DNA of 64,000 nucleotides from Szabonella alba (GTDB lineage Bacteria; Pseudomonadota; Alphaproteobacteria; Rhodobacterales; Rhodobacteraceae): NCBI RefSeq assembly GCF_016765775.1, contig NZ_JAESVN010000005.1, forward strand, positions 62,001-126,000, in the 5' to 3' direction. The stretch's first letter is position 1. The number at the start of each line of letters is the position of its first letter. The position numbers were made by a program, and so were the translations under genes. Positions 1 through 64,000 of this stretch are shown piece by piece. The notes beneath the pieces were generated by a model. The model saw only the letters and a list, made by a program, of their open reading frames with translations, was not told where the DNA came from and did not search any database.

Positions 1-23
1 GATTGCTGCCCTGACACATGGCC

Positions 24-51
24 GCTGGCGGACCCGATAGGCCCCGCCAGC
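24..51. terminator. possible stem-loop at left edge
   Basis: An 8-bp perfect inverted repeat (GCTGGCGG / CCGCCAGC) with a 12-base loop lies just beyond the 3' end of the PLP-lyase gene. There is no T-run on either side, so it is at best a weak terminator. Nothing else is visible in the first 63 bases. Confidence 0.25.
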
Positions 52-63
52 AGAAATCAGATG

Positions 64-1236
64 TCATTGCAGGTCGGCAAAGGCCGCCTGCAGTCGCGCC
101 ACTGCCGCCTCGACCCGTGCGCGCGGCGTTGCGATGTTAAAGCGCAGGAAGGTTTCCCCGCCCGCGCCAAAGGTTTCGCCATGGTTCGCGGCGATTTTGG
201 CGGTGCCCTGCACGCGGGCCTTGAATTCATCCGGGGCCATGCCGGTGCCCTCAAAATCCACCCAGGACAGATAGGTGGATTCCAGCGGCATCGAGGCCAG
301 ACCGGGGATTGCATTCACGCCGGCATCGAAAATCCGGCGGTTTCCGTCCAGATAGTTGTTCAGCGCATCGACCCATGCCGCCCCGTCGGGGGAATAGGCC
401 GCCTCGGCCATGAACAGGCCAAAGGAATTGGCCGAAATGCCCAAGGCCCCCATCCGGGCGGCAAAGCGCGACCGCAGGCCGGGATCGGGAATGATGACAT
501 TGCCGGTATGGCCGCCCGCGATGTTGAAGGTCTTGGTCGTCGCAGTCAGCATCACCAGACGGTCCAGCATATCGGGTGCCGCCAGCGGCATCGGGATATG
601 GCGATGGGCGGGATAGACCAGATCGTGATGGATCTCATCCGAGACAAGGATCAGCCCATGCCGCTTGCAGAAATCGGCAACCCCGCGCAACTCTGCCTGC
701 GTCCAGACCCGCCCCCCGGGATTGTGCGGGGAACAGAGGATCAGCATCTTCTCCCGCCCGGTCATCTGCGCGTCCCAAGCGTTGAAATCCATCTGATACC
801 GGCCATCGCGCCGGGCAAGATGACATTCGACCACCTCACGCCCTGCCATGCGGATGACGCGGGCAAAGGCGTGATAGACCGGCGTCATCAGCACGACCCC
901 ATCACCGGGCGCGGTGAAGCTATCGACACAAAGCGCTGTGCCATTCACCAGCCCATGGGTCGTGAAAATCTCATCGCGTTCGACCGACCAGCCATGGCGC
1001 GTCTGCATCCACCAGCGGATCGCGTCACGATAGGGGGTATCATCGCCGTAATAGCCATAGATGCCATGATCCAGCATCCGTTGCAGCCCGGCCTGCACAC
1101 AGGCGGGCGGGCGGAAATCCATATCCGCAACCCACATCGCCAGCCCGTCCTGCGGTGAGACGCCATAAAGCGTTTCCATCATGTCCCATTTCACGGAATG
1201 AGAACCGCAGCGGTCGATTTCTTCGTCAAAACTCAT
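64..1236 (-). CDS. MalY/PatB-family PLP-dependent aminotransferase / C-S lyase
   Basis: This is a cytosolic fold-type I PLP enzyme of 390 aa, the normal length for the MalY/PatB group (cystathionine beta-lyase-like, cleaving C-S bonds of cysteine conjugates). Visible motifs are the N-terminal VKWD and MWVADMDF, SPHNPGG at 169-175, SDEIHHD at 199-205 (the PLP-pyridine Asp) and TATTKTFN with the Schiff-base Lys at about 235. It is the last gene of a minus-strand series aroC, AEC carrier, TPP enzyme, this gene, with 74 bases separating it from the TPP gene. The family call is firm. The substrate (cystathionine, a cysteine S-conjugate, or a transamination) cannot be read from sequence. Confidence 0.9.
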   Translation of the reverse strand: MSFDEEIDRCGSHSVKWDMMETLYGVSPQDGLAMWVADMDFRPPACVQAGLQRMLDHGIYGYYGDDTPYRDAIRWWMQTRHGWSVERDEIFTTHGLVNGTALCVDSFTAPGDGVVLMTPVYHAFARVIRMAGREVVECHLARRDGRYQMDFNAWDAQMTGREKMLILCSPHNPGGRVWTQAELRGVADFCKRHGLILVSDEIHHDLVYPAHRHIPMPLAAPDMLDRLVMLTATTKTFNIAGGHTGNVIIPDPGLRSRFAARMGALGISANSFGLFMAEAAYSPDGAAWVDALNNYLDGNRRIFDAGVNAIPGLASMPLESTYLSWVDFEGTGMAPDEFKARVQGTAKIAANHGETFGAGGETFLRFNIATPRARVEAAVARLQAAFADLQ

Positions 1237-1310
1237 CTTGAACCCTGTTGTTTTTTGGTAAAGCTGCCGCGCCTTCGGGGCGAAGTCCAGCCCCGTCGAT
1301 GGATAAGCTG

Positions 1311-2963
1311 TCAGCCTTTCTGCGCGGCGGCGCGCAACGCACTCAGCGTTTGCCCGGTGGTCAGCATTTCGGGATCCAGCCGCAATTCAATGACCGCGAC
1401 CTTGCCCGAGGCCCTTGCACGCCCGAAGGCGTCAGGGAATTGCGCCTGATCGGTAACCGTTTCGCCATGGCCGCCATAGGCGCGGGCCAGCGCCGCGAAA
1501 TCGGGATTGGCAAGATCCGTGCCGGACACGCGGCCCGGATAATGGCGTTCCTGATGCATCCGGATCGTGCCGTAACGTCCGTTATTGGCGACGATCACGA
1601 TGGGGCTGGCCCCGTGCTGCACCGCGGTCGACATCTCGTTCAGCGTCATCTGGAAACAGCCATCGCCCGCCATGCAGACCACTATGCGGCCCGGATGTTC
1701 CAGACTGGCCGCCACCGCCGCCGGAAAGCCATAGCCCATGGAACCCGAGGTCGGGGCAAGCTGCGTGCCCGCGCGGCGGAAGCTGTAATAGCGATGCAGG
1801 AAGGCCGCGTAATTGCCCGCGCCATTGGTGAGAATCGCCTCTGGTGGCAAATGGGCGGCAAGCCATGTCACGACATCTTCCATCCGCACCGCGCCGGGGG
1901 TGGGCAGGGGGCGCTGCCAGGCCTCATACTCTTGCCGCGCGGCGGCCCGCCAGTCGGCCCAGTTGCCGGGTTGCGCCGGAACCCCGGCCAAGGCCGCCAG
2001 CATCTGCGGGGCAGGGGTCATGATGCCGGGATCGGGGCGGAAGACGCGGCCCAGTTCATCCGGGTCGGCATGGATATGCACGATGCGGGGACCGGGGCGG
2101 GTGGGGTCCAGCCGCTCATAACCATCGGTCGCAATATCGCCCAGACGGGAGCCCAGAACCAGCAGCAGATCCGCCGCCGCCAGCCGCGCGCCCAGTTTCG
2201 GGTTCATCCCCACGCCCAGATCCCCGGCATAGCAGGGATGGGCATTGTCCATCCGGTCCTGACGGCGGAAACTGACTGCGACCGGCAGATCCCAGGCGGT
2301 GGCAAAAGCGGCCAGATCATCGGCGGCGGTCTGGGTCCAGCCCGGCCCGCCCGCGACAACCAGCGGGCGTTTGGCACCGGCCAGCGCATCGCAGACCGCC
2401 TGCACCTGTGCGGCACTCACTGCGCCGGGTTGCGGCGCGGGGGCGGGAAGGTCCGCAACCTCGGCCCGGCTCGACAGCATATCCTCGGGCAGGGCCAGAA
2501 CCACCGGCCCCGGACGCCCCGAACGCGCGACATGGAAGGCCCGGGAAATATATTCCGGCAGGCGCTCGATCTGGTCCACCTCGGCGGCCCATTTCGCCAG
2601 CGGGGCGAAAAAGGCGCGGTAATCCACCTCCTGAAACGCCTCACGGTCGCGGTGATGGCGCGCGATCTGGCCGACGAACACCACCATCGGCGTGCTGTCC
2701 TGCCTTGCCACATGGATGCCCGCGCTGGCATTGGTGGCCCCCGGCCCGCGCGTGACAAACAGAACACCCGGTTCCCCGGTCAGCTTGGCATGGGCCTCGG
2801 CCATCATCGCCGCCCCGCCTTCCTGACGGCAGACGATATTGGCGATGCCGCTGTCGCGCAGCCCGTCCAGCGCGGCAAGGAAACTTTCCCCCGGCACCGA
2901 AAAGACCCGCCGCACGCCCTGTGCAACCAGTTGATCCGCCAGTATCTGCCCGCCATGCCGCAT
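1311..2963 (-). CDS. thiamine diphosphate-dependent acetolactate-synthase-like enzyme
   Basis: The 550-aa protein has the three-domain layout of the acetolactate synthase / benzoylformate decarboxylase superfamily. It has an N-terminal Pyr domain with the catalytic Glu in RQEGGAA (E48), a central TPP-enzyme M domain, and a C-terminal PP domain with the ThDP/Mg motif GDG at 433-435 ending in NN at 460-461. No small regulatory ilvN-type subunit is adjacent, so it is probably not the biosynthetic acetolactate synthase but a catabolic or 2-oxoacid decarboxylase/carboligase relative. It sits between an AEC carrier and a PLP lyase on the same strand, which would fit use of an amino-acid-derived 2-oxoacid (inference). 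Confidence 0.87.
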   Translation of the reverse strand: MRHGGQILADQLVAQGVRRVFSVPGESFLAALDGLRDSGIANIVCRQEGGAAMMAEAHAKLTGEPGVLFVTRGPGATNASAGIHVARQDSTPMVVFVGQIARHHRDREAFQEVDYRAFFAPLAKWAAEVDQIERLPEYISRAFHVARSGRPGPVVLALPEDMLSSRAEVADLPAPAPQPGAVSAAQVQAVCDALAGAKRPLVVAGGPGWTQTAADDLAAFATAWDLPVAVSFRRQDRMDNAHPCYAGDLGVGMNPKLGARLAAADLLLVLGSRLGDIATDGYERLDPTRPGPRIVHIHADPDELGRVFRPDPGIMTPAPQMLAALAGVPAQPGNWADWRAAARQEYEAWQRPLPTPGAVRMEDVVTWLAAHLPPEAILTNGAGNYAAFLHRYYSFRRAGTQLAPTSGSMGYGFPAAVAASLEHPGRIVVCMAGDGCFQMTLNEMSTAVQHGASPIVIVANNGRYGTIRMHQERHYPGRVSGTDLANPDFAALARAYGGHGETVTDQAQFPDAFGRARASGKVAVIELRLDPEMLTTGQTLSALRAAAQKG

Positions 2964-3037
2964 CGGTCTCTCCCATCATCTGCGGGCCGAGACTGCGCCA
3001 GCGCCGCGCGGGGCGCAAGGGCGCGGCAGGGCCCGCA

Positions 3038-3982
3038 TCACAGAAGCAGCGCCAGAACGCCGCTTAACGTCAGGAATGAGGCCGCTGTCGCCAGCAAAAG
3101 CGCGAGTGAGGCAAGACGCTCAAGCCCCTGTTCCTGCGCAAAGATCGGATAGACGCCGATCATCGGCACGGCGGTCGTGACCAGAAGGCTGATGCGCAGC
3201 GCAGGGTCCAACCCGGTCAGGCCAAGGGCTGCGACCAGTCCCAGCCCCGCCAGCGCCATGGCCGGATGCAGGATCAGCTTGGCCGTCGCGATCTGGCTGG
3301 CCCGGGCCAGATCGCCCCGGGGCGTGACCCCGGCCAGCGATCCGCCGATCACGAACAGCGCCAGCGGCACCGAGGCGGTCGACAACATCCCCGTCACCCG
3401 GTCCAGAACCTCGGGCACCGGCAGGGCCAGCGACGCCCAGACCAGACCTGCCGCCATGGCGATTGTCAGCGGTCGGCGCAGCAGATCGCGCGCGATATGC
3501 AGCACAAGGGCCGCCTTGCCGCCCGGGCGTTCAGATCCGGCCGCAATCAGGATCAGACACAGCGGGATCATCACCAGATTTTCCACCATCACCCCCATGG
3601 CCAGCACGGCGGGGGCGGTCTCGGGCACGGCAAGGGCAAGGATCGGAAAGGCGAAATAGCCCGAATTGGCACAGGAGGTGCCCATGACGCAGATCCCGGC
3701 CTCGGGAAGCGGCAGGCCCTGCACCCGGCGGAACCAGACCAGCGCCACCAGCAGCGTGGCGACCGAGGCGCCGGCATAAAGCGCCAGATAAAGCGGGTTC
3801 ACGATTTCGGCCGGGTTGCGGCTGGCCAGCGCGTTGAACAAGAGCGCGGGCAGGGCGATATTGATGACGAAGCGCCCGATGATGCGCATGTCCGCGCCCG
3901 AGAACAGACCCGAGCGCACCGTGCCCCAGCCAAGCGCCACGATGGCAAAGATCGGCAGGGTGATGGCGGCGATGGTTCCCAT
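3038..3982 (-). CDS. AEC (auxin efflux carrier) family transporter
   Basis: A 314-aa integral membrane protein with about ten hydrophobic segments in two halves, separated by a more polar stretch near residues 150-170. The N-terminal run (ITLPIFAIVALGW), FVINIALPALLF and the conserved CANSGYFAFPI segment are typical of the AEC/PIN-like carriers (MdcF, YfdV), which move malonate, malate or other organic acids. It starts 12 bases after the aroC stop and 74 bases precede the TPP-enzyme gene, so it is probably cotranscribed with both. It is a plausible organic or 2-oxo acid permease for the adjacent ThDP and PLP enzymes. The substrate is not determinable. Confidence 0.87.
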   Translation of the reverse strand: MGTIAAITLPIFAIVALGWGTVRSGLFSGADMRIIGRFVINIALPALLFNALASRNPAEIVNPLYLALYAGASVATLLVALVWFRRVQGLPLPEAGICVMGTSCANSGYFAFPILALAVPETAPAVLAMGVMVENLVMIPLCLILIAAGSERPGGKAALVLHIARDLLRRPLTIAMAAGLVWASLALPVPEVLDRVTGMLSTASVPLALFVIGGSLAGVTPRGDLARASQIATAKLILHPAMALAGLGLVAALGLTGLDPALRISLLVTTAVPMIGVYPIFAQEQGLERLASLALLLATAASFLTLSGVLALLL

Positions 3983-3994
3983 TCCCGCGCGGCC

Positions 3995-5095
3995 TCAGCC
4001 GATCCGCCCGCGCAGCCCCCCGGTCTGGCCCCGGTCCAGCAGGATATGGTCAAGGATTACACAGGCCATCATCGCCTCCCCCACCGGAACGGCGCGGATG
4101 CCGACGCAGGGGTCGTGGCGGCCCTTGGTGACCAGTTCGGTCTCCTCCCCCGAAACGGTGACGGTCTGGCGCGGGGTCAGGATCGACGAGGTCGGCTTGA
4201 CCGCAAAGCGCGCGACCACATCCTGCCCGGTCGAAATGCCGCCCAGAATGCCGCCTGCATGGTTCGACAGATAGACAGGTCCATCCGGCCCCATGCGGAT
4301 CTCATCGGCATTGTCCACGCCGGTCAGGGCCGCGGCGGCAATGCCCTCACCGATCTCGACTGCCTTGACCGCATTGATCGACATCAGCGCTGCCGCAAGG
4401 TCGCTGTCCAGCTTGCCATAGACCGGCGCGCCGATTCCGGCAGGCACGCCCGAGGCGGTGACTTCGATCACGGCACCGACCGAATTATGTGATTTACGCA
4501 AATCGTCCAGATAGGTGGCCCAGTCTTTGGCAGCTTCAGCATCGGGCACCCAGAAGGGGTTCTGTTCGATTTCTTCAAGATCGAACCGCGCCCGGTCAAT
4601 GCCGCGCGCCCCCATCTGCACCATATAGCCGGTGATGCGCAGCCCGGGCACCAACTGCGCCAGAACTGCCCGCGCGACGCCGCCCGCCGCAACCCGCGCC
4701 GCCGTTTCCCGCGCCGAGGACCGCCCGCCGCCGCGCGGATCGCGCAGCCCGTATTTCTGGTGATAGGTGATATCGGCATGGCCGGGGCGGAAGCTTTGCG
4801 CGATCTCGCTGTAATCCTTGGACCGCTGGTCGGTATTCTCGATCATCAACTGGATCGGCGTGCCGGTGGTCCGCCCCTCATAGGTGCCCGACAGGATGCG
4901 CACCTCATCAGCTTCGCGCCGCTGGGTGGTGTATTTGTTCTGCCCGGGTTTGCGCCGGTCCAGCCAGGGCTGGATATCGGCCTCGGTCAACGCCACGCCG
5001 GGCGGGCAGCCATCGACCGTCGCGCCAAGGGCTGGTCCATGGCTTTCGCCCCATGTGGTGACGCGGAAAAGATGGCCGAAACTGTTGAAGCTCAT
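3995..5095 (-). CDS. aroC: chorismate synthase
   Basis: Chorismate synthase (EC 4.2.3.5) converts 5-enolpyruvylshikimate-3-phosphate to chorismate with reduced FMN, the last common step to aromatic amino acids. The start is set at [20 protein letters not shown], which matches the family N-terminus; the frame stays open 33 codons upstream but that stretch is not family-like. Signature stretches seen are [27 protein letters not shown], the [11 protein letters not shown] loop and [10 protein letters not shown]. The 366-aa length is normal. It heads the minus-strand run with the AEC carrier, ThDP enzyme and PLP lyase and is divergent from tspO. Confidence 0.97.
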
Positions 5096-5265
5096 GGCGG
5101 TGCGGTTCCCGGTGCTGGCTTTTTCGATCCGCCCCGGCATAGGCCATTCGCGGGTCCGGGGCAATCGGCCTTGCCTTTTTGCGCCCCGTCCCATCTTGCA
5201 GGAACGGAAGGGCGGTTTGCGCGTTTTCCAGTCCCGCAGAGCGGGCAGGCAAGGAAGGGACAGCC
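5096..5265. promoter_or_regulatory. divergent aroC / tspO intergenic region
   Basis: This 170-bp divergent spacer must hold the promoters for aroC (leftward) and tspO (rightward). A Shine-Dalgarno run (AAGGAAGGGA) lies just before the tspO ATG and decides its start. No convincing -35/-10 pair or palindromic operator was picked out by eye. Confidence 0.4.
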
Positions 5266-5709
5266 ATGAAAGACCGGATCATCCAGATCGCGGGCGCCGT
5301 CGTGATTGTGGCGCTTGGGGCGCTGATCGGCACCAGTTTCACGCCGGGCGCGTGGTATGAGGGGCTGACCAAACCGTTCTTCACGCCTGCTCGTTGGGTC
5401 TTCGGCCCGGTCTGGTCGGTGCTTTATGCGATCATAGGCTGGGTCGGTGCGCGGAAATTCCTTTATGGCGGCGCGCGCGGGCTTTGGGCCGCGCAGATGG
5501 TGGTCAATTTTCTGTGGACCCCGGTTTTCTTTGGCATGCAGATGCCGCTCGCTGCCTTGGCGGTGATTGCCGTACTCTGGTCGCTGATCCTTGCCTTCAT
5601 CCTGCGCGAATGGCGCGCCGATCGGATCTCGGCGCTGCTGTTTCTGCCCTATCTGGCTTGGGTCAGCCTTGCCACGGCGCTGAATGCCGCGATTGTGCTG
5701 CTGAACTGA
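5266..5709 (+). CDS. tspO: TspO/MBR-family tryptophan-rich sensory protein
   Basis: A 147-aa five-helix membrane protein of the TspO / peripheral benzodiazepine receptor family. It carries the diagnostic W/F-rich segments [25 protein letters not shown] and [14 protein letters not shown]. In Rhodobacter, TspO binds tetrapyrroles and modulates photosynthesis gene expression and porphyrin efflux in response to oxygen; that role is family knowledge, not shown here. The start at MKDRII follows a purine-rich ribosome-binding site; the open frame extends 29 codons upstream without family similarity. It converges on recQ. Confidence 0.93.
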
Positions 5710-5732
5710 CGGGCGGCCTTGGCAGGAAGATC

Positions 5733-7781
5733 TCAGCCTTCGCTGCTGCGGATCGCGTCCAGAAAGGCGATTCCGAAACGCTCGGTGCGCTGCGTGCCCA
5801 TGCCGGGAAGGCGTTCAAGCTCGGGCAGGGTGGCGGGCCGGGCCTCGGCGATCTGCCGAAGCGTCGCATGGGTGCAGGACAAGGGCTTGTCGATCCCCAG
5901 CGGCCCCCGCGCCAGCCGTTGCTGTGCGGCCTCCAGCCGGTCATAGACCGCGCCCGCATCGCGACCCGCCAGCCGCATGCGTTGCGGATGCAGGCCGTCG
6001 GCAGTGCCGTTGATAACCTCCAGGAAGGCGCGGCCATAGCTGTCCAGCTTTTTCGCGCCGACGCCATTGATGCGCGCCATGCCATCCAGATCGCGCGGCC
6101 GGGTCTCGGCCATCTCGATCAGGGTGCGGTCGGGAAAGATCACGTAGGCCGGAACACCCGCGCCTTCAGCCAGTGCGCGGCGCTTGGCCTTCAGCGCCGA
6201 CATCAGCGGCGCATCTTCGTCCGAGACCAGCGCCTTGACGGCCACCCGGGGACGCGCGGTCTCGACGGTGTCGCGGCGCAGGGTGACGGGTTCTTCCCCG
6301 CGCAGGATCGGGCGGGCGGCCTCGGTCATGCGCAGGGCACCATGGCGTTCGGCATCGGGGCGGACCAGATCCAGCCCCATCATCTGCCGGAACACCGCGC
6401 CCCATGCGGGTTTCGTCAGTTCACGCCCGACGGCGAAGGTGGGCAACTGGTCATGGCCGCGCTGGCGCACCTTTTCGGTCGCATTGCCGGTCAGGATATC
6501 GATCAGATGGCCCGCTCCGAAACTTTCGCCTGTGCGCAGGATCGCCGACAACGCCTTGCGCACAGCATCGGTCGCATCGAATACCAGCGCCGGACGGTCG
6601 CACAGATCGCAATTGCCGCAGGCTTCGGCGCTTTCCCCGAAATATCCCAGCAGCACCTGACGGCGGCATTTCACCGCCTCGGCAAGCCCCAGCAGCGCAT
6701 TCAGCCGCCCGTGATCGGCCTCTTTGCGTTCGGGCGGGGCCTGCCCCTCGTCGATCTGGGACCGGCGCAGGCGAATATCGTCGGGACCATACAGCGTCAG
6801 AGTTTCCGCCGCCGCCCCGTCGCGGCCCGCACGCCCGATTTCCTGATAATAGCCTTCGATGGATTTCGGCAGATCCGCATGGGCGACCCAGCGGATATCG
6901 GGCTTGTCGATCCCCATGCCAAAGGCGACCGTCGCCACCACGATCAGCCCGTCCTCTCGCTGAAAGCGGATTTCGGTGGCGCGGCGGTCCTCGGCATCCA
7001 TGCCGCCATGATAGGCGGTCGCGGGATGGCCCGCCTCACGCAGAGCCTGCGACAGGGTTTCGGTCTTGGCGCGAGTGCCGCAATAGACGATGCCGGACTG
7101 GCCCTTGCGCGCTGCCGCGAAGTCAAGGATCTGGCGGCGCGGGCTGTCCTTCACGGCAAAGGCAAGGTGGATATTGGGTCGGTCAAAGCCGCGCAGGAAG
7201 GTCGCGGGGGCCACCCCGTCGAACAGCCGCATGACGATCTCGGCGCGGGTTTCTTCATCTGCGGTGGCGGTAAAGGCGGCCAGCGGCACATCCAGCGCGC
7301 GGCGCAACTCACCGATGCGCAGGTAATCGGGGCGGAAATCATGGCCCCATTGGCTGACGCAATGCGCCTCATCCACGGCGATTGCCTGCACGCCCACGCG
7401 CCGCAGCATCTGCACCGCCGAGGCCGAGGCCAGACGTTCCGGTGCCATATACAGCAGTTTCAGCCGCCCCTCATCAAGGGCTGCAAAGACCTCTTCGGTT
7501 TCGGCATCGGTATTGCCCGAGGTCAGCGCCCCCGCCTCTACCCCCGCCTCGCGCAGGGCGCGGACCTGATCACGCATCAGCGCGATCAGCGGTGAGATGA
7601 CGACCGTGACACCGTCACGGCACAGCGCGGGCAACTGGAAGCACAGCGATTTGCCGCCCCCCGTGGGCATGATCGCCAGCGTGTTCTGCCCGGCAAGCAC
7701 GGCATCGACGATCTCTTCCTGCCCGGGACGGAAGGCGGAGAAACCGAAGACGCTGGATAGATGGTCGGTGGGGGTGGGCAT
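5733..7781 (-). CDS. recQ: ATP-dependent DNA helicase RecQ
   Basis: RecQ is a 3'-5' superfamily 2 helicase acting in recombination and replication-fork repair. This 682-aa copy has the Walker A PTGGGKS at 39-45, the DEAH box at 137-140 followed by the RecQ aromatic-rich loop (CVSQWGHDFRPDY), the helicase C domain, and the RQC zinc site with a cysteine plus CGNCDLC at roughly 372-394. Downstream are two HRDC-like modules, about 522-590 and 610-680, whereas the Escherichia coli enzyme has one. The ATG is separated by only 4 bases from the following yggT stop, suggesting a yggT-recQ transcription unit on the minus strand. Confidence 0.95.
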   Translation of the reverse strand: MPTPTDHLSSVFGFSAFRPGQEEIVDAVLAGQNTLAIMPTGGGKSLCFQLPALCRDGVTVVISPLIALMRDQVRALREAGVEAGALTSGNTDAETEEVFAALDEGRLKLLYMAPERLASASAVQMLRRVGVQAIAVDEAHCVSQWGHDFRPDYLRIGELRRALDVPLAAFTATADEETRAEIVMRLFDGVAPATFLRGFDRPNIHLAFAVKDSPRRQILDFAAARKGQSGIVYCGTRAKTETLSQALREAGHPATAYHGGMDAEDRRATEIRFQREDGLIVVATVAFGMGIDKPDIRWVAHADLPKSIEGYYQEIGRAGRDGAAAETLTLYGPDDIRLRRSQIDEGQAPPERKEADHGRLNALLGLAEAVKCRRQVLLGYFGESAEACGNCDLCDRPALVFDATDAVRKALSAILRTGESFGAGHLIDILTGNATEKVRQRGHDQLPTFAVGRELTKPAWGAVFRQMMGLDLVRPDAERHGALRMTEAARPILRGEEPVTLRRDTVETARPRVAVKALVSDEDAPLMSALKAKRRALAEGAGVPAYVIFPDRTLIEMAETRPRDLDGMARINGVGAKKLDSYGRAFLEVINGTADGLHPQRMRLAGRDAGAVYDRLEAAQQRLARGPLGIDKPLSCTHATLRQIAEARPATLPELERLPGMGTQRTERFGIAFLDAIRSSEG

Positions 7782-7785
7782 CGGG

Positions 7786-8073
7786 TCAGTAAAAGGCCGC
7801 CGCGTTGTTGATCAGCACGATCCGCAGCGCATAGACGCCCAGAAGCACGATCAGCGGTGCCAGATCAAGGCCGCCCATCTGCGGCAGCACTGACCGAACC
7901 CGGCCATAGACCGGTTCCAGCAGGCGGTTCAACCCGAACCAGATCTGTGCGACAATCGGCTGGCGCAGGTTCAGCACCTGAAAATTGATCAGCCAGGACA
8001 TGATGATATGCGCGATGATGATGAACTGCGCCACATCAAGGATCAGCAGCAATATCTGCAACAAAGAGGTCAT
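7786..8073 (-). CDS. YggT-family membrane protein
   Basis: A 95-aa protein with two hydrophobic blocks (LLQILLLILDVAQFIIIAHI near the start and a C-terminal APLIVLLGVYALRI) flanking the conserved YggT stretch with NFQVLN and LLEPVYGRVR. YggT proteins are inner-membrane proteins often found near yggS and cell-division genes; their role is unresolved, with osmotic tolerance and FtsZ-related functions proposed in some lineages. The start MTSLLQ is preferred because upstream codons lack family character. It lies immediately upstream of recQ on the same strand and is divergent from a thioesterase. Confidence 0.88.
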   Translation of the reverse strand: MTSLLQILLLILDVAQFIIIAHIIMSWLINFQVLNLRQPIVAQIWFGLNRLLEPVYGRVRSVLPQMGGLDLAPLIVLLGVYALRIVLINNAAAFY

Positions 8074-8201
8074 GCGCGGCTCCGGTCCACAAGAGGTTGT
8101 GGATTGGTAACGCGCGCCCCCCAAAAGGGCAACAGGTTCCGCAGCGTTTTGCTTGACGCGCCCGCTGCGGCGCGGCATCGCGGGGCAAAAGGAGTGCGCG
8201 C

Positions 8202-8741
8202 ATGTATCCCTATCTTCGCATGGTCAAGGAATTGTGGAAATTTCGCAACGCCCCCGCCTTGCCGATCCTTGGCACCCATGTCAGCCATCACCGCTGCTGG
8301 CCGCAGGATATCGACCCCTGGATGGAGTTGAACAACGGGCGCACTCTGACGATCTATGATCTGGGCCGCCTTCCCTTAGGGGCGCGGGTGGGGTTGCACC
8401 GGGTACTGAAGGCACGCGGCTGGGGCATGGCGGTGGCTGGCAATTCGCTGCGCTATCGCCGCCGTGTGAAGATGTTTGATCGGGTCGAAATGCGGTCGCG
8501 CTGCATCGGCTGGGACAACCGGTTCATCTATATGGAACAAAGCATGTGGAAGGGCGGTGAATGCAGTTCCCACATGCTGCTGCGCTCGGCGATCACCTCG
8601 AAGGCGGGGATCGTGCCACCTGCCGAAATGCTGAGGGCGCTAGGGCAGCCGGAGGAAAGCCCGTCCCTCCCGGACTGGGTTCAGGGCTGGATCGAGGCCG
8701 ATGCGACGCGGGTCTGGCCACCGCTGCGCGGCGAAGACTGA
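8202..8741 (+). CDS. 4HBT-like acyl-CoA thioesterase
   Basis: A 179-aa hot-dog-fold protein. The block DIDPWMELNNGRTLTIYDLGR is the signature of the 4HBT_2 (YbgC/Them6-like) acyl-CoA thioesterases, with the family's N-terminal D...MNNG-type active-site region, and it is followed by the FDRVEMRSRCIGWDNRFIYMEQ beta-strands. An AAGGAG ribosome-binding site 8 bases upstream supports the start. The gene stands alone between yggT (divergent) and a strong hairpin terminator before the convergent Tct operon. The acyl substrate cannot be inferred. Confidence 0.82.
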   Translation: MYPYLRMVKELWKFRNAPALPILGTHVSHHRCWPQDIDPWMELNNGRTLTIYDLGRLPLGARVGLHRVLKARGWGMAVAGNSLRYRRRVKMFDRVEMRSRCIGWDNRFIYMEQSMWKGGECSSHMLLRSAITSKAGIVPPAEMLRALGQPEESPSLPDWVQGWIEADATRVWPPLRGED

Positions 8742-8798
8742 CCGCAGGGTGGGCGCCGCCGCGCCTTGTTCGTCGGGCTTTGCCGGTCTTCAGGGGGC

Positions 8799-8828
8799 GG
8801 ACAGGGGCGTACCCCTGTCCGATTTCTT
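8799..8828 (+). terminator. rho-independent-like terminator after the thioesterase gene
   Basis: A perfect 9-bp inverted repeat (GGACAGGGG / CCCCTGTCC) with a 4-base loop is followed by GATTTCTT. It lies between the convergent thioesterase and tctA genes, and the T-rich side marks it as terminating plus-strand transcription. Confidence 0.7.
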
Positions 8829-8845
8829 AAGGCGCGCGCGAGCTG

Positions 8846-10372
8846 TCAGGCCGCGTTCTTGCGCGCCGCGGCACGGGCGCGCATTGACTGAATGCCCTTG
8901 AACAGGGTCCACGCCCAGAGCAGCAGCACCGCAACCCCCAGACCCGCCGCAACGGGGCGTTCGAAGAACTCAAGGAACGACCCGTCGGACTTGATCATCG
9001 AGGTCAGGAACATCCGTTCGAACATGCCGCCCAGAACCAGACCCAGAATGATCGGCGCCACGGGAAAGCCGTTTTCTTCCAGCACCCAGCCCAGAATGCC
9101 CATCGCCGCCATCAGGATGATGCCATAGACCGAATTGGTCATCGCAAAGGCCCCAACGATGCAGAGGCTGAGCACGATGGGCAAAAGCACACGACGCGGC
9201 ACGCGCAGCACCGGGCGCGCCACCTTCACCGCCGCCCAGCCCAGTGGCACCATCACAAGCGCCGCCAGAATGAAGATCATGAAGACGGCATAGATCAGTT
9301 GCGGATTCATCAGGAACACGGTTGGCCCCGGATTCATTCCCTTCATATACAGCACGCCGATCACGATGGCGGTGATGCTGTCGCCGGGAATGCCGAAAAC
9401 CAGCGCCGGGATCCAGGACCCCGCAACGGCCGAATTGTTTGCCGCCGAGGCATCGACCAGCCCTTCGACATGGCCCTTGCCGTATTTCTCGGGCGTTTTC
9501 GAGAAGCGTTTGGAAACGGCATAGGACATCCATGCCGCGATATCGGCGCCTGCGCCCGGCAGCGCGCCGATCAGCGTGCCAAGGGTCGACCCGCGCAGGA
9601 TGTTCTTGGGATAGGTCCAGATCACCCCGCCGACGCCCTTGAAAAGCGGCCCGCTGGTGGGTGGCACATCCTGATGGGTTTCCTGCCCGCCCAGCCGGAT
9701 CATGCCGCGCAGGATTTCCGCCAGCGCGAAAAGCCCGATCATGGCGGGAATGAACTCGATCCCCGACAGCATGTCGATCTGCCCGAAGGTGAAGCGTGGC
9801 ACACCGGATGTTGGGTCCAGCCCCACCGTTGCCAGCGCCAGCCCGATCATCAGGGCGACCGCCGCCTTCAGCGGATCTGTCGAGGCGATGAAGATCGCGC
9901 AGGACAGGCCAAGGGCTGCCAGCCAGAAATATTCGAACGAGGTGAACAGCAGCGCGAATTCCGCCAGAACCGGCGCCCCGAGGATCAACACCGTCACGCC
10001 GAACAGCCCCCCGATGCAGGAGACGATGATATTGGTGCCAAGGCTGAGGTTCAGCTTGCCCGCGACGGACAGGCGGTAACTGTCCTCGACATAGGCGGCG
10101 GAGGCGGGCGTACCGGGGATGCGCAGCATCGCGCCGGGAATGTCGCCTGCAAAGATTGCCATGCCGCTGGCGGTGACGATGGCCGCCAATGCCGGGATCG
10201 GATCCATGAAGAAGGTCAGCGGCACCAGCAAGGCAACCGCCATCGTTGCGGTCAGGCCGGGCATCGCGCCCATGAACATGCCGAAAGCCCCGGCGAAAAG
10301 AACGACCAGCAGCACCTGCGGGTCCATGACCAGCAGGAAGGCCTGCCCGAGAACATCGAGGGAGGGCAACAT
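8846..10372 (-). CDS. tctA: tripartite tricarboxylate transporter large permease (TctA family)
   Basis: A 508-aa large membrane subunit of a TTT-family secondary carrier. It contains the TctA signature regions GAMPGLTATMAVALLVPLTF, GDIPGAMLRIPGTPASAAY and GALPGAGADIAAWMSYA, and repeated glycine-rich membrane segments in two homologous halves. The start MLPSLDVLGQ lies one base after the tctB stop (TGA C ATG), a typical coupled arrangement. It works with the small permease tctB and the periplasmic Bug-type receptor encoded just upstream. The substrate is unknown; TTT systems import citrate, terephthalate and other carboxylates. Confidence 0.94.
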   Translation of the reverse strand: MLPSLDVLGQAFLLVMDPQVLLVVLFAGAFGMFMGAMPGLTATMAVALLVPLTFFMDPIPALAAIVTASGMAIFAGDIPGAMLRIPGTPASAAYVEDSYRLSVAGKLNLSLGTNIIVSCIGGLFGVTVLILGAPVLAEFALLFTSFEYFWLAALGLSCAIFIASTDPLKAAVALMIGLALATVGLDPTSGVPRFTFGQIDMLSGIEFIPAMIGLFALAEILRGMIRLGGQETHQDVPPTSGPLFKGVGGVIWTYPKNILRGSTLGTLIGALPGAGADIAAWMSYAVSKRFSKTPEKYGKGHVEGLVDASAANNSAVAGSWIPALVFGIPGDSITAIVIGVLYMKGMNPGPTVFLMNPQLIYAVFMIFILAALVMVPLGWAAVKVARPVLRVPRRVLLPIVLSLCIVGAFAMTNSVYGIILMAAMGILGWVLEENGFPVAPIILGLVLGGMFERMFLTSMIKSDGSFLEFFERPVAAGLGVAVLLLWAWTLFKGIQSMRARAAARKNAA

Positions 10373-10373
10373 G

Positions 10374-10853
10374 TCAGAAGAACCCTTCGATAAAGCCGCG
10401 GGGCAGGGGCACGCGCAGCAGCACGGCAAAGGCCCACCAGCAGAACAGCGTGGTGCAGATCGCGGCGATGATCGCGGTCAGCGGGCGCACCTCGTGCCAC
10501 AGGAAGATCGCGAGCAGGGAAATTACCGAAACCGGCATATAGCCGACATGCGGCGCGACAAGGATCTGGCCCAAAATGGCCGCGAAAATCAGGATGACCG
10601 ACCCGATGCCCGCCACCTGCCGCAGGGGCGGCAACAGCGAGATCATTGCATGGCGCACACCTGCGCGCCGCCATGTCAGTTCCCGCAGACCCAGAAGCAC
10701 GCCCGCGATGATGAACCCGCAGCCCAGCAGCGTTGGCAGCAAGGAGGCGCCGTAAGGCTGGCCCGAAAAGGCCGGAAAGCCGGACGCCGTCCAGATCATG
10801 AACAGTCCCAGCAGGATGAACAGCGCCCCGGACAGCGCATCTGACAGTTGCAT
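10374..10853 (-). CDS. tctB: tripartite tricarboxylate transporter small permease (TctB family)
   Basis: A 159-aa four-helix protein with the TctB features: an N-terminal hydrophobic segment (LFILLGLFMIWTAS), a PYGASLLPTLLGCGF loop and a terminal helix pair (WWAFAVLLRVPLPRG). It lies between the receptor gene and tctA in the standard C-B-A transcription order and its stop nearly touches the tctA start. On its own it has no known catalytic role; it forms the membrane complex with TctA. Confidence 0.9.
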   Translation of the reverse strand: MQLSDALSGALFILLGLFMIWTASGFPAFSGQPYGASLLPTLLGCGFIIAGVLLGLRELTWRRAGVRHAMISLLPPLRQVAGIGSVILIFAAILGQILVAPHVGYMPVSVISLLAIFLWHEVRPLTAIIAAICTTLFCWWAFAVLLRVPLPRGFIEGFF

Positions 10854-10930
10854 TCGGTCTCCCCTTCCCGAGATGCGGACAGAGGCGCCGCAGCGCCTCC
10901 GTCCCCGTGGTGATCAGGATCGTGGGCCGA

Positions 10931-11929
10931 TCAGCCCTGCACAAGCCCTGCGGCGCGCATCGCAACGCCCATGGTTTCATCCGTGGCGGCCATGGTCGCG
11001 GCATGTTCCGCCGGCGGCTGATGGATGACGCCAAAGCTGCGCGAAGCCATGAATTCGGTATATTCCGGATCCGCCGCAATCTCCGCCAGCGCGGCAGACA
11101 GTTTGTCGGCCACATCGGCTGGCAGGTCCTTGGGACCGCAGATGCCGCGCCAGACCGCGATCAGGAAGTCGCCCGCATCCGATTCCATCAGCGTCGGCAC
11201 GTCGGGATGGGTGCCCAGACGCTCTTCGGCCATGATGGCAAGGTTCACGGCACGGCCCGCATCGACCATGGCCTTGGTTTCGCCAAGCGAGACCGGCACC
11301 AGATCGACACCGCCCGCGATCAGGTCCTGCATGCCCGGCGCAGCGCCTTCCGAGGGCACCCAGGTCACATGGTTCGGCTCAAGCCCCAGCGCTTGCAGCC
11401 AGCCGACCAGCGCAAGGTGCCAGATGCCGCCCTGTCCGGTGCCGGTGGCCTTCATCTCGCCCGGTGCCGAGGCCTTGATCGCCTCGACCAGTTCCCCGAT
11501 GGTGGACCAGCCGGAATCGGCGCGCACAGTAATTGCGGGCGCATCGGCATTCATCAGCCCAAGCGGCGTGAAATCGGTCGAGGTCAGTTCGGTCAGCCCC
11601 TGATGGTGCATCATCGCGATTTCCACGGTGACGACGCCCAGCGTGTAGCCATCCGGGGCAGAGGTCGCGATGGCCGAATGGCCGACAACGCCCGACCCGC
11701 CGGTGCGGTTCACCACGTTCACGGGCTGGCCCAGACGCCGCTCCAGCAGCGAGGCGATCACCCGGCCGCAGGCATCGGTGCCGCCGCCGGCACCCCAGGG
11801 CACGATCATGGTGATCGGGCGGCTGGGATAGTCCTGCGCGAAGGCGCGCATCGGCGCGGTTCCCGCCGCCGCCAAGGCGGCAGCGCCAGCGATCACGCCA
11901 CGGCGTGTCGGTTTGAAAGATGTCGTCAT
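10931..11929 (-). CDS. tripartite tricarboxylate transporter substrate-binding protein (TctC/Bug family)
   Basis: A 332-aa periplasmic solute receptor. The N-terminus has TRRGVIAGAAALAAAG, a possible twin-arginine-type signal, ending around MRAFAQDYPSRPI, where mature Bug proteins begin. The Bug signature follows: YPSRPITMIVPWGAGGGTD, then NRTGGSGVVGHSAIA and the carboxylate-pinning loop regions. The start MTTSFKP is preferred over an upstream Met because it begins the signal peptide. It is the first gene of the tct operon after the lyase gene and delivers the ligand to TctAB. Confidence 0.93.
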   Translation of the reverse strand: MTTSFKPTRRGVIAGAAALAAAGTAPMRAFAQDYPSRPITMIVPWGAGGGTDACGRVIASLLERRLGQPVNVVNRTGGSGVVGHSAIATSAPDGYTLGVVTVEIAMMHHQGLTELTSTDFTPLGLMNADAPAITVRADSGWSTIGELVEAIKASAPGEMKATGTGQGGIWHLALVGWLQALGLEPNHVTWVPSEGAAPGMQDLIAGGVDLVPVSLGETKAMVDAGRAVNLAIMAEERLGTHPDVPTLMESDAGDFLIAVWRGICGPKDLPADVADKLSAALAEIAADPEYTEFMASRSFGVIHQPPAEHAATMAATDETMGVAMRAAGLVQG

Positions 11930-11985
11930 ATCGGTTCCTCCCAAGTGAACGACAACCCCTCACGCGTCATGCGCGGGGGCCTATT

Positions 11986-12921
11986 TCAGGCGATCTCTGC
12001 CGCCCGGAATTCCTGCTCGGCCTCCAACAGGGACCGCGCGGCCAGGGCAACCCTGCCCCGGTCACGATCTGGAATCGGTGATGATGGTGCAATGATCATA
12101 CCAGTATCCGCAATACCCGATTGTCTGATTGCCTCGTGCAGCACGCGGATTTCATTGATCTCCCCGCGCAGGGCCTCCAGCGGCAGCAGCGGTTGCAGCA
12201 GCGCTTCGGCCCGCGCCCGGTCACCGGCCTGCAGGGCCCGCAGGATGGCCATCGACAGGGCAGGCGCGATGCAGACACAGCCCGCGGTAAAGCCCGCCAG
12301 CCCGTAATCGGCCAGATGCGGCAGGGCAGGCGGCTCACCAAAGCCCGAGATGATGCGCTCGGCCCCGATCGCCGCGATGATCGCATCCAGATAGGCGTCG
12401 CGCGCCCCGTCGCTGCGCGGAACCGCATATTTCACGCCAAAGACCACACCCTCGGCGCAAAGCGTGTCCAGATCCGCCGCAGCGATATAGCCATCGGTCT
12501 TGATGTAGATCAGCAGTTGCACGCCCGATCCGGCATGAAAATTGCGCAGCGCGGTCATCATGCCCTCCCGAGTCAGTGGCGGACCCATCGGCAGCAGCAG
12601 GGCCACCGGGAAATCACGGGTTCTCAGAATCTCGGCCTGATCGGCCAGCTTGCCGCCATCCGGCCCGACCGATGGCAGCAGCCATGTATCGGGCGCAACC
12701 AGCGCCGTCAGCCGGTCCAGCCAGTCGGCATAGCGCGACATCGGCCAGTGATGGACCAGCGCATTGCCGCCATAAAGGATCGTCGAGACGCCCCCCGCCT
12801 CAAGATGCCGGATGATCGCGCCATTCGCGGCATCACTCATATCGCCCGCCGCATCGCGGGCAAAGGGTGGCACGGCCATCACGGCGCGGGCCAGATCGGC
12901 GGGGGTGACTGTGCGGCGCAT
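11986..12921 (-). CDS. dihydrodipicolinate synthase / N-acetylneuraminate lyase family protein
   Basis: A 311-aa class I aldolase-fold protein of the DapA/NanA superfamily. It shows the Schiff-base Lys in FGVKYAV (K164), the active-site Tyr in LLIYIK (Y139) and the N-terminal AIIRHLEAGGVSTIL helix-strand. It diverges from true DapA: the GGTTGE motif is replaced by YGGNALVHHW. It is therefore probably a catabolic lyase or dehydratase for a 2-keto-3-deoxy sugar acid, keto-glucarate or hydroxyproline-type acid. It is the first gene leftward from the shared regulatory region, upstream of the tct genes, with the dehydrogenase and FadR-type regulator transcribed the other way. Confidence 0.85.
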   Translation of the reverse strand: MRRTVTPADLARAVMAVPPFARDAAGDMSDAANGAIIRHLEAGGVSTILYGGNALVHHWPMSRYADWLDRLTALVAPDTWLLPSVGPDGGKLADQAEILRTRDFPVALLLPMGPPLTREGMMTALRNFHAGSGVQLLIYIKTDGYIAAADLDTLCAEGVVFGVKYAVPRSDGARDAYLDAIIAAIGAERIISGFGEPPALPHLADYGLAGFTAGCVCIAPALSMAILRALQAGDRARAEALLQPLLPLEALRGEINEIRVLHEAIRQSGIADTGMIIAPSSPIPDRDRGRVALAARSLLEAEQEFRAAEIA

Positions 12922-13062
12922 GGCTTGGCTCCGGTAAAAAGCAGTTGGGCCACCTAGCGATGATTCGCATAATTAGTCAATAGTTGTAAAATCCGTTTTG
13001 CCGGGCTATGGCAGGCCGCGACAGGGACTTCAAGGCGCCCCATGGCGCGGGAGACAGGCAGA
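12922..13062. promoter_or_regulatory. divergent promoter/operator region of the tct-lyase and dehydrogenase-regulator units
   Basis: This spacer separates the two divergent transcription units. It contains a conspicuous AT-rich island (about 12961-13005, with AATTAGTCAATAG and GTTGTAAAAT) in otherwise GC-rich DNA. Such an island is where promoters and an operator for the FadR-type regulator encoded at 14071 would be expected. I could not define a clean palindrome by eye. Confidence 0.5.
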
Positions 13063-14058
13063 ATGAAACCAATCCGGGTGGCGATCGCGGGTGCAGGCGC
13101 GATCAGCAGTTTTCATCTTCACGGATGGCAGGCCCAGCAGGGTGTCGAACTGGTCGCGATCTGTGACCCCGACCGCAACCGCGCCGCGGAACGCGCCGCA
13201 GAATTCGGCATTCCGCAGGTGTTTGACGATGTGGCGCTGATGCTGGATGCCACCCGCCCCGATGCGCTGGACATCATCACCCCTGTTGCCAGCCATGCGC
13301 CGCTGGTGCGGTTGGCGGCAGACCATGGCATCCACGTCATCTGCCAGAAACCCATGACCCCCACCGTGGCCGAGGCCGAGGCGCTGATTGCCGAGGTGGG
13401 TGAGCGTATCCGTTTCATGGTGCATGAGAACTACCGCTTCCGCCCGCATTACGCGGAAATGATCGCCCGCCTTGCCGCCGGCGCGGTCGGCCGCATCCGC
13501 CATGTGCGCCTGACGGTCCGCGCCTCATCGTTGCATGACTATCCGGGCCGGGTGCCCTTCCTGCTGGGCCGCCAGCCCTATCTGGCGCAGTTCCCGCGTC
13601 TGCTGGTCTTTGAGGTGCTGATCCATCATCTGGACGCCCTGCGCGCCATGCTGGGGGAGATGGAACCGCTGGCCGCTATACTGGACCGGATCAACCCCGT
13701 GCTGGCGGGGGAGGATGCGGCGCTGGTGACGCTGCGCACGCAGACGGGCGCGCTGGTCCAGATCGACGCGAATATCTCGGCCCCCGGTCATCCGCCCCTG
13801 CCTGCCGACCGGCTTGAGGTGATGGGGGAAACCGACACGCTGATCCTTGATCATGACCGCATCACCCTTCTGTCCGACCCCGATACCGTGTCACTGCATG
13901 ATCTGGCGGCGAATTATCAGGCCTGTTTCACAGGGGCCGTCACCGAATTCGTCACCGGGCTGCGCACGGGCGGCGCCTTTGCCACCGACCGGCTGGACAA
14001 TCTGCGGACCTTGCGCCTGATGGAAGCCATCTACAGACTGGCGGGCGTGGCGATCTGA
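13063..14058 (+). CDS. Gfo/Idh/MocA-family NAD(P)-dependent oxidoreductase
   Basis: A 331-aa two-domain dehydrogenase. The N-terminal Rossmann fold has VAIAGAGAIS at 5-14 and the acidic end of beta-2 in AICDPD. The usual EKP motif appears as QKPMTPTV, keeping the catalytic Lys but with Gln for Glu. The C-terminal domain contains VFEVLIHHLDALR, the His-containing motif typical of Gfo/Idh sugar dehydrogenases. The start MKPIRV is chosen because it begins the Rossmann strand; an in-frame ATG lies 7 codons upstream. The gene is 12 bases upstream of the regulator gene and divergent from the lyase/tct unit. It probably oxidises a sugar, sugar acid or inositol. Confidence 0.88.
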   Translation: MKPIRVAIAGAGAISSFHLHGWQAQQGVELVAICDPDRNRAAERAAEFGIPQVFDDVALMLDATRPDALDIITPVASHAPLVRLAADHGIHVICQKPMTPTVAEAEALIAEVGERIRFMVHENYRFRPHYAEMIARLAAGAVGRIRHVRLTVRASSLHDYPGRVPFLLGRQPYLAQFPRLLVFEVLIHHLDALRAMLGEMEPLAAILDRINPVLAGEDAALVTLRTQTGALVQIDANISAPGHPPLPADRLEVMGETDTLILDHDRITLLSDPDTVSLHDLAANYQACFTGAVTEFVTGLRTGGAFATDRLDNLRTLRLMEAIYRLAGVAI

Positions 14059-14070
14059 AGGAAACGGGCA

Positions 14071-14757
14071 ATGCAGCGCGAACCGACATTGGCCGATCAG
14101 GTCTATGACCGCCTGCTGCGCGCGATCATGACAGGCGATTATGCGCTGAACGCGCGCCTGCCCGCAGAGGAGTCGCTGGCCGTGGCCTGCGGCGTCTCAC
14201 GCCCTGTCCTTCGCATGGCACTGGCCCGGCTGCGCGATGACGGGATCGTTGCGGCGCGGCGCGGATCGGGCAATTATGTTCTCCGCCGTCCTGCGGCGTC
14301 GGTGGTGGATTTCGTGCCGCTGGGGTCGATCACCGATATCCAGCGCTGCTATGAGTTCCGGCTTGAGGTGGAATCAGCCGCCGCCTTCTGGGCCGCCCAA
14401 CGCCGGACCGAGGCCGATCTGGCCGCGATGCGCGCCGCCCATGACCGGATGGAAGCCCTGTACACCGCCCGCGACAAGGGGGTCGAGGCCGATCAGGCCC
14501 TGCATCTGGCCGTAGGGCGCGCCACGCATAACCCGTTTTTCGCCTCGGTGCTCGATTCGCTGGCCAGCCAGATCGGTTTCGGGATGAACCTGTCGCGCAG
14601 CCTGACGCTTCAGGCCGCCCCCGACCGGCAGGCCGAGGTCATGGCCGAACATGCCGCCCTGATCGACGCGATTGCGGCCCAGAACCCCGATGCGGCCCGC
14701 GCCGCCATGCAGGCCCATATCGCCGCCGCCCGCGACCGGATGTTCGAAGGGGGCTGA
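14071..14757 (+). CDS. GntR-family transcriptional regulator, FadR (FCD) subfamily
   Basis: A 228-aa regulator. Residues about 5-70 form the winged helix-turn-helix (LADQVYDRLLRAIMTGDY, RLPAEESLAVACGVSRPVLRMALARL, GIVAARRGSGNYVL). The C-terminal half is an all-helical FCD ligand domain, with the metal/acid ligand residues expected in the D...H...H pattern (DQALHLAVGRATHNPFF and EHAALIDAI). FCD regulators bind carboxylates or sugar acids, which fits the adjacent TTT transporter, lyase and dehydrogenase. An AAGGAAA ribosome-binding site precedes the ATG. It likely controls the 12.9-13.06 kb divergent region. Confidence 0.92.
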   Translation: MQREPTLADQVYDRLLRAIMTGDYALNARLPAEESLAVACGVSRPVLRMALARLRDDGIVAARRGSGNYVLRRPAASVVDFVPLGSITDIQRCYEFRLEVESAAAFWAAQRRTEADLAAMRAAHDRMEALYTARDKGVEADQALHLAVGRATHNPFFASVLDSLASQIGFGMNLSRSLTLQAAPDRQAEVMAEHAALIDAIAAQNPDAARAAMQAHIAAARDRMFEGG

Positions 14758-14771
14758 GCGCCCGCGCCCCC

Positions 14772-14820
14772 CTTTTTCTGTCCGTAAATATCCCGGGGGG
14801 TGAAGGGGGGCTGGCCCCCC
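14772..14820 (-). repeat. dispersed intergenic repeat copy A (hairpin plus GATATTT-ACAGAAA)
   Basis: Read on the minus strand, downstream of dapA, this is a G6/C6 hairpin, a CCCCCCGGGATATTT block and GACAGAAAAA. The same layout recurs downstream of other genes in the window (near 17.9, 46.2 and 58.2 kb). It lies between the convergent FadR-type regulator and dapA and may act as a bidirectional terminator. Confidence 0.6.
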
Positions 14821-14832
14821 TTCCTGAGGCGA

Positions 14833-15708
14833 TCAGTTCACAAGACCCGCATGGCGCATGGCCGCGTCGATCCGGCCCTTGGTCGCGTCGGTCAGCCCGA
14901 CCAGCGGCAGGCGCACCTCATCCGAACAGAGGCCAAGCCGCGACATGCCATATTTCGCCCCCGCAAGCCCCGGTTCAAGAAAGATCGCCTCATGCAACGG
15001 CATCAGCCGGTCCTGATAGTCCAGCGCGCGGGCATAATCCCCCGCCAGCGTCGCCTCCTGAAACTCGGCACAAAGCCGGGGTGCCACATTGGCGGTGACC
15101 GAAATGCAGCCCACGCCGCCATGGGCGTTGAAACCAAGGGCGGTCGCATCCTCCCCCGACAGTTGAATGAACTCCGGCCCGCAGGTGATGCGCTGCTGGC
15201 TGACGCGTTCCAGCTTGCCGGTCGCGTCCTTCACGCCCACGATGCGGGGCAGCCTCGCCAGCACGCCCATCGTTTCGGGTGACATGTCCACGACTGAACG
15301 GCCCGGAATATTGTAGATAATGATCGGCAGGTCGCAGCAGTCATGCAGCGCGGTGAAATGCGCGATCAGCCCGGCCTGGGTGGGCTTGTTGTAATAGGGC
15401 GTCACGACAAGGGCGGCATCGGCGCCCACGCGCTCGGCATGGCGGATCAGGCGGATGCCTTCGACCGTGTTGTTCGATCCGGCCCCCGCGATCACGGGGA
15501 TGCGCCCGGCGGCGGCCTTCACCACCTCTTGCACCACGATCTCATGTTCTTCATGGCTCAATGTAGGGCTTTCGCCGGTCGTGCCCACCGGCACGATGCC
15601 ATGGCTGCCCTCGGCCACGTGCCAGTCGACAAGTTTCTTCAGCGTGTCCAGATCCAGCGCACCGTTCTTGAACGGCGTCACCAGGGCAGGCATTGACCCT
15701 CTGATCAT
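14833..15708 (-). CDS. dapA: 4-hydroxy-tetrahydrodipicolinate synthase
   Basis: DapA condenses pyruvate with aspartate semialdehyde, the first committed step to diaminopimelate and lysine. The 291-aa product starts at [13 protein letters not shown]. An AAGGAG ribosome-binding site 9 bases upstream decides this start over the many in-frame Met codons upstream. Motifs are [14 protein letters not shown] (pyruvate carboxylate binding), [17 protein letters not shown] (catalytic Tyr) and GVKDATG (Schiff-base Lys). It is divergent from the lytic transglycosylase gene. Unlike the paralogue at 12 kb it keeps the full DapA signature. Confidence 0.96.
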
Positions 15709-15884
15709 GACACGCATCTCCTTTGACATCGGGCCCCCGGTCCTCGAGTCGCCCTTCTTGGTTTCCTCGCGCCTTCTAGCCTTCGCCCGGAAGATTGCCA
15801 AGCGCAGGCAGGGCTTTGCCGCAACCGGCGCGTTGGCGCGGATGTGAGTTGCGGCGGCCCGGGCGGAATGGCAGGTTGCGTCCC
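15709..15884. promoter_or_regulatory. divergent dapA / transglycosylase intergenic region
   Basis: About 175 bases hold the two outward promoters. The AAGGAG serving dapA is at the left end. No further site was recognised. Confidence 0.35.
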
Positions 15885-17849
15885 ATGAAAACGCATTCGT
15901 TCCGACTGAGCCGCGCCCTGCCGCTTTTTTCCGCCATCCTGTTGACGGGGCTGGCTTCTTTTGCCGTACCCGCGCCGCTGCGGGCCGATCCCGCCGCCCT
16001 GCGCGCGGCATTTGAGGCGGCATCGGCGCGCGACTGGGACCGCGCCCTTGCGCTGGCCCCGCAGGGTGTGGGGCGCGATCTGGTGGAATGGCAGCGCCTG
16101 CGCGCAGGTGAGGGGCTGCTGGGGGAGTATGAAGATTTCATCCGCCGTCATCCCGACTGGCCCGGCATGGACTATCTGCGGCGGCAAGGGGAAACCGCCG
16201 TCGCCCGCTCAAACACGCCGGACCGGGTTCTGGCATGGTTTGCACAAGGCGATGCGGTCACCGCCGAGGGTACGATGGCGCATATCCGCGCGCTTCAGGC
16301 GCTGGGACGCGGGGATGAGGCGGCGGCGGTCGCGCGCCGTGCATGGGTCGGTCTGCGTCTGACGGCGGCCGAGGATTCGGCGCTGCTGGCGCAGTCGGGG
16401 CAGGCGCTGGCCATCGCGCATGAGGCGCGGCTGGATGCGCTGCTCTGGGCTGGTGAGGCGGCCGAGGCTGAACGGATGCTGCCCCGGGTTCCGGCGGGCT
16501 GGCAGGCGCTGGCCCGGGCGCGCATGGCGCTGCGGGCCGATGCACCGGGGGTCGATGCACTGATCGAGGCGGTTCCGGCCGCGCTGCGTGATCATCCCGG
16601 CCTAGCGCAAGAGCGGTTCACATGGCGGATGCGCCGGCAGTTCTGGGACGGCGCACTGGATTTGCTGACCGAACGCTCGGCCAGTGCGACGGGGCTGGGC
16701 CATCCGGCGGAATGGGGCAGGCGGCGGATCCAACTGGTCCGGCAGTTGCTGTCCGACGGTCGCCCCCGTGACGCGCTGCGCGCCGCGACACCCCATCATC
16801 TGACCTCGGGCGGCGATTTTGCCGATCTGGAATTCCTTGCCGGCTGGATCGCGCTGCGCCATCTGAATGACCCTGAACGCGCGCTGGGCCATTTCCGCCA
16901 TCTGCGCGACGGGGTCTCGACCCCGATCAGCCTGTCGCGCGGCCATTACTGGGAGGGCCGTGCGCTGGAGGCGCTGGGCCGGGCCGATGCCGCGCAGGCC
17001 GCATATCGCGCCGGGGCCGCGCATCAGACGGCCTATTACGGGCTGTTGGCAGCAGAGCGGCTGGGCCTGTCGCTGGATCCCGCGCTGGCCGGTGGGGGGC
17101 AGAGGGTCGACTGGCGGCAAGCGGGTTTTGCGCAAGGATCGGTCATGCAGGCCGCGCGGCTTTTGCTGCAGGCAGGTGATCGCGGGCTGGCGCGGCGCTT
17201 CCTGCTGCATCTGGCCGAAGGCCTTGATGCAAGGGGGCTGGAGGCCTTGGGCGACTACGCGCTTGAGGCGGGTGAGCCGAATTTCGCCGTGCTGATCGGC
17301 AAAGAGGCGGCAGGGCGCGGCATCATCCTGCCGCGCGCCTATTTCCCGGTGCCTGAACTGGTGCCTGATGGCCTGCCTGTCAGCCGGGCCCTTGCCCTGT
17401 CCATCGCGCGGCGCGAAAGCGAATTTGCCGCCGATGTGCGCAGCCCCGCCGGGGCGCTGGGGCTGATGCAGGTCATGCCGGGCACGGCAAAACTGATGTC
17501 CGACAAGCTGGGCATTTCCCATTCCGTGCCGCGCCTGACCTCTGACCCGCCCCATAACGTGCGCCTGGGGGCGGCCTATCTGGCGCAACTGGTCGAGGAA
17601 TTCGGCCCCTCGGTCGCGCTGATCGCCTCGGGCTACAATGCCGGGCCGGGACGCCCGCGCCGCTGGGTCACCGAATTCGGTGATCCGCGCCAAAGTTCGG
17701 TCGATATGGTGGACTGGGTTGAAACCATCCCCTTTGCCGAAACGCGGACCTATGTGATGCGGGTGGTGGAATCGCTGGTCATCTATCGCGCGAAACTGCG
17801 CGGCAGCCCGGGGCCGGTGCGGGTGATTGCAGAACTGCGGGGCGGATAG
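15885..17849 (+). CDS. soluble lytic murein transglycosylase (Slt70-like)
   Basis: A 654-aa periplasmic enzyme that cleaves peptidoglycan glycan strands to 1,6-anhydro ends. The start MKTHSFRL opens a signal peptide ending near VPAPLRADP. Residues about 30-470 are an alpha-helical U-domain with TPR-like repeats ([21 protein letters not shown]). The C-terminal lysozyme-like SLT domain has the catalytic Glu in ARRES (E511), [13 protein letters not shown] and [13 protein letters not shown]. Length and domain order match Slt70. It is a single gene, divergent from dapA, followed by a repeat hairpin. Confidence 0.94.
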
Positions 17850-17865
17850 ATCTGTCGCGGCGCAA

Positions 17866-17935
17866 GGGGGGCGCTGCCCCCACCTCTTTGGCTCTCGCCA
17901 AATTCACCCCCCGGGTTATTCGGTGACAGAAAAAA
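17866..17935 (+). repeat. dispersed intergenic repeat copy B
   Basis: A GGGGGGC/GCCCCC hairpin, a spacer, then ACCCCCCGGGTTATTCGG and GACAGAAAAAA. The architecture and 3' end match copy A (minus strand at 14.8 kb) and copy D (58.2 kb). It lies directly after the transglycosylase stop and could terminate its transcript. Confidence 0.6.
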
Positions 17936-18020
17936 GGCCGGAGGGAGCCGAGGCGACAGGTCCGGCGCCGCATTGCGTCAAGGATTGCGTGGCGCGCGGG
18001 CTTCGCTTAAATCGGCGGGC

Positions 18021-18542
18021 ATGAAACGCCCTATCCTGATCCATCCCGACCCGAGGCTGAAAAAACGGTGCGATCCCGTCGGCGACGTAACGCCCGAGAT
18101 CGGCCAATTGGCCGAGGACATGCTGGCCACCATGTATGACGCGCCCGGCATTGGGCTGGCCGCGCCGCAGATCGGCGTGATGAAACGGCTGCTGGTCATG
18201 GATTGCGTCAAGGATCCGGAACTGCCGCCGCGTCCGATGGTGCTGGTCGATCCCGAAATCACATGGGCTTCGGAGGATCTGAACCAGTATGAGGAGGGTT
18301 GCCTTTCGATCCCGGACCAATATGGCACGGTCAGCCGCCCGGCCATCGTTCGGGTCGCATGGACCGGGCTGGACGGCCTGCGCGCCGAGGAGGAGTTTTC
18401 GGGTCTCTGGGCGACCTGCGTGCAGCATGAGATCGACCATCTGAACGGCAAGCTGTTCATTGATTATCTGGGACCGCTGAAGCGCCAGATGATCACCCGC
18501 AAGATGGAAAAGCTGAAACGGGATCTGGCGCGGCGCGGCTGA
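18021..18542 (+). CDS. def: peptide deformylase
   Basis: Removes the N-terminal formyl group from nascent proteins (EC 3.5.1.88). The 173-aa product has all three family motifs: GIGLAAPQ at 43-50, EGCLS at 92-96 with the metal-ligand Cys94, and HEIDH at 136-140 (ligands His136 and His140, catalytic Glu137). The start MKRPILIHPDPRL matches family N-termini. It is the first of a def, MFS pump, def-like, fmt series on the plus strand. This is the catalytically competent copy, in contrast to the paralogue at 19.9 kb. Confidence 0.96.
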   Translation: MKRPILIHPDPRLKKRCDPVGDVTPEIGQLAEDMLATMYDAPGIGLAAPQIGVMKRLLVMDCVKDPELPPRPMVLVDPEITWASEDLNQYEEGCLSIPDQYGTVSRPAIVRVAWTGLDGLRAEEEFSGLWATCVQHEIDHLNGKLFIDYLGPLKRQMITRKMEKLKRDLARRG

Positions 18543-18696
18543 TCCGGGCCTGTGTCAGGGGTACAATATCGCTCTCGACAAGGACACGAATGCGGCGCAG
18601 GGTGCGGCCCGTCCGGATCGGGGGGCGGTTTTCGTTCCGTCACGACCCGGGGGCGGTGTCACGCCCAGTCCTGAAAACAGCGCCCGAAAGCCGAAG

Positions 18697-19905
18697 ATGA
18701 CCCTTGCAGCCCCTGTTCCGACGCGTGCCCGAACCCATCTTGCCGTTCTGGTCGTCCTTGGCATCACCCATCTGCTGAACGATCTGATGCAGTCACTGAT
18801 CCCGGCGGCCTATCCGATCCTGAAAGAGGCCTATGCGCTGGACTTCGTGCAGATCGGGCTGATCACCATGACCTTCCAGATCGCCGGATCGCTGCTGCAG
18901 CCGGTGATCGGCATGGTGACCGACCGCCACCCCGCGCCCTATTCGCCGGTCGTGGGCATGATGTTCACCCTGTCGGGGCTGGTCAGCCTTGCCTATGCGC
19001 ACAGCTATGCGCTGATCCTTGTCTCGGTCGCGCTGATCGGGATCGGTTCCTCCATCTTCCACCCCGAGGCGACGCGGATGGCGCGCTATGCGGCAGGCGG
19101 GCGGCAAGGGCTGGCGCAGGGCATCTTTCAGGTCGGCGGACAGGCGGGCGGTGCGCTGGGGCCGGTTTTCGCCGCGCTGATCATCGTGCCATGGGGCCAG
19201 CCCAGCCTTGCGCTGTTCGCGGTGGCGGCCCTGTGTGCCATGGCGATGCTGACATGGATCGGCGCGCAGCAGCGCGCGATCAGCGCCGAATTTGCCGCCC
19301 GCCGCGCCAGTGCGGCGGCGGCTGGCGGCGGGCTCCGCCATGCGCCCATGACCATCGCCGTCGGGCTGGTCGTACTGACCTTCCTGATGTTCACCAAGAA
19401 CGCTTATGGTGAAAGTTTCCGGTCCTTCTATACCTTTTACCTGATCGACCGCTTCGGCCTGTCGATCCCGGAATCGCAGATGATGCTGTTCATCTTCCTT
19501 GCCGCCGCGGCGGTGGGGGTTCTGATCGGCGGCATCGTGGGCGACCGGATCGGGCGCAAGCGGATCATCTGGATTTCGGTTCTGGGCCCCTTGCCGCTGA
19601 CGCTGATCCTGCCGCATGTCGATCTGTTCTGGACCGGGGTTCTGACGGTGCTGATCAACCTCATCATGGCCAGCGCCTTCGCCTCGATCCTGATCTATGC
19701 GATGGAATTGCTGCCCAACCGGATCGGGTTGATCGGCGGGCTGTTCTACGGGCTGAATTTCGGCCTTGGCGGCATTGCGGCGGCCCTTCTGGGGGTCATG
19801 GCCGACCGCTATGGCATCGAGACGGTCTATCACATCTGCGCCTTCATGCCGCTTGCGGGTCTGATGGTCTGGTTCCTGCCCACGATCGAGGAGGAACAGG
19901 GATGA
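18697..19905 (+). CDS. MFS transporter, fosmidomycin-resistance (Fsr)-like
   Basis: A 402-aa 12-helix major facilitator. The N-terminal stretch LVVLGITHLLNDLMQSLIPAAYPILK, then QIGLITMTFQIAGSLLQPVIGMVTDR (MFS motif A region) and IGIGSSIFHPEATRMAR, are characteristic of the Fsr/fosmidomycin-resistance drug:H+ antiporter group. The gene overlaps the following deformylase-like gene by 4 bases (ATGA), implying translational coupling. A pump inside a def/fmt cluster is not functionally obvious; drug export is family knowledge only. Confidence 0.88.
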   Translation: MTLAAPVPTRARTHLAVLVVLGITHLLNDLMQSLIPAAYPILKEAYALDFVQIGLITMTFQIAGSLLQPVIGMVTDRHPAPYSPVVGMMFTLSGLVSLAYAHSYALILVSVALIGIGSSIFHPEATRMARYAAGGRQGLAQGIFQVGGQAGGALGPVFAALIIVPWGQPSLALFAVAALCAMAMLTWIGAQQRAISAEFAARRASAAAAGGGLRHAPMTIAVGLVVLTFLMFTKNAYGESFRSFYTFYLIDRFGLSIPESQMMLFIFLAAAAVGVLIGGIVGDRIGRKRIIWISVLGPLPLTLILPHVDLFWTGVLTVLINLIMASAFASILIYAMELLPNRIGLIGGLFYGLNFGLGGIAAALLGVMADRYGIETVYHICAFMPLAGLMVWFLPTIEEEQG

Positions 19906-20399
19906 CCGCGCGCCCCTGTATCCCATGGCCCGACCCCCGCCTGCGCCGCGCGGCTGCACCGGTTGAGGCGGTCACGGATGAGATCCGCGCGATCTGGGCC
20001 GATATGGTCGATACGATGGAGGCGATGCCGGGTTACGGCCTTGCCGCGCCGCAGATCGGGGTGATGCTGCGCCTGGCCGTGGTCGATTGCTCGACCGCGC
20101 GTGGGCAGGCGGTGCTGATGGCCAATCCCGAGATCCTGCATGCCTCGGGCCAGCTGCGCGAGCATGAGGAAGTATCGCCCAACCTGCCGGGGGTTTCCGC
20201 CGTGATCCGCCGCCCGCGCGCGGTGACGGTGCGGTTTCTCAACGCGGGTGGCGCGGTCGAGGAGCGCGATTTCGTGCATCTCTGGGCGACAAGCGTGCAG
20301 CATCAGATCGACCATCTGGCCGGGCGGATGTATTTCGACCGGCTGGGCAAGGTGAAGCGCGACATGCTGCTGCGCCGCGCCCGCAAGACGGCGGGCTGA
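19902..20399 (+). CDS. peptide deformylase-like protein lacking catalytic residues
   Basis: A 165-aa homologue of peptide deformylase that aligns along its whole length with the active copy at 18.0 kb. Motif 1 is intact (GYGLAAPQ). Motif 2, EGCLS in active enzymes, reads EEVSPNLP, putting Ser92 in place of the metal-ligand Cys. Motif 3 is HQIDH, with Gln135 replacing the catalytic Glu. Both His ligands remain. Hydrolytic deformylase activity is therefore unlikely, yet the frame is intact and the gene is coupled to the MFS gene upstream and followed by fmt. It might bind ribosome, formyl-Met peptide or a metal, or have another amidase function. The homology is firm; the role is unknown. Confidence 0.88.
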   Translation: MTARPCIPWPDPRLRRAAAPVEAVTDEIRAIWADMVDTMEAMPGYGLAAPQIGVMLRLAVVDCSTARGQAVLMANPEILHASGQLREHEEVSPNLPGVSAVIRRPRAVTVRFLNAGGAVEERDFVHLWATSVQHQIDHLAGRMYFDRLGKVKRDMLLRRARKTAG

Positions 20400-20474
20400 G
20401 CGTCAGGCGGGCTTGACCGCCCAGCCCGCCACGCTAGACCTGCGCCGATGCGGCAGGACGAAAGGGGCAGACCG

Positions 20475-21371
20475 ATGCGCGTGATCTTCATGGGAACGCC
20501 GGAATTTTCGGTGCCGGTGCTCGACGCGCTGGCGGCGGCGCATGAGGTCGTGGCCGTCTATTGCCAGCCGCCCCGTCCCGCCGGGCGCGGCAAGAAGGAC
20601 CGTCCTTCGCCTGTGCAGGCACGGGCCGAGGCGCTGGGGCTGCCGGTGCGGCATCCGGTCAGTCTGAAGGGGGCCGAGGCGCAGGCGGAATTCGCCGCGT
20701 TCAAGGCCGATGTCGCGGTGGTGGTGGCTTACGGGCTGATCCTGCCGCAAGCCGTTCTGGACGCGCCGCGTCTGGGATGCCTCAACATTCATGCCAGCCT
20801 GCTGCCGCGCTGGCGGGGGGCCGCGCCGATCCATCGCGCGATCCTTGCGGGCGATGCCGAGACCGGCATCTGCATCATGCAGATGGAGGCGGGGCTGGAT
20901 ACCGGCCCTGTGCTGCTGCATCAGGCGGTGACGATCGGGGCCGAGGACACCACCGCCGATCTGCACGACCGGCTGTCCGCGCTGGGGGCGGGGCTGATTG
21001 TCCGGGCGCTGGACGGCCTGCCCGGTCTGACCCCGGTGCCGCAACCCGTTACGGGCGTGACTTATGCCGCCAAGATCGACAAGGCGGAGGCTAGGGTCGA
21101 CTGGACCCTCCCGGCGGTTGAGGTGGATCGCCAGATCCGGGGGCTGTCGCCCTTTCCCGGCGCATGGTGCCTGATCGGGGCGGAACGGGTGAAGCTGCTG
21201 CGCTCCCGCATCGGGCATGGCGATGGCGCACCCGGGGAGGTGCTGGAGGGTCTGACCATCGCCTGCGGCACGGGCGCTGTCGAGTTCACACTGGCACAGC
21301 GCGAAGGCAAGCGCCCGATGGAGGCGGCGGAGTTCCTGCGCGGCATGGTTCTGCCGGACCGGCTGGACTGA
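20475..21371 (+). CDS. fmt: methionyl-tRNA formyltransferase
   Basis: Transfers a formyl group from 10-formyl-THF to initiator Met-tRNA. The 298-aa product starts at [16 protein letters not shown]. The active-site block [13 protein letters not shown] (103-115) carries Asn104 and His106, and the catalytic Asp142 is in [11 protein letters not shown]-terminal OB-like tRNA-binding domain follows ([10 protein letters not shown]-type region and beyond). The purine-rich AAAGGGG before the ATG sets the start. It is the functional partner of the deformylase upstream. Confidence 0.96.
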
Positions 21372-21457
21372 CCCCGCATATCCCGCCGCATCGCTTGACC
21401 CGCAGACCCCGCCGGGGCAGGCTGCGGCAAGAAATCTGACCGCAGCAGGGGGATCTC

Positions 21458-21697
21458 ATGCCGATCATCGCGCTGGTCATCATCGGGGCCGCTGCCGGGT
21501 TTCTGGCGACACGGCTGATGCGGGTGCAGACCGATATTCCGACAACCATTTTCATCGGTATCGCCGGGGCGCTGATCGGCGGGCTGGTGCTGCGCTTTCT
21601 GCTGCTGCTGACCGGATGGGCGGCGGGGGTCGTCGGTGCGGTGCTCGGGGCGATGTTGCTGATCTTTTTGTGGCGGCAGTTCATGTCGGGGCGCTGA
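21458..21697 (+). CDS. GlsB/YeaQ/YmgE-type small membrane protein
   Basis: A 79-aa protein with three hydrophobic glycine/alanine-rich segments (IIALVIIGAAAGFLATRLM, FIGIAGALIGGLVLRFL, AAGVVGAVLGAMLLIFLW). This matches the transglycosylase-associated (PF04226) stress-response membrane family. Despite that family name, no enzymatic role is established. A GCAGGGGG run precedes the ATG. It is a single gene between fmt and a convergent glycosyltransferase. Confidence 0.75.
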   Translation: MPIIALVIIGAAAGFLATRLMRVQTDIPTTIFIGIAGALIGGLVLRFLLLLTGWAAGVVGAVLGAMLLIFLWRQFMSGR

Positions 21698-21722
21698 CCG
21701 GGTCTGCTCTGCGCCGCGCCTG

Positions 21723-22763
21723 TCAGCCCATTTCGGCGCGGTAGCGATCCGAGGCATAAAGAAACCCCGCGCCGATCAGATCGGCCGTGCCGCGATAGGG
21801 CCGGGCATCGGGCAGGTCGGGCGTGAAATCATCCCCCGCCGTGACCGCCGCCAGCCGCTTTGCATCCTCGGCATGGTCCCAAAGCCCCGCCGCGACCGAG
21901 GCGCGGTCGCGCGCCTGCCAGTCGCCCGCCAGCTTGTAATGCCGCAAAAGGCCGGTCACATCCGCCACCCGCACCCGACCCGCGCAATGCGGATGGCGCA
22001 TCAGGTCGATGCCGGGGCGATTGCGCAGCAGGGAATGTTTGTAAAGATGGCATTCCTCACCGAACAGGCTGCGCCGCGCGCCGCCGATCAGCAGCCGCAC
22101 GCCCGGATCGTCGCACAGATTGTCCCGCAGGAACCAGTCCAGCGGATTGGCCGCGCCTGCGTGATAGAGCAGGGCGGTCAGTTCCCCCATGGCCCAGCGG
22201 TCGAAGGCCGCGACCGAAGCCGGATAATCCAGCGCCTTCGTGTCGCGATAGGGCCGGTCGGTAAGCAGATCCAGCATCTGTGCCACCAGTGCCGTATAGC
22301 CATGCCGCGCCAGATAGGCGGTCAGCCGCGGCAGCGCATCCGGCGCGCCGTCCAGCAGCGGCGCCTCGAACATCTCATCGGCATCGGCAAACAGCACCCA
22401 GCCGCCGCGCAGCACCTGTCGCGCGATACCTGCGCGCAGCAGGCTTTCATGGCGTTTGGCGGGCATCGGATTCTGCACCACCGTCACCTGCGGAAAACCG
22501 GCGGCAATCGCGGCTGTCGCATCGCGCGACCCGTTGTCGATCACCACCAGATGCCGCGCGCCCCGCGACAGGTGATGCGTGATGAATGGCCCGATATGCC
22601 ATTCGGCATCCTTCATCAGCGTGACCACCGCGCAATCGGTATCGCCCAGCGTCACGCGGGCCGGGCCATGGATCACCCGGCTGTGATGCCAGAGCGCGGC
22701 ACGGTCGCGCAGGCCTGCCATGCGCCGCGCAATCCCCGCCGTGATCCGATCCGCCATTGCCAT
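21723..22763 (-). CDS. GT2-like glycosyltransferase
   Basis: A 346-aa protein resembling the glycosyl transferase family 2 subgroup found in alphaproteobacterial polysaccharide loci. It has VVTLMKDAEWHIGPFITHHL and LVVIDNGSRDAT (nucleotide-sugar binding), the DXD-type motif FADADEMFEAP, and the later HLYKHSLLRNR block. An AAGGA ribosome-binding site 6 bases upstream favours the start MAMADRITAG over upstream Mets. It has no signal peptide, so it is probably a cytosolic or peripheral enzyme adding sugars to a surface glycan. It stands alone. Confidence 0.78.
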   Translation of the reverse strand: MAMADRITAGIARRMAGLRDRAALWHHSRVIHGPARVTLGDTDCAVVTLMKDAEWHIGPFITHHLSRGARHLVVIDNGSRDATAAIAAGFPQVTVVQNPMPAKRHESLLRAGIARQVLRGGWVLFADADEMFEAPLLDGAPDALPRLTAYLARHGYTALVAQMLDLLTDRPYRDTKALDYPASVAAFDRWAMGELTALLYHAGAANPLDWFLRDNLCDDPGVRLLIGGARRSLFGEECHLYKHSLLRNRPGIDLMRHPHCAGRVRVADVTGLLRHYKLAGDWQARDRASVAAGLWDHAEDAKRLAAVTAGDDFTPDLPDARPYRGTADLIGAGFLYASDRYRAEMG

Positions 22764-23104
22764 TGCCTGTCCTTGTTCCATTCCGGCTTGTCGATCCGCC
22801 CGGTGCAGGCTATCCCGGCCCTGCGTGGCGTCAATGACCAACGGCGGCGACCAACGGCTGCGACCAAGACAGGACCCTGCCTGCAAACGCGCCAGCCCGC
22901 GCAGGGATGCCTGAAAAGCCTGCTTTCCCCCTTCATGACCCGGAAAAAAAGACCCTCGGATATGGGGCCGCATTGCCGGGCATCGCTAGGACGCGCGCCC
23001 GCCGCCTAGCCTTGATCCGTTACAAACGCGCCTGTGACGTCAGGGGCCATCCGTCCATCGGGTCCAACCCGCCAGCGTTCCGGTGCATTTCAGGGGAGGA
23101 AGAC
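22764..23104. promoter_or_regulatory. 341-bp divergent spacer before the binding-protein gene
   Basis: This spacer lies between the leftward glycosyltransferase and the rightward ABC binding protein gene. No credible gene was seen; open frames are short. The binding-protein ATG is preceded by AGGGGAGGAAGAC, a strong ribosome-binding site. A TTGATC...GTTACAAAC stretch around 23010-23026 is the only promoter-like sequence noted and is weak. Confidence 0.35.
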
Positions 23105-24358
23105 ATGAGGAAATGGCTTGTTGCGTCCGTTTCGGCGGCCGCGCTGGTTCTGCCCGGGGCAGCGCTGGCACAGGACAGTATCAAGATCGGCGTTCTTGTC
23201 GCGCTGGAGGGGGCCTTTGCCGCCGGCGGCTCGGATGCGGTCCGCAATATCGAACTGGCGATCAGCGAAGCCGGCGGTATGGCCGGCGGCAAGGCGATCG
23301 AGACGGTGATCGCGCCGACCGACACGACGCCGGACACGACCATTCGTCAGGCCCGCAAACTGGTCGAACAGGATGGCGTCGATTTCGTCGTCGGTCCGCT
23401 GTCAGGTTCGGAGGGCATCGCTATCCGCGATTTCGCCAAGACGGTGCCCGACAAGGTGTTCATCAACGGCATTTCCGGGGCGCTGGAAATGACATGGGTT
23501 GATCCGGCCCCCAATGTCTACCGCTTCAATCTTGACGGGGCGCAATGGGGTCAGGGTCTCGGCTCGTATGTCGTGAACGAAAAGGGCTGGACGAAGGTCG
23601 CCTCCATCGCCGCCGACTACTCCTTCGGCTATACGAACTTCCTTGGCTTTGCGGTGGATTTCTGCCGCGCGGGCGGTGAGATCGTCGAACGGTTCTGGGT
23701 GCCGCTGGGATCGTCTGACTTTGGCGGTGTGATCGCGCAGATGCCTGATGACGTCGATGCCATCTATCTGGGCATGGGCGGCACGGATGCGATCAACTTC
23801 CTGAACCAGTATGATCAGGCCGGGGCCGATACGAACCTGATCGGCGGCACGATCATGGCCGATGCGACGGTCCTGACCTCGCGCGGGCGCGCCAAGGAGG
23901 CGCTGGTCGGTACGCCCACCTCGGGTGCCTTCGCCCCCGACAACCCCGATCCGGCATGGCAGGAATATCTGGCCAAATATCGCGCCTTCGAAGGTGACGA
24001 GGCAAAGGTGCCCTCGCTGTTCGGCGTGGGCTATCATGTTGCGATGCTGGCCGCGATTCAGGCGCTGAACGAGGTCGAGGGTGATCTGTCCAACGGGCAG
24101 GAAAAGTTCAAGGCCGCGCTGGCCGGGCTTGAGCTTGCCTCGCCGCTGGGCACGATCACGCTGAATGAAAACCGTCAGGCCACGGGTTCGGTCTTTGTGA
24201 CCGAGGTTGTCGAAGGCAGCGACGGCAATCTGGAGGCCGTGTTCAAGGCCCGGCAGGACGGTGTCACCCAGACGCTTGGCCTGACGGCGGATGAGTTCCG
24301 CGCCATGGGTCTGCCCTCGCGCGATACGCCGGATTGTGACGCCCTGCGCGGCGGCTGA
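23105..24358 (+). CDS. branched-chain-amino-acid-type ABC transporter substrate-binding protein
   Basis: A 417-aa periplasmic receptor of the LivJ/LivK type I fold. The signal peptide MRKWLVASVSAAALVLPGAALA precedes mature QDSIKIGVLVALEGAFAAGG. Family landmarks include QARKLVEQDGVDFVVGPLSGSEG and the hinge segment KVASIAADYSFGYTN. The size and ligand pocket match HAAT receptors, which also bind aromatic acids, amides and urea. Matching permeases and ATPases begin at 26.8 kb, after a dehydrogenase and a regulator. Tandem hairpins follow this gene and probably allow it to be expressed above the rest. Confidence 0.92.
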   Translation: MRKWLVASVSAAALVLPGAALAQDSIKIGVLVALEGAFAAGGSDAVRNIELAISEAGGMAGGKAIETVIAPTDTTPDTTIRQARKLVEQDGVDFVVGPLSGSEGIAIRDFAKTVPDKVFINGISGALEMTWVDPAPNVYRFNLDGAQWGQGLGSYVVNEKGWTKVASIAADYSFGYTNFLGFAVDFCRAGGEIVERFWVPLGSSDFGGVIAQMPDDVDAIYLGMGGTDAINFLNQYDQAGADTNLIGGTIMADATVLTSRGRAKEALVGTPTSGAFAPDNPDPAWQEYLAKYRAFEGDEAKVPSLFGVGYHVAMLAAIQALNEVEGDLSNGQEKFKAALAGLELASPLGTITLNENRQATGSVFVTEVVEGSDGNLEAVFKARQDGVTQTLGLTADEFRAMGLPSRDTPDCDALRGG

Positions 24359-24375
24359 TCGGCCATCGAACCTGT

Positions 24376-24435
24376 CCCGCAGCCCCGGCCACAGGGCTGC
24401 GGGATGACAGGATGCGGGCCGCAAGGGCCCGCATC
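24376..24435 (+). terminator. two tandem perfect stem-loops after the binding-protein gene
   Basis: The first is a 10-bp perfect stem (CCCGCAGCCC / GGGCTGCGGG, loop 8). The second is another 10-bp perfect stem (GATGCGGGCC / GGCCCGCATC, loop 5) followed by CGATTTCC. The pair lies in the 218-base gap before the alcohol dehydrogenase gene. They would terminate or attenuate transcription or protect the receptor mRNA 3' end. Confidence 0.65.
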
Positions 24436-24576
24436 CGATTTCCGGGCAATGCCCCCCCAAGCCGGTCCCCGCAGGCAGGCCAAAGGTCGTCCGTTCAGGC
24501 GCCCGGCCCGGCACGGAACATGACAGTCCTTGCCTTCCGCGCGCCCGTTGCGTGCGGCTGACCGGAGGCGCCCCGC

Positions 24577-25659
24577 ATGTCGCTTATCGCCTATCTGACC
24601 CGGATCCATTTCGCCGATTCGGTGGTCGAGGATGCCCTGCCCGAAGAGGTCGCGCGGCTTGGCCTGCGCCATATTCTTTTGCTGACCGATGCGCTGGCGG
24701 GCCCCGAGGGGCTGGGAGAGCGCGTTGAATGTCTGCTGCCGGTCGAATGCGACGTGACCCGCGCCGATGCCGCGCGCCCACTGGCCGATCTGCGCCTATT
24801 GCTGCAGGACGCGGAATGCGACGGGATCCTTGCCATGGGCGGTCCGCTGGTCATGGATCGCGCGGTCGAACTGGCCCGGATGCCGGGACATGCCCCCGGG
24901 CCCGCAGGACGTGAGGGGGCGCGGAACGCCACGATTCCGGTCATTGCCGTGCCGACCACCACCGCCGCCATCGGCCTGCCGGATGTCGCGGTGACGGCCA
25001 AGGGCCTGCTGCGCAATGACTGCCGCCCGCTGCCCTCGGTCATTCTGTGCGATCCGACGCTGACACTTTGGGCCGGGCCCGAGGTGACGGCGGCTGCGGG
25101 CATGGATGTGATCGTCCATTGCGTCGAGACCTATCTGAGCACGACATGGAACCCGCCCGCCGATGGCATGGCGCTGGACGGGCTGCGCCGTGCCGCGCGC
25201 TGGATCGACCGCGCCGTGACGGCGGGCGGCGATTATGACGCGCGGCGCGAAATGATGGCGGCGGCACTGAACGGGGCACTGGCCGGACAGAAAGGGTTGG
25301 GCGCGACCCATGCGCTGTCACAGGCCGTTGAGGCCTGTCTGGCCCCGACCGCCCCGCATGGCCGGTTCCATGCGGCCTTGCTGCCGCCGGTCCTGCGCTT
25401 CAACGCGCCCGCCTCGCAGACCCGCTTTACCGCGATTGCCGAGGCGATGGGCCTGCCGGTGGGGCGCGATCTGGCGCAGTCGCTCGCCGATCTGGGCGCG
25501 CGTCTGGGCCTGCCGGTGACGCTGGCGGGACTGGGTCTGGATGCAACGCTCAGCAATGAGATCGCCGCCCGCGCCGCCGAGGATGTCGCCAACCGCACCA
25601 ATCCCCGCCACGCAACGGCGCAGGACTACCGCGATCTGCTTGAGGCCGCCGCGATATGA
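24577..25659 (+). CDS. iron-containing alcohol dehydrogenase family protein
   Basis: A 360-aa group III (Fe-type) dehydrogenase. Metal-site elements are present: GMDVIVHCVE (Asp, His), GLGATHALSQAVE (His) and PHGRFHAALLPPVLRFN (His). The usual dinucleotide GGGSxxD motif is altered to MGGPLVMD, so cofactor contact may be atypical. Maleylacetate reductases and hydroxyacid-oxoacid transhydrogenases belong to this family, which would suit a ring-cleavage pathway. GGAGG 8 bases upstream supports the start. It lies between the ABC receptor and the AraC regulator; the substrate is unknown. Confidence 0.85.
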   Translation: MSLIAYLTRIHFADSVVEDALPEEVARLGLRHILLLTDALAGPEGLGERVECLLPVECDVTRADAARPLADLRLLLQDAECDGILAMGGPLVMDRAVELARMPGHAPGPAGREGARNATIPVIAVPTTTAAIGLPDVAVTAKGLLRNDCRPLPSVILCDPTLTLWAGPEVTAAAGMDVIVHCVETYLSTTWNPPADGMALDGLRRAARWIDRAVTAGGDYDARREMMAAALNGALAGQKGLGATHALSQAVEACLAPTAPHGRFHAALLPPVLRFNAPASQTRFTAIAEAMGLPVGRDLAQSLADLGARLGLPVTLAGLGLDATLSNEIAARAAEDVANRTNPRHATAQDYRDLLEAAAI

Positions 25660-25825
25660 CCTGCCACCATCCCCGATGCGGTGATCTGAAATCATACCGA
25701 TTTTCCACCGTCTTGCTGCGCCCGGGGCCCGGCCGGCCGACATGGGGCAGATCCTTGCTTGTGGAAATGGCGAATCACGCTACCATACCAGAAGACTGCA
25801 TCGGGAGAATGCGGGAGGGAGGATC

Positions 25826-26662
25826 ATGAGTAATGCCGTAGCCGTGTTTCACGGCGATTTCGGACGTGTCTGTCTTTATTCGATGGATCGCACCATGGTT
25901 CCCCATGGCCATCGTGAGGGGCATCTTATCTTTCACGTTCAGGGTCCCCCGGGGGAGGTCGTGGTCGAGGACCGCGCCTTTCCGCTTGCCCCCGGGCAGG
26001 CCGTCGCGATCAGCCCCTGGCAGGCGCATTATTACCGGATGCGCGATCTGAGCACCCCGACGCTTTTACTGGTCCTGTATATCCGGCCGGTCTGGTTTCT
26101 CGAGGCCAGCCGCCATGCCTCATCCTCGCTGCGGTTCGGCCGGGTCGGGGTCGAGGTGACGGATCATCTGGCGCGGCTGGTCTATGGCGCGGCCCATTCC
26201 ATGACCGATCCCGATTATGACGATCCGCTGTTCGAGGACCGGCTATGCACGCTGACGCAGGCCGCGTTTGATCAGTCCTGGCAATGGACGCGGCGCGGGC
26301 CTGCCTTCACCGGCCCGGATCTGACGACGCGGGATTTCCGCATCCGCAAGGCGATGCGGGCCTTGCAGGAACGGCTGGGCGATGTGCTGGAACTGGATGA
26401 GATCGCGCGGCAGGCGGGTCTGTCACGACCGCATTTCTACAAACTGTTCCGGTCGCATGTCGGCGTGACACCGAATGTCTATCTCAATGCCCTGCGCATG
26501 GAACGCGCTATCGAGAAACTGACCGCGACCGAACAGGCCGTCACCGATATCGGGCTGGATCTGGGTTTTTCCAGTCAGGCCAGCTTCTCGCGCTTCTTCA
26601 TCGCGAACGGGGTGGTGCCTCCTTCGGTCTATCGGCGCAGTGCGCAGCGCGTCCTGATGTAG
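25826..26662 (+). CDS. AraC-family transcriptional regulator with cupin sensor domain
   Basis: A 278-aa activator-type regulator. The N-terminal half is a cupin-like sensor (MVPHGHREGHLIFHVQG, GQAVAISPWQAHYYRM). The C-terminal ~100 residues carry two helix-turn-helix motifs typical of AraC/XylS: LDEIARQAGLSRPHFYKLFRSHVGVTP and VTDIGLDLGFSSQASFSRFFIANGVVPPSVYRR. A GGGAGGGAGGATC ribosome-binding run fixes the start. It lies immediately before the long ABC/molybdenum-hydroxylase run and is the obvious candidate regulator of that operon and of the receptor gene. Confidence 0.93.
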   Translation: MSNAVAVFHGDFGRVCLYSMDRTMVPHGHREGHLIFHVQGPPGEVVVEDRAFPLAPGQAVAISPWQAHYYRMRDLSTPTLLLVLYIRPVWFLEASRHASSSLRFGRVGVEVTDHLARLVYGAAHSMTDPDYDDPLFEDRLCTLTQAAFDQSWQWTRRGPAFTGPDLTTRDFRIRKAMRALQERLGDVLELDEIARQAGLSRPHFYKLFRSHVGVTPNVYLNALRMERAIEKLTATEQAVTDIGLDLGFSSQASFSRFFIANGVVPPSVYRRSAQRVLM

Positions 26663-26787
26663 CCCCGGCGTTTTCGGACGCGGTGCCGAACCGCAAGACT
26701 GTCGGGTATGGGGTTTTGTCTCCTGCGCGCTAGGGTCGGGTGATCAGGGATAAGGACCAATCGGGCAGGGGAGGGCCTGGGCGTCGC
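26663..26787 (+). promoter_or_regulatory. promoter region of the 26.8-46.2 kb operon
   Basis: This is the largest gap ahead of the permease gene and the only place for an operon promoter downstream of the AraC gene. It contains a T/G-rich stretch (GGGTATGGGGTTTTGTCTCC). No confident hexamers were assigned. GGGGAGGG lies upstream of the chosen permease ATG. Confidence 0.35.
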
Positions 26788-27795
26788 ATGCGGGATTTTA
26801 TTGCGAAAAGACCGGTCTGGTCGGCGATCATCGCCCTTGTGCTGGCGGTGCTGCTCTGGCTGGTGCTGGCGCCGTGGACCGAAGCCATGGAGGAGGCGTT
26901 CGGACGCAAGCGCGTCTTTCTGAACGCGATCTTTTCAGGCATCACGCTTGGTGCGCTTTACTTCCTTGTCGCGGCTGGCTTCACGCTGATTTTCGGGCTG
27001 ATGCGCAATGTCAATCTGGCGCATGGCTCGCTTTACCTTCTGGGCGGCTATCTGGGCTTTGAGGTTGTGGAGCGCACGGGATACTGGCTGCTGGCCTTTC
27101 CGGTGGTCTTCATCGTGATCGCGGCGCTGGGGCTTTTGCTGCAGCATCAGGTCTTTCGCCGGATGGAGGGGGAAGAGCTGCGCCAGACCATGGTGACCAT
27201 CGGCCTGTCCATAGTGCTGGCCGATATCATGCTGTGGATCTGGGGCGGGCAGTCCTACACCATCCTGTTGCCCGACTGGCTGTCGGGGCCAATGACCCTG
27301 CCGATCCATTCAGGCTATGACCGGTCGGGCGATGTGGCCTATCTGCGATATCCGCTGGTGCGGATCGCCATTCTGGTCGCGGCTATCGTGATCGGGGTCG
27401 CGATGTGGTTCACCTTGAACAAGTCGCGTCTTGGCATGCTGATCCGGGCCGGGGTGGATGACCGTGAGATGCTGACCGCGACCGGGATCCGCATTCAATA
27501 TGTCTTTCTTGCGGTGTTCGGCTTTGGCGCGGGCATGGCCGGGATTGCCGGGATCGTCGGCGGCTCCTTCCAGTCGCTCAGCCCGGGTGAGGATACGCGC
27601 TTTCTGCTGGCAAGCCTTGTGGTCGTGATCGTGGGCGGCATGGGATCCATTCCCGGTGCGGCCATCGGCGCGCTGGTCATTGGCCTCGCCGATCAGGTCG
27701 GGCTGGTCTATGCCCCGACCTATTCGGTCGTGTTCACCTTCCTCATCATGGCTGTCGTGCTGGCATTCCGCCCGCAGGGCCTGTTGGGGCGCTGA
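26788..27795 (+). CDS. branched-chain-amino-acid-type ABC transporter permease (LivH-like)
   Basis: A 335-aa inner-membrane permease with about nine hydrophobic segments. The LivH signature is clear: FSGITLGALYFLVAAGFTLIFGLMRNVNLAHGSLYLLG near the N-terminus and a C-terminal LASLVVVIVGGMGSIPGAAIGALVIGLADQVG containing the EAA-like loop. A GTG 16 codons upstream is an alternative start; the ATG beginning MRDFIAKRP is preferred because it starts immediately before the first helix. The LivM-type partner starts 5 bases after its stop. Confidence 0.92.
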   Translation: MRDFIAKRPVWSAIIALVLAVLLWLVLAPWTEAMEEAFGRKRVFLNAIFSGITLGALYFLVAAGFTLIFGLMRNVNLAHGSLYLLGGYLGFEVVERTGYWLLAFPVVFIVIAALGLLLQHQVFRRMEGEELRQTMVTIGLSIVLADIMLWIWGGQSYTILLPDWLSGPMTLPIHSGYDRSGDVAYLRYPLVRIAILVAAIVIGVAMWFTLNKSRLGMLIRAGVDDREMLTATGIRIQYVFLAVFGFGAGMAGIAGIVGGSFQSLSPGEDTRFLLASLVVVIVGGMGSIPGAAIGALVIGLADQVGLVYAPTYSVVFTFLIMAVVLAFRPQGLLGR

Positions 27796-27800
27796 CGGAG

Positions 27801-28919
27801 ATGGCCGTGACCGACACCCCGCCCCCCGGCGCCCGCAACGCGACCCCGCCCGCAGGCGCGGCCCGACCGTCCGGACAGGAAGGTGGCGCCCCCGGTTCGG
27901 AACAGAAACTGTGGATCGAGCGGATCCCCGCAGGTTGGTGGGCGCTGGCCATCGTGCTGCTGTTCATGCCGGCCGTTGCCAATAACTTCTGGCTGTTTCA
28001 GGTCTTCGGCTGGACCTTCATCCTTGGCATGATCGCACTCAGCCTGATGTTCCTTGCAGGCTATGGCGGCATGGTCAGCCTGATCCAGATGTCGGTTGCC
28101 GCGATGGGCGGCTACATGGTCGCGATCCTCGGCCCCTCAGGGGTCGAGACGATCAGCCTTGGCCTGCCCTGGTGGCTGAACATCCCGCTGGCCATCCTCA
28201 TCGCGGCGGTCTTTGCCACGCTGGTCGGCGCATTGGCCGTGCGGACCGAGGGGATCTACACGATCATGATCACCCTCGCCATTGCCAGCGCATTCTTCTA
28301 CTTCACGCGGCAGAATTACGGAATTTTCAACGGCTATACCGGGTTCAACCTTGTTGTCCCGCCCATGCTGTTCGGGGTCGACTGGCGGCAGCCGGTTGCG
28401 TTCTACTATCTGTCGCTGGGCCTTGCGGTGCTGTGTTATGCGGCAGTCGTCTATGTCTCGCGCACGCCATTCGGGCTGGCCTTGCAGGGGGTGCGCGACA
28501 ATCCGCGCCGCATGGCCGCATTGGGGTTCAACGTCACCGCGCACCGGATTGCCGCCTATACATTCGCCGGGGCGATTGCCGCAATCGGCGGGATCCTTCT
28601 GGTCTGGCAGAACTCGCAGATCGCCCCCGGCACGGCGGGCCTGCCTGCGGTGTTCGACATTCTGGTGATCGCGGTAGTGGGCGGCTTGCGCCGCCCGTCG
28701 GGCGCCTTCATCGGGGCCTTGATCTATGTGCTGCTGCGCACCTTCAGCCCCGATGTCCTGACCGCGTTCGAACTGTCGAATGAGCGTTTCAAGCTGCTGA
28801 TCGGTCTGGGCTTTCTGGTGGTGGTCTTCTTTTCGCCCGACGGAATGCTGGGCCTTTATGACCGCTGGAAGGCGAACCGGGGCCGCCGTGACCCGCTGAC
28901 CGGGAAGGAGCGCGAGTGA
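27801..28919 (+). CDS. branched-chain-amino-acid-type ABC transporter permease (LivM-like)
   Basis: A 372-aa permease. A polar Pro/Gly-rich N-terminal tail (about 35 residues) precedes the helices. LivM features include LMFLAGYGGMVSLIQMSVAAMGGY, ALAVRTEGIYTIMITLAIASAFF, TPFGLALQGVRDNPRRMAALGFN and the loop GGLRRPSGAFIGALIY. The stop overlaps the ATPase start (TGATG), showing translational coupling. Together with the upstream permease it forms the heterodimeric channel. Confidence 0.92.
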   Translation: MAVTDTPPPGARNATPPAGAARPSGQEGGAPGSEQKLWIERIPAGWWALAIVLLFMPAVANNFWLFQVFGWTFILGMIALSLMFLAGYGGMVSLIQMSVAAMGGYMVAILGPSGVETISLGLPWWLNIPLAILIAAVFATLVGALAVRTEGIYTIMITLAIASAFFYFTRQNYGIFNGYTGFNLVVPPMLFGVDWRQPVAFYYLSLGLAVLCYAAVVYVSRTPFGLALQGVRDNPRRMAALGFNVTAHRIAAYTFAGAIAAIGGILLVWQNSQIAPGTAGLPAVFDILVIAVVGGLRRPSGAFIGALIYVLLRTFSPDVLTAFELSNERFKLLIGLGFLVVVFFSPDGMLGLYDRWKANRGRRDPLTGKERE

Positions 28920-29731
28920 TGGATGGGGCGCGTGAAACCGGGGCGGTGACCGCCGCAAGGGCCGGGATTGCCGGGGCCACGACCGGGGCCGCACTGGAGC
29001 TGCGCGGCGTCACCAAGATGTTCGGCGCGCTGGCCGCAATCTCGGATGTCACGATGACCGTGCGCCCCGGCGAGCGTCGCGCGGTGCTTGGGTCGAATGG
29101 CGCCGGAAAGACAACGCTGTTCAACTGCGTCACCGGGGATTTCCTGCCAACGTCGGGCACGATCCGCCTGTTCGGTGAGGATGTGAGCGCCTTTCCCGCG
29201 CATGAACGCATCCGGCGCGGATTGCGCCGCACTTATCAGATCTCTCTGCTGTTCACCGGGCTGTCGGTGGCTGACAATGTCTATCTGGCCTGTCGCGGCG
29301 TCAGCCGGGGACGGTTCTCGCTTCTGCGGCCCCGCAAGGGTGATCCGCTGCTGACGCGCAGTCTGGAACTGGTCGAGGCGGTGCATCTGACCCCGCATCG
29401 CGATCAACTGGTCAGCGAACTTTCCTATGGTCAGCAGCGCCAGCTTGAGATTGCACTGGCCCTTGCCGGCGCGCCGCGCTTCATCCTGTTTGACGAACCG
29501 GCGGCGGGCCTGTCCCCAACCGAACGGCGGGAACTGGTCGCGATCCTGACCGGCCTGCCGTCGCATATGGGGTTTGTCATCATCGAGCATGACATGGATG
29601 TTGCCCTGCGCGTCGCGGAATCGGTGACGATGATGCATAATGGCCGTGTCTTCAAGGAAGGCACGCCCGCCGAAATCGAGAACGATGCCGAGGTGCAGGA
29701 GCTTTACCTCGGAGGGGGGCACCATGGCTGA
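28919..29731 (+). CDS. ABC transporter ATP-binding protein (LivG-like)
   Basis: A 270-aa ATPase. Motifs are Walker [10 protein letters not shown], the Q-loop region [14 protein letters not shown], the signature [17 protein letters not shown] (C-loop LSYGQ), Walker [11 protein letters not shown] and the switch His in IEHDMDVA. An N-terminal Ala/Gly-rich extension of about 25 residues precedes the domain. The ATG is chosen over the overlapping GTG because GGAAGGAG is spaced 9 bases from it. It overlaps the fused LivF gene by 8 bases. Confidence 0.93.
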
Positions 29732-31898
29732 ACGTCAGGGACCGCCCGCGCTGGAGGTCAAGGGGCTCAACGTCTTTTACGGTGCTTCCCATGCGCTGCA
29801 AGGGGTCGATCTGCGGCTGGGATCCGGGGTGCTGTCGGTCGTGGGTCGCAACGGCATGGGCAAGACCACGCTGTGCAAGACGATCATGGGGCTGGTGCCT
29901 GCGGCGGGCGGGTCCATCCTGTTCCGGGGTCAGCCGGTTCTGGGCAAGACCCCTGCCGAGATTGCGCGCATGGGCATCGGCTATGTGCCGCAGGGCCGCC
30001 GCCTCTGGCGGTCGCTGACGGTGGATGAACATCTGCGCATGGTCGCGGGCAAGCCCGGGCCATGGTCGGTGGAACGGATCTATTCCACCTTTCCGCGCCT
30101 TGGTGAACGCAAGGGCAATGGCGGCGCGCAGCTTTCGGGCGGGGAACAGCAGATGCTGGCCATCTCGCGCGCGCTTTTGCAGAACCCGAAACTGCTGGTG
30201 ATGGATGAACCGACCGAGGGTCTGGCCCCCGTCATCGTCAGCCAGGTCGAGGAGATGCTGCTGCAACTGGCCGAGGAAGGCGAGATCGACGTTCTGGTGA
30301 TCGAGCAGAATATCGGGGTTGCCTGCGGCGTCGCCGATACCGTGGCGATCATGGTGAATGGACGGATCAACCGCACCGCCCCGGCGCGCGAACTGGCCGC
30401 AGACCGCGACTTGCAACAGCGGCTTCTGGGCGTCGGACGGCACGGGGATGAGGACGGTCCCGCCCCAGAGGCAGGGCAAGGCGCCGACAAGGCGGCCCCC
30501 ACCGGACCGGTCCGGATTTACCTGTCGAACCCGAAACTGCCGACCCGCTGGTCACGCCCCGCCCCGGTTGAGGCGATCGAGCGCGCCGCCCGCATCGTGA
30601 CCAGCGCGCCCGTGGCCAGCCCGCAGGGGCAGACCGACCTGCGCCCGCTGGCCGCCCCCGGCGCGCAGGTCGTGCTGGTGGCCGGAACGCTGGACACCAA
30701 GGGGGAAGAACTGCGCTTCATCCGCGACCGGATCCGCGCGGCGGGCCTGCCGGTGCGTCTGGTCGATCTGTCCACCTCGGGCGGCCATTCCGGGGCCGAA
30801 GTGCCGGCGCATCTGGTTGCGGCCTTCCATCCGCGCGGTGCGGCGGGGGTGTTTACCGGCGACCGGGGCACATCGGTCGCGGGCATGACCGAGGCTTTCG
30901 CCCGCTGGATCGCGCGGCAGGACGGGATCGCGGGCATCATCTCGGCCGCCGGATCGGGCGGTACCGCCATCGTGGCCCCGGCCATGCGCGCCCTGCCGGT
31001 TGGGGTGCCGAAACTGATCGTGTCCACCGTCGCCAGCGGTGAGGTGCGCCAATATGTCGGCCCTTCAGATATCATGATGATGCATTCGGTCGCCGATGTG
31101 CAGGGGCTGAACGTGATCACCGAGGATGTGCTGGGCAATGCCGCCGAGGCGATGGCGGGCATGGTCCGCGCCCGCCGCGCGGCGGCCCCCCGGCCCGATA
31201 GGAAACCCGCCATCGCGCTGTCGATGTTCGGGGTCACCACACCTTGCGTGCAGCAGATGACAGCCGCCCTGAAAGAGGACTGGGATTGCCTTGTCTTCCA
31301 CATGACCGGGATCGGTGGGCAGTCGATGGAAAAACTGGTCGAGGGCGGGCGCGTCGCAGGCGTGATCGACGCCACCACGACGGAAATTGCCGATATGCTG
31401 TTCGGCGGGGTCTTTCCCGCGACCGAGGACCGGTTCGGTGCGGTGATCCGCCGCCGTATGCCCTATATCGGTTCGGTCGGCGCGCTGGATATGGTGAATT
31501 TCGGCGCGCGTGACACGGTGCCGGTGAAGTATCAGGGCCGGACGTTCTATCAGCACAATCCGCAGGTCACGCTGATGCGCACGACCCCGGCCGAAAATGC
31601 CGAAATGGGCAAATGGATCGGGGAACGGCTGAATCTGATGGAGGGGCCGGTGCGGTTTTTCCTGCCCGAAGGCGGGGTTTCCGCGCTGGATGCCCCCGGT
31701 CAGCCCTTTGACGACCTGGCCGCCCGCCGCGCGCTGTTCGAGGCGCTGGAGGCGACGGTGCGCCAGTCCACCACACGGCAGCTGATCCGCCTGCCGCAGA
31801 ATATCAACGACCCGGCCTTTTCGGCGGCGATGGTGGCAGCGTTCCGCAGCTTCCATGACAGCCCCCGCAAGCCGCGCAGAAAGGACCGCAAGCCATGA
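29724..31898 (+). CDS. fusion of LivF-like ABC ATPase and Tm-1-like ATP-binding (UPF0261) domain
   Basis: A 724-aa two-domain protein. Residues 1-240 are a complete LivF ATPase: Walker [10 protein letters not shown] (41-49), [10 protein letters not shown], signature LSGGEQ (137-142) and Walker B LLVMDEP. Residues about 241-315 are a linker (Gly/Pro/Ala-rich, then a short [16 protein letters not shown] segment). Residues 316-712 form a full Tm-1-like / UPF0261 domain starting [15 protein letters not shown], with [21 protein letters not shown] and [15 protein letters not shown]. There is one continuous frame. The Tm-1-like family binds ATP and in tomato Tm-1 is fused to the same TIM-barrel family encoded by the next gene. 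The ATPase would drive the transporter; the role of the attached domain is unknown. Confidence 0.92.
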
Positions 31899-32749
31899 TC
31901 CCGCGCGACAAGATCCTTGAAAAGTTCCGCGACATGATCGCGCGCGGCCAGCCCATCGTCGGCGGCGGGGCGGGCACCGGCCTGTCGGCGAAATGCGAAG
32001 AGGCGGGCGGGATCGACCTGATCGTGATCTACAATTCGGGCCGCTACCGCATGGCCGGGCGCGGCAGTCTGGCCGGGCTGATGCCTTACGGTGATGCCAA
32101 TGCCATCGTGATGGACATGGCATCCGAGGTGCTGCCGGTGGTGAAACACACCCCCGTTCTGGCTGGGGTCTGCGCGACCGATCCGTTCCGCCTGATGGAC
32201 CGGTTTCTGGATCAGGTGAAGGCCGCAGGCTTTTCCGGTGTGCAGAATTTCCCGACCGTGGGGCTGATCGACGGCACCTTCCGCGCCAATCTTGAGGAAA
32301 CCGGCATGTCCTACGGGCTGGAGGTCGACATGATCGCATCGGCCCGTACCAAGGACATGCTGACCACGCCCTATGTGTTTTCGGAAGAAAACGCCGCCGA
32401 CATGGCGCGCGCAGGCGCGGATGTGATCGTCGTGCATCTGGGACTGACGACGGGCGGCAGCATCGGGGCGGAAACCGCGCTGAAACTGTCCGATTGTCCC
32501 GCCGTCGTCGATGCACAGGCCGAGGCCGCGCTGCGCGTGAACCGGGATGCCATCATCCTTGTCCATGGTGGCCCTGTCGCCATGCCCGAGGATGCCGAGT
32601 TTATCCTGAAGAACACCACGACCTGTCACGGCTTCTATGGCGCGTCTTCCATGGAGCGCCTGCCGACCGAACTGGCGCTGACCGAACAGACCCGCGCCTT
32701 CAAGGCGATTACAGGCAAGGCGTTTGCGGGAAAAGGAGGGCAGGCATGA
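31895..32749 (+). CDS. phosphoenolpyruvate hydrolase-family TIM-barrel protein
   Basis: A 284-aa member of the PEP_hydrolase family (PF09370, earlier called TIM-barrel signal transduction protein). Diagnostic stretches are [60 protein letters not shown] and [13 protein letters not shown]. It overlaps the fused ATPase/Tm-1-like gene by 4 bases (ATGA). The same two families form the two halves of tomato Tm-1, so the adjacent products probably act together. A bacterial biochemical function is not established; lyase or hydrolase activity on a carboxylate is possible. Confidence 0.9.
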
Positions 32750-32901
32750 CGATGATCCTGCTTCGGGCGCCGCCCCCCCACCCGCTCCCTCCCCCACGAG
32801 GGGGGAGGGACGCGCCCCGACCTGACCCGGCGCGCGCGACCCGCCGCCAGACCCCCGCCACCGCAAGACGCGAACCGACCACAGAGGAGCGACCGACATG
32901 A
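32746..32901 (+). CDS. small coupled reading frame containing a REP-like palindrome (doubtful)
   Basis: A 51-codon frame fills the 148-base gap. It starts within the stop of the PEP-hydrolase gene (ATGA), is preceded by a strong AAAAGGAGGG ribosome-binding site, and ends within the start of the flotillin-like gene (ATGA). The predicted peptide is Pro/Arg-rich and low-complexity because it reads through a REP-like palindrome. I recognise no family. It may be translated simply to keep ribosomes coupled through the insertion, or may be meaningless. Confidence 0.25.
32769..32815 (-). repeat. REP-like palindromic element, copy 1
   Basis: A C-run / G-run palindrome with core CCCTCCCCCCTCGTGGGGG (minus-strand sense), followed by GAGGGAGCGGGTGGGGGGG. 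An element with the same core and a similar right flank occurs in the opposite orientation at 39.57 kb. It lies in the gap between the PEP-hydrolase and flotillin-like genes. Confidence 0.65.
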
Positions 32902-35843
32902 CCGGGCAACTCATCGGACAACTGATCCTTTGGCTTATCGTGGCCATTGTCGCCATCTTCATCCTGTACTGGGTGATGCACTGGCTTTATCGCCGCTCGA
33001 CCAAGGAAGTGGCCTTCGTGCGCACAGGTTTCCTTGGCGAAAAGGTCGTGATAGACGGCGGCGCCTTCGTCTGGCCGATCATCCATGACATCACCCCCGT
33101 CAACATGAACGTCCTGCCGCTGAAAGTGGCGCGCACCAAGGGTGAGGCGCTGATCACGCGTGACCGGATGCGGGTGGATGTCGAGGCGGAATTCTATATC
33201 CGCGTGCGCCCCGAACGCGCTGCCGTCGCCATGGCGGCATCAACGCTGGGACGCCGCACGCTGGAGCCGGAAAGCCTTCATGCGCTGCTGTCGGGCAAGT
33301 TCGAAAGCGCGATGCGCGCGATTGCCGCCGAAACAGATATGGGCTCGATGCATGAAAACCGCGCGTCCTATGTCAACCGCGTGCGGGATCTGGCGCAGGA
33401 GGATCTGCAAAAGAACGGGCTGGAACTGGAATCGGTCGCGATCCTTGATATCGACCAGACCAGCCTGGAATATTTCAACCCGTCGAACCGGTTTGATGCC
33501 GAGGGTCTGACCACGCTCATCCGCGAGATCGAGGAGCGGCGCAAGCTGCGCAACGATATCGAGCAGGATACGATGATCCAGATCCGCGCGCGCAATCTGG
33601 AGGCCGAGAAACTGGCGCTGAATATCGAGCGTGAGTCTGAATCTGCCCGGCTGGAACAGGAACGCGATGTCGAGTTCCGCCGCGCCCAGCAACGCGCCGA
33701 ACTGGCCCGCGAACGCGCGCAGCGCGAGACCGAGGCCGAGGAGGCCCAGATCACCGCCCGTGAGGTGATCGAGATGAAGCGCATCCTGAATGAGCGGACC
33801 ATCGCCGAGGAGCGCATCAGCTCGGAACGCGAGGTGCGCGGCAAGGAGATCGCCCGCACGCAGGCCATCGAGGCCGAAGAGATCGCCGCCAAGGAGACCA
33901 CCGAAAAGGCCCGTATCCTGCAGGAACGTGCCATCCGTCAGGCCCGCATCGAACAGGAGCGCAGCACGCAATCGGCCGAGATCGAGAAGCAGCAGGCGCT
34001 GGATGCCGCCGAGATCACGGCGCGCGAATCCACCGAACGCGCCCGTATCGCGCAGGAAAAATCCGTGACCGAGGCCCGCATCGCGCGGGACCGTGAGACG
34101 CAGACCGCCGAGATCGCGCGCCAGAAGGAAATTCAGGCCGCCGAGATCGAAGCCGCCGAAGCGACCGAGAAACGCCGCATGGCCCAGACCCTGCTGATCA
34201 ACCAGACCCGCATTTCCGGTGAGGAAAAGGTCAGGATGCAGGAAATCACCCGCGCCCGGACGCTGGACGAGGCCGAGATCGTCGCGCGGGAGGCTGTTGA
34301 GCGCGCCCGCATCGCGCAGGCCGCCGATGTGAATGAGGTGCGCATCGCCGAGGATCTGCGGATCCGCGGGCTTGAGATCGCGCGGCAACAGGCGGTGGAA
34401 GCCGCCGAGATTGCCGCCTCGCAGGCGACCGAGGCCGCCCGCATCGCGCGTGAGAAACAATTGGCTGCCGAACGGATCGCCGCCGATGGCACGACCCGCG
34501 AACAGGAAATCTCCCGCGACAAGGCCATTGACGAGGCCCGCGTTGCCGCCGAGGAGGCGGTGGAGGCCGCCCGCATCGCGCAGCGTCGCAAGCTGGAGGC
34601 TGACCGCATCGCCGCCGCCGAGGCGACACAGGCGCGGGAAATCGCGCAGCGCCGCAAGTTGGATGCCGAACGCATCGCCGCCGAAGAAGCGACCCGTTCG
34701 CGCGAGATTGCGCGCGAACGCGAGATCGAGGCCGCCGATATCGCCCGGCGCGAAGATACCGAACGCGCCCGCATCACGTCGGACCTGAAACTGGAGCAGG
34801 ACCGCATCGCCAGCCAACGCACCCGCGAGGTCGAGGATATCGAGCGCAAGCAAGCCGTTGAGGCCGCCGATCAGGCCCGTGTCGTGTCGCTGGCCGGGGA
34901 ACGCGCCAAGGCGGCGGCGGCAGATGCCAGCGTCAAGCAGGCCCAGATCGCCGCACAGCGCGATGTGGACTCTGCCGAGGTGGACCGCGAGCGTGTCGTC
35001 GAGGCCGCCCGTCTGGAACGCCGCCGCAGTCTGGAACAGCTGGAGATCGCCCGCGTGCAGGCCCTGCGCGAGGCCGAGATCGAAAGCCGCGAGGATGTGG
35101 AACGCGCCCGGATTGCCAGCGAGCGGCAGTTGGACGAGATCCGCATCGACCACGAAAAGATCCGCCGCGAACTGGAAATTGGCCGCGAAAAGGCGGTGGA
35201 AACCGTGCAGATGGACAAGGCCATCGCGCTTTATCAGAAATCGCTTGAGGAAAGCGCTGCCCGCGCCGAGGCCGATGCCGCCCGCGCCCTTGCCGCGCAG
35301 GCCGAGGAAAAGGTCAAGACGGTGCGGGATACCGAAGTGGCCAGCCGCAAGAAATCCATCGATGTGCTGATGGCGGAAAAGGCCGCCGACGAAGCGCGCC
35401 ATATGGCGACCGCCGCACAGCTTCGCGCCGTGGTCGAGGCGGAGGCTGCGAAACTTCTGAACGAGGCCGAGAACATCCTGACCGACGAGGCGCGGCATTC
35501 GCTGTTCCGTCGCAAGCTCCTGGAACATGTCGAGGGTATTGTCACGGCCTCGGTCAAGCCCTTGGAGAAGATCCAGGACATCCGCATCATGCAGCTTGAT
35601 GGCATCCATGGCGGCGGCTCCGGCTCGGGCGGCAGCCCCACGGATGAGGTCATCAATTCCGCGCTGCGCTACCGGGTGCAGGCGCCGCTGATCGACGGTC
35701 TGTTGGCCGATATCGGAATCGAGGGCGGCAACCTGACCAAACAGGGCGGGCTGATCCGCGAGGCGTCCGACATGCAGCGCATCAACGAGGCCGCGAAGAA
35801 GGCGACCAAACCCGATGCCAAACCGGATGGGGAGAAGAAGTAG
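32898..35843 (+). CDS. flotillin-like SPFH protein with giant hendecad-repeat stalk
   Basis: A 981-aa protein, almost twice the usual flotillin/YqiK length. Residues about 8-28 form one N-terminal transmembrane helix. Residues 31-235 form an SPFH/Band 7 domain (VAFVRTGFLGEKVVIDGGAFVWP, VDVEAEFYIRV). From 241 to 782 the sequence is an almost uninterrupted 11-residue repeat with Ile at position 1 and A-E/A-R at the end. A flotillin-type C-terminus follows (LLNEAENILTDEARHSL, HVEGIVTASVKPLEKIQDI) with a Gly/Ser linker and a Lys-rich tail. AGAGGAG precedes the start. SPFH proteins assemble into large membrane-attached rings or cages; here the stalk would be some 80 nm if a single straight helix (inference). 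It is embedded in the transporter/hydroxylase operon, suggesting a scaffold for that pathway. Confidence 0.9.
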   Translation: MTGQLIGQLILWLIVAIVAIFILYWVMHWLYRRSTKEVAFVRTGFLGEKVVIDGGAFVWPIIHDITPVNMNVLPLKVARTKGEALITRDRMRVDVEAEFYIRVRPERAAVAMAASTLGRRTLEPESLHALLSGKFESAMRAIAAETDMGSMHENRASYVNRVRDLAQEDLQKNGLELESVAILDIDQTSLEYFNPSNRFDAEGLTTLIREIEERRKLRNDIEQDTMIQIRARNLEAEKLALNIERESESARLEQERDVEFRRAQQRAELARERAQRETEAEEAQITAREVIEMKRILNERTIAEERISSEREVRGKEIARTQAIEAEEIAAKETTEKARILQERAIRQARIEQERSTQSAEIEKQQALDAAEITARESTERARIAQEKSVTEARIARDRETQTAEIARQKEIQAAEIEAAEATEKRRMAQTLLINQTRISGEEKVRMQEITRARTLDEAEIVAREAVERARIAQAADVNEVRIAEDLRIRGLEIARQQAVEAAEIAASQATEAARIAREKQLAAERIAADGTTREQEISRDKAIDEARVAAEEAVEAARIAQRRKLEADRIAAAEATQAREIAQRRKLDAERIAAEEATRSREIAREREIEAADIARREDTERARITSDLKLEQDRIASQRTREVEDIERKQAVEAADQARVVSLAGERAKAAAADASVKQAQIAAQRDVDSAEVDRERVVEAARLERRRSLEQLEIARVQALREAEIESREDVERARIASERQLDEIRIDHEKIRRELEIGREKAVETVQMDKAIALYQKSLEESAARAEADAARALAAQAEEKVKTVRDTEVASRKKSIDVLMAEKAADEARHMATAAQLRAVVEAEAAKLLNEAENILTDEARHSLFRRKLLEHVEGIVTASVKPLEKIQDIRIMQLDGIHGGGSGSGGSPTDEVINSALRYRVQAPLIDGLLADIGIEGGNLTKQGGLIREASDMQRINEAAKKATKPDAKPDGEKK
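33618..35210 (+). repeat. hendecad (11-residue, 33-bp) tandem repeat within the flotillin-like gene
   Basis: Thirty-nine consecutive 11-residue units run from residue 241 to 669 without a break in phase, then one 14-residue unit, then eight more to residue 771. Typical units are IAQEKSVTEAR, IARQKEIQAAE, IAAEEATRSRE and IASERQLDEIR. Superimposed is a 44-residue (four-unit, 132-bp) super-period over residues 274-581, seen as repeated xxxAxxAAE / ITAREsTERAR / IAQEkxxxEAR / IARDrxTQxxE blocks. One extra 22-residue unit (IAQRRKL...) looks like a recent duplication. Confidence 0.9.
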
Positions 35844-36281
35844 ATGGCCCGCGTCTATGTCTCATCTGTGATCGACGCGCCCGTGGCCAAGGTCTGGGAA
35901 CGGGTGCGCGATTTCAACGCCCTGCCGCGCTGGCATCCGCGCATCCGCGACAGCCGGATCGAGAATGGCGAACCGTCCGACCGTGTGGGCTGCGTGCGCG
36001 ATTTCCACCTGCAGAACGGTGACCGGCTGCGCGAGAAACTGCTGGGCCTTTCGGATTACGATTACTTCTGCACCTATGCGATCCTCGAAAGTCCGATGCC
36101 GCTGACCGATTACATCGCGACGCTGCGCCTGACCCCGGTGACCGATGGCGACAAGACCTTCATCGAATGGTCGGCGGAATTCGAATGCGCGCCCGAGGCC
36201 GAGGCCGATCTGGTGGCAGGCATTGGCGGCAATGTCTTTCAGGCGGGTTTCGACGCGCTGAAGCGGCAGATGGCGGGCTGA
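35844..36281 (+). CDS. SRPBCC-family protein 1
   Basis: A 145-aa START-like (polyketide cyclase/dehydrase-type) protein with the VYVSSVIDAPVAKVWERVRDFNALPRWHP N-terminus and the helix QAGFDALKRQM at the end. SRPBCC folds enclose hydrophobic ligands; some (CoxG) occur in carbon monoxide dehydrogenase-type clusters. It starts directly after the flotillin stop and is followed one base later by a paralogue. It may chaperone or cyclise a pathway intermediate, or assist hydroxylase assembly. Confidence 0.83.
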   Translation: MARVYVSSVIDAPVAKVWERVRDFNALPRWHPRIRDSRIENGEPSDRVGCVRDFHLQNGDRLREKLLGLSDYDYFCTYAILESPMPLTDYIATLRLTPVTDGDKTFIEWSAEFECAPEAEADLVAGIGGNVFQAGFDALKRQMAG

Positions 36282-36282
36282 G

Positions 36283-36729
36283 ATGGTCAAGGTCGTCAAA
36301 AGCGCGATCCTCAATGCCCCCGTAGAAGCGGTCTGGGAGGTTCTGCGCGATTTCAACGGCCATGACCGCTGGCACCCGATCGTGGCCGAAAGCCATATCG
36401 AAAAGGGCCTGCCCGTCGACAAGGTGGGTTGCGTGCGCAACTTCCGTCTGGCGGGCGGGGAAAACCTGCGCGAATTGCTGCTGACCATGTCGGATGCCGA
36501 TATGGCCTTCAGCTATTGCCTGCTGGAAACGCCGGTGCCGCTGCTGAACTACGTCGCCCATGTGCGGCTGTTGCCGGTGACCGATGGCGACCGCACCTTC
36601 TGGCATTGGGAAAGCCGGTTCGACACGCCCGCCGGGCGGGAGGCAGAGCTGCAGCAGATGGTTGGCGAAAATGTCTATCAGGGCGGGATCAACGCGGTCC
36701 GCGCCTATATGGGGCTGGAGGAAGGCTGA
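36283..36729 (+). CDS. SRPBCC-family protein 2 (tandem paralogue)
   Basis: A 148-aa protein clearly homologous to the preceding gene product: both share AP-V--VWE-LRDFN---RWHP, DKVGCVRNF-L--G--LRE and LTPVTDGDKTF-type blocks. The pair therefore arose by tandem duplication and has diverged substantially. Its stop overlaps the start of the FAD subunit gene (TGATG), tying it to the molybdenum hydroxylase. The function is inferred only at the fold level. Confidence 0.83.
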   Translation: MVKVVKSAILNAPVEAVWEVLRDFNGHDRWHPIVAESHIEKGLPVDKVGCVRNFRLAGGENLRELLLTMSDADMAFSYCLLETPVPLLNYVAHVRLLPVTDGDRTFWHWESRFDTPAGREAELQQMVGENVYQGGINAVRAYMGLEEG

Positions 36730-37526
36730 TGGCGGTGACGGTGGAAACCCATGGCGCGCTGGCCGATGCGGCGCGCGCAATGGCGGGGGGCGGCACCTAT
36801 ATGGGGGGCGGCACCGTCCTGATGCGGGGTGTCAATGACGGCTCGGTACAGGGCCGCCTTTTGCGCAGCACGGACCCCGCGCTGCGCGCGATCCGCGCCA
36901 CGGGCGACGGGTTCACATTGGGGGCAGGGGTCACGATGGCCGATGTTCTGGCCTCACGCGATTTGGAGTTCCTGCATCCCGTCGCGCGCGTGATCGGCGG
37001 CCCGCAGGTGCGCGCAATGGCAACGGTTGGCGGCAATCTGTTCGCCCCCCATCCCTATGGTGATTTCGCAACGGCACTGCTGGCGCTTGGCGCGCGGGTG
37101 GTTCCGGCGGCGGGTGGCAGCCCCCGCCCGCTGGACGATATCCTGCGCGACCGTGCCCGCCCGCACCTTCTGGCCGCGATCGAGGTGCCGCGCCCGCGCG
37201 ATGCCCGCGCCTTCGGCTTCCTGAAGGTCAGCCGGGTGAAGCCCAAGGGGGTTTCGGTCCTGTCCATCGCGGCCCATCTGCCGCGCGATGGCGGACGACT
37301 GCGCAATGTTCGCGTCTCTTACGGTGCCATGGGTCCGGCACCCCTGCGCGCGGTCTCGGTCGAACAGGTGCTTGAGGGGCAATCGCTGGACCCCGCCACC
37401 ATCGCCCGGGCGGCGCAGGTCGCCGCCGAGGGGCTGGACCCGCCCACGGACCCGATTTCCTCGGGCTGGTATCGGCGTGAGGTGGTCGGCGTACATCTGA
37501 AACGGCTTCTGGAAAGGATGGCGTGA
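36729..37526 (+). CDS. molybdenum hydroxylase FAD-binding (medium) subunit, CoxM/XdhB-like
   Basis: A 265-aa FAD subunit. It has the two FAD motifs in modified form: GGGTYMGGGTVLM at 20-32 (usually AGGTDLL) and ATVGGNLFAPHPYGD near 98-112 (usually TIGGN..N..P.AD). The CO-dehydrogenase flavoprotein C-terminal domain follows. Family members pass electrons from the Fe-S subunit to an acceptor. The start overlaps the SRPBCC stop; the small subunit gene begins one base after this stop. At 265 aa it is slightly short for the family (about 280). Confidence 0.9.
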   Translation: MAVTVETHGALADAARAMAGGGTYMGGGTVLMRGVNDGSVQGRLLRSTDPALRAIRATGDGFTLGAGVTMADVLASRDLEFLHPVARVIGGPQVRAMATVGGNLFAPHPYGDFATALLALGARVVPAAGGSPRPLDDILRDRARPHLLAAIEVPRPRDARAFGFLKVSRVKPKGVSVLSIAAHLPRDGGRLRNVRVSYGAMGPAPLRAVSVEQVLEGQSLDPATIARAAQVAAEGLDPPTDPISSGWYRREVVGVHLKRLLERMA

Positions 37527-37527
37527 T

Positions 37528-38001
37528 ATGGCGATGAAACCCGTCACATTCACCCTCAACGGTCTGGCCAAGGCGGCCTTTACTGAAGACGGGCAGAACC
37601 TCTTGGATTTCCTGCGCCGGGGCGTGGGGGATATGGCCCCGAAATATGGCTGCGGGCAGGGGGGCTGCGGCGCCTGCACGGTGCTGCTCGATGGTGTGCC
37701 GCATCTGTCCTGCCTGACGCTGGCCGAAACGGTTGAAGGCCGCCGCGTCGATACCGCCTCGGGCCTTGCAGGAGCCACGATTTCACCCCTGCAAGAGGCG
37801 TTCATGGATCGTTTCGCCGCGCAATGCGGCTATTGCACGCCTGGCATGCTGATGGCCGCAACCGCGCTGCTGGCGAAAAACCCGCGCCCGAACCGCGACG
37901 AGGTGATCGAGGCGATTTCCGGCAATATCTGCCGCTGCACCGGATATGAGCCGATCATCGCCGCCATTCTGGATGTGGCCGAAGGGAGGGTCGGGGCATG
38001 A
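37528..38001 (+). CDS. molybdenum hydroxylase [2Fe-2S] (small) subunit, CoxS-like
   Basis: A 157-aa two-cluster ferredoxin-type subunit. The plant-type cluster ligands are C42, C47, C50 and C62 (CGQGGCGACTVLLDG). The second, helical domain supplies C100, C103, C135 and C137 (QCGYCTPGM, ICRCTGY). It shuttles electrons between the Mo cofactor and FAD. It overlaps the large-subunit gene by 4 bases. All eight cysteines are present, so it should be functional. Confidence 0.95.
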   Translation: MAMKPVTFTLNGLAKAAFTEDGQNLLDFLRRGVGDMAPKYGCGQGGCGACTVLLDGVPHLSCLTLAETVEGRRVDTASGLAGATISPLQEAFMDRFAAQCGYCTPGMLMAATALLAKNPRPNRDEVIEAISGNICRCTGYEPIIAAILDVAEGRVGA

Positions 38002-39722
38002 AGGATATCCCCATGGTCGGCGGCAACATGATCGATTTCCGCAAGGAATTCTTTGCCGATGAACGCCCCGAGGTTCTGAACGAGATCGGCAAGCCGACGC
38101 GACGGCAGGACATCACGGGCCATGTCACGGGCCGCTCCCCCTTCTATGACGATCATCAGTTCGAGGGGCTGTTGCATATGCGCTGCCTGCGAAGCCCGCA
38201 TCATGCGGCGCGGATCCGGCGCATCGACAGCACGGCCGCCGAAAAGATGCCCGGCGTGGTGCGCATCGTCACCGGGCGCGATGTGCCGCGCAACCTGAAC
38301 ACGCTGCTGAGCCTGCTGGATTTCGGCATCGACGATGAACCGATCATCGCCACCGACCGCACCCGTTACCGGGGTGAGGCCGTGGTGGCCGTTATCGCCC
38401 GCACCGACCGCGAGGCCCGCGACGCCGCCGCCGCCATCCGCGTGGACTGGGAGGTGCTGCCCCATGTTCTGGATGTGGAAGAGGCGGTCAAACCCGGCGC
38501 GCCTGCGGTTCTGGACATCTATCCCAACAACAAATTCGCCTATCACGGCAAATACGACCATCAAAAACTGCGCTTCGGCGATGCCGAAACCGCCTTTGCC
38601 CAGGCCGATCATGTGATCGAGGGGCGCTATCAGATGTCGCCCATCGAACAGGCCCCGATTGAGACCTGCGGTGCCATCGCAGCCCCCGAACAGGATGGCC
38701 GCTATGTCTGCTATACCTCGACGCAGGCGCTGTTCTTCTCGCTCGGAACGGCGGCCAAGGTGCTGGACCTGCCTTCGTCGCGGCTGCATTTCATCGGCGG
38801 CACCGTGGGGGGTGGCTTTGGGGGCAAGGTCGACAGCATCCATGAACCCATGGCCATTCTGGGCGCGATCCTGACGGGCCGCCCGGTGAAATTCATGTGG
38901 GACCGCGAAGAGGAAATGCAGGTCGGCGCGCCGCGCGGGGCCGAGCTGTGGTATGTCAAGGATGCGGTGATGCGCGACGGGCGCATCATCGGGCGGAAAT
39001 TCACCGGCTATTTCGACAGTGGTGCCTATACCCGCCTGTCCAGCTACGCGATCATCAAGGGCGTCGGCCATCTGCCGGGGCCTTACACGATCCCGAATGT
39101 CCATGCCGATGTCTATTGCGTCTATACCAACCGCACGCCTGCGACGGCGATGCGCGGCTTCGGCATCACCGGCGTCGATTTCGCCATCGAGGCGCATATG
39201 GACAAGGTGGCCGATACGCTGGGCATGAACCCGATCGAATTGCGCCTGCGCAATGCGTATCGGGACGGTGACATGAAGGCGCATAGGCGGCTGGCCAAGA
39301 ATTGCGCGCTGATCGAATGTTGTCAGGTCGTGGCCGAAAAGGCGGGGGTGAAACTGTCGCCTGAACTTGCAGCCCTGTCCTCGACCAAGGGCGGAGGCGG
39401 GGATCGCGCGCAGATGCCCGCCTTCACCCGCACCGATGAAAACGGCCGGGTCGAAGGCTACAAACCCTGGAGTTATGCGCGCAAGGATGGCGCGAAACGC
39501 GACCCGATCCCGCCGGGCATGGCCCCGCCGCCGCAACAGCCTGCACCGACCTATCAGGCCTCTCGCCCCCCGTCCCCCTCGTGGGGAGGGGATGGGGGAG
39601 GGGGGCAGACCCAAAGCGGAGGCAGCGCCCCGCCCGCCAGCCCGCCACCCAATCCGCCTGCAGCCCCCGCCCGCCCTGGCGCGATGCGCTTTTCGTCCCT
39701 CTCTGGTTTTCGGAGGCGCTGA
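37998..39722 (+). CDS. molybdenum hydroxylase large subunit, N-terminal half (Mo cofactor-binding)
   Basis: 574 aa corresponding to roughly the first two thirds of a CoxL/XdhA-type subunit. It has the aldehyde oxidase/xanthine dehydrogenase a/b hammerhead domain (GHVTGRSPFYDDHQ) and the first Mo-cofactor domain with GGGFGGKVDSIHEP. The active-site loop is TAMRGFGITG, like xanthine/aldehyde oxidoreductases and unlike the CSFR loop of aerobic CO dehydrogenase. From about residue 505 the sequence becomes a Pro/Gly/Ser-rich low-complexity tail that spans a REP-like palindrome, then the frame ends. The remaining catalytic domain is the next gene, one base downstream. Both halves are probably needed to form one subunit. 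Confidence 0.9.
   Translation: MKDIPMVGGNMIDFRKEFFADERPEVLNEIGKPTRRQDITGHVTGRSPFYDDHQFEGLLHMRCLRSPHHAARIRRIDSTAAEKMPGVVRIVTGRDVPRNLNTLLSLLDFGIDDEPIIATDRTRYRGEAVVAVIARTDREARDAAAAIRVDWEVLPHVLDVEEAVKPGAPAVLDIYPNNKFAYHGKYDHQKLRFGDAETAFAQADHVIEGRYQMSPIEQAPIETCGAIAAPEQDGRYVCYTSTQALFFSLGTAAKVLDLPSSRLHFIGGTVGGGFGGKVDSIHEPMAILGAILTGRPVKFMWDREEEMQVGAPRGAELWYVKDAVMRDGRIIGRKFTGYFDSGAYTRLSSYAIIKGVGHLPGPYTIPNVHADVYCVYTNRTPATAMRGFGITGVDFAIEAHMDKVADTLGMNPIELRLRNAYRDGDMKAHRRLAKNCALIECCQVVAEKAGVKLSPELAALSSTKGGGGDRAQMPAFTRTDENGRVEGYKPWSYARKDGAKRDPIPPGMAPPPQQPAPTYQASRPPSPSWGGDGGGGQTQSGGSAPPASPPPNPPAAPARPGAMRFSSLSGFRRR
39563..39608 (+). repeat. REP-like palindromic element, copy 2
   Basis: The core CCCCCTCGTGGGGAGGGG is followed by ATGGGGGAGGGGGGCAGACC. 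It matches the reverse complement of the element at 32.77 kb in the core and in the G-rich right arm. It is translated in frame as part of the low-complexity tail of the first large-subunit gene. Confidence 0.65.
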
Positions 39723-39723
39723 C

Positions 39724-40746
39724 ATGACCATCCATCGCGGACGCGGCTTTGCCTGCATCAACTATCCCATCGGGATGAACCTTGGCGGCGACCCGTCTCA
39801 GGCGCTGGTCCATTCCAACCCCGACGGAAAATTCACGGTCGCGCTGTCGGCCATTGACCTTGGGCAGGGCATGAAATCGGTCTGCCGCCAGATCGCCGCC
39901 GAAACCCTCGGCATCCCGGTCGAGGATGTCTATGTAGATACCGCCGACAGTGATACCGGCCCGCATGACATGGGGTCTTTCGCAAGCCGTGGCACGCACC
40001 GGATGGGCAATGCCGTCATCATGGCCGCGAAAGAGGCGCGTTCGGTGATGCTGGAGGCCGCCGCCGAGGAACTGGAGGTGGACCCCGCCGATCTGGTGAC
40101 CGATGGCAAGGGCAATATCCATGTGAAGGGCGCGCCCTCGCGGTCAATCACCACCATGGCCGCGTCGCAGGCGGCGCAGTTCCGGCAGGGCCGCACCATT
40201 GCCGGGCGTGGCATCTTCCTGATCCCGCTGTCGGATGTGGACCCCGAAACCGGTGAGATGACACCGGTCACCACCTTCGCCCATGCCGCGATGCTGGTCA
40301 CGGTCGAGGTCTGCGACGAGACCGGAGAGGTGACCGTGACCGATATGCAATCGGCCTATGAGGTTGGCCGCGCGCTGAACCCCAAGCTGGTGGAACAGCA
40401 GTTGCGCGGCGGCGCATGGATGGGAATGTCGCATGCCGCATGGGAAACGACCGAGCCACATTATCCGTCGCGCGACCATGGCGCGGTGGATTTCAACGGC
40501 TATCTGATGCCGGGGCCGGGGGACCTCGCGCCGCATCATATCTCGATCCTCGAACGCCCTGCGGCTGATGGCCCGTTCGGCGGCAAGGGGCCGGGTGAGA
40601 TGTGCGCGAACCCGGTGCTGCCTGCCGTGGTCAATGCCGTCTTTGATGCGGTGGGCGTGCGCATCGACGCGCTGCCGGTCACGCCGGAAAAGGTGCTGCG
40701 CGGGTTGAAATCGCAAGGCGGTGCAAAGCCGCGCCAAAGGCTCTGA
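39724..40746 (+). CDS. molybdenum hydroxylase large subunit, C-terminal half
   Basis: 340 aa equivalent to the C-terminal Mo-cofactor domain of CoxL/XdhA. It begins MTIHRGRGFACINYPIG (normally internal in the single-chain enzyme) and contains VALSAIDLGQGMKSVCRQIAAE, the DTGPHDMGSFASRGTHRMGNAV cofactor loop and the catalytic Glu in GKGPGEMCANP. GGAGG 7 bases before the ATG indicates it is a genuine separate start. Its upstream neighbour ends in a low-complexity tail, so the split looks like a fission of an ancestral single gene. The next gene is a MoxR-type maturation ATPase. Confidence 0.9.
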   Translation: MTIHRGRGFACINYPIGMNLGGDPSQALVHSNPDGKFTVALSAIDLGQGMKSVCRQIAAETLGIPVEDVYVDTADSDTGPHDMGSFASRGTHRMGNAVIMAAKEARSVMLEAAAEELEVDPADLVTDGKGNIHVKGAPSRSITTMAASQAAQFRQGRTIAGRGIFLIPLSDVDPETGEMTPVTTFAHAAMLVTVEVCDETGEVTVTDMQSAYEVGRALNPKLVEQQLRGGAWMGMSHAAWETTEPHYPSRDHGAVDFNGYLMPGPGDLAPHHISILERPAADGPFGGKGPGEMCANPVLPAVVNAVFDAVGVRIDALPVTPEKVLRGLKSQGGAKPRQRL

Positions 40747-40750
40747 CGCC

Positions 40751-41629
40751 ATGGCGGTGCGCCCTTCCATCCTTGGCATCGACGGGCCTGAACCGCTGGC
40801 GCGGTCCCTGCGCGATGCGCAATATATCGCGGATGAGGGGCTTTCCACCGCCGCCTATCTGGCGCTGGCGCTTGGCAAGCCGCTGCTGCTGGAAGGCGCG
40901 CCCGGTGTCGGCAAGACCGAGGCGGCCAAGGCCATCGCCTCGGTTCTGGGGCGCGAACTGATCCGCCTGCAATGCTATGAGGGGATCGACGCCGCCGCCG
41001 CCATGTATGAATGGAACTTCCCGCGCCAGATGCTGGCCATCCGGCAGGCGGGGGAGGGCTATGTCAATCTTTACGCCGATGATTATCTGATTGCCCGGCC
41101 CCTGCTGCTGGCCCTGCAAGAGCCGCGCGCGCGGGTGCTGCTGATCGACGAGATTGACCGCGCCGATCCGGAGTTTGAGGCGTTTCTTCTGGAATTCCTG
41201 TCAGATTTCTCGATCTCCATCCCCGAACGCGGCACGATCCGCGCGGCCGAGCCCCCGGTTGTCCTGCTGACCTCCAACCGCACCCGCGAATTGCACGAGG
41301 CGCTGCGGCGGCGCTGCGTCTATCACTGGATCGGCTATCCCGATCCGGCGCTTGAGGCGCAGATCGTGATGATGCGGGCCTCCAGCGTGGCGCAGGAAAC
41401 CGCGCATCGCGTGACCGCCGCCGTCAACCGGCTGCGCGCCGAACCGTTGGCCAAGCCCCCCGGCGTGGCCGAAACCGTGGAATGGGCCGAGGCCGCGACG
41501 CTTCTGCACAATCAGGGCGCTGCCTGGCCTGCCGCCTTTGCCCGCGCCATCGGGGTCGCGCTGAAGGATCAGGACGATCTGGCCTTCACCGCGCCGCGTC
41601 TTGACCAGCTTATCACGGGGGCGGCATGA
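40751..41629 (+). CDS. MoxR-type AAA+ ATPase (CoxD-like)
   Basis: A 292-aa AAA+ ATPase with Walker A GAPGVGKT (49-56), Walker B LLIDEID (130-136), sensor 1 LTSNRTRELHEALRRRC and the MoxR-typical insert region. In CO dehydrogenase clusters the homologue CoxD acts with the VWA protein CoxE to mature the Mo active site. It is followed, after a spacer of about 120 bases carrying a degenerate intergenic repeat, by the CoxE homologue. A role in maturing the adjacent hydroxylase is the best inference. Confidence 0.93.
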   Translation: MAVRPSILGIDGPEPLARSLRDAQYIADEGLSTAAYLALALGKPLLLEGAPGVGKTEAAKAIASVLGRELIRLQCYEGIDAAAAMYEWNFPRQMLAIRQAGEGYVNLYADDYLIARPLLLALQEPRARVLLIDEIDRADPEFEAFLLEFLSDFSISIPERGTIRAAEPPVVLLTSNRTRELHEALRRRCVYHWIGYPDPALEAQIVMMRASSVAQETAHRVTAAVNRLRAEPLAKPPGVAETVEWAEAATLLHNQGAAWPAAFARAIGVALKDQDDLAFTAPRLDQLITGAA

Positions 41630-41690
41630 CGGCCCTGTCTTCATTCTGGCAAAAACACGTTTGGGGTGCGCGCCCCTGCGGAGGAGGTGC
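41630..41690 (-). repeat. degenerate copy F of the dispersed intergenic repeat
   Basis: On the minus strand this gap contains GTGTTTTTGCCAGAATGAAG, resembling the GGTATTTTGGCCAAGATGAA end of copy C at 46.2 kb, preceded by a GGGGCGCGCACCCC palindrome. It separates the MoxR and VWA genes within the operon. Apart from this, the gap up to 41747 holds nothing recognisable. Confidence 0.4.
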
Positions 41691-41747
41691 TGACAGCCCC
41701 CTTGGCCCCGCCAGCCCCCCTGACCCAGTCAGACCGGGGGCAACCCG

Positions 41748-42845
41748 ATGATCCCCCGCGCGATCCGCCCCTTCCTTGCCTTCCCGCAGGCCCTGCGCGC
41801 TGCGGGCCATCCGGCGGCACCCGAACAGGTGCAGTCCTTCCTTGCCGCTGTCTCACTTCTGGGGCCGGGCTCGATCCGCGATATCCGCCGCGCCGCGCAT
41901 GCGATCTTCGGCCCCGGCCCGGACCGGAGCGAGGAATTTGACGAGATCTTCGACATAATCTTTCTGGGCCGCACGTTCTTTGCCCCCGCCGAGGGCGAGG
42001 TCGAGGAGCTTCCCGAAAGCTATGATGCCGGGGAGTTCGACCTGCTGCCCGAACCGGATGAGGAAGATCCCTCGGGGGCCGAGGCCACGGCGCTGGAACG
42101 GCTTTTTGCCCGCAGCCTTGCTGCCGGTGATCCCGATGCAATGCTGCGCGCCTTTGCCCGGGCGCTGCCCGCGGCGCTGCCGCGCCGCCGTTCCCGCCGG
42201 ATGAGCCCCGGCAAGGGGCCGCTGCCCGATCCGGCCCGTGCCTTTCGTGAGATGATGCGCCGGGATGGAGAGATTTCCCGCCTGCCCAGCCGTCGCCGCC
42301 GGATGCGCCAGCGCCGCGTGCTGATGCTGCTGGATGTGTCGGGATCGATGAAATCGGGCACCGAGGATGCCTTGCGCCTTGCGCACCGTCTGATGCAGGC
42401 CGGGGAACGGGTCGAGGTTTTCACCCTTGGCACCCGTCTGACCCGGGTTTCCCGCGCGTTGAAACACCGCAATCCCGATCAGGCGCTGATGCTGGCCTCG
42501 GGGCTGGTGGCCGACTGGGATGGCGGCACAAGGCTGGGGGAGGCGCTGGCGGTGTTTCTGTCGGTGCCGCGCTTTGCCAGTTTTGCCCGTGGCGCGCTGA
42601 CCATCATCCTGTCCGACGGGCTGGAACGCGGCGGCCCCGAGGCGCTGACGGCGGCCGTATCGCGGCTTGCGGGGCTGTCATGGTCGGTTCTGTGGCTGTC
42701 GCCGCTGGCCGCCGATCCGGCCTATCGCCCCGAAACCGCCGCGATGCAGGCCATTGCGCCATTGCTGGACCGGCTGGGCGACGGGTCGCGCCCGGACCGG
42801 ATTGCCCGGGAAATCCTTGATTTCGCGAAAGGAGCGCGCAGATGA
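41748..42845 (+). CDS. VWA-domain protein, CoxE-like
   Basis: A 365-aa protein with a helical N-terminal region, an acidic middle (residues about 83-112, rich in Asp/Glu), an Arg-rich stretch (144-190) and a C-terminal von Willebrand A domain with the MIDAS motif DVSGSMKS at 196-203 and later DWDGGTRLGEAL and LSDGLERGG. CoxE-type proteins partner MoxR ATPases in activating molybdenum hydroxylases or other metalloenzymes. It overlaps the amidohydrolase gene by 4 bases. Confidence 0.92.
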   Translation: MIPRAIRPFLAFPQALRAAGHPAAPEQVQSFLAAVSLLGPGSIRDIRRAAHAIFGPGPDRSEEFDEIFDIIFLGRTFFAPAEGEVEELPESYDAGEFDLLPEPDEEDPSGAEATALERLFARSLAAGDPDAMLRAFARALPAALPRRRSRRMSPGKGPLPDPARAFREMMRRDGEISRLPSRRRRMRQRRVLMLLDVSGSMKSGTEDALRLAHRLMQAGERVEVFTLGTRLTRVSRALKHRNPDQALMLASGLVADWDGGTRLGEALAVFLSVPRFASFARGALTIILSDGLERGGPEALTAAVSRLAGLSWSVLWLSPLAADPAYRPETAAMQAIAPLLDRLGDGSRPDRIAREILDFAKGARR

Positions 42846-43717
42846 TCGACGCGCATTTCCATATCTGGCGGCAGGCCGATCTGCCCTGGCTGATGGGTCC
42901 GATGCAGCCACGCATCTTCGGCCCCTATGAGCCGATCCGCCGCGATTACCCGGTCACCGAATATCTTGACGATATCGCGGGGCTTGGCGTGACCAAGGCG
43001 GTCTATGTGCAGGCCAACTGGCCGCCCGACCGCGCCGAGGCCGAGGTGAACTGGCTTGAGGATACGGCGCTGGCCTCGGGCTGGCCGATGGGGATCGTGG
43101 GCTATGCCGATATGACGGTGCCCGATGCCCGGCCCGCGCTTGACCGGCTGGCGCGGTCTCCGCGCCTGCGCGGCATCCGCCAGCAATTCCACTGGCACGA
43201 AAACCCGATGTATCGTTTCGCGGCCCATTCCGACCTTTGCCGCGATCCGGCGGTTCAGCGCAATATCGGCCATCTGGCCGATTACGGCTGGTCCTTTGAT
43301 CTGCAGGTCTTTGCCGGACAGCTTGCCGGGGCCTGCGACCTGCTGGATGCCTGCCCGCGCGTGAATTTCATCCTGCAGCATGCCGGGATGCTGGAAGACA
43401 CCAGCGCCAAAGGCCGGGCCGACTGGCAGGCGGCGATGACGGATTATGCCCGCCGCCCCAATGCGTTTTGCAAGCTGTCGGGATTCGGCACCTTCATCCA
43501 TCGCAACGATCCCGCGCATATCCGCTGGCTGGTCGAAACCTGCGTCGGCATCTTCGGGGCCGAACGTTGTCTCTGGGGCTCGAACTTCCCCATTGAAAAG
43601 CTCTGGACCAGCTATTCCGCCCTTCTGGGCGCGCATCGCGATGCCGCGGCCTCGCTGACCGAGGCACAGCGCCGCGCCATCTTCACCGACACCGCAAGCC
43701 GGGTTTACCGGCTCTGA
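42842..43717 (+). CDS. amidohydrolase-2 family TIM-barrel hydrolase
   Basis: A 291-aa metal-dependent hydrolase of the amidohydrolase_2 / L-fuconolactonase-like group. The metal-binding HxH is at residues 5-7 (DAHFHIW). Other landmarks are GIRQQFHWHENP, the His in ILQHAGML and the C-terminal LWGSNFPIEKLW. That last motif has Asn where many members have Asp (GSDWP); this Asn variant occurs in a known subgroup. Members hydrolyse lactones or decarboxylate/hydrolyse ring-derived acids, in line with the adjacent lactonase-like genes. The exact substrate is unknown. Confidence 0.87.
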   Translation: MIDAHFHIWRQADLPWLMGPMQPRIFGPYEPIRRDYPVTEYLDDIAGLGVTKAVYVQANWPPDRAEAEVNWLEDTALASGWPMGIVGYADMTVPDARPALDRLARSPRLRGIRQQFHWHENPMYRFAAHSDLCRDPAVQRNIGHLADYGWSFDLQVFAGQLAGACDLLDACPRVNFILQHAGMLEDTSAKGRADWQAAMTDYARRPNAFCKLSGFGTFIHRNDPAHIRWLVETCVGIFGAERCLWGSNFPIEKLWTSYSALLGAHRDAAASLTEAQRRAIFTDTASRVYRL

Positions 43718-43736
43718 CATCAGGGAGGCCTTCATC

Positions 43737-44585
43737 ATGGCACTGGAAATCAAGATACTGGATTACGGCGATATCGAACTGGAAAGCTCGTTCCTTGTTC
43801 TGGGCCGCGATTGCGGGCGCCGGCGCCGTGTGCCGGTCTATGGTTTCCTGATCCTTGGCGGCATCTATCCGATTGTCGTCGATACCGGATATCGCGACAA
43901 TGCGATCATGGAAACGCTGGGAATGCGGGGTCTGCAATTCCACGAAAACATGATTGAACGCCAGTTGGCCAATCACGGCGTCAAGGTCGGCGATGTGCGC
44001 TATGTGCTGCACACCCATCTGCATATCGACCATGCGGGCAAGGATGACTGTTTCCCGATGAACACCACCGTGGTCATCAACCGGCGTGAGATGGAATATT
44101 CCGTCTCGGGCCTGATGCATCCGCAATATCCCAAACCCGATATCATGCATCTGGTCGAACGGCTGCACACCCCCGGCGCGTTGCGGCTGGAGGATCTGGA
44201 GATCGCGGGTGAGGTCGAGATCATCCCCGGCGTCACGATGGAGGCGGCAGGCGCCCATACCGAAGGGTCGATGAATGTCCATGTCGAGACCGCCGAAGGC
44301 CGCGCCACGATCTGTGGTGATGTGATCTATGATTTCAACGATCAGATCATCAACCCGCTGCGCAGCTTTGGCCCCGAAGAGTTTCAGGTCACCGGCAACC
44401 ATGGCGGATCGAAGCGCGATGAAAAGGCACAGATCAGAAAGCTGCTGAACAAGTCAAAATTTCTGCTGCCGATCCACGACAAACCGGCGAAAATCGAACA
44501 TGGCGTGGTCGTGGGGCGGCTGGACATGTCTGTGCCCGGCCCGGTCAGCCAGTCGGTCCCGCTGCGCAACTGGTTCCCGGTGTAA
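43737..44585 (+). CDS. metallo-beta-lactamase-fold hydrolase, AHL-lactonase-like
   Basis: A 282-aa MBL-fold enzyme with the di-zinc motif HTHLHIDH at 92-99, the bridging segment GAHTEGSMNVHVETAEG (third His) and the Asp in ICGDVIYDF. The overall pattern is that of the N-acyl homoserine lactonase family, which opens lactone rings. In this context a pathway lactone is more likely than quorum signals (inference). An AGGGAGG ribosome-binding site lies ahead of the ATG. It is between an amidohydrolase and an SMP-30-type lactonase. Confidence 0.88.
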   Translation: MALEIKILDYGDIELESSFLVLGRDCGRRRRVPVYGFLILGGIYPIVVDTGYRDNAIMETLGMRGLQFHENMIERQLANHGVKVGDVRYVLHTHLHIDHAGKDDCFPMNTTVVINRREMEYSVSGLMHPQYPKPDIMHLVERLHTPGALRLEDLEIAGEVEIIPGVTMEAAGAHTEGSMNVHVETAEGRATICGDVIYDFNDQIINPLRSFGPEEFQVTGNHGGSKRDEKAQIRKLLNKSKFLLPIHDKPAKIEHGVVVGRLDMSVPGPVSQSVPLRNWFPV

Positions 44586-44588
44586 GCC

Positions 44589-46175
44589 ATGGCCCATAGC
44601 GCGCTTGACCCGAGCTTTCGCCGCCTGATCGACGAACACGCCCCGGTTCGTCAGGCGGGCAGCGGCTTCATCTTCACCGAAGGGCCGATCTGGCATCCGG
44701 TGGACAATTACCTGCTCTTTTCCGACATGCCCGGCGATACGCGCCGCAGGCTGGACGGGGCGGGGGTGCGTGAGGTTGCGCGCCCCTCGAACAAGGGCAA
44801 CGGCATGACCTATGATGCCGATCTCAATCTGCTGGTCTGCGAACATTCCACCAGTTCGGTCGCGCGTATCCGCCCGGATGGCACGCGGGAGGTGCTGGCC
44901 AGCCATTTCGAGGGGCGGGAACTGAATTCGCCCAATGATATCGTCGTGAAATCGGATGGTTCGATCTGGTTCACCGATCCCTGGTATGGCCGTATGCCGC
45001 ATTTCGGGGTGGAACGGCCCCGGCAACTGGGCTGGCAGGGGGTGTTCCGCATTCCGCCGGGCGCGCGGCCGGGGGCGGAACCCGACCTGATGGTGGACCG
45101 CTACACTTTCACCCAGCCCAACGGGCTGTGTTTCTGCCCGGACGAATCGAAACTTTACATCAACGATACCGAACAGGCGAATATCCGGGTCTATGACGTT
45201 ACCCCGCAGGGGCTGAAGAATGGCCGGATCTTTGCCAGTGGCCTGCGCGACAGTCTGCTGCCCGGTGTTCCGGACGGGTTGAAATGCGACGCCGAAGGCA
45301 ATGTCTGGTGCTGCGCGCCGGGGGGGCTTTGGGTCTATGCGCCTGATGGCCGCCTGATCGGCAAGGTCTCGGTCCCCGAACTGCCCGCGAATTTCCATTG
45401 GGGCGGGCCGGACTGGCGCACGCTTTATGTCTGCGCTACGACCTCGGTCTATGCGATTCCCGTCAAGGTGGGGCCGAAGCCCGAACCTTTCATGCGCGCG
45501 CGCCCGGCTGCGCGGTCGGCTGCTGCTGAAGGCGGGGCCGGTGCTGCTGCGGCGGGATCATCGGGCGATGACCTGCGGCTGGATGCGTCACGCGCGGCGC
45601 TGATCATTCAGGACATGCAGAACGACGTGGTGATGGAGGGCGGCGCCTTTGCCGCCTCGGGCAGCCCGGCCCATTGCCGCGAACAGGACGCGATTGCCAA
45701 TATCGCACGGCTTGCCGCGCGCTGCCGCGAACTGGGCGTGCCGGTGATCCATGTCTGGTTCGTCCGCCGGGCCGATGGGGCCGACATGACGCTGAATGCG
45801 CCGCTGTTCGAAGGGGCGGTGGATGCCAATGCGCTGGTCGAAGGGACATGGGGGGCGGAACCCGTGCCGGGGCTGGAGGCGAAGCCGGGTGATTATATCG
45901 TCACAAAGAACCGGATGAGCGCCTGGGAAGGCACGCGGCTGGAAACGATCCTCAAGGCCAACGGCCGCGATCTGATCATCGAGACCGGCGCCTGGACCAA
46001 CATGAGCATCGAACACACCGCGCGCACCGGGGCCGACAAGGGCTATGTCATGGTCATCCCCGAGGATGGCTGTTCGACGATGAATGCCGACTGGCACCGC
46101 GCCAGCGTGGACTATGCGATGCAGAATGTGGCGCTGGTGACCAAGACTGCCCGGGTGATCGCAGCTCTGGGCTGA
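44589..46175 (+). CDS. fusion of SMP-30/gluconolactonase-like and isochorismatase-like domains
   Basis: A 528-aa two-domain protein. Residues 1-300 are an SMP-30/LRE six-bladed propeller with metal-site residues in FTEGPIW (Glu31), NSPNDIVV (Asn115), QPNGLCF and VPDGLKCD (Asp229). Residues about 302-330 are an Ala/Gly-rich linker. Residues 331-528 are a cysteine-hydrolase (isochorismatase) fold with Asp342 (QDMQND) and Lys440 (TKNRMSAW). The expected nucleophilic Cys position is Ser473 (TNMSIEH). The C-domain is thus unlike nicotinamidase-type amidases and may be a non-cysteine hydrolase. It is the last gene of the operon, followed by a hairpin repeat. Confidence 0.9.
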   Translation: MAHSALDPSFRRLIDEHAPVRQAGSGFIFTEGPIWHPVDNYLLFSDMPGDTRRRLDGAGVREVARPSNKGNGMTYDADLNLLVCEHSTSSVARIRPDGTREVLASHFEGRELNSPNDIVVKSDGSIWFTDPWYGRMPHFGVERPRQLGWQGVFRIPPGARPGAEPDLMVDRYTFTQPNGLCFCPDESKLYINDTEQANIRVYDVTPQGLKNGRIFASGLRDSLLPGVPDGLKCDAEGNVWCCAPGGLWVYAPDGRLIGKVSVPELPANFHWGGPDWRTLYVCATTSVYAIPVKVGPKPEPFMRARPAARSAAAEGGAGAAAAGSSGDDLRLDASRAALIIQDMQNDVVMEGGAFAASGSPAHCREQDAIANIARLAARCRELGVPVIHVWFVRRADGADMTLNAPLFEGAVDANALVEGTWGAEPVPGLEAKPGDYIVTKNRMSAWEGTRLETILKANGRDLIIETGAWTNMSIEHTARTGADKGYVMVIPEDGCSTMNADWHRASVDYAMQNVALVTKTARVIAALG

Positions 46176-46189
46176 ACCTGGCCGGGCAA

Positions 46190-46260
46190 GGGGGAGGCTG
46201 TCTGCCTCCCCGGTCCGGTTCCCGGCCCCCCCTCCGAAGGTATTTTGGCCAAGATGAATG
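46190..46260 (+). repeat. dispersed intergenic repeat copy C / likely operon terminator
   Basis: An 8-bp perfect stem GGGGAGGC / GCCTCCCC with loop TGTCT (the same loop as copy D), then a C-run, GAAGGTATTTTGG and CCAAGATGAA. It fills the 95-base gap between the convergent SMP-30 fusion gene and the HPP gene and probably terminates the long operon. Confidence 0.65.
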
Positions 46261-46270
46261 GGAGTGGACC

Positions 46271-47521
46271 CTAGCCCCATTCGGGGTGATGGGCGCGGGC
46301 CAGTGCGGCAATCAGATCGGCGCGGGTGACAAAGCCGGTCAGGCGCCCACCCTCCAGCACCGGGATGCCCTGCTGCCCGCCCTCGGCCAGCAGGTCGATC
46401 AGCGTGCCAAGCGGGGTGTCCGCCCCGGCCGTCGCCACGGCGGGCACCATGGCATCACGCGCCATCGGCACCGCTGCCTGCTGCCCCGCCCGGATCAGCC
46501 GTGACAGAACGCCCCGATCGGCCGGTTGCTGTTCGATCCGCCGCCAGTAGCGCAGCAGGTCGCTTTCGCCCAGAAGGCCCAGAAACATGCCGCTTGCATC
46601 GGTGACGGGCAGGGTGCGCACGCGATGTTCGTTGAAGATTGAGGCCACATCGGAAAGCGGCGTCTCGGGGCGCAGGGCCACGACCTGCCGCGTCATCAAT
46701 TCCCGGCAGGCCACGCCGTCAAACAGATGCGTCGCGGCCTCATGATGCGCGGCGGCGATCAGCCGTTCCAGATCACCGGCGCCGATATTGGCATCCAGTT
46801 GCAGCCGCTGCAGAATCGCCTCAAGCGCCGCGCCGTCAAGGGCAGGGCGCAACCCGACCTTGCCTTCGATCTGCGGCGCATGGGCGACTGGCTGACGGAA
46901 GGGAAAGCGCCGACCGGTCACGCGGTTATAGATCGCGGCACAGGCCAGCAGCAGGCAGCTTTCCATGAAGACCGGCACGAACGCGTAGGAAAAGCCGATT
47001 TCCCGCACGACATCCGCCGCCAGCACCGTGCCAAGCGCCACGCCCGCCGCCGGGGGATGCAGCGCGCGCAGCCGCATCATCGCCATCATCGACAGCGTGA
47101 CCGACAATCCCAGCGCCAGCCATGTCGGACCCAGAACCAGCACCAGTGCCACCCCGATCAGGGCCGAAACCGTATTGCCCACCACCGCCGACCAAGGCTG
47201 CGCCAGCGGGCTTGACGGGACGGCAAAGGCCAGAAAGGCCGTGGCGGCGAGCGGGGCGACCAGAAAGATCGAGGCCGCCCGCCCGCCCGAAAGCGGGAAA
47301 AGCTGGCTCATCAGCCCGAAACACAGAATCAGCGCAAGCCCGGTCCCGACCGAGGCGCGCAGCATCTCCATCGCGGGCGGATTGGCGATGGCCGGACCCA
47401 GCGGACGCCAGAATCGCGGATCGCGCCAGGGGGCTGGGCGGTCCACCCTTGAGTTCCGCGCCTCAGGGGCGGGGGGCTCACCGGGCTTCTGGTCCGGTTC
47501 CGCTTCCTGTGTCCCGCTCAT
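46271..47521 (-). CDS. HPP-family membrane protein with C-terminal CBS pair
   Basis: A 416-aa protein. Residues about 50-200 form four hydrophobic helices of the HPP family, including the namesake RLRALHPPAAGVALGTVL. The C-terminal third is a pair of CBS domains (LMTRQVVALRPETPLSDVASIF with VRTLPVTDASGMFLGLL, then AMVPAVATAGADTPLGTLIDLLAEGGQQGIPVLEGGRLTGFVTRADL). HPP proteins have been linked to nitrite transport in plants and cyanobacteria; the CBS pair suggests nucleotide control. Its start overlaps the holA stop by 4 bases, so it is cotranscribed with leuS-lptE-holA. Confidence 0.9.
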   Translation of the reverse strand: MSGTQEAEPDQKPGEPPAPEARNSRVDRPAPWRDPRFWRPLGPAIANPPAMEMLRASVGTGLALILCFGLMSQLFPLSGGRAASIFLVAPLAATAFLAFAVPSSPLAQPWSAVVGNTVSALIGVALVLVLGPTWLALGLSVTLSMMAMMRLRALHPPAAGVALGTVLAADVVREIGFSYAFVPVFMESCLLLACAAIYNRVTGRRFPFRQPVAHAPQIEGKVGLRPALDGAALEAILQRLQLDANIGAGDLERLIAAAHHEAATHLFDGVACRELMTRQVVALRPETPLSDVASIFNEHRVRTLPVTDASGMFLGLLGESDLLRYWRRIEQQPADRGVLSRLIRAGQQAAVPMARDAMVPAVATAGADTPLGTLIDLLAEGGQQGIPVLEGGRLTGFVTRADLIAALARAHHPEWG

Positions 47522-48534
47522 CTGACCGAGGCGATGCGCAAAAGCGCACGTTCAACCAGCGCCATTCCCGGCGCGCGGGAGGAGGAGCGCAGCGTGAGGT
47601 CGGTTTCCAGCAAGAGTTGCAGCGCGCGTTCGGCCTGCGCGCGGCCCAGACCCTGCGCCTGCCGCACCATGGCATCACGGCGGGGACCGAAGACCGGCGG
47701 GCGCATGCGCGTGAGGCCCGCCTCGGGGCCGCCGGGATCAGAGGCCGCCAGATGCAGGCTGCGGAAATGGCGCAGCGCCATGATGCAAAGCGTGACCGGC
47801 GCGACACCCTGACCTTCCAGCCGCCGCATCAGCGTGCCGATGGCGCTGCGCCGTTTCTCGGCGGCGGCATGGATCACCTCATCGACCTCGGCCTCGATGG
47901 TGCCGGGGGCAAGGGCCGCCACCTCTTCGGGCGCAAGCGGGGTGGCATCGCCCCATTTGTAAAGCGCGATCTTTTCCAGCATCTGCCGGAAATCGCCCGG
48001 ATCCAGCGCGCGCGAAAGGGCGGTCAGATCGGTCATCGCGGCGGGTGCAATGGCGGAGAGGCCAGCGCGGGCCAGTTCCGCCTCGATTTCCTCGCGCGTG
48101 GGGGGATCGTCATAAAACCCGATGGAGACGGTATCGCCGCGATCCTCGAACAGCTTTTTCAGCGCGGATTTTCCTTTGAGCTCGCCTGCCGTGACCACAA
48201 GCACGGCATCGCCGGGGCGCCAGTCCGACAGGGCGGTGGCCAGCAATGGCGCCAGACCGTCGCCCGCATCCTCGACAAAGGCGACACGCGGGCCGGGAAA
48301 GAAGCTTTGCGCGCGCAGCGCATCCGACAGCGCCGCCCCGTCGCGCCGCAGATCGGCGGCGGTCATACGGGCAAGGCGCATCTCGGCCTCGCCCTCGGGG
48401 CCGATCAGGGCCAGAATCGCCTCTTGCCGCTTCATCGCGACCCGCATGGGGTCGGCGCCGAAGATCAGCAATCCCGCCTTGGTCGCATCGGGTTTAGCCA
48501 GATATTTCGCGGCGGAGGGCCCCGAAAGTCTCAT
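47518..48534 (-). CDS. holA: DNA polymerase III subunit delta
   Basis: The clamp-loader delta subunit, 338 aa (usual about 340). Sequence landmarks are LLIFGADPMRVAMKRQEAILAL near the start, FFPGPRVAFVEDAGDG, LVVTAGELKGKSALKKLFE and the C-terminal helical domain. Delta opens the beta sliding clamp. It overlaps lptE upstream and the HPP gene downstream by 4 bases each. The leuS-lptE-holA order is widely conserved in proteobacteria, which supports the call. Confidence 0.93.
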   Translation of the reverse strand: MRLSGPSAAKYLAKPDATKAGLLIFGADPMRVAMKRQEAILALIGPEGEAEMRLARMTAADLRRDGAALSDALRAQSFFPGPRVAFVEDAGDGLAPLLATALSDWRPGDAVLVVTAGELKGKSALKKLFEDRGDTVSIGFYDDPPTREEIEAELARAGLSAIAPAAMTDLTALSRALDPGDFRQMLEKIALYKWGDATPLAPEEVAALAPGTIEAEVDEVIHAAAEKRRSAIGTLMRRLEGQGVAPVTLCIMALRHFRSLHLAASDPGGPEAGLTRMRPPVFGPRRDAMVRQAQGLGRAQAERALQLLLETDLTLRSSSRAPGMALVERALLRIASVR

Positions 48535-49028
48535 TCCGCAGACCAGCTGCCGGATGTTGCCAGAAGCTGCGTGACGATCTGATCGGCCAGAATCCGCATC
48601 AGGCGGCGCTGCGCATCGCCCTCGGCGGCAAGCCCGGCCACGGTTGAACCGGTCGCGGAATGCGAGGTGAAGCTTTCGGCCCGCCCGGCGGCAAGCTGCG
48701 TGTCAGTGCCCAGATCGCGCAGCGTCCAGTCCACGACACCGTTCAGATTGTAGCGCGTGATCGCATTGTCGGTGGTGATGGCAACACCGGTGGATTTCAG
48801 CCCGATCTCATAGGACAGGCCATAGCGCGCCGCCTGTGCCGGGCCCAGCCGTTCCTCAAGCCGTTTGACAAGGTTGAAGCCGAACCCGTCGCGCGGCGCG
48901 TCCGCCAGCACGGCGTTCTGCAGCTTCAGCCCCGGCCCGCCCGGCCCGTAAGCCGGGGCAAAGCCGCATCCCGCCAGCACCCCGGCGGGAAAAAAGGCAA
49001 GAAAGGTTCTGCGGTCAGATGACGACAT
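48531..49028 (-). CDS. lptE: LPS-assembly lipoprotein LptE
   Basis: A 165-aa outer-membrane lipoprotein that plugs the LptD barrel and aids LPS insertion. The signal peptide [20 protein letters not shown] leads to lipobox Cys21 (LAGCG), followed by the family-typical [12 protein letters not shown]. Its position between leuS and holA is the classical LptE location. It overlaps leuS by 14 bases. Sequence conservation of LptE is low, so synteny carries much of the weight. Confidence 0.9.
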
Positions 49029-51570
49029 TGATGATCCGTCCCGGCACCACGATCAGTTTCTTCACCGGCTGCCCGGCGATGAACTTGATCACAGCTTCAT
49101 CCGCCAGCGCGATCTTTTCAACCTCGGCGGCAGGCATATCGGCAGGAACCGTCACTTCGGCGCGGCGCTTGCCGTTGATCTGCACGGGCAGGGTGACGGT
49201 ATCGGCGATCAGCAGGGCGGGGTCTGCCTTGGGCCATGGGGCCTGCGCGACAAGACCCGTGCCGCCCTGCATGGCCCAGATTTCCTCGGCCAGATGCGGC
49301 ACCATGGGTTGCAGAAGCTGCGCCATGACGCGCATCGCGTCGCGCTTGGCCTCACCGCCCGCCGTGGATTTCGACAGCGTATTGGTGAAGGCGTAAAGTG
49401 CCGCCACCGATTTGTTGAAGGCGAAACCTTCAATCCCCGCCGTCACATCGGCAATCGCGCGGGCCGTGGCGCGGGCAAGGTCGCGGTCGGCGTCATTCGC
49501 GGCTGTTTCGTCGCGCGTGATTTCATCGGCGATGCGCCAGACGCGGGCGAGGTGTTTCGCAGTCGCCTCCGCCCCGGAGGAGGTCCATTCCACATCGCGT
49601 TCGGGCGGGCTGTCGGACATCACGAACCAGCGCGCGGTATCGGCACCGTAAGCCGCGATGATGTTCATCGGGTCGACGACGTTTTTCTTGGATTTCGACA
49701 TCTTGGCGGACGGGATCACCTCAACAGCCGTGCCGTCCTTCAGCGTGGCACCGCCTTCCGAACGCTGGATGTCTTCGGGCAGATGATAGACCGGACGGCC
49801 CTTGTCGTCCCGCGTCATGTAAATCTCATGCGTCACCATGCCTTGGGTGAACAGCGCGTTGAAGGGCTCAATGGCTTTCGCAGGCAGATGCCCGGTCCTG
49901 TGCATCGCCCGGGCAAAGAAGCGGGAATAGAGCAGATGCAGAATCGCATGTTCGATCCCGCCGATATACTGGTCCACGTTCATCCAGTAATCGGCCTCCG
50001 CCGCATCCGTGGGCGTTGCGGCATGAGGGGAGGTGAAGCGCGCGAAATACCACGACGAATCAACGAACGTGTCCATCGTGTCGGTTTCCCGCCGCGCCGG
50101 TGCGCCGCAGGATGGACAGGCACAGTTGCGCCAGGTCGGGTGGCGGTCCAGCGGATTACCCGGCACGTCGAATGTCACGTCATCGGGCAGGCGGATCGGC
50201 AGGTTTTCCTTCCGCTCGGGCACCACGCCGCAGGCATCGCAATGCACCACCGGAATCGGGCAACCCCAGTAACGCTGGCGGCTGATGCCCCAGTCGCGCA
50301 GCCGGTAGTTCGTCACCCCACGCCCGACGGCCTGCGCCTCGCAGAACGCAATCGCGGCATCCACCGCCGCGGCCCCGGTCTGCACCTCATCGCCCGCGAA
50401 ACCGCGGATATACTGCACGGGCTGATCCTTGGGCGGCACAAAAGCCTCGGTCAGTTCGGCCTCTTCCGCGCCTTCGGGACCAAAGACCGGCGGAATCGCC
50501 AGCCCGTATTTCGTCGCAAACTCGAAATCCCGCTGGTCATGCGCCGGGCAGCCGAAAATCGCGCCGGTGCCGTAATCCATCAGGATGAAATTCGCGATGT
50601 AAACGGGAAGTTCCCATTCTGTATCAAAGGGATGGCGGACCCTGATACCGGTATCCATGCCACGTTTCTCGGCGGTTTCCAGCGCCTCGACCGATGTGCC
50701 GATGCGGCGGCATTCGGCCACGAATTCGGCCACGGCGGGGTCGTGGCGCTCCAGATGTTTCGCCAGCGGATGATCGGGTGAGATCGCGGCGAAACTTGCC
50801 CCCAGCAGCGTATCGGGGCGGGTCGTGTAGACCTCCAGCCGGTCAAACCCCTCGGGCGCATCGACCGTGGAAAAGGCGAATTGCAGACCCCGCGACTGCC
50901 CGATCCAGTTGGCCTGCATCAGCCGCACCTTTTCGGGCCAGTCCTTCAACCCCTCAAGCGCCGCCAGCAATTCCGCCGAATAGTCGGAAATCCGGAAAAA
51001 CCATTGCGTCAGCTCACGCCGTTCGACCGCAGCCCCTGACCGCCAGCCCTTGCCGTCGATCACCTGTTCATTGGCCAGAACCGTCATGTCCACCGGGTCC
51101 CAGTTCACCACGGCGTTCTTGCGGTAAACGAGGCCCGCCTCCAGCATGTCCAGAAACATCGCCTGCTGCTGGCCATAATATTCCGGGTCACAGGTCGCGA
51201 ATTCGCGGCTCCAGTCGATCGACAGGCCCAGCGGTTTCATCTGGTCGCGCATGTCGCGGATATTGCCGTAGGTCCAGTCTTTCGGATGGCCGCCGCGTTC
51301 CATCGCGGCGTTTTCGGCGGGCATCCCGAAGGCGTCCCAGCCCATCGGATGCAGCACCGAAAACCCTTGTGCGGCCTTGGTGCGCGCCACGACATCGCCC
51401 ATCGTGTAATTGCGCACATGGCCCATATGGATGCGCCCCGACGGATAGGGGAACATCTCAAGCACATAGTATTTCGGGCGGGACGGGTCGCGCCGCGCGG
51501 TAAAAACCCCCGCCTCATCCCAGGCCTTGCGCCAGCGGGGTTCGATTTCAGCGGGATCGTAGCGCGACAT
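49015..51570 (-). CDS. leuS: leucyl-tRNA synthetase
   Basis: A class I aminoacyl-tRNA synthetase of 851 aa (normal about 860). The HIGH box appears as HMGH at 48-51 within [17 protein letters not shown]. The CP1 editing domain is present ([22 protein letters not shown]), as are a zinc-like CPSCG insertion and the KMSKSKKN loop near residue 622, with the C-terminal LeuS beta-domain ([15 protein letters not shown]). It precedes lptE and follows a DUF3576 lipoprotein gene on the same strand. Confidence 0.97.
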
Positions 51571-51649
51571 GACAGGGCCTCAGACCGGGGGATTTCCGGG
51601 CGCAGTTAACCCGCATCCCCCCCGAAGGTCCAGAGCCGCAAACGGGTGG

Positions 51650-52204
51650 TCAAAGCCTGCTGTCACGCACCCGCAACTGCCGCGCCCGGGTCAGGATCGC
51701 ATCCTCGACCGCCCGCGCGGTTTCGCGGCTGACCGGTCCGCCGCCGCGTGTCTGAAGCGCCAGTTTCAGGCTGCGCGCATCCAGGGCCGTATCCTGAATA
51801 TAGGCGGTGGCCCGATAGGCGCGTCCGCCGCCGGGCGGGGTGCCATAGCCGGTGACGATCACCCCGGTGAAGGGATCGACCGATTCAATCGGCAGGAAGT
51901 TCAGCACGTCCAGCGTGGCGTTCCAGATGTATTTGTTGACCTCGACCGTGGTGTTGGGGTCCGACGAATTGCCGAAGATCGACCAGATCGTGCTGTTGCC
52001 GCGCCGTTCCTGTTCCAGTTCGGCCTCGGCCACCTGTGCTGCGCGTTCGCGTGCGGCAAGCGCCTGATCCGAGGGCACATCATTGCGGCTGCCGCCGAAG
52101 AACCCGCCGAAACCACCCCCGCCACAGGCCGCAAGGCTGGTCAACAGGGCCAGCGCGGTTCCCATGCGCAGCATTCGGATCGGCAAAAGGCGGTGCAGCT
52201 TCAT
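51650..52204 (-). CDS. DUF3576 lipoprotein
   Basis: A 184-aa predicted lipoprotein. The N-terminal signal peptide ends in LTSLAACG (lipobox Cys about 27), followed by a Gly/Phe-rich segment and the DUF3576 core (WSIFGNSSDPNTTVEVNKYIWNATLDVLNFLP, VIVTGYGTPPGG, YRATAYIQDTALDARSL). This family is confined largely to alphaproteobacteria and typically precedes leuS; it is thought to be outer-membrane associated. The gap to leuS is 79 bases, so cotranscription is likely. Confidence 0.88.
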   Translation of the reverse strand: MKLHRLLPIRMLRMGTALALLTSLAACGGGGFGGFFGGSRNDVPSDQALAARERAAQVAEAELEQERRGNSTIWSIFGNSSDPNTTVEVNKYIWNATLDVLNFLPIESVDPFTGVIVTGYGTPPGGGRAYRATAYIQDTALDARSLKLALQTRGGGPVSRETARAVEDAILTRARQLRVRDSRL

Positions 52205-52666
52205 ACGGTCCCCCGTTTCTTGACCCGTTCTGTCTATCTTGGCGCGCCATGCCGGACAAGGGCTTTTGCCCCCTTGGCCGGGACGGGCGTCCGGCAGGGG
52301 GATGGCGGGCGGGAATCACCCCCGCGTCCCGTGTGGCGCGGCGCGCCCGCGCGCGACTCATCCTTTATGGACGGCGACGGGCGACATGCGGGGCGGCAGT
52401 TGATCCGTGCCTTGGGCAGGCAAGGGCCGCGAAACTGCGCCCGATCACGGCTGCCTGCCGCTGCGGAAGGCGCGCGCAACGGCGCAGGATGCCTGCCATC
52501 AAAGAGGCCCTGCCCGCGACTGTGGCATAGCTGCACCATCATCCACGTCTTTCCGTCCGTCCGGGCCGCTGTCGTTGCAATCCGGGGCGTGAGAGTGGAA
52601 ACACAATGCATACCCAATTCGGATTTCCCTGAGTTGGGCAGCACCTTTGAACAAACGAGGGAAACC
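52205..52666 (+). promoter_or_regulatory. 462-bp spacer / leader region upstream of the porin gene
   Basis: No plausible gene was found in this long gap. Towards the porin it becomes less GC-rich, with TTGCAA (52575-52580) about 90 bases before the ATG, ACACAATGCATACCC, and an AACGAGGGAAACC ribosome-binding region. This suggests a regulated promoter and a 5' leader for the highly expressed porin, and the promoter of the divergent lipoprotein-leuS operon. The assignments are tentative. Confidence 0.4.
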
Positions 52667-53611
52667 ATGAAAAAGCTTCTGATTGCGACGACCGCGCTCG
52701 TGGCAACCGCTGGCGTCGCCGCTGCCGACGTCAAACTGTCCGGCTACGGCCGCTTCGGTCTGGACTATCGCGCTGATCGCGGCCTGCCGAATGGCCCGGG
52801 CGGCGCTGTGACCGACTCCAAGACCCAAGTCAACATGCGGATGCGTCTGAACATCGACGCCAGCACCGAAACCGATTCCGGCGTGACCTTCGGCGGTCGT
52901 TTCCGCCTGCAGTCGTCGACCAACAGCAATGCTACCGCGACCAGCGCAGCGCTGCTCTATGCCACCTATGCCGGCATGCGCATGGAAGTTGGTAACACCA
53001 ACAACGCGTTCGATACCGCGAAGCTGGTTTACAACTCGGAAATGGGCTACCTGGACCGCTCGTTCGGCGACCCGATCACCGTCGGCGCAGCATACAGCTC
53101 GTCCACTGGTGTTGCTAACACCATGGGCATCTTCGCTTCCTACAACTTCGGTGCAGGTAGCGTCCGCGTTTCGTGGAAAACTCCGGACCAGACCACGAAT
53201 GCTTCGGTCGACGAAGAAGTCCAGATCTCGGCTGACTATGCCTTCGGTCAGTTCACGGTTTCGGGTGTCTACAGCGACAACACCGGTGGTCTTGCTCGCA
53301 AAGACTACTTCATCGGTGCTGAATATGCCGTGAACTCCGACATCAATGTCGGCCTGCTGCACTTCCGTGGCAAGCCCGATGGCGGCGCTTCGCAAAACCG
53401 CACCACGCTCTATGGTAACTACTCCATGGGCGCGATCACCTATCGTGGCTATGTCGCTCATGACAACTCCATGACCCTTCCGTTCCAAACCAAAACCGCT
53501 TTCGGTCTGGGCCTCGACTACGATCTGGGCGGCGCGCGTCTGGGTGCGGACATCCACCGCTCCTACGACAAAGAGACCGTTGCCGGTCTTGGTGTTCGCT
53601 TCGACTTCTGA
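52667..53611 (+). CDS. outer-membrane porin (Rhodobacter type)
   Basis: A 314-aa trimeric general porin. The signal peptide MKKLLIATTALVATAGVAAA is followed by ADVKLSGYGRFGLDYRAD. The mature part alternates amphipathic strands (MRMRLNIDASTETDSGVTFGGRFRLQ, YNFGAGSVRVSWKTP) and ends in the barrel-closing Phe (GVRFDF). Its codon choice is visibly different from neighbours (many GCT, GGT, TTC, AAC codons), as expected for a highly expressed gene. A textbook terminator follows. It allows diffusion of small solutes across the outer membrane. Confidence 0.95.
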   Translation: MKKLLIATTALVATAGVAAADVKLSGYGRFGLDYRADRGLPNGPGGAVTDSKTQVNMRMRLNIDASTETDSGVTFGGRFRLQSSTNSNATATSAALLYATYAGMRMEVGNTNNAFDTAKLVYNSEMGYLDRSFGDPITVGAAYSSSTGVANTMGIFASYNFGAGSVRVSWKTPDQTTNASVDEEVQISADYAFGQFTVSGVYSDNTGGLARKDYFIGAEYAVNSDINVGLLHFRGKPDGGASQNRTTLYGNYSMGAITYRGYVAHDNSMTLPFQTKTAFGLGLDYDLGGARLGADIHRSYDKETVAGLGVRFDF

Positions 53612-53640
53612 TCTTAACCGATCCGAAGCACAGCTACGGG

Positions 53641-53673
53641 AAGGCGGGCCATTGGCCCGCCTTTTCGCTTTGC
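53641..53673 (+). terminator. rho-independent terminator of the porin gene
   Basis: A perfect 10-bp stem (AAGGCGGGCC / GGCCCGCCTT) with a 3-base loop, followed by TTCGCTTT. It sits 30 bases after the porin stop. Confidence 0.9.
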
Positions 53674-53765
53674 GCCCCATCCTTCCCTGCGCGATCCCCC
53701 GCCGCCAAAGCGCCCGCCGGGTCCGCGCCCTTGCCCGGCCCGGGCGGATCGGGCAGGATTGCGGC

Positions 53766-54074
53766 ATGAAACCCCGGATTGCCCCCCTTTGCCTTGCCCT
53801 GATCGGCAGCCTTGCGGCAGCGCCCGCCATGGCGCAGATTTCGCTTTCGGGTCAGGCGGCGATGGGGCTGGACCGCGCAGAATCGGGCGATGTCTCGATC
53901 CGCAACAAGACGCGGCTGGATATCGACGCCGCCCGCGTGACCGATGGCGGCATAACCTTCGGCGCCCGCATCCGGGTTGAGGATGATACAGGCCGGGGCG
54001 GCTGTCGCCGCGCCGGGCGCCGCGATTGCGGCCTGCCGATGCCGATGCTGTATCTGCAATTCGGCGAAAACTGA
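53766..54074 (+). CDS. truncated porin-like protein
   Basis: A 102-aa product with its own signal peptide (MKPRIAPLCLALIGSLAAAPAMA). It then matches only the first few strands of the adjacent porin: QISLSGQAAMGLDR against VKLSGYGRFGLDYR, and RLDIDAARVTDGGITFGARIRVE against RLNIDASTETDSGVTFGGRFRLQ. It ends at LYLQFGEN, where the full-length porin continues for about 200 residues. Two Cys lie in GGCRRAGRRDCG. It is too short to make a barrel. It could be a remnant of a tandem duplication or a small outer-membrane accessory protein. Confidence 0.65.
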   Translation: MKPRIAPLCLALIGSLAAAPAMAQISLSGQAAMGLDRAESGDVSIRNKTRLDIDAARVTDGGITFGARIRVEDDTGRGGCRRAGRRDCGLPMPMLYLQFGEN

Positions 54075-54200
54075 CCCCCCCTGGAAATACCTCTCACGCA
54101 AAAACCGCCCGGAAACCTGACACGAAATTCTGAAAGGGCTGGTCTTTCCATCCCGCCCCCGCGCGCCTAGGGTCCGGCCAGCGCAAAAGGGGGGCTTTCC

Positions 54201-54848
54201 ATGTCACTCGATCTGATTCGAAACCGCATTGCCGCCGCCTGCACCGCCGCCGGGCGCGACCCGGCCAGCGTGACGCTGATTGCGGTGTCGAAAATCCAGC
54301 CCATCGACCGGGTCGAGGCCGCGCTGGCGCAGGGGCAGCGGGTTTTCGGAGAAAACTACGTTCAGGAAGCGCAAGGAAAATGGCCCGATCTGCGCGTGCG
54401 TTTCGCCGATGTCGCGCTGCATATGATCGGCCCGTTGCAAAGCAACAAGGCCAAGGCGGCGGCAGAGCTTTTCGACGCGATCCACAGCCTTGACCGCGCC
54501 AGCCTGCGCGACAAGCTGGCAGCACAGGCGCAGTCGCGCGGTGCTTCGCCCGATCTGTTCATCCAGATCAATACCGGGTCCGAACCGCAAAAGGCAGGCG
54601 TGGACCCTGCCGATGCCGATGCCTTCATCGCCTCTGTCCGCGCCAGCGATCTGCCGGTGCGGGGCCTGATGTGCATTCCCCCTGAAGGGCAGGACAGCCG
54701 ACCCCATTTCCGCGAACTGGCGGCCATTGCGGCGCGCAACGGTCTGGCGGGCCTGTCGATGGGGATGAGCAGCGATTTCGAGAACGCAATTACTGAAGGC
54801 GCCACGCATATCCGTGTGGGTTCGGCGCTGTTCGGCGCGCGGGGCTAG
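54201..54848 (+). CDS. yggS: YggS-family pyridoxal phosphate homeostasis protein
   Basis: A 215-aa PLP-binding TIM-barrel protein that buffers cellular PLP. The PLP Lys is K31 in LIAVSK; other landmarks are RVFGENYVQEAQ, LHMIGPLQSNK, QINTGSEPQKAG, LSMGMSSDFENAI and the terminal THIRVGSALFG. The length is slightly below the usual 225-235. The next gene begins 4 bases after the stop, so the two may be cotranscribed. Confidence 0.94.
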   Translation: MSLDLIRNRIAAACTAAGRDPASVTLIAVSKIQPIDRVEAALAQGQRVFGENYVQEAQGKWPDLRVRFADVALHMIGPLQSNKAKAAAELFDAIHSLDRASLRDKLAAQAQSRGASPDLFIQINTGSEPQKAGVDPADADAFIASVRASDLPVRGLMCIPPEGQDSRPHFRELAAIAARNGLAGLSMGMSSDFENAITEGATHIRVGSALFGARG

Positions 54849-54852
54849 GGCG

Positions 54853-55515
54853 ATGCGTCTGGCGCTGGTCCTGCTGGCCTGCCTGCCGCTGCCCGCCCTT
54901 GGCGAGGACTGGATCGTCCGGCTGGGGGAGCGTCAGATCGGCAGCGTCACTTTCGAGACCGGCGCCAAGGGCGCGTTGCAGATCGCATCGACACTGGATG
55001 CAACGCCGCTGGGTCTGGCCGATGGCAGTTTCACCGCCCGCAGCTTTGCCGCCCTGACGCCCGATGGCCGCGCCGTCACGCAGTATCTGAGCGAATCACG
55101 ATCCGCGCGGGAGGCGCGCAACATCTCGGTCCTGACCGATGCGGGGCGGGTTCTGGAAACGCAGATTGAACCCCCCGGTGAGGCCACGGCCCTGTCCGAT
55201 CCGGCGGTGGTGCAAGGGGTGGTCCTGAACCCGGTCGAGGCCTTTGCGCGGCTGGTCACCTCGACCGATTGCCCCGATGCGCTGCGCTATTATGACGGGC
55301 GGCGGGTGGTGGCGATTGCACTGGCCGAAAGGGTCGAACAGGCGGACGGCCTGCGCTGCGCGATGGATTATCGCGTGACGGACGGCCCGGGCCATCTGTC
55401 GCCGCTGCGCTTTCGTCAGGTGGCGATGGAACTGGATTATTCCGGGGCGGGGCCCTTCACCCTTCGCCGGATCACGATGACGGCGGCGGGGTTTTCGGTC
55501 TCGCTGGCGCGCTAG
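54853..55515 (+). CDS. uncharacterised secreted protein (DUF6134-like)
   Basis: A 220-aa protein with a short signal peptide (MRLALVLLACLPLPALG) followed by EDWIVRLGERQIGSVTF. The pattern W-V-L-R-IG-F near the mature N-terminus and the beta-rich remainder (LRYYDGRRVVAIAL, TLRRITMTAAGF) resemble the DUF6134/DUF3108-like periplasmic families; I do not recognise a defined function. It follows yggS closely. Its TAG stop lies inside a CTAG palindrome at the end of the convergent transpeptidase-fold gene. Confidence 0.7.
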   Translation: MRLALVLLACLPLPALGEDWIVRLGERQIGSVTFETGAKGALQIASTLDATPLGLADGSFTARSFAALTPDGRAVTQYLSESRSAREARNISVLTDAGRVLETQIEPPGEATALSDPAVVQGVVLNPVEAFARLVTSTDCPDALRYYDGRRVVAIALAERVEQADGLRCAMDYRVTDGPGHLSPLRFRQVAMELDYSGAGPFTLRRITMTAAGFSVSLAR

Positions 55516-56038
55516 CCCCGGATTTCCAGCCCCGGATTTCCAGCGTCGTGCCGGGCCGGATCCGGGCGGCCAGCCACAGAAGATCGGGCCGGGAAAAGGC
55601 AAGGCACCCGGCGGTGGGGTGGCGCGGCCTGCGCCATGTATGCACAAAAATCGCCGAACCGCGCCCCGGCACCGCATCGGGATGGTTCCAGTCGGTCAGC
55701 AGGATCAGATCATAAAGCGGATCAGGCCGCGACAGGCGTTCATGCCCGAATGGATGCGGCGCGCGGACCGGGTGATTATAGGCCGGGTCGCGCAGATCAT
55801 CCGACCACAGATCCCGCGGCCCGATGGGCACGGCCCAGCCCGGCAGGCGGGCAGGCGCAATCCGGTCGGGCCGGAACAGCATACCGACAATCCGGTGCAG
55901 CCCGGCAGGTGTCGCCCCGTCCCCCTCGCACTTTTGCGCGGCAGGCACGATCCCGCCCCGCCCGATGGATGCCGCCAGACGCCGCCCCGCGAACTGCACG
56001 CCCCAGCGGGTTGCCAGAATCGTGCCGGGGTGAATCAC
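55472..56038 (-). CDS. L,D-transpeptidase (YkuD)-fold protein with extended C-terminus
   Basis: A 188-aa protein containing the YkuD catalytic pattern: FVHTWRRPRHPTAGCLAF with His133 and nucleophile Cys145, preceded by GGIVPAAQKCEGDGATPAG. No signal peptide is evident. This matches the cytosolic/unsecreted-looking L,D-transpeptidase-like group of alphaproteobacteria. A 14-bp tandem duplication near the 3' end shifts the frame after LEIRG. Without it the gene would stop at a TAG within the CTAG shared with the convergent gene. With it, the product gains about 18 residues (WKSGASAP...) and runs antisense into the neighbour. Confidence 0.82.
   Translation of the reverse strand: MIHPGTILATRWGVQFAGRRLAASIGRGGIVPAAQKCEGDGATPAGLHRIVGMLFRPDRIAPARLPGWAVPIGPRDLWSDDLRDPAYNHPVRAPHPFGHERLSRPDPLYDLILLTDWNHPDAVPGRGSAIFVHTWRRPRHPTAGCLAFSRPDLLWLAARIRPGTTLEIRGWKSGASAPARPKTPPPSS
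55516..55543. repeat. 14-bp tandem duplication at converging gene ends
   Basis: CCCCGGATTTCCAG occurs twice head-to-tail with no intervening base, immediately beyond the TAG of the plus-strand gene. It lies within the 3' coding end of the minus-strand transpeptidase-fold gene and changes its frame. Confidence 0.95.
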
Positions 56039-57111
56039 AGCAAATGCCCGGATTTGCGCGCCTTGGTCGCCAGATAATCCGCATTCTGCGCGGTCTGGCC
56101 CACCTGCAGCGGCACCCGTTCGGCGACGGAAATGCCCATCGCCTCCATCATCGCGATCTTGGCGGGGTTGTTGGTCAACAGCCGCACGGCGGAAAACCCC
56201 ATTTCCCGCAGGATCGAGGCCCCAAGCCGGAAATCGCGTTCATCATCCTCGAACCCCAGCCGGTGATTGGCCTCGACCGTGTCAAAGCCCTGATCCTGCA
56301 GCGAATAGGCGCGCAGCTTGTTGGCAAGGCCGATGCCGCGCCCCTCCTGATTGAGATAGAGCAGAACGCCGGCACCTTCGGCCCCCATCCGGGCAAGGGC
56401 GGCGCGCAGTTGCGGGCCGCAATCGCATTTCAGACTGCCCAGTACATCGCCGGTGAAACAGGCCGAATGCAGCCGCGCCAGAACCGGACGGGCGCGGTCG
56501 GGCTGGCCGATTTCGATGGCGTAATGTTCCGGCCCGCCATCCTCGGGGCGGAAGACATGAACCCGTCCGGCATCCGAGGCGACCATCGGCAGGCGCGCGG
56601 CGGCGACCGGATGCAGCGGTGAGGCGCGCAAAAGTTCGGGCGCGATATCGGCCAGCGCCAGACGGGTCAGATCGGGATCGGTCAGCGCATGGACCCGCAC
56701 CAGCAAAAGCGCAGGCAGAAGCTGCGCCGATTTCACCAAGGCCAGTCCGGCGCGGTGCAGGGCAGGTGATCCGTTGCGCAAGGGGCGGAACGGCCCCTTC
56801 ATCGGGCGGGCCAGATCCTGCGCCGGATCGGCCATGGCAAGGATCCATGCCAGATCGGCCTCGTCCGGCAGGGCGAAGCGGGCAATATCCCCGTCATAGA
56901 CCGGGCTGCGCAGGGTTTCGGCGCGGCGCGCACTCAGCACCAGTTCCGGCTGACCAAGGGCGCGCAACTGCGCCAGCCTGCCTGCCGTCAGCGGTTCCGC
57001 CGCGATGACCAGCGCCGCCGCCCCCGCCTCGGTCAGAACCACGGGAACGCCCATACGCAGATCGCCCCGCGCGCGGGTCAGGCGTTCGACTGTGGAAAGC
57101 GCAAGAACCAT
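56035..57111 (-). CDS. ribA: GTP cyclohydrolase II with N-terminal RibB-like remnant
   Basis: Opens GTP in the first step of riboflavin synthesis (EC 3.5.4.25). The 358-aa product has a C-terminal catalytic domain from about residue 178, with zinc ligands Cys218, Cys229 and Cys231 (HSACFTGDVLGSLKCDCG), YLNQEGRGIGLANKLRAY and LLTNNPAKI. Residues 1-175 are an extension lacking the DHBP synthase acidic motif. A segment RAGLALVKSAQLLPALLL resembles the end of RibB, so this is probably a degenerate RibB domain. The ATG is chosen because GGAAGGA lies 8 bases upstream. It ends 4 bases into the transpeptidase-fold gene start (overlap ATGA-type) and is likely cotranscribed. Confidence 0.93.
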   Translation of the reverse strand: MVLALSTVERLTRARGDLRMGVPVVLTEAGAAALVIAAEPLTAGRLAQLRALGQPELVLSARRAETLRSPVYDGDIARFALPDEADLAWILAMADPAQDLARPMKGPFRPLRNGSPALHRAGLALVKSAQLLPALLLVRVHALTDPDLTRLALADIAPELLRASPLHPVAAARLPMVASDAGRVHVFRPEDGGPEHYAIEIGQPDRARPVLARLHSACFTGDVLGSLKCDCGPQLRAALARMGAEGAGVLLYLNQEGRGIGLANKLRAYSLQDQGFDTVEANHRLGFEDDERDFRLGASILREMGFSAVRLLTNNPAKIAMMEAMGISVAERVPLQVGQTAQNADYLATKARKSGHLL

Positions 57112-57265
57112 GGCGCATCCTTCCCGCGCTTTCCGGTCATGTGCAAGCACGGCAATTTGAAACATACGCGCTTTTTGCGACACGAGCGCGTGATTTTCCT
57201 GCCACAAATCTTGATGACACAGGGGCACAGGCGCATGTCGAAGCCAAGGAATGATGGAGGATGCC
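57112..57265. promoter_or_regulatory. divergent ribA / response-regulator intergenic region
   Basis: About 150 bases with outward promoters for ribA and the regulator. It includes an A/T-richer stretch (GGCAATTTGAAACATACGCG, near 57150) and the GGAGG serving the regulator start. FMN riboswitch (RFN) features were looked for and not seen. Confidence 0.4.
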
Positions 57266-57952
57266 ATGGCTGCGCTGCGCAAGATACTGCTGGTGGATGA
57301 TGACGAGGACCTGCGCGAGGCGCTGAGCGAACAGCTTGTCATGACCGAGGATTTCGATGTGTTCGAGGCCGGTAGCGGCGCCGAGGGCATGGAGAAGGCC
57401 AAGGCCGCGCTTTACGATCTGGTCATCCTTGATGTTGGCCTGCCCGATACCGACGGGCGGGAGGTGTGCCGCCGGATGCGCAAGGCGGGGGTGAAATGCC
57501 CCATCCTGATGCTGACGGGCCATGACACCGATGCCGATACGATCCTCGGGCTGGATGCCGGGGCGAATGACTATATCACCAAGCCGTTCAAGTTCCCGGT
57601 TCTTCTGGCCCGCATCCGGGCGCAACTGCGCCAGCATGAACAATCCGAGGACGCGATTTTTCAGCTTGGGCCCTATACGTTCAAACCCGCGCAGAAAATG
57701 CTGCTGGACGAAAAGGATCGCAAGATCCGCCTGACCGAGAAAGAGACCAATATCCTGAAGTTCCTGTACCGCGCGAGCCAGAGCGTGGTGGCCCGCGATG
57801 TGCTGCTGCATGAGGTCTGGGGTTATAATGCGGGGGTCACGACCCACACGCTTGAGACGCATATCTACCGCCTTCGTCAGAAGATCGAACCCGATCCGTC
57901 AAACGCCCGGCTGCTGGTGACCGAGTCCGGTGGTTACCGACTTGTGGCCTAA
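57266..57952 (+). CDS. OmpR-family two-component response regulator
   Basis: A 228-aa regulator. Its receiver domain has the acidic pocket LLVDDDED, phospho-acceptor Asp in VILDVGLPD, Thr/Ser in MLTGHD and Lys in ITKPFKFPVLLARI. The C-terminal winged helix is of OmpR/PhoB type (RLTEKETNILKFLYRASQSVVARDVLLHEVWGY, THTLETHIYRLRQKIE, LLVTESGGYRL). No histidine kinase lies next to it, so it is an orphan. GGAGG 5 bases before the chosen ATG favours it over two ATGs 4-5 codons upstream. Its regulon cannot be inferred. Confidence 0.93.
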   Translation: MAALRKILLVDDDEDLREALSEQLVMTEDFDVFEAGSGAEGMEKAKAALYDLVILDVGLPDTDGREVCRRMRKAGVKCPILMLTGHDTDADTILGLDAGANDYITKPFKFPVLLARIRAQLRQHEQSEDAIFQLGPYTFKPAQKMLLDEKDRKIRLTEKETNILKFLYRASQSVVARDVLLHEVWGYNAGVTTHTLETHIYRLRQKIEPDPSNARLLVTESGGYRLVA

Positions 57953-58008
57953 GCGCCATATCTTGCCTATTTTCCGGGCGACCGGGAACCATATGCAACT
58001 TTATGGGG

Positions 58009-58113
58009 TATAGTTAACAGGCGGATGAAATTCAGTTCCCCTTGTCGCGTCGGGGTTATGGCGCGGCATCCTCCCTGTTGGACCTGGCCGGGCTTTATGC
58101 CCGGCCTTTTTTT
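58009..58113 (+). ncRNA. candidate small RNA or regulator 3' UTR ending in a strong terminator
   Basis: A -10-like TATAGT at 58009-58014 is followed by about 100 bases without a gene. These contain CATCCTCCCTG (a CCUCC-type anti-Shine-Dalgarno stretch) and end in a perfect terminator. The -35 region is poor, so this could instead be the 3' UTR of the response-regulator mRNA. Confidence 0.3.
58086..58113 (+). terminator. strong rho-independent terminator
   Basis: A perfect 8-bp stem GGCCGGGC / GCCCGGCC with loop TTTAT, followed by seven T residues. It lies 134 bases after the response-regulator stop. Confidence 0.93.
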
Positions 58114-58165
58114 GCGCTTCGGGTTTCGGTGCTGCGGCTTCATCCGCAGCTTCTTCCGACGGGGC

Positions 58166-58235
58166 AGGGGGGCTGTCTGCCCCCCTCGGCCCTGACGGGC
58201 CTCACCCCCCGAGGATATTTGTAGACAGAAAAATC
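58166..58235 (+). repeat. dispersed intergenic repeat copy D
   Basis: The perfect stem AGGGGGGC / GCCCCCCT with loop TGTCT, a spacer, CACCCCCCGAGGATATTTG and GACAGAAAAA. The same elements in the same order occur at 14.8, 17.9 and 46.2 kb. It lies between the terminator above and the 3' end of pncB. Confidence 0.65.
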
Positions 58236-58251
58236 CGCCGGGGACGGAAGA

Positions 58252-59544
58252 TCAGACGATCACTTCTTGTGCCTGCTGTTCCCCGACGCCGAAAACCCGC
58301 TTGTAGCGCGCGATTTCCGCCTCGGGGCCCATGGCCTTGTTGGGATTGTCCGACAGTTTCACCGTCGGCCTTCCATCGGCGGCCACGGCCTTGCAGACAA
58401 GGCTGAACGGGGCCAGCCCGTCGCCCGCAACCAGCCCCCGGAAATCATTGGTCAGCATCGTGCCCCAGCCGAAGGACACCTTGACCCGTCCGGCGAAACG
58501 GCGCTGCAACTCCTCGATCTTCTCGACATCCAGCCCGTCCGAGAAGATCACCAGCTTGTCGCGCGGGTTCTCGCCCCGCGCGGTCCACCAGTCGATGGCG
58601 GTTTCCGCGCCCAGTGCCGGATCGCCGCTGTCGATGCGGATCCCGGTCCAGGCCGCAAGCCAGTCGGGCGCGCGGTCCAGAAAGCCCTTGGTGCCATAGG
58701 TATCGGGCAGCATGATGCGCAGATTGCCGTCATGTTCCTCATGCCAGTCGGCCAGCACCTGATAGGGGGCCTGCGCCAGCGCCGCATCATCGGGCGCCAG
58801 CGCGGAATAGACCATCGGCAGTTCATGCGCATTGGTACCGATGGCCTCAACCTCGCGCCGCATCGCGATCAGGCAGTTCGATGTGCCGGCAAAGGCCCCG
58901 CCCAACCCTTCCTGCAGCGCCTGAACGCACCAGTCCTGCCACATGAAGGAATGCCGCCTGCGCGTGCCGAAATCGGCAAGGCGCAGGCCGTCGACCGCGC
59001 GCAGCCGCTCAACCTTTTCCCAAAGCCGCGTCATCGCGCGGGCGTAAAGCACCTGCAATTCGAACCGCCCCATGCTGCGCAGCACCGCGCGGGACCGCAG
59101 TTCCATCAGCACCGCCAGCGCAGGAATTTCCCACATCATCACCTCGGGCCAGCGTCCCTCGAAGGTCAGTTCATACTGGCCATCGCGCTTTTCCAGATGA
59201 TAGGGCGGCAGTTGCAGCCCCTCGAACCATTCCATGAAATCCGGGCGGAACATCTGCCGCTTGCCGTAAAAGGTGTTGCCGCGCAGAAAGGTGCTTTCGC
59301 CACGCGACAGGCGCAGGCTGCGGATATGGTCAAGCTGTTCGCGCAACTCTCCCTCATCCACCAGATCCGCCAGCCGGATGGATTTCGTCCGGTTGATCAG
59401 GCTGAAGGTTACAGTGGTGTCGGGCTTGTTGCGAAAGATCGACTGACACATCAGAAGCTTGTAGAAATCGGTGTCGATCAGCGACCGCACAATCGGGTCG
59501 ATCTTCCATTTGTGATTGTAGACGCGCGTGGCGATATCGACCAT
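58252..59544 (-). CDS. pncB: nicotinate phosphoribosyltransferase
   Basis: Converts nicotinate and PRPP to nicotinate mononucleotide in the Preiss-Handler NAD salvage route. The 430-aa product starts at [13 protein letters not shown]; the open frame upstream lacks family similarity. Landmarks are [17 protein letters not shown], the active-site [10 protein letters not shown] at 191-200, [25 protein letters not shown] and [10 protein letters not shown] with [12 protein letters not shown] (phosphoribosyl binding). It lies 28 bases downstream of pncA, which supplies its substrate. Confidence 0.96.
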
Positions 59545-59572
59545 TTCAGGGGCTCCGTTCGGGCGGCGGCTG

Positions 59573-60193
59573 TCAGGACAGGCGGACGCCGGCGGCGCGC
59601 ATCTGGTCGGACATGGTGGCAAGCGATCCGTCAAGGTCGATGGCGCGGCACAGATCCATCCGCACCGTGACCTCATATCCCAGACGGGCGGCATCAAGCG
59701 CCGAAAAGGCGACGCAGAAATCGGTGGCAAGCCCCGCCAGCACCAGACGGTTGATCCCCCGGTCCCGAAGATAGCCGTCCAGCCCGGTGGCGGTGCTGCG
59801 ATCATTCTCGAAAAAGGCGGAATAGCTGTCGATGGCGGGACGGAAGCCTTTGCGGATCACCAGATCGGCGCGCCGCGTGTCCAGTGCCGCATGAAATTCC
59901 GCGCCCGCGCTGCCCTGCACGCAATGACGCGGCCAGAGAACCTGCGAACCATAAGGCATGTCCGTCATGGAAAAGGGTGCAGCACCGGGGTGATTTTCGG
60001 CAAAAGAGGCGTGATCGGCCGGGTGCCAGTCCTGCGTCAGCACCACCGCCGTAAAATCCGCCATCGCCGCATTGATGCCGGGCAGGATCGCATCGCCATC
60101 CGCCACCGCCAGCGCGCCACCGGGGCAGAAATCATTCTGCACATCAATGACGATCAGCGCCTCATCCGGCAATGTCTTGTCCGGTCCGGCCAT
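59573..60193 (-). CDS. pncA: nicotinamidase
   Basis: Hydrolyses nicotinamide to nicotinate and ammonia. The 206-aa cysteine hydrolase has the catalytic triad Asp17 (VIDVQNDF), Lys115 (IRKGF) and Cys160 (LATDFCV), plus the metal-site residues Asp55, His57 and His61 ([12 protein letters not shown]). The start MAGPDK is preferred over an upstream Met because it begins directly before the first strand. It forms an operon with pncB and is divergent from trhO. Confidence 0.96.
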
Positions 60194-60294
60194 GACCTGT
60201 CCCTCCGCCTGTCCCTGCCTTGGGGTAAGCCGCGCATCGGGGGGCGTCAAGCGCGGGACTTGCAAATCGGCGGGCTTCGCGCCAAGGGACGGGA

Positions 60295-61200
60295 ATGATC
60301 GTGATTGCAGCCCTCTATCATTTTACCCGTTTCGACGACCCTGCAGCGCTCTGCGCGCCCCTGCGCGCGATTGGCGCGGAAGGCGGGGTTCGCGGCTCAT
60401 TGCTGATCGCGGCCGAGGGGATCAATGGCACCATCGCAGGGACGCGCGCCGGCATTGACGCGATGCTGGCCCATATCCGCGCGCTGCCGGGCTGTGCCGG
60501 GCTGGACTGGAAGGAAAGCCATGCCGAGATGCAGCCCTTCGGGCGGCTGAAGGTGCGGCTGAAACGTGAAATCGTCACCATGGGCCAGCCCGATATCGAC
60601 CCCGGCACAAGGGTCGGGCATTATGTTGATCCGGTTGACTGGAACGCATTGATCGCGTCGCCCGATGTGGCGGTGATCGACACGCGCAATGATTATGAGG
60701 TCGGGATTGGCCAATTTTCGGGCGCGGTGGACCCCGGAACCCGCAGTTTCCGCGATTTTCCGCAATGGTGGCAGGACAATCGCGACCTGTTCCGGGGCAA
60801 GCGCATCGCGATGTATTGCACCGGCGGCATCCGCTGTGAGAAATCGACGAATTACCTGCTGGGGCAGGGGGTGGAGGATGTCTTTCACCTCAGGGGCGGT
60901 ATCCTGAAATATCTTGAGGAAGTGCCCGAGGCCGAAAGCCTGTGGCAGGGGGAATGCTATGTGTTCGACGGGCGGGTGTCGGTCGGGCATGGGCTGGTGC
61001 CCGGCCCGCATGTCACCTGCCATGCCTGCCGCCGCCCGCTGTCACCCGCGGACCGCGCCCATCCCGATTATCAGGAAGGCGCGCAATGCCATCACTGCAA
61101 GGATGAATATTCCGAGGACGACCGCGCCCGGTTCCGCGAACGCGCCCGCCAGATCGCGCTGGCAGCAGCGCGGGGTCAGCGGCATCTGGGGCAGGACTGA
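60295..61200 (+). CDS. trhO: tRNA uridine-34 hydroxylase, rhodanese family (TrhO/YceA)
   Basis: Catalyses oxygen-dependent formation of 5-hydroxyuridine at tRNA position 34. The 301-aa product has the N-terminal acylphosphatase-like region (GSLLIAAEGINGTIAG), DPGTRVGHYVDPVDWN and the rhodanese domain with active-site MYCTGGIRCEKST (Cys175, Cys181). It ends with Cys-rich CHACRRPLS and QCHHCKDEY pairs that suggest a zinc site, typical of the family. It is a single gene divergent from pncA. Confidence 0.94.
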   Translation: MIVIAALYHFTRFDDPAALCAPLRAIGAEGGVRGSLLIAAEGINGTIAGTRAGIDAMLAHIRALPGCAGLDWKESHAEMQPFGRLKVRLKREIVTMGQPDIDPGTRVGHYVDPVDWNALIASPDVAVIDTRNDYEVGIGQFSGAVDPGTRSFRDFPQWWQDNRDLFRGKRIAMYCTGGIRCEKSTNYLLGQGVEDVFHLRGGILKYLEEVPEAESLWQGECYVFDGRVSVGHGLVPGPHVTCHACRRPLSPADRAHPDYQEGAQCHHCKDEYSEDDRARFRERARQIALAAARGQRHLGQD

Positions 61201-61248
61201 CCGCCCGCGCCCTGTGCCGAACGGCTTGACCCTGCAGGTAGGACGTGC

Positions 61249-61284
61249 TGTTTCATCTTGGTAAAAATACCGCCGCCGGAGGCG
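61249..61284 (-). repeat. partial copy E of the dispersed intergenic repeat
   Basis: On the minus strand this reads GGCGGTATTTTTACCAAGATGAAA, matching the 3' half of copy C (GGTATTTTGGCCAAGATGAA), with a small GCCTCCGGCGGC-type stem. It lies in the 165-base gap before the SDR gene; the rest of that gap is C-rich and without other signals. Confidence 0.5.
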
Positions 61285-61365
61285 CAGGCCAGCCAGAGGC
61301 ACACGCTCTCTGACCCCCGTCCTGACCCCGCCGCGCCCGGCCCCAGCAATGCCAAAGGCCCGATC

Positions 61366-62133
61366 ATGACCGAAGCGACCTTTTCCGACCTGCGCGGACA
61401 ATCCGTCTTCATCACCGGGGGCGGGTCCGGTATCGGTGCGGCGATCACCGAGGCTTTCCTGCGGCAAGGCGCGAATGTGGCCTTCGTCCAGCGCTCTGAC
61501 GCGACCGCCTTTTGCGATGCGATGGAAGCGGCGACCGGCCAGCGCCCGCTTTTCCTGCAATGCGATATCACCGATACGGGCGCATTGGGGGCCGCAATCG
61601 CGGCAGCATCGGCGGCCCATGGCCCGGTGCGGGTGCTGGTCAACAATGCCGCGAACGACCAGCGCCATGCGACGCTGGACGTGACCGAGGAATTTTTCCA
61701 GTGGTCACTGGATATCAACCTCAAGGCCTATTTCTTTGCCGCGCAGGCGGTGATTCCGGGCATGCAGGCCGCAGGCGGCGGGTCGATCGTGAATTTCTCC
61801 TCGATCAGCTACATGATGGGCAATGCGGGTTATCCGGTCTATGCGGCGGCCAATGCCGCGATCAATTCGCTGTCGCGCAGTCTGGCGCGGGAATTCGGCG
61901 CTGACCGGATCCGGGTCAATGCGCTGATGCCGGGCTGGGTGCTGACGCAGAAACAGAAAGACCTTTGGGTGACGCCCGAAGGGCTGGAGGCGCATCTGGC
62001 GCGGCAATGTCTGAAGGACACGCTGGCGCCCGAGGATATCACCGGGGGCGTGCTGTTCCTTGCGTCGGATCTGTCGCGCATGATGACCGGGCAGGCGCTG
62101 GTCATCGATGGTGGCGTGGTGGTGACGGGATGA
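61366..62133 (+). CDS. SDR-family dehydrogenase, probable aldose 1-dehydrogenase
   Basis: A 255-aa classical short-chain dehydrogenase. The cofactor motif is TGGGSGIG (17-24), with NNAAND for the structural NNAG and catalytic Ser146 (FSSISYM) and Tyr159. The Lys of the YxxxK motif is replaced by Asn163 (YAAAN). The C-terminal RIRVNALMPGWVLT and FLASDLSRMMTGQALVIDGG are typical. It overlaps dgoK by 4 bases. With dgoK, dgoA and a lactonase it fits galactose or a related aldose oxidation by the De Ley-Doudoroff route. Confidence 0.85.
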   Translation: MTEATFSDLRGQSVFITGGGSGIGAAITEAFLRQGANVAFVQRSDATAFCDAMEAATGQRPLFLQCDITDTGALGAAIAAASAAHGPVRVLVNNAANDQRHATLDVTEEFFQWSLDINLKAYFFAAQAVIPGMQAAGGGSIVNFSSISYMMGNAGYPVYAAANAAINSLSRSLAREFGADRIRVNALMPGWVLTQKQKDLWVTPEGLEAHLARQCLKDTLAPEDITGGVLFLASDLSRMMTGQALVIDGGVVVTG

Positions 62134-63083
62134 CCGGCATGGTGAACGGAATCGCGGCCAAGTCCGTAGCCGAAGGGAATGCCGCCGGGCGCATCGCCCC
62201 TGACTGGATTGCGGTGGACTGGGGCACCTCGAACCTGCGCGTGACCGCGATGGGCCCCGAGGGGCCGCTGGCCACACGCGGATCGGATCAGGGCATGGGA
62301 CAGCTTGCGCCCGACGGGTTCGAACCTGCGCTGCTGGCGCTGATTTCCGACTGGCTGCCCGCGACGGGGCAGATGCCGGTCATGGTCTGCGGCATGGCGG
62401 GCGCGAGGCAGGGCTGGGTCGAGGCGCGCTACCGCGCCGTGCCCTGCACCCCGCTGGATGCGGGCGCGCTGACGCCGGTGCCGACCCGCGACCCCCGGCT
62501 GGAAGTCCGGATCGCACCGGGCCTGTCCCAGGCCGACCCGGCCGATGTGATGCGGGGGGAGGAAACCCAGATTGCGGGCGCGCTGACGCTGGATCCCGGT
62601 TTCGACGGGGTGATCTGCCTGCCGGGTACGCATTCGAAATGGGCCCATGTCAGCGCAGGCGAGGTGGTCAGTTTCCAGACCTTCCTGACGGGTGAGCTGT
62701 TCGCCCTGCTGTCGGAACAATCGGTGCTGCGGCACGGGCTGGCGGGCGGCGACGGGTTTGAGGAAGACGCCTTTGACGCGGCGCTGTCCGATGCGCTGTC
62801 CCATCCGCACCGCTTTGCCGCGCGGTTGTTCGGGCTGCGGGCCGAGGGGCTTTTGTCCGGTCTGACGCCGGTTGCGGCGCGCTCGCGCCTTTCGGGGCTG
62901 CTGATCGGCGTCGAACTGGCCGCCGCGCGCCCTTATTGGCTGGGTCAGCCCGTCACCCTTGTCGGGGCAGAGAAGCTTTCTGCCCTTTATGCCCGTGCCT
63001 TGGCCCAGCAGGGTATCACGGCGCGTCAACTCTCCGGTCCGGCCTCGGCGCTGGCCGGGCTTGCCAGCCTGCGGAGGCCCTGA
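62130..63083 (+). CDS. dgoK: 2-dehydro-3-deoxygalactonokinase
   Basis: Phosphorylates 2-keto-3-deoxygalactonate at C6. The 317-aa DgoK-family protein has the ASKHA-type phosphate loop [13 protein letters not shown] near residue 26, [13 protein letters not shown], the family motif [14 protein letters not shown] (about 170-183) and [11 protein letters not shown] short N-terminal tail of about 25 residues precedes the domain. Its ATG overlaps the SDR stop, and its stop overlaps the dgoA start (TGATG), so the operon is tightly coupled. Confidence 0.94.
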
Positions 63084-63685
63084 TGACCCTTCCCCTGATC
63101 GCCATTCTGCGTGGTATCACGCCCGCCGAGGCCCTGCCGGTGGCCGAGGCCCTGATTGCAGCGGGCATCACGTCGATCGAGGTGCCGCTGAACTCGCCTG
63201 ACCCGCTGGACTCCATCGCCGCCATGGCGCGGGAATTCCGCGACCGCGCCCTGATCGGCGCGGGCACGGTGCTGACCGTGGCGCAGGTGCAGGATGTGGC
63301 GGCGGCAGGCGGGCGGCTGATCGTGTCCCCCAATACCGACGCCGAGGTGATCCGCGCCACGGTCGCGGCGGGCATGGCAAGCTGGCCCGGGGCGCTGACC
63401 CCGACCGAATGTTTCGCGGCCCTTGGCGCCGGTGCGACGGGGATCAAGATCTTCCCTTCTTTCCTGATGGGTTGTGAAGGCTTGCGCGCCATCCGCGCGG
63501 TGCTGCCACCGGGCACACAGGTCTATGCTGTGGGCGGTGTCGGGCCTGCGAATTTCGCCGAATGGCGCGGCGCGGGCGCCGACGGGTTCGGCATCGGCAC
63601 GGCGCTGTATCGCCCGGGTCAGCCGGTTGCCGAGATCGCGGCCAATGCCCGCGCGCTGGTCACCGCATGGAGGGGGATGGAATGA
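63083..63685 (+). CDS. dgoA: 2-dehydro-3-deoxy-6-phosphogalactonate aldolase
   Basis: Splits KDPGal into pyruvate and glyceraldehyde-3-phosphate. The 200-aa KDPG/KDPGal-type class I aldolase has Arg10 (AILRGI), catalytic Glu33 (SIEVPLNSP), GAGTVLT and the Schiff-base Lys123 (TGIKIFPS), and [10 protein letters not shown] near the end. PLNSP rather than the PLRTP-type of KDPG aldolase supports the galactonate branch. It overlaps the lactonase gene by 4 bases. Confidence 0.94.
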
Positions 63686-64000
63686 CAGATCCGGCACAGG
63701 GTTATGAAATCGCTGATGACCGGCGCTGCGAATTGGGCGAGGGGCCGCTGTGGCATCCGCTGCGCGAACAGCTTTACTGGGTCGACATTCTGGGCAAGCG
63801 GCTGCTGACGCAGGAAAACGGGCAGCCGCGCGAATGGCAATTCGATGAACATGTTTCGGCAGCGGGCTGGATCGGGCGGGATGCGCTGCTGATCGCCTCG
63901 GAAACCGCGCTGTTCCGCTTCGATCTGGTCACCGGCGCGCGGGAGGATCTGGTGCCGCTTGAGGCCGACAATCCGGTGACGCGGTCGAATGACGGACGCG
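63682..64000 (+). CDS. SMP-30/gluconolactonase family protein (partial, runs off the right edge)
   Basis: The first 106 codons of a lactonase propeller. [11 protein letters not shown] supplies the first metal-site Glu, followed by [13 protein letters not shown] and [23 protein letters not shown]; the last visible codons, [10 protein letters not shown], are the conserved R-NDG block. In this operon it would hydrolyse the aldonolactone formed by the SDR dehydrogenase. The end of the gene is outside the window. Two SMP-30 domains therefore occur in the window, this one being the classical sugar-lactonase type. Confidence 0.9.

Follow-up and report, generated by a model that had tools for sequence, protein, structure and literature searches.

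The open reading frame at positions 44589-46175, on the plus strand of the Szabonella alba contig, specifies a 528-residue protein in which an SMP-30/gluconolactonase (SGL) domain is fused to an isochorismatase-like hydrolase (IHL) domain that carries Ser where the nucleophilic Cys of the IHL triad is expected. We put at about even the chance that this protein is a bifunctional catabolic hydrolase, in which a metal-dependent lactonase and an active, Cys-less IHL would act on neighboring pathway intermediates. That reading is supported by the retention of the triad Asp and Lys and of the putative SGL metal ligands in all 90 distinct fusions aligned (window included), by the existence of unfused gene pairs, by a conserved operon core, and by the similar conservation of the two domains. 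Throughout, the window is the whole 64,000-nucleotide stretch that was analyzed, from a genome of 4.2 Mb.

The Pfam SGL match covers residues 29-283 (44673-45437; E = 1.3e-48, 166 bits against a cut-off of 26.3), and the Pfam Isochorismatase match covers residues 337-521 (45597-46151; E = 5.1e-44, 151 bits against a cut-off of 27). Both are near full-length against their profiles, in agreement with the first-pass annotation, which had described two complete domains joined by an Ala/Gly linker. The Ala/Gly-rich linker, at about residues 303-330 (45495-45578), is unstructured in an AlphaFold model of the full fusion built on a 65-row alignment, with pLDDT below 50 at residues 305-326, and it separates two confidently predicted domains whose relative orientation is uncertain (pTM 0.59). 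Its length ranges from 8 to 45 residues among the aligned fusions, always within the same alignment columns. The translated frame places Asp342 (45612-45614), Lys440 (45906-45908) and Ser473 (46005-46007) where the annotation had put them; their roles are assigned by analogy.

The fusion is a recurrent architecture. A genome-collection scan returned at least 80 fusion loci at 66-88% identity, and 257 of 280 matched stretches encode some relative. Among the matches listed, the highest identities to named records are 88% (a Gemmobacter MAG), 84% (a Rhodobacteraceae MAG) and 81% (a Roseomonas isolate), and most of the listed records are labelled alphaproteobacteria (Rhodobacteraceae, Roseomonas, Hoeflea, Hyphomicrobiales, Methylobacterium, Elioraea and others); the scan also found the fusion in records named Mesorhizobium and Sedimentitalea. 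Two listed MAGs are labelled Granulosicoccus and one Bacteroidales, the last of which is perhaps misbinned. Among same-family genomes, 17 of 198 have a match that spans almost all of the 528 residues; at the level of the phylum the count is 11 of 398, with eight in a single genus, and the window's own genome is included in each count. G022 and G062, same-family genomes in which pieces of the fusion lie in different frames, were left out. The annotation had proposed a survey of the fusion across genomes; the resulting alignment contains 97 rows (80 from the genome collection, 16 from the same family, and the window), of which 90 are distinct sequences. All 96 rows from other records have an open frame and are near full-length, that is, they start at or before residue 30 and end at or after residue 480, and the fusion is therefore not a sequencing artefact.

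Mean identity to the window over these 96 rows, seven of which are exact duplicates, is 76.9% for the SGL domain, 76.2% for the IHL domain and 27.9% for the linker. Four distinct comparisons (with L084 excluded as a repeat of L004) gave Nei-Gojobori dN/dS ratios of 0.09-0.18 for the SGL domain and 0.14-0.22 for the IHL domain, values that are rough because synonymous differences are large. The IHL value is slightly above the SGL value in each of the four, which counts against the bifunctional reading; nonetheless, similar conservation and purifying selection on both domains make a decayed C-domain unlikely and argue for a domain under selection.

Asp342 and Lys440 are each present in 90 of the 90 distinct fusions, and Trp469, Asn471 and His476 are invariant (Trp469 and His476 each 90/90). 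The third triad position is Ser in 89 and Ala in one (L099), and Cys occurs in none. We compared this column with 53 rows of standalone IHLs (52 genes, L188 and L212 being one place), which were chosen as the hits most similar to the C-domain and are not a random sample; it holds Cys in 33, Val in seven, Ser in six, Ala in five and Gly in two. A smaller set of 21, made up of 20 picked from the best standalone matches in family genomes and the PncA-like protein of the window's genome, gave Cys in 16, Val in four and Gly in one. That PncA-like protein, which has its Cys and is the only other Pfam Isochorismatase match found in this genome, is encoded at 58252-60160 together with an adjacent nicotinate phosphoribosyltransferase. 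Cys495, the nearest Cys after Ser473, was considered as a displaced nucleophile and rejected as a leading candidate: it belongs to a separate motif in which Cys-type standalone proteins often have Cys as well (10 of 17), and it is Thr in one of the 90 fusions. Because Ser473 aligns with the Cys column and Cys495 lies in that separate motif, no other Cys occupies the catalytic position; such a Cys is what the annotation had said would overturn it. By profile, fold, and its Asp and Lys, the C-domain is a member of the IHL superfamily, and it lacks the nucleophilic Cys that defines the Cys-amidohydrolase subgroups (PncA, N-carbamoylsarcosine amidase, RutB, BiuH).

The near-uniform Ser raises the alternative that Ser473 is itself the catalytic nucleophile, the IHL domain then being a serine esterase or lactonase that works through an acyl-serine intermediate. 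Its retention in 89 of 90 fusions goes beyond what a spectator residue would seem to need, which counts against the bifunctional reading, and Ser is likewise found in four of four unfused partners and in the distant standalone proteins L172 and L175. The lactonase-like neighbors suggest ester chemistry, and a weaker nucleophile suffices for esters than for amides. Against a nucleophilic Ser stand the Ala residues of fusion L099 and of the standalone proteins L213 and L171, and also two mutants of characterized Cys-type enzymes: TrtA C162S is inactive (PMC7948467) and MhIHL C111S has sharply reduced activity (PMC5353710). These losses indicate that a simple Cys-to-Ser change in the IHL fold is poor for amides, and Ser473 is thus unlikely to be a plain substitute nucleophile. 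PMC5353710 also suggests that lactamase activity depends on a nucleophilic residue, for instance Cys, Ser or Thr, which leaves some room for this alternative; we regard it as unlikely.

The bifunctional reading accords with what is known of the superfamily. According to PMC5353710, the D-K-C triad is present in three of six IHL subgroups and its Cys is missing from the rest; PhzD has D38-K122-G155, with Gly at the Cys position, YecD has D26-K112-G145 and is without gamma-lactamase activity, and a cis-peptide is a feature of the active site. Cys-less IHLs are therefore an established kind, and PMC5353710 and PMC7948467 agree with the earlier statement that the Cys is required by amidases of this fold and not by PhzD-type isochorismatases. 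With Asp and Lys in all 90 fusions, Cys in none, and Cys-less IHLs on record, the non-cysteine hydrolysis that the first-pass annotation had attributed to the C-domain appears well supported. Asp342 and Lys440 would serve as an acid/base and electrostatic pair, a C-O or C-N bond would be broken by activated water without a thioester intermediate, and Ser473 would position the water or the substrate. That Ala occupies the position of Ser473 in one fusion and in two relatives favors such a water attack assisted by Asp342 and Lys440.

The N-terminal propeller is probably a lactone-opening enzyme. Glu31, Asn116, Asn178 and Asp229 are each present in 90 of 90 distinct fusions; we take them to be metal ligands, as in SMP-30 and DFPase, and the propeller would open its lactone in a metal-dependent manner. 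The whole model is matched best by 3e5z (Z 41.6, rmsd 1.8, 286 residues aligned) and 3dr2 (Z 39.1), both of which carry the name gluconolactonase. The fold is common to the SMP-30/gluconolactonase/LRE family (3e5z, XC5397 [3dr2], RPA3624 and Caulobacter xylonolactonase; Z 29-42), and the putative metal ligands are the same; unlike these named members, the SGL domain studied here has an IHL as its partner, in a fusion or as the product of an adjacent gene. A Paraburkholderia plasmid encodes a standalone SGL (L113:14001-14921) that shares 63% identity with the fused domain; it lies in a cluster annotated with an intradiol dioxygenase and a maleylacetate reductase, and no IHL match was found in the 28.9 kb examined around it. 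A propeller of this type can thus work alone, which counts against the bifunctional reading.

The same standalone propeller, together with the loss of the Cys and the tendency of IHLs to form oligomers, favors the alternative that the C-domain is a non-catalytic module for binding, oligomerization or channeling that serves the lactonase. The pure binding module that the annotation had offered as a second option is disfavored by the invariance of Asp342, Lys440, Trp469, Asn471 and His476 and by a C-domain nearly as well conserved as the lactonase part, and we consider it distinctly unlikely.

Superposition of the C-domain model (AlphaFold, pLDDT 87, 31-row alignment), which had been suggested with EntB and PhzD versus PncA as references, gave 3kl2 as the best match (Z 30.7, rmsd 1.5, 197 residues aligned), followed by RutB (27.2), BiuH (26.0), YecD (25.4) and maleamate amidohydrolase (25.4), with PncA (about 24), PhzD (23.6), VibB (23.4) and EntB (23.0) lower; all are of one fold and values less than 1 apart are tied, so that the order ranks likeness only and shows no function. 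The uncharacterized 3kl2 is Cys-type by sequence alignment. That the nearest folds in this comparison (3kl2, RutB, BiuH) are Cys-type counts against the bifunctional reading. Cys-type IHLs (3kl2, RutB, BiuH, TrtA) share the fold (Z 25-31) and the Asp and Lys with the C-domain, which differs from them in having Ser in place of the nucleophilic Cys. YecD and PhzD resemble it in having Asp and Lys without Cys, and differ from it in having Gly at that position; the GAWTN motif, the lactonase-like fusion partner and the conserved operon further set the fusion apart from them. Of the NCBIfam models, PRK11440, presumably that of YecD, fits the IHL part best, at 89 bits against a 195-bit cut-off, a score below that required of an equivalog. 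EntB/PhzD isochorismatases typically have a GxYAH motif along with Gly at the Cys position, whereas the C-domain reads GAWTNMS where the one Gly-type relative compared (L158) has GIYAH. Hydrolysis of a vinyl (enol) ether by an EntB/PhzD-type C-domain, the example given in the annotation, is recommended by the Cys-less Asp-Lys arrangement of PhzD (PMC5353710) and by the alignment of PhzD, VibB and EntB at Z 23.6, 23.4 and 23.0, but the higher scores of 3kl2, RutB and BiuH and the replacement of GIYAH by GAWTN do not favor it, and we hold it to be highly improbable.

The loss of the Cys appears to be older than the fusion. A search of 385 genomes of the class revealed separate, adjacent SGL and IHL genes in four genomes (G656, G758, G844, G915) of one other family, in which the first IHL start codon lies 11-13 bases past the SGL stop. 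The unfused IHLs are 51-55% identical to the fused domain and have Asp, Lys and Ser in four of four, and these neighboring genes support the proposal that lactonase and C-domain are linked in function. One pair is adjoined by an Amidohydro_2 gene whose product is 56% identical to that of the window. Pfam analysis of ten genes near the pairs found SDR proteins at two loci, a luciferase-like protein at two, and single matches to hydantoinase A, CN hydrolase and others, and yielded no nameable pathway. Deeper standalone relatives also lack the Cys: L213 (Ala, 42%), L172 (Ser, 34%) and L171 (Ala, 34%), as does L175 with Ser. In the first tree the fused clade has a support of 0.98 and its join with L171 0.76. 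The simplest history, to judge from these small trees, would be that a standalone enzyme lost its Cys, became paired with a lactonase gene, and was then fused to it. The annotation treated Ser as a feature of this fusion; the residue looks like a trait of an older clade in which the fusion came later.

The fusion gene follows a series of plus-strand genes. Immediately upstream are genes for a metallo-beta-lactamase (MBL)-fold hydrolase (43737-44585; AiiA/4-pyridoxolactonase-like, far below those cut-offs) and an Amidohydro_2 protein (42842-43717; L-fuconolactonase-like, 101 bits against 400), preceded by a CoxE-type VWA protein (41748-42845), a CoxD/MadB-like AAA ATPase (40721-41629) and a xanthine-oxidase-family Mo-hydroxylase (36429-40746) that begins with its FAD subunit, whose true start is uncertain, and continues with the 2Fe-2S subunit (37528-38001) and the large subunit in two parts (37998-39722, and 39724-40746 with an inferred start). 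The order from FAD subunit to MBL is kept at other loci. In genome-collection loci with enough upstream DNA for each gene, the FAD subunit was found in 48/48, 2Fe-2S in 49/49, large part 1 in 50/50, large part 2 in 52/53, CoxD in 58/59, CoxE in 64/65, Amidohydro_2 in 59/66 and MBL in 69/72. Five of the 13 misses are from L066, whose 7.3 kb of upstream DNA yielded none of these five genes. Same-family loci with about 1.5 kb of flank had MBL in 13 of 16, the gene not being found in that flank of L092, L096 and L099. L099, the only fusion with Ala at the nucleophile position, has CoxE directly upstream and neither MBL nor Amidohydro_2 in its 1.5 kb flank. The four loci at which operon genes were not found (L066, L092, L096, L099) count against the bifunctional reading. 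The large subunit (37998-40746) is split into two adjacent genes in 57 of 57 loci with both parts matched; a comparable split is known from the nicotinate dehydrogenase of Eubacterium barkeri. A form-II CO dehydrogenase (CODH) operon was rejected on account of this split and because the large subunit has an RGFG stretch and lacks the Cys motif of the CODH active site.

Farther upstream in the window are two SRPBCC (Polyketide_cyc2) proteins (35844-36729), a flotillin-like protein whose charged middle part is very long (32898-35843), a phosphoenolpyruvate-hydrolase-like protein (PF09370; 31895-32749) and a branched-chain-amino-acid-type ABC importer with two permeases and two ATPases (26740-31898). 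One ATPase (28916-29731) was assigned by eye; the other, of LivF type, precedes a UPF0261 (Tm-1-like) protein in a single reading frame (29640-31898). Eight more regions were examined (two plasmids and six stretches of five genomes), of which one plasmid region has the standalone SGL only and one stretch is downstream. Flotillin is present in four of the eight, in the same operon; only in L114 and L164 does the DNA upstream of the fusion exceed 15 kb, and these two have the importer ATPases, UPF0261, PEP-hydrolase-like protein, flotillin and SRPBCC in the window's order. A periplasmic binding protein, an iron-type alcohol dehydrogenase (4-hydroxybutyrate-dehydrogenase-like, below cut-off) and an AraC-type regulator, encoded at 22838-26659 upstream of the permeases, are perhaps part of the same cluster. 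Downstream, where many loci are short, an SDR cluster is found at 26 of 96 loci (median distance 1.3 kb; same strand for 23 of 28 genes) and one of FAA hydrolases at 12 of 96 (same strand for 9 of 12), each named by Pfam from one member; the downstream part of the window has neither, and an HPP/CBS gene lies there on the other strand. With the model for 2,4-didehydro-3-deoxy-L-rhamnonate hydrolase the FAA hydrolase reaches 432 bits, short of the 500-bit cut-off; together with the Amidohydro_2 score, this hints at sugar-acid-like or ring-opened acid intermediates. In the pathway that we envisage, the ABC importer would take in the substrate and the Mo-hydroxylase would oxidize it, after which the other lactonase-like hydrolases would act.

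What appears to be new here is the fusion, the Ser clade and the operon; Cys-less IHLs and SGL lactonases were known already. We found no paper that joins SMP-30 with isochorismatase, in a search outside which most subscription journals lie, so that the fusion may have been published. Cys-less IHLs are numerous and, to our knowledge, the reaction is known for few. The evidence points to a two-step reaction carried out by a lactonase and a Cys-less IHL in one protein. More tentatively, the fusion may represent a new class of Cys-less IHL enzyme with an undescribed lactonase-coupled reaction, in an undescribed, widespread aerobic pathway of alphaproteobacteria that starts with a split Mo-hydroxylase. 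Since this IHL forms one polypeptide with a lactonase-like domain and belongs to an operon conserved in many alphaproteobacteria, its substrate should be findable by growth and knockout tests, and the result would add a pathway to many genomes in which these genes carry family names only.
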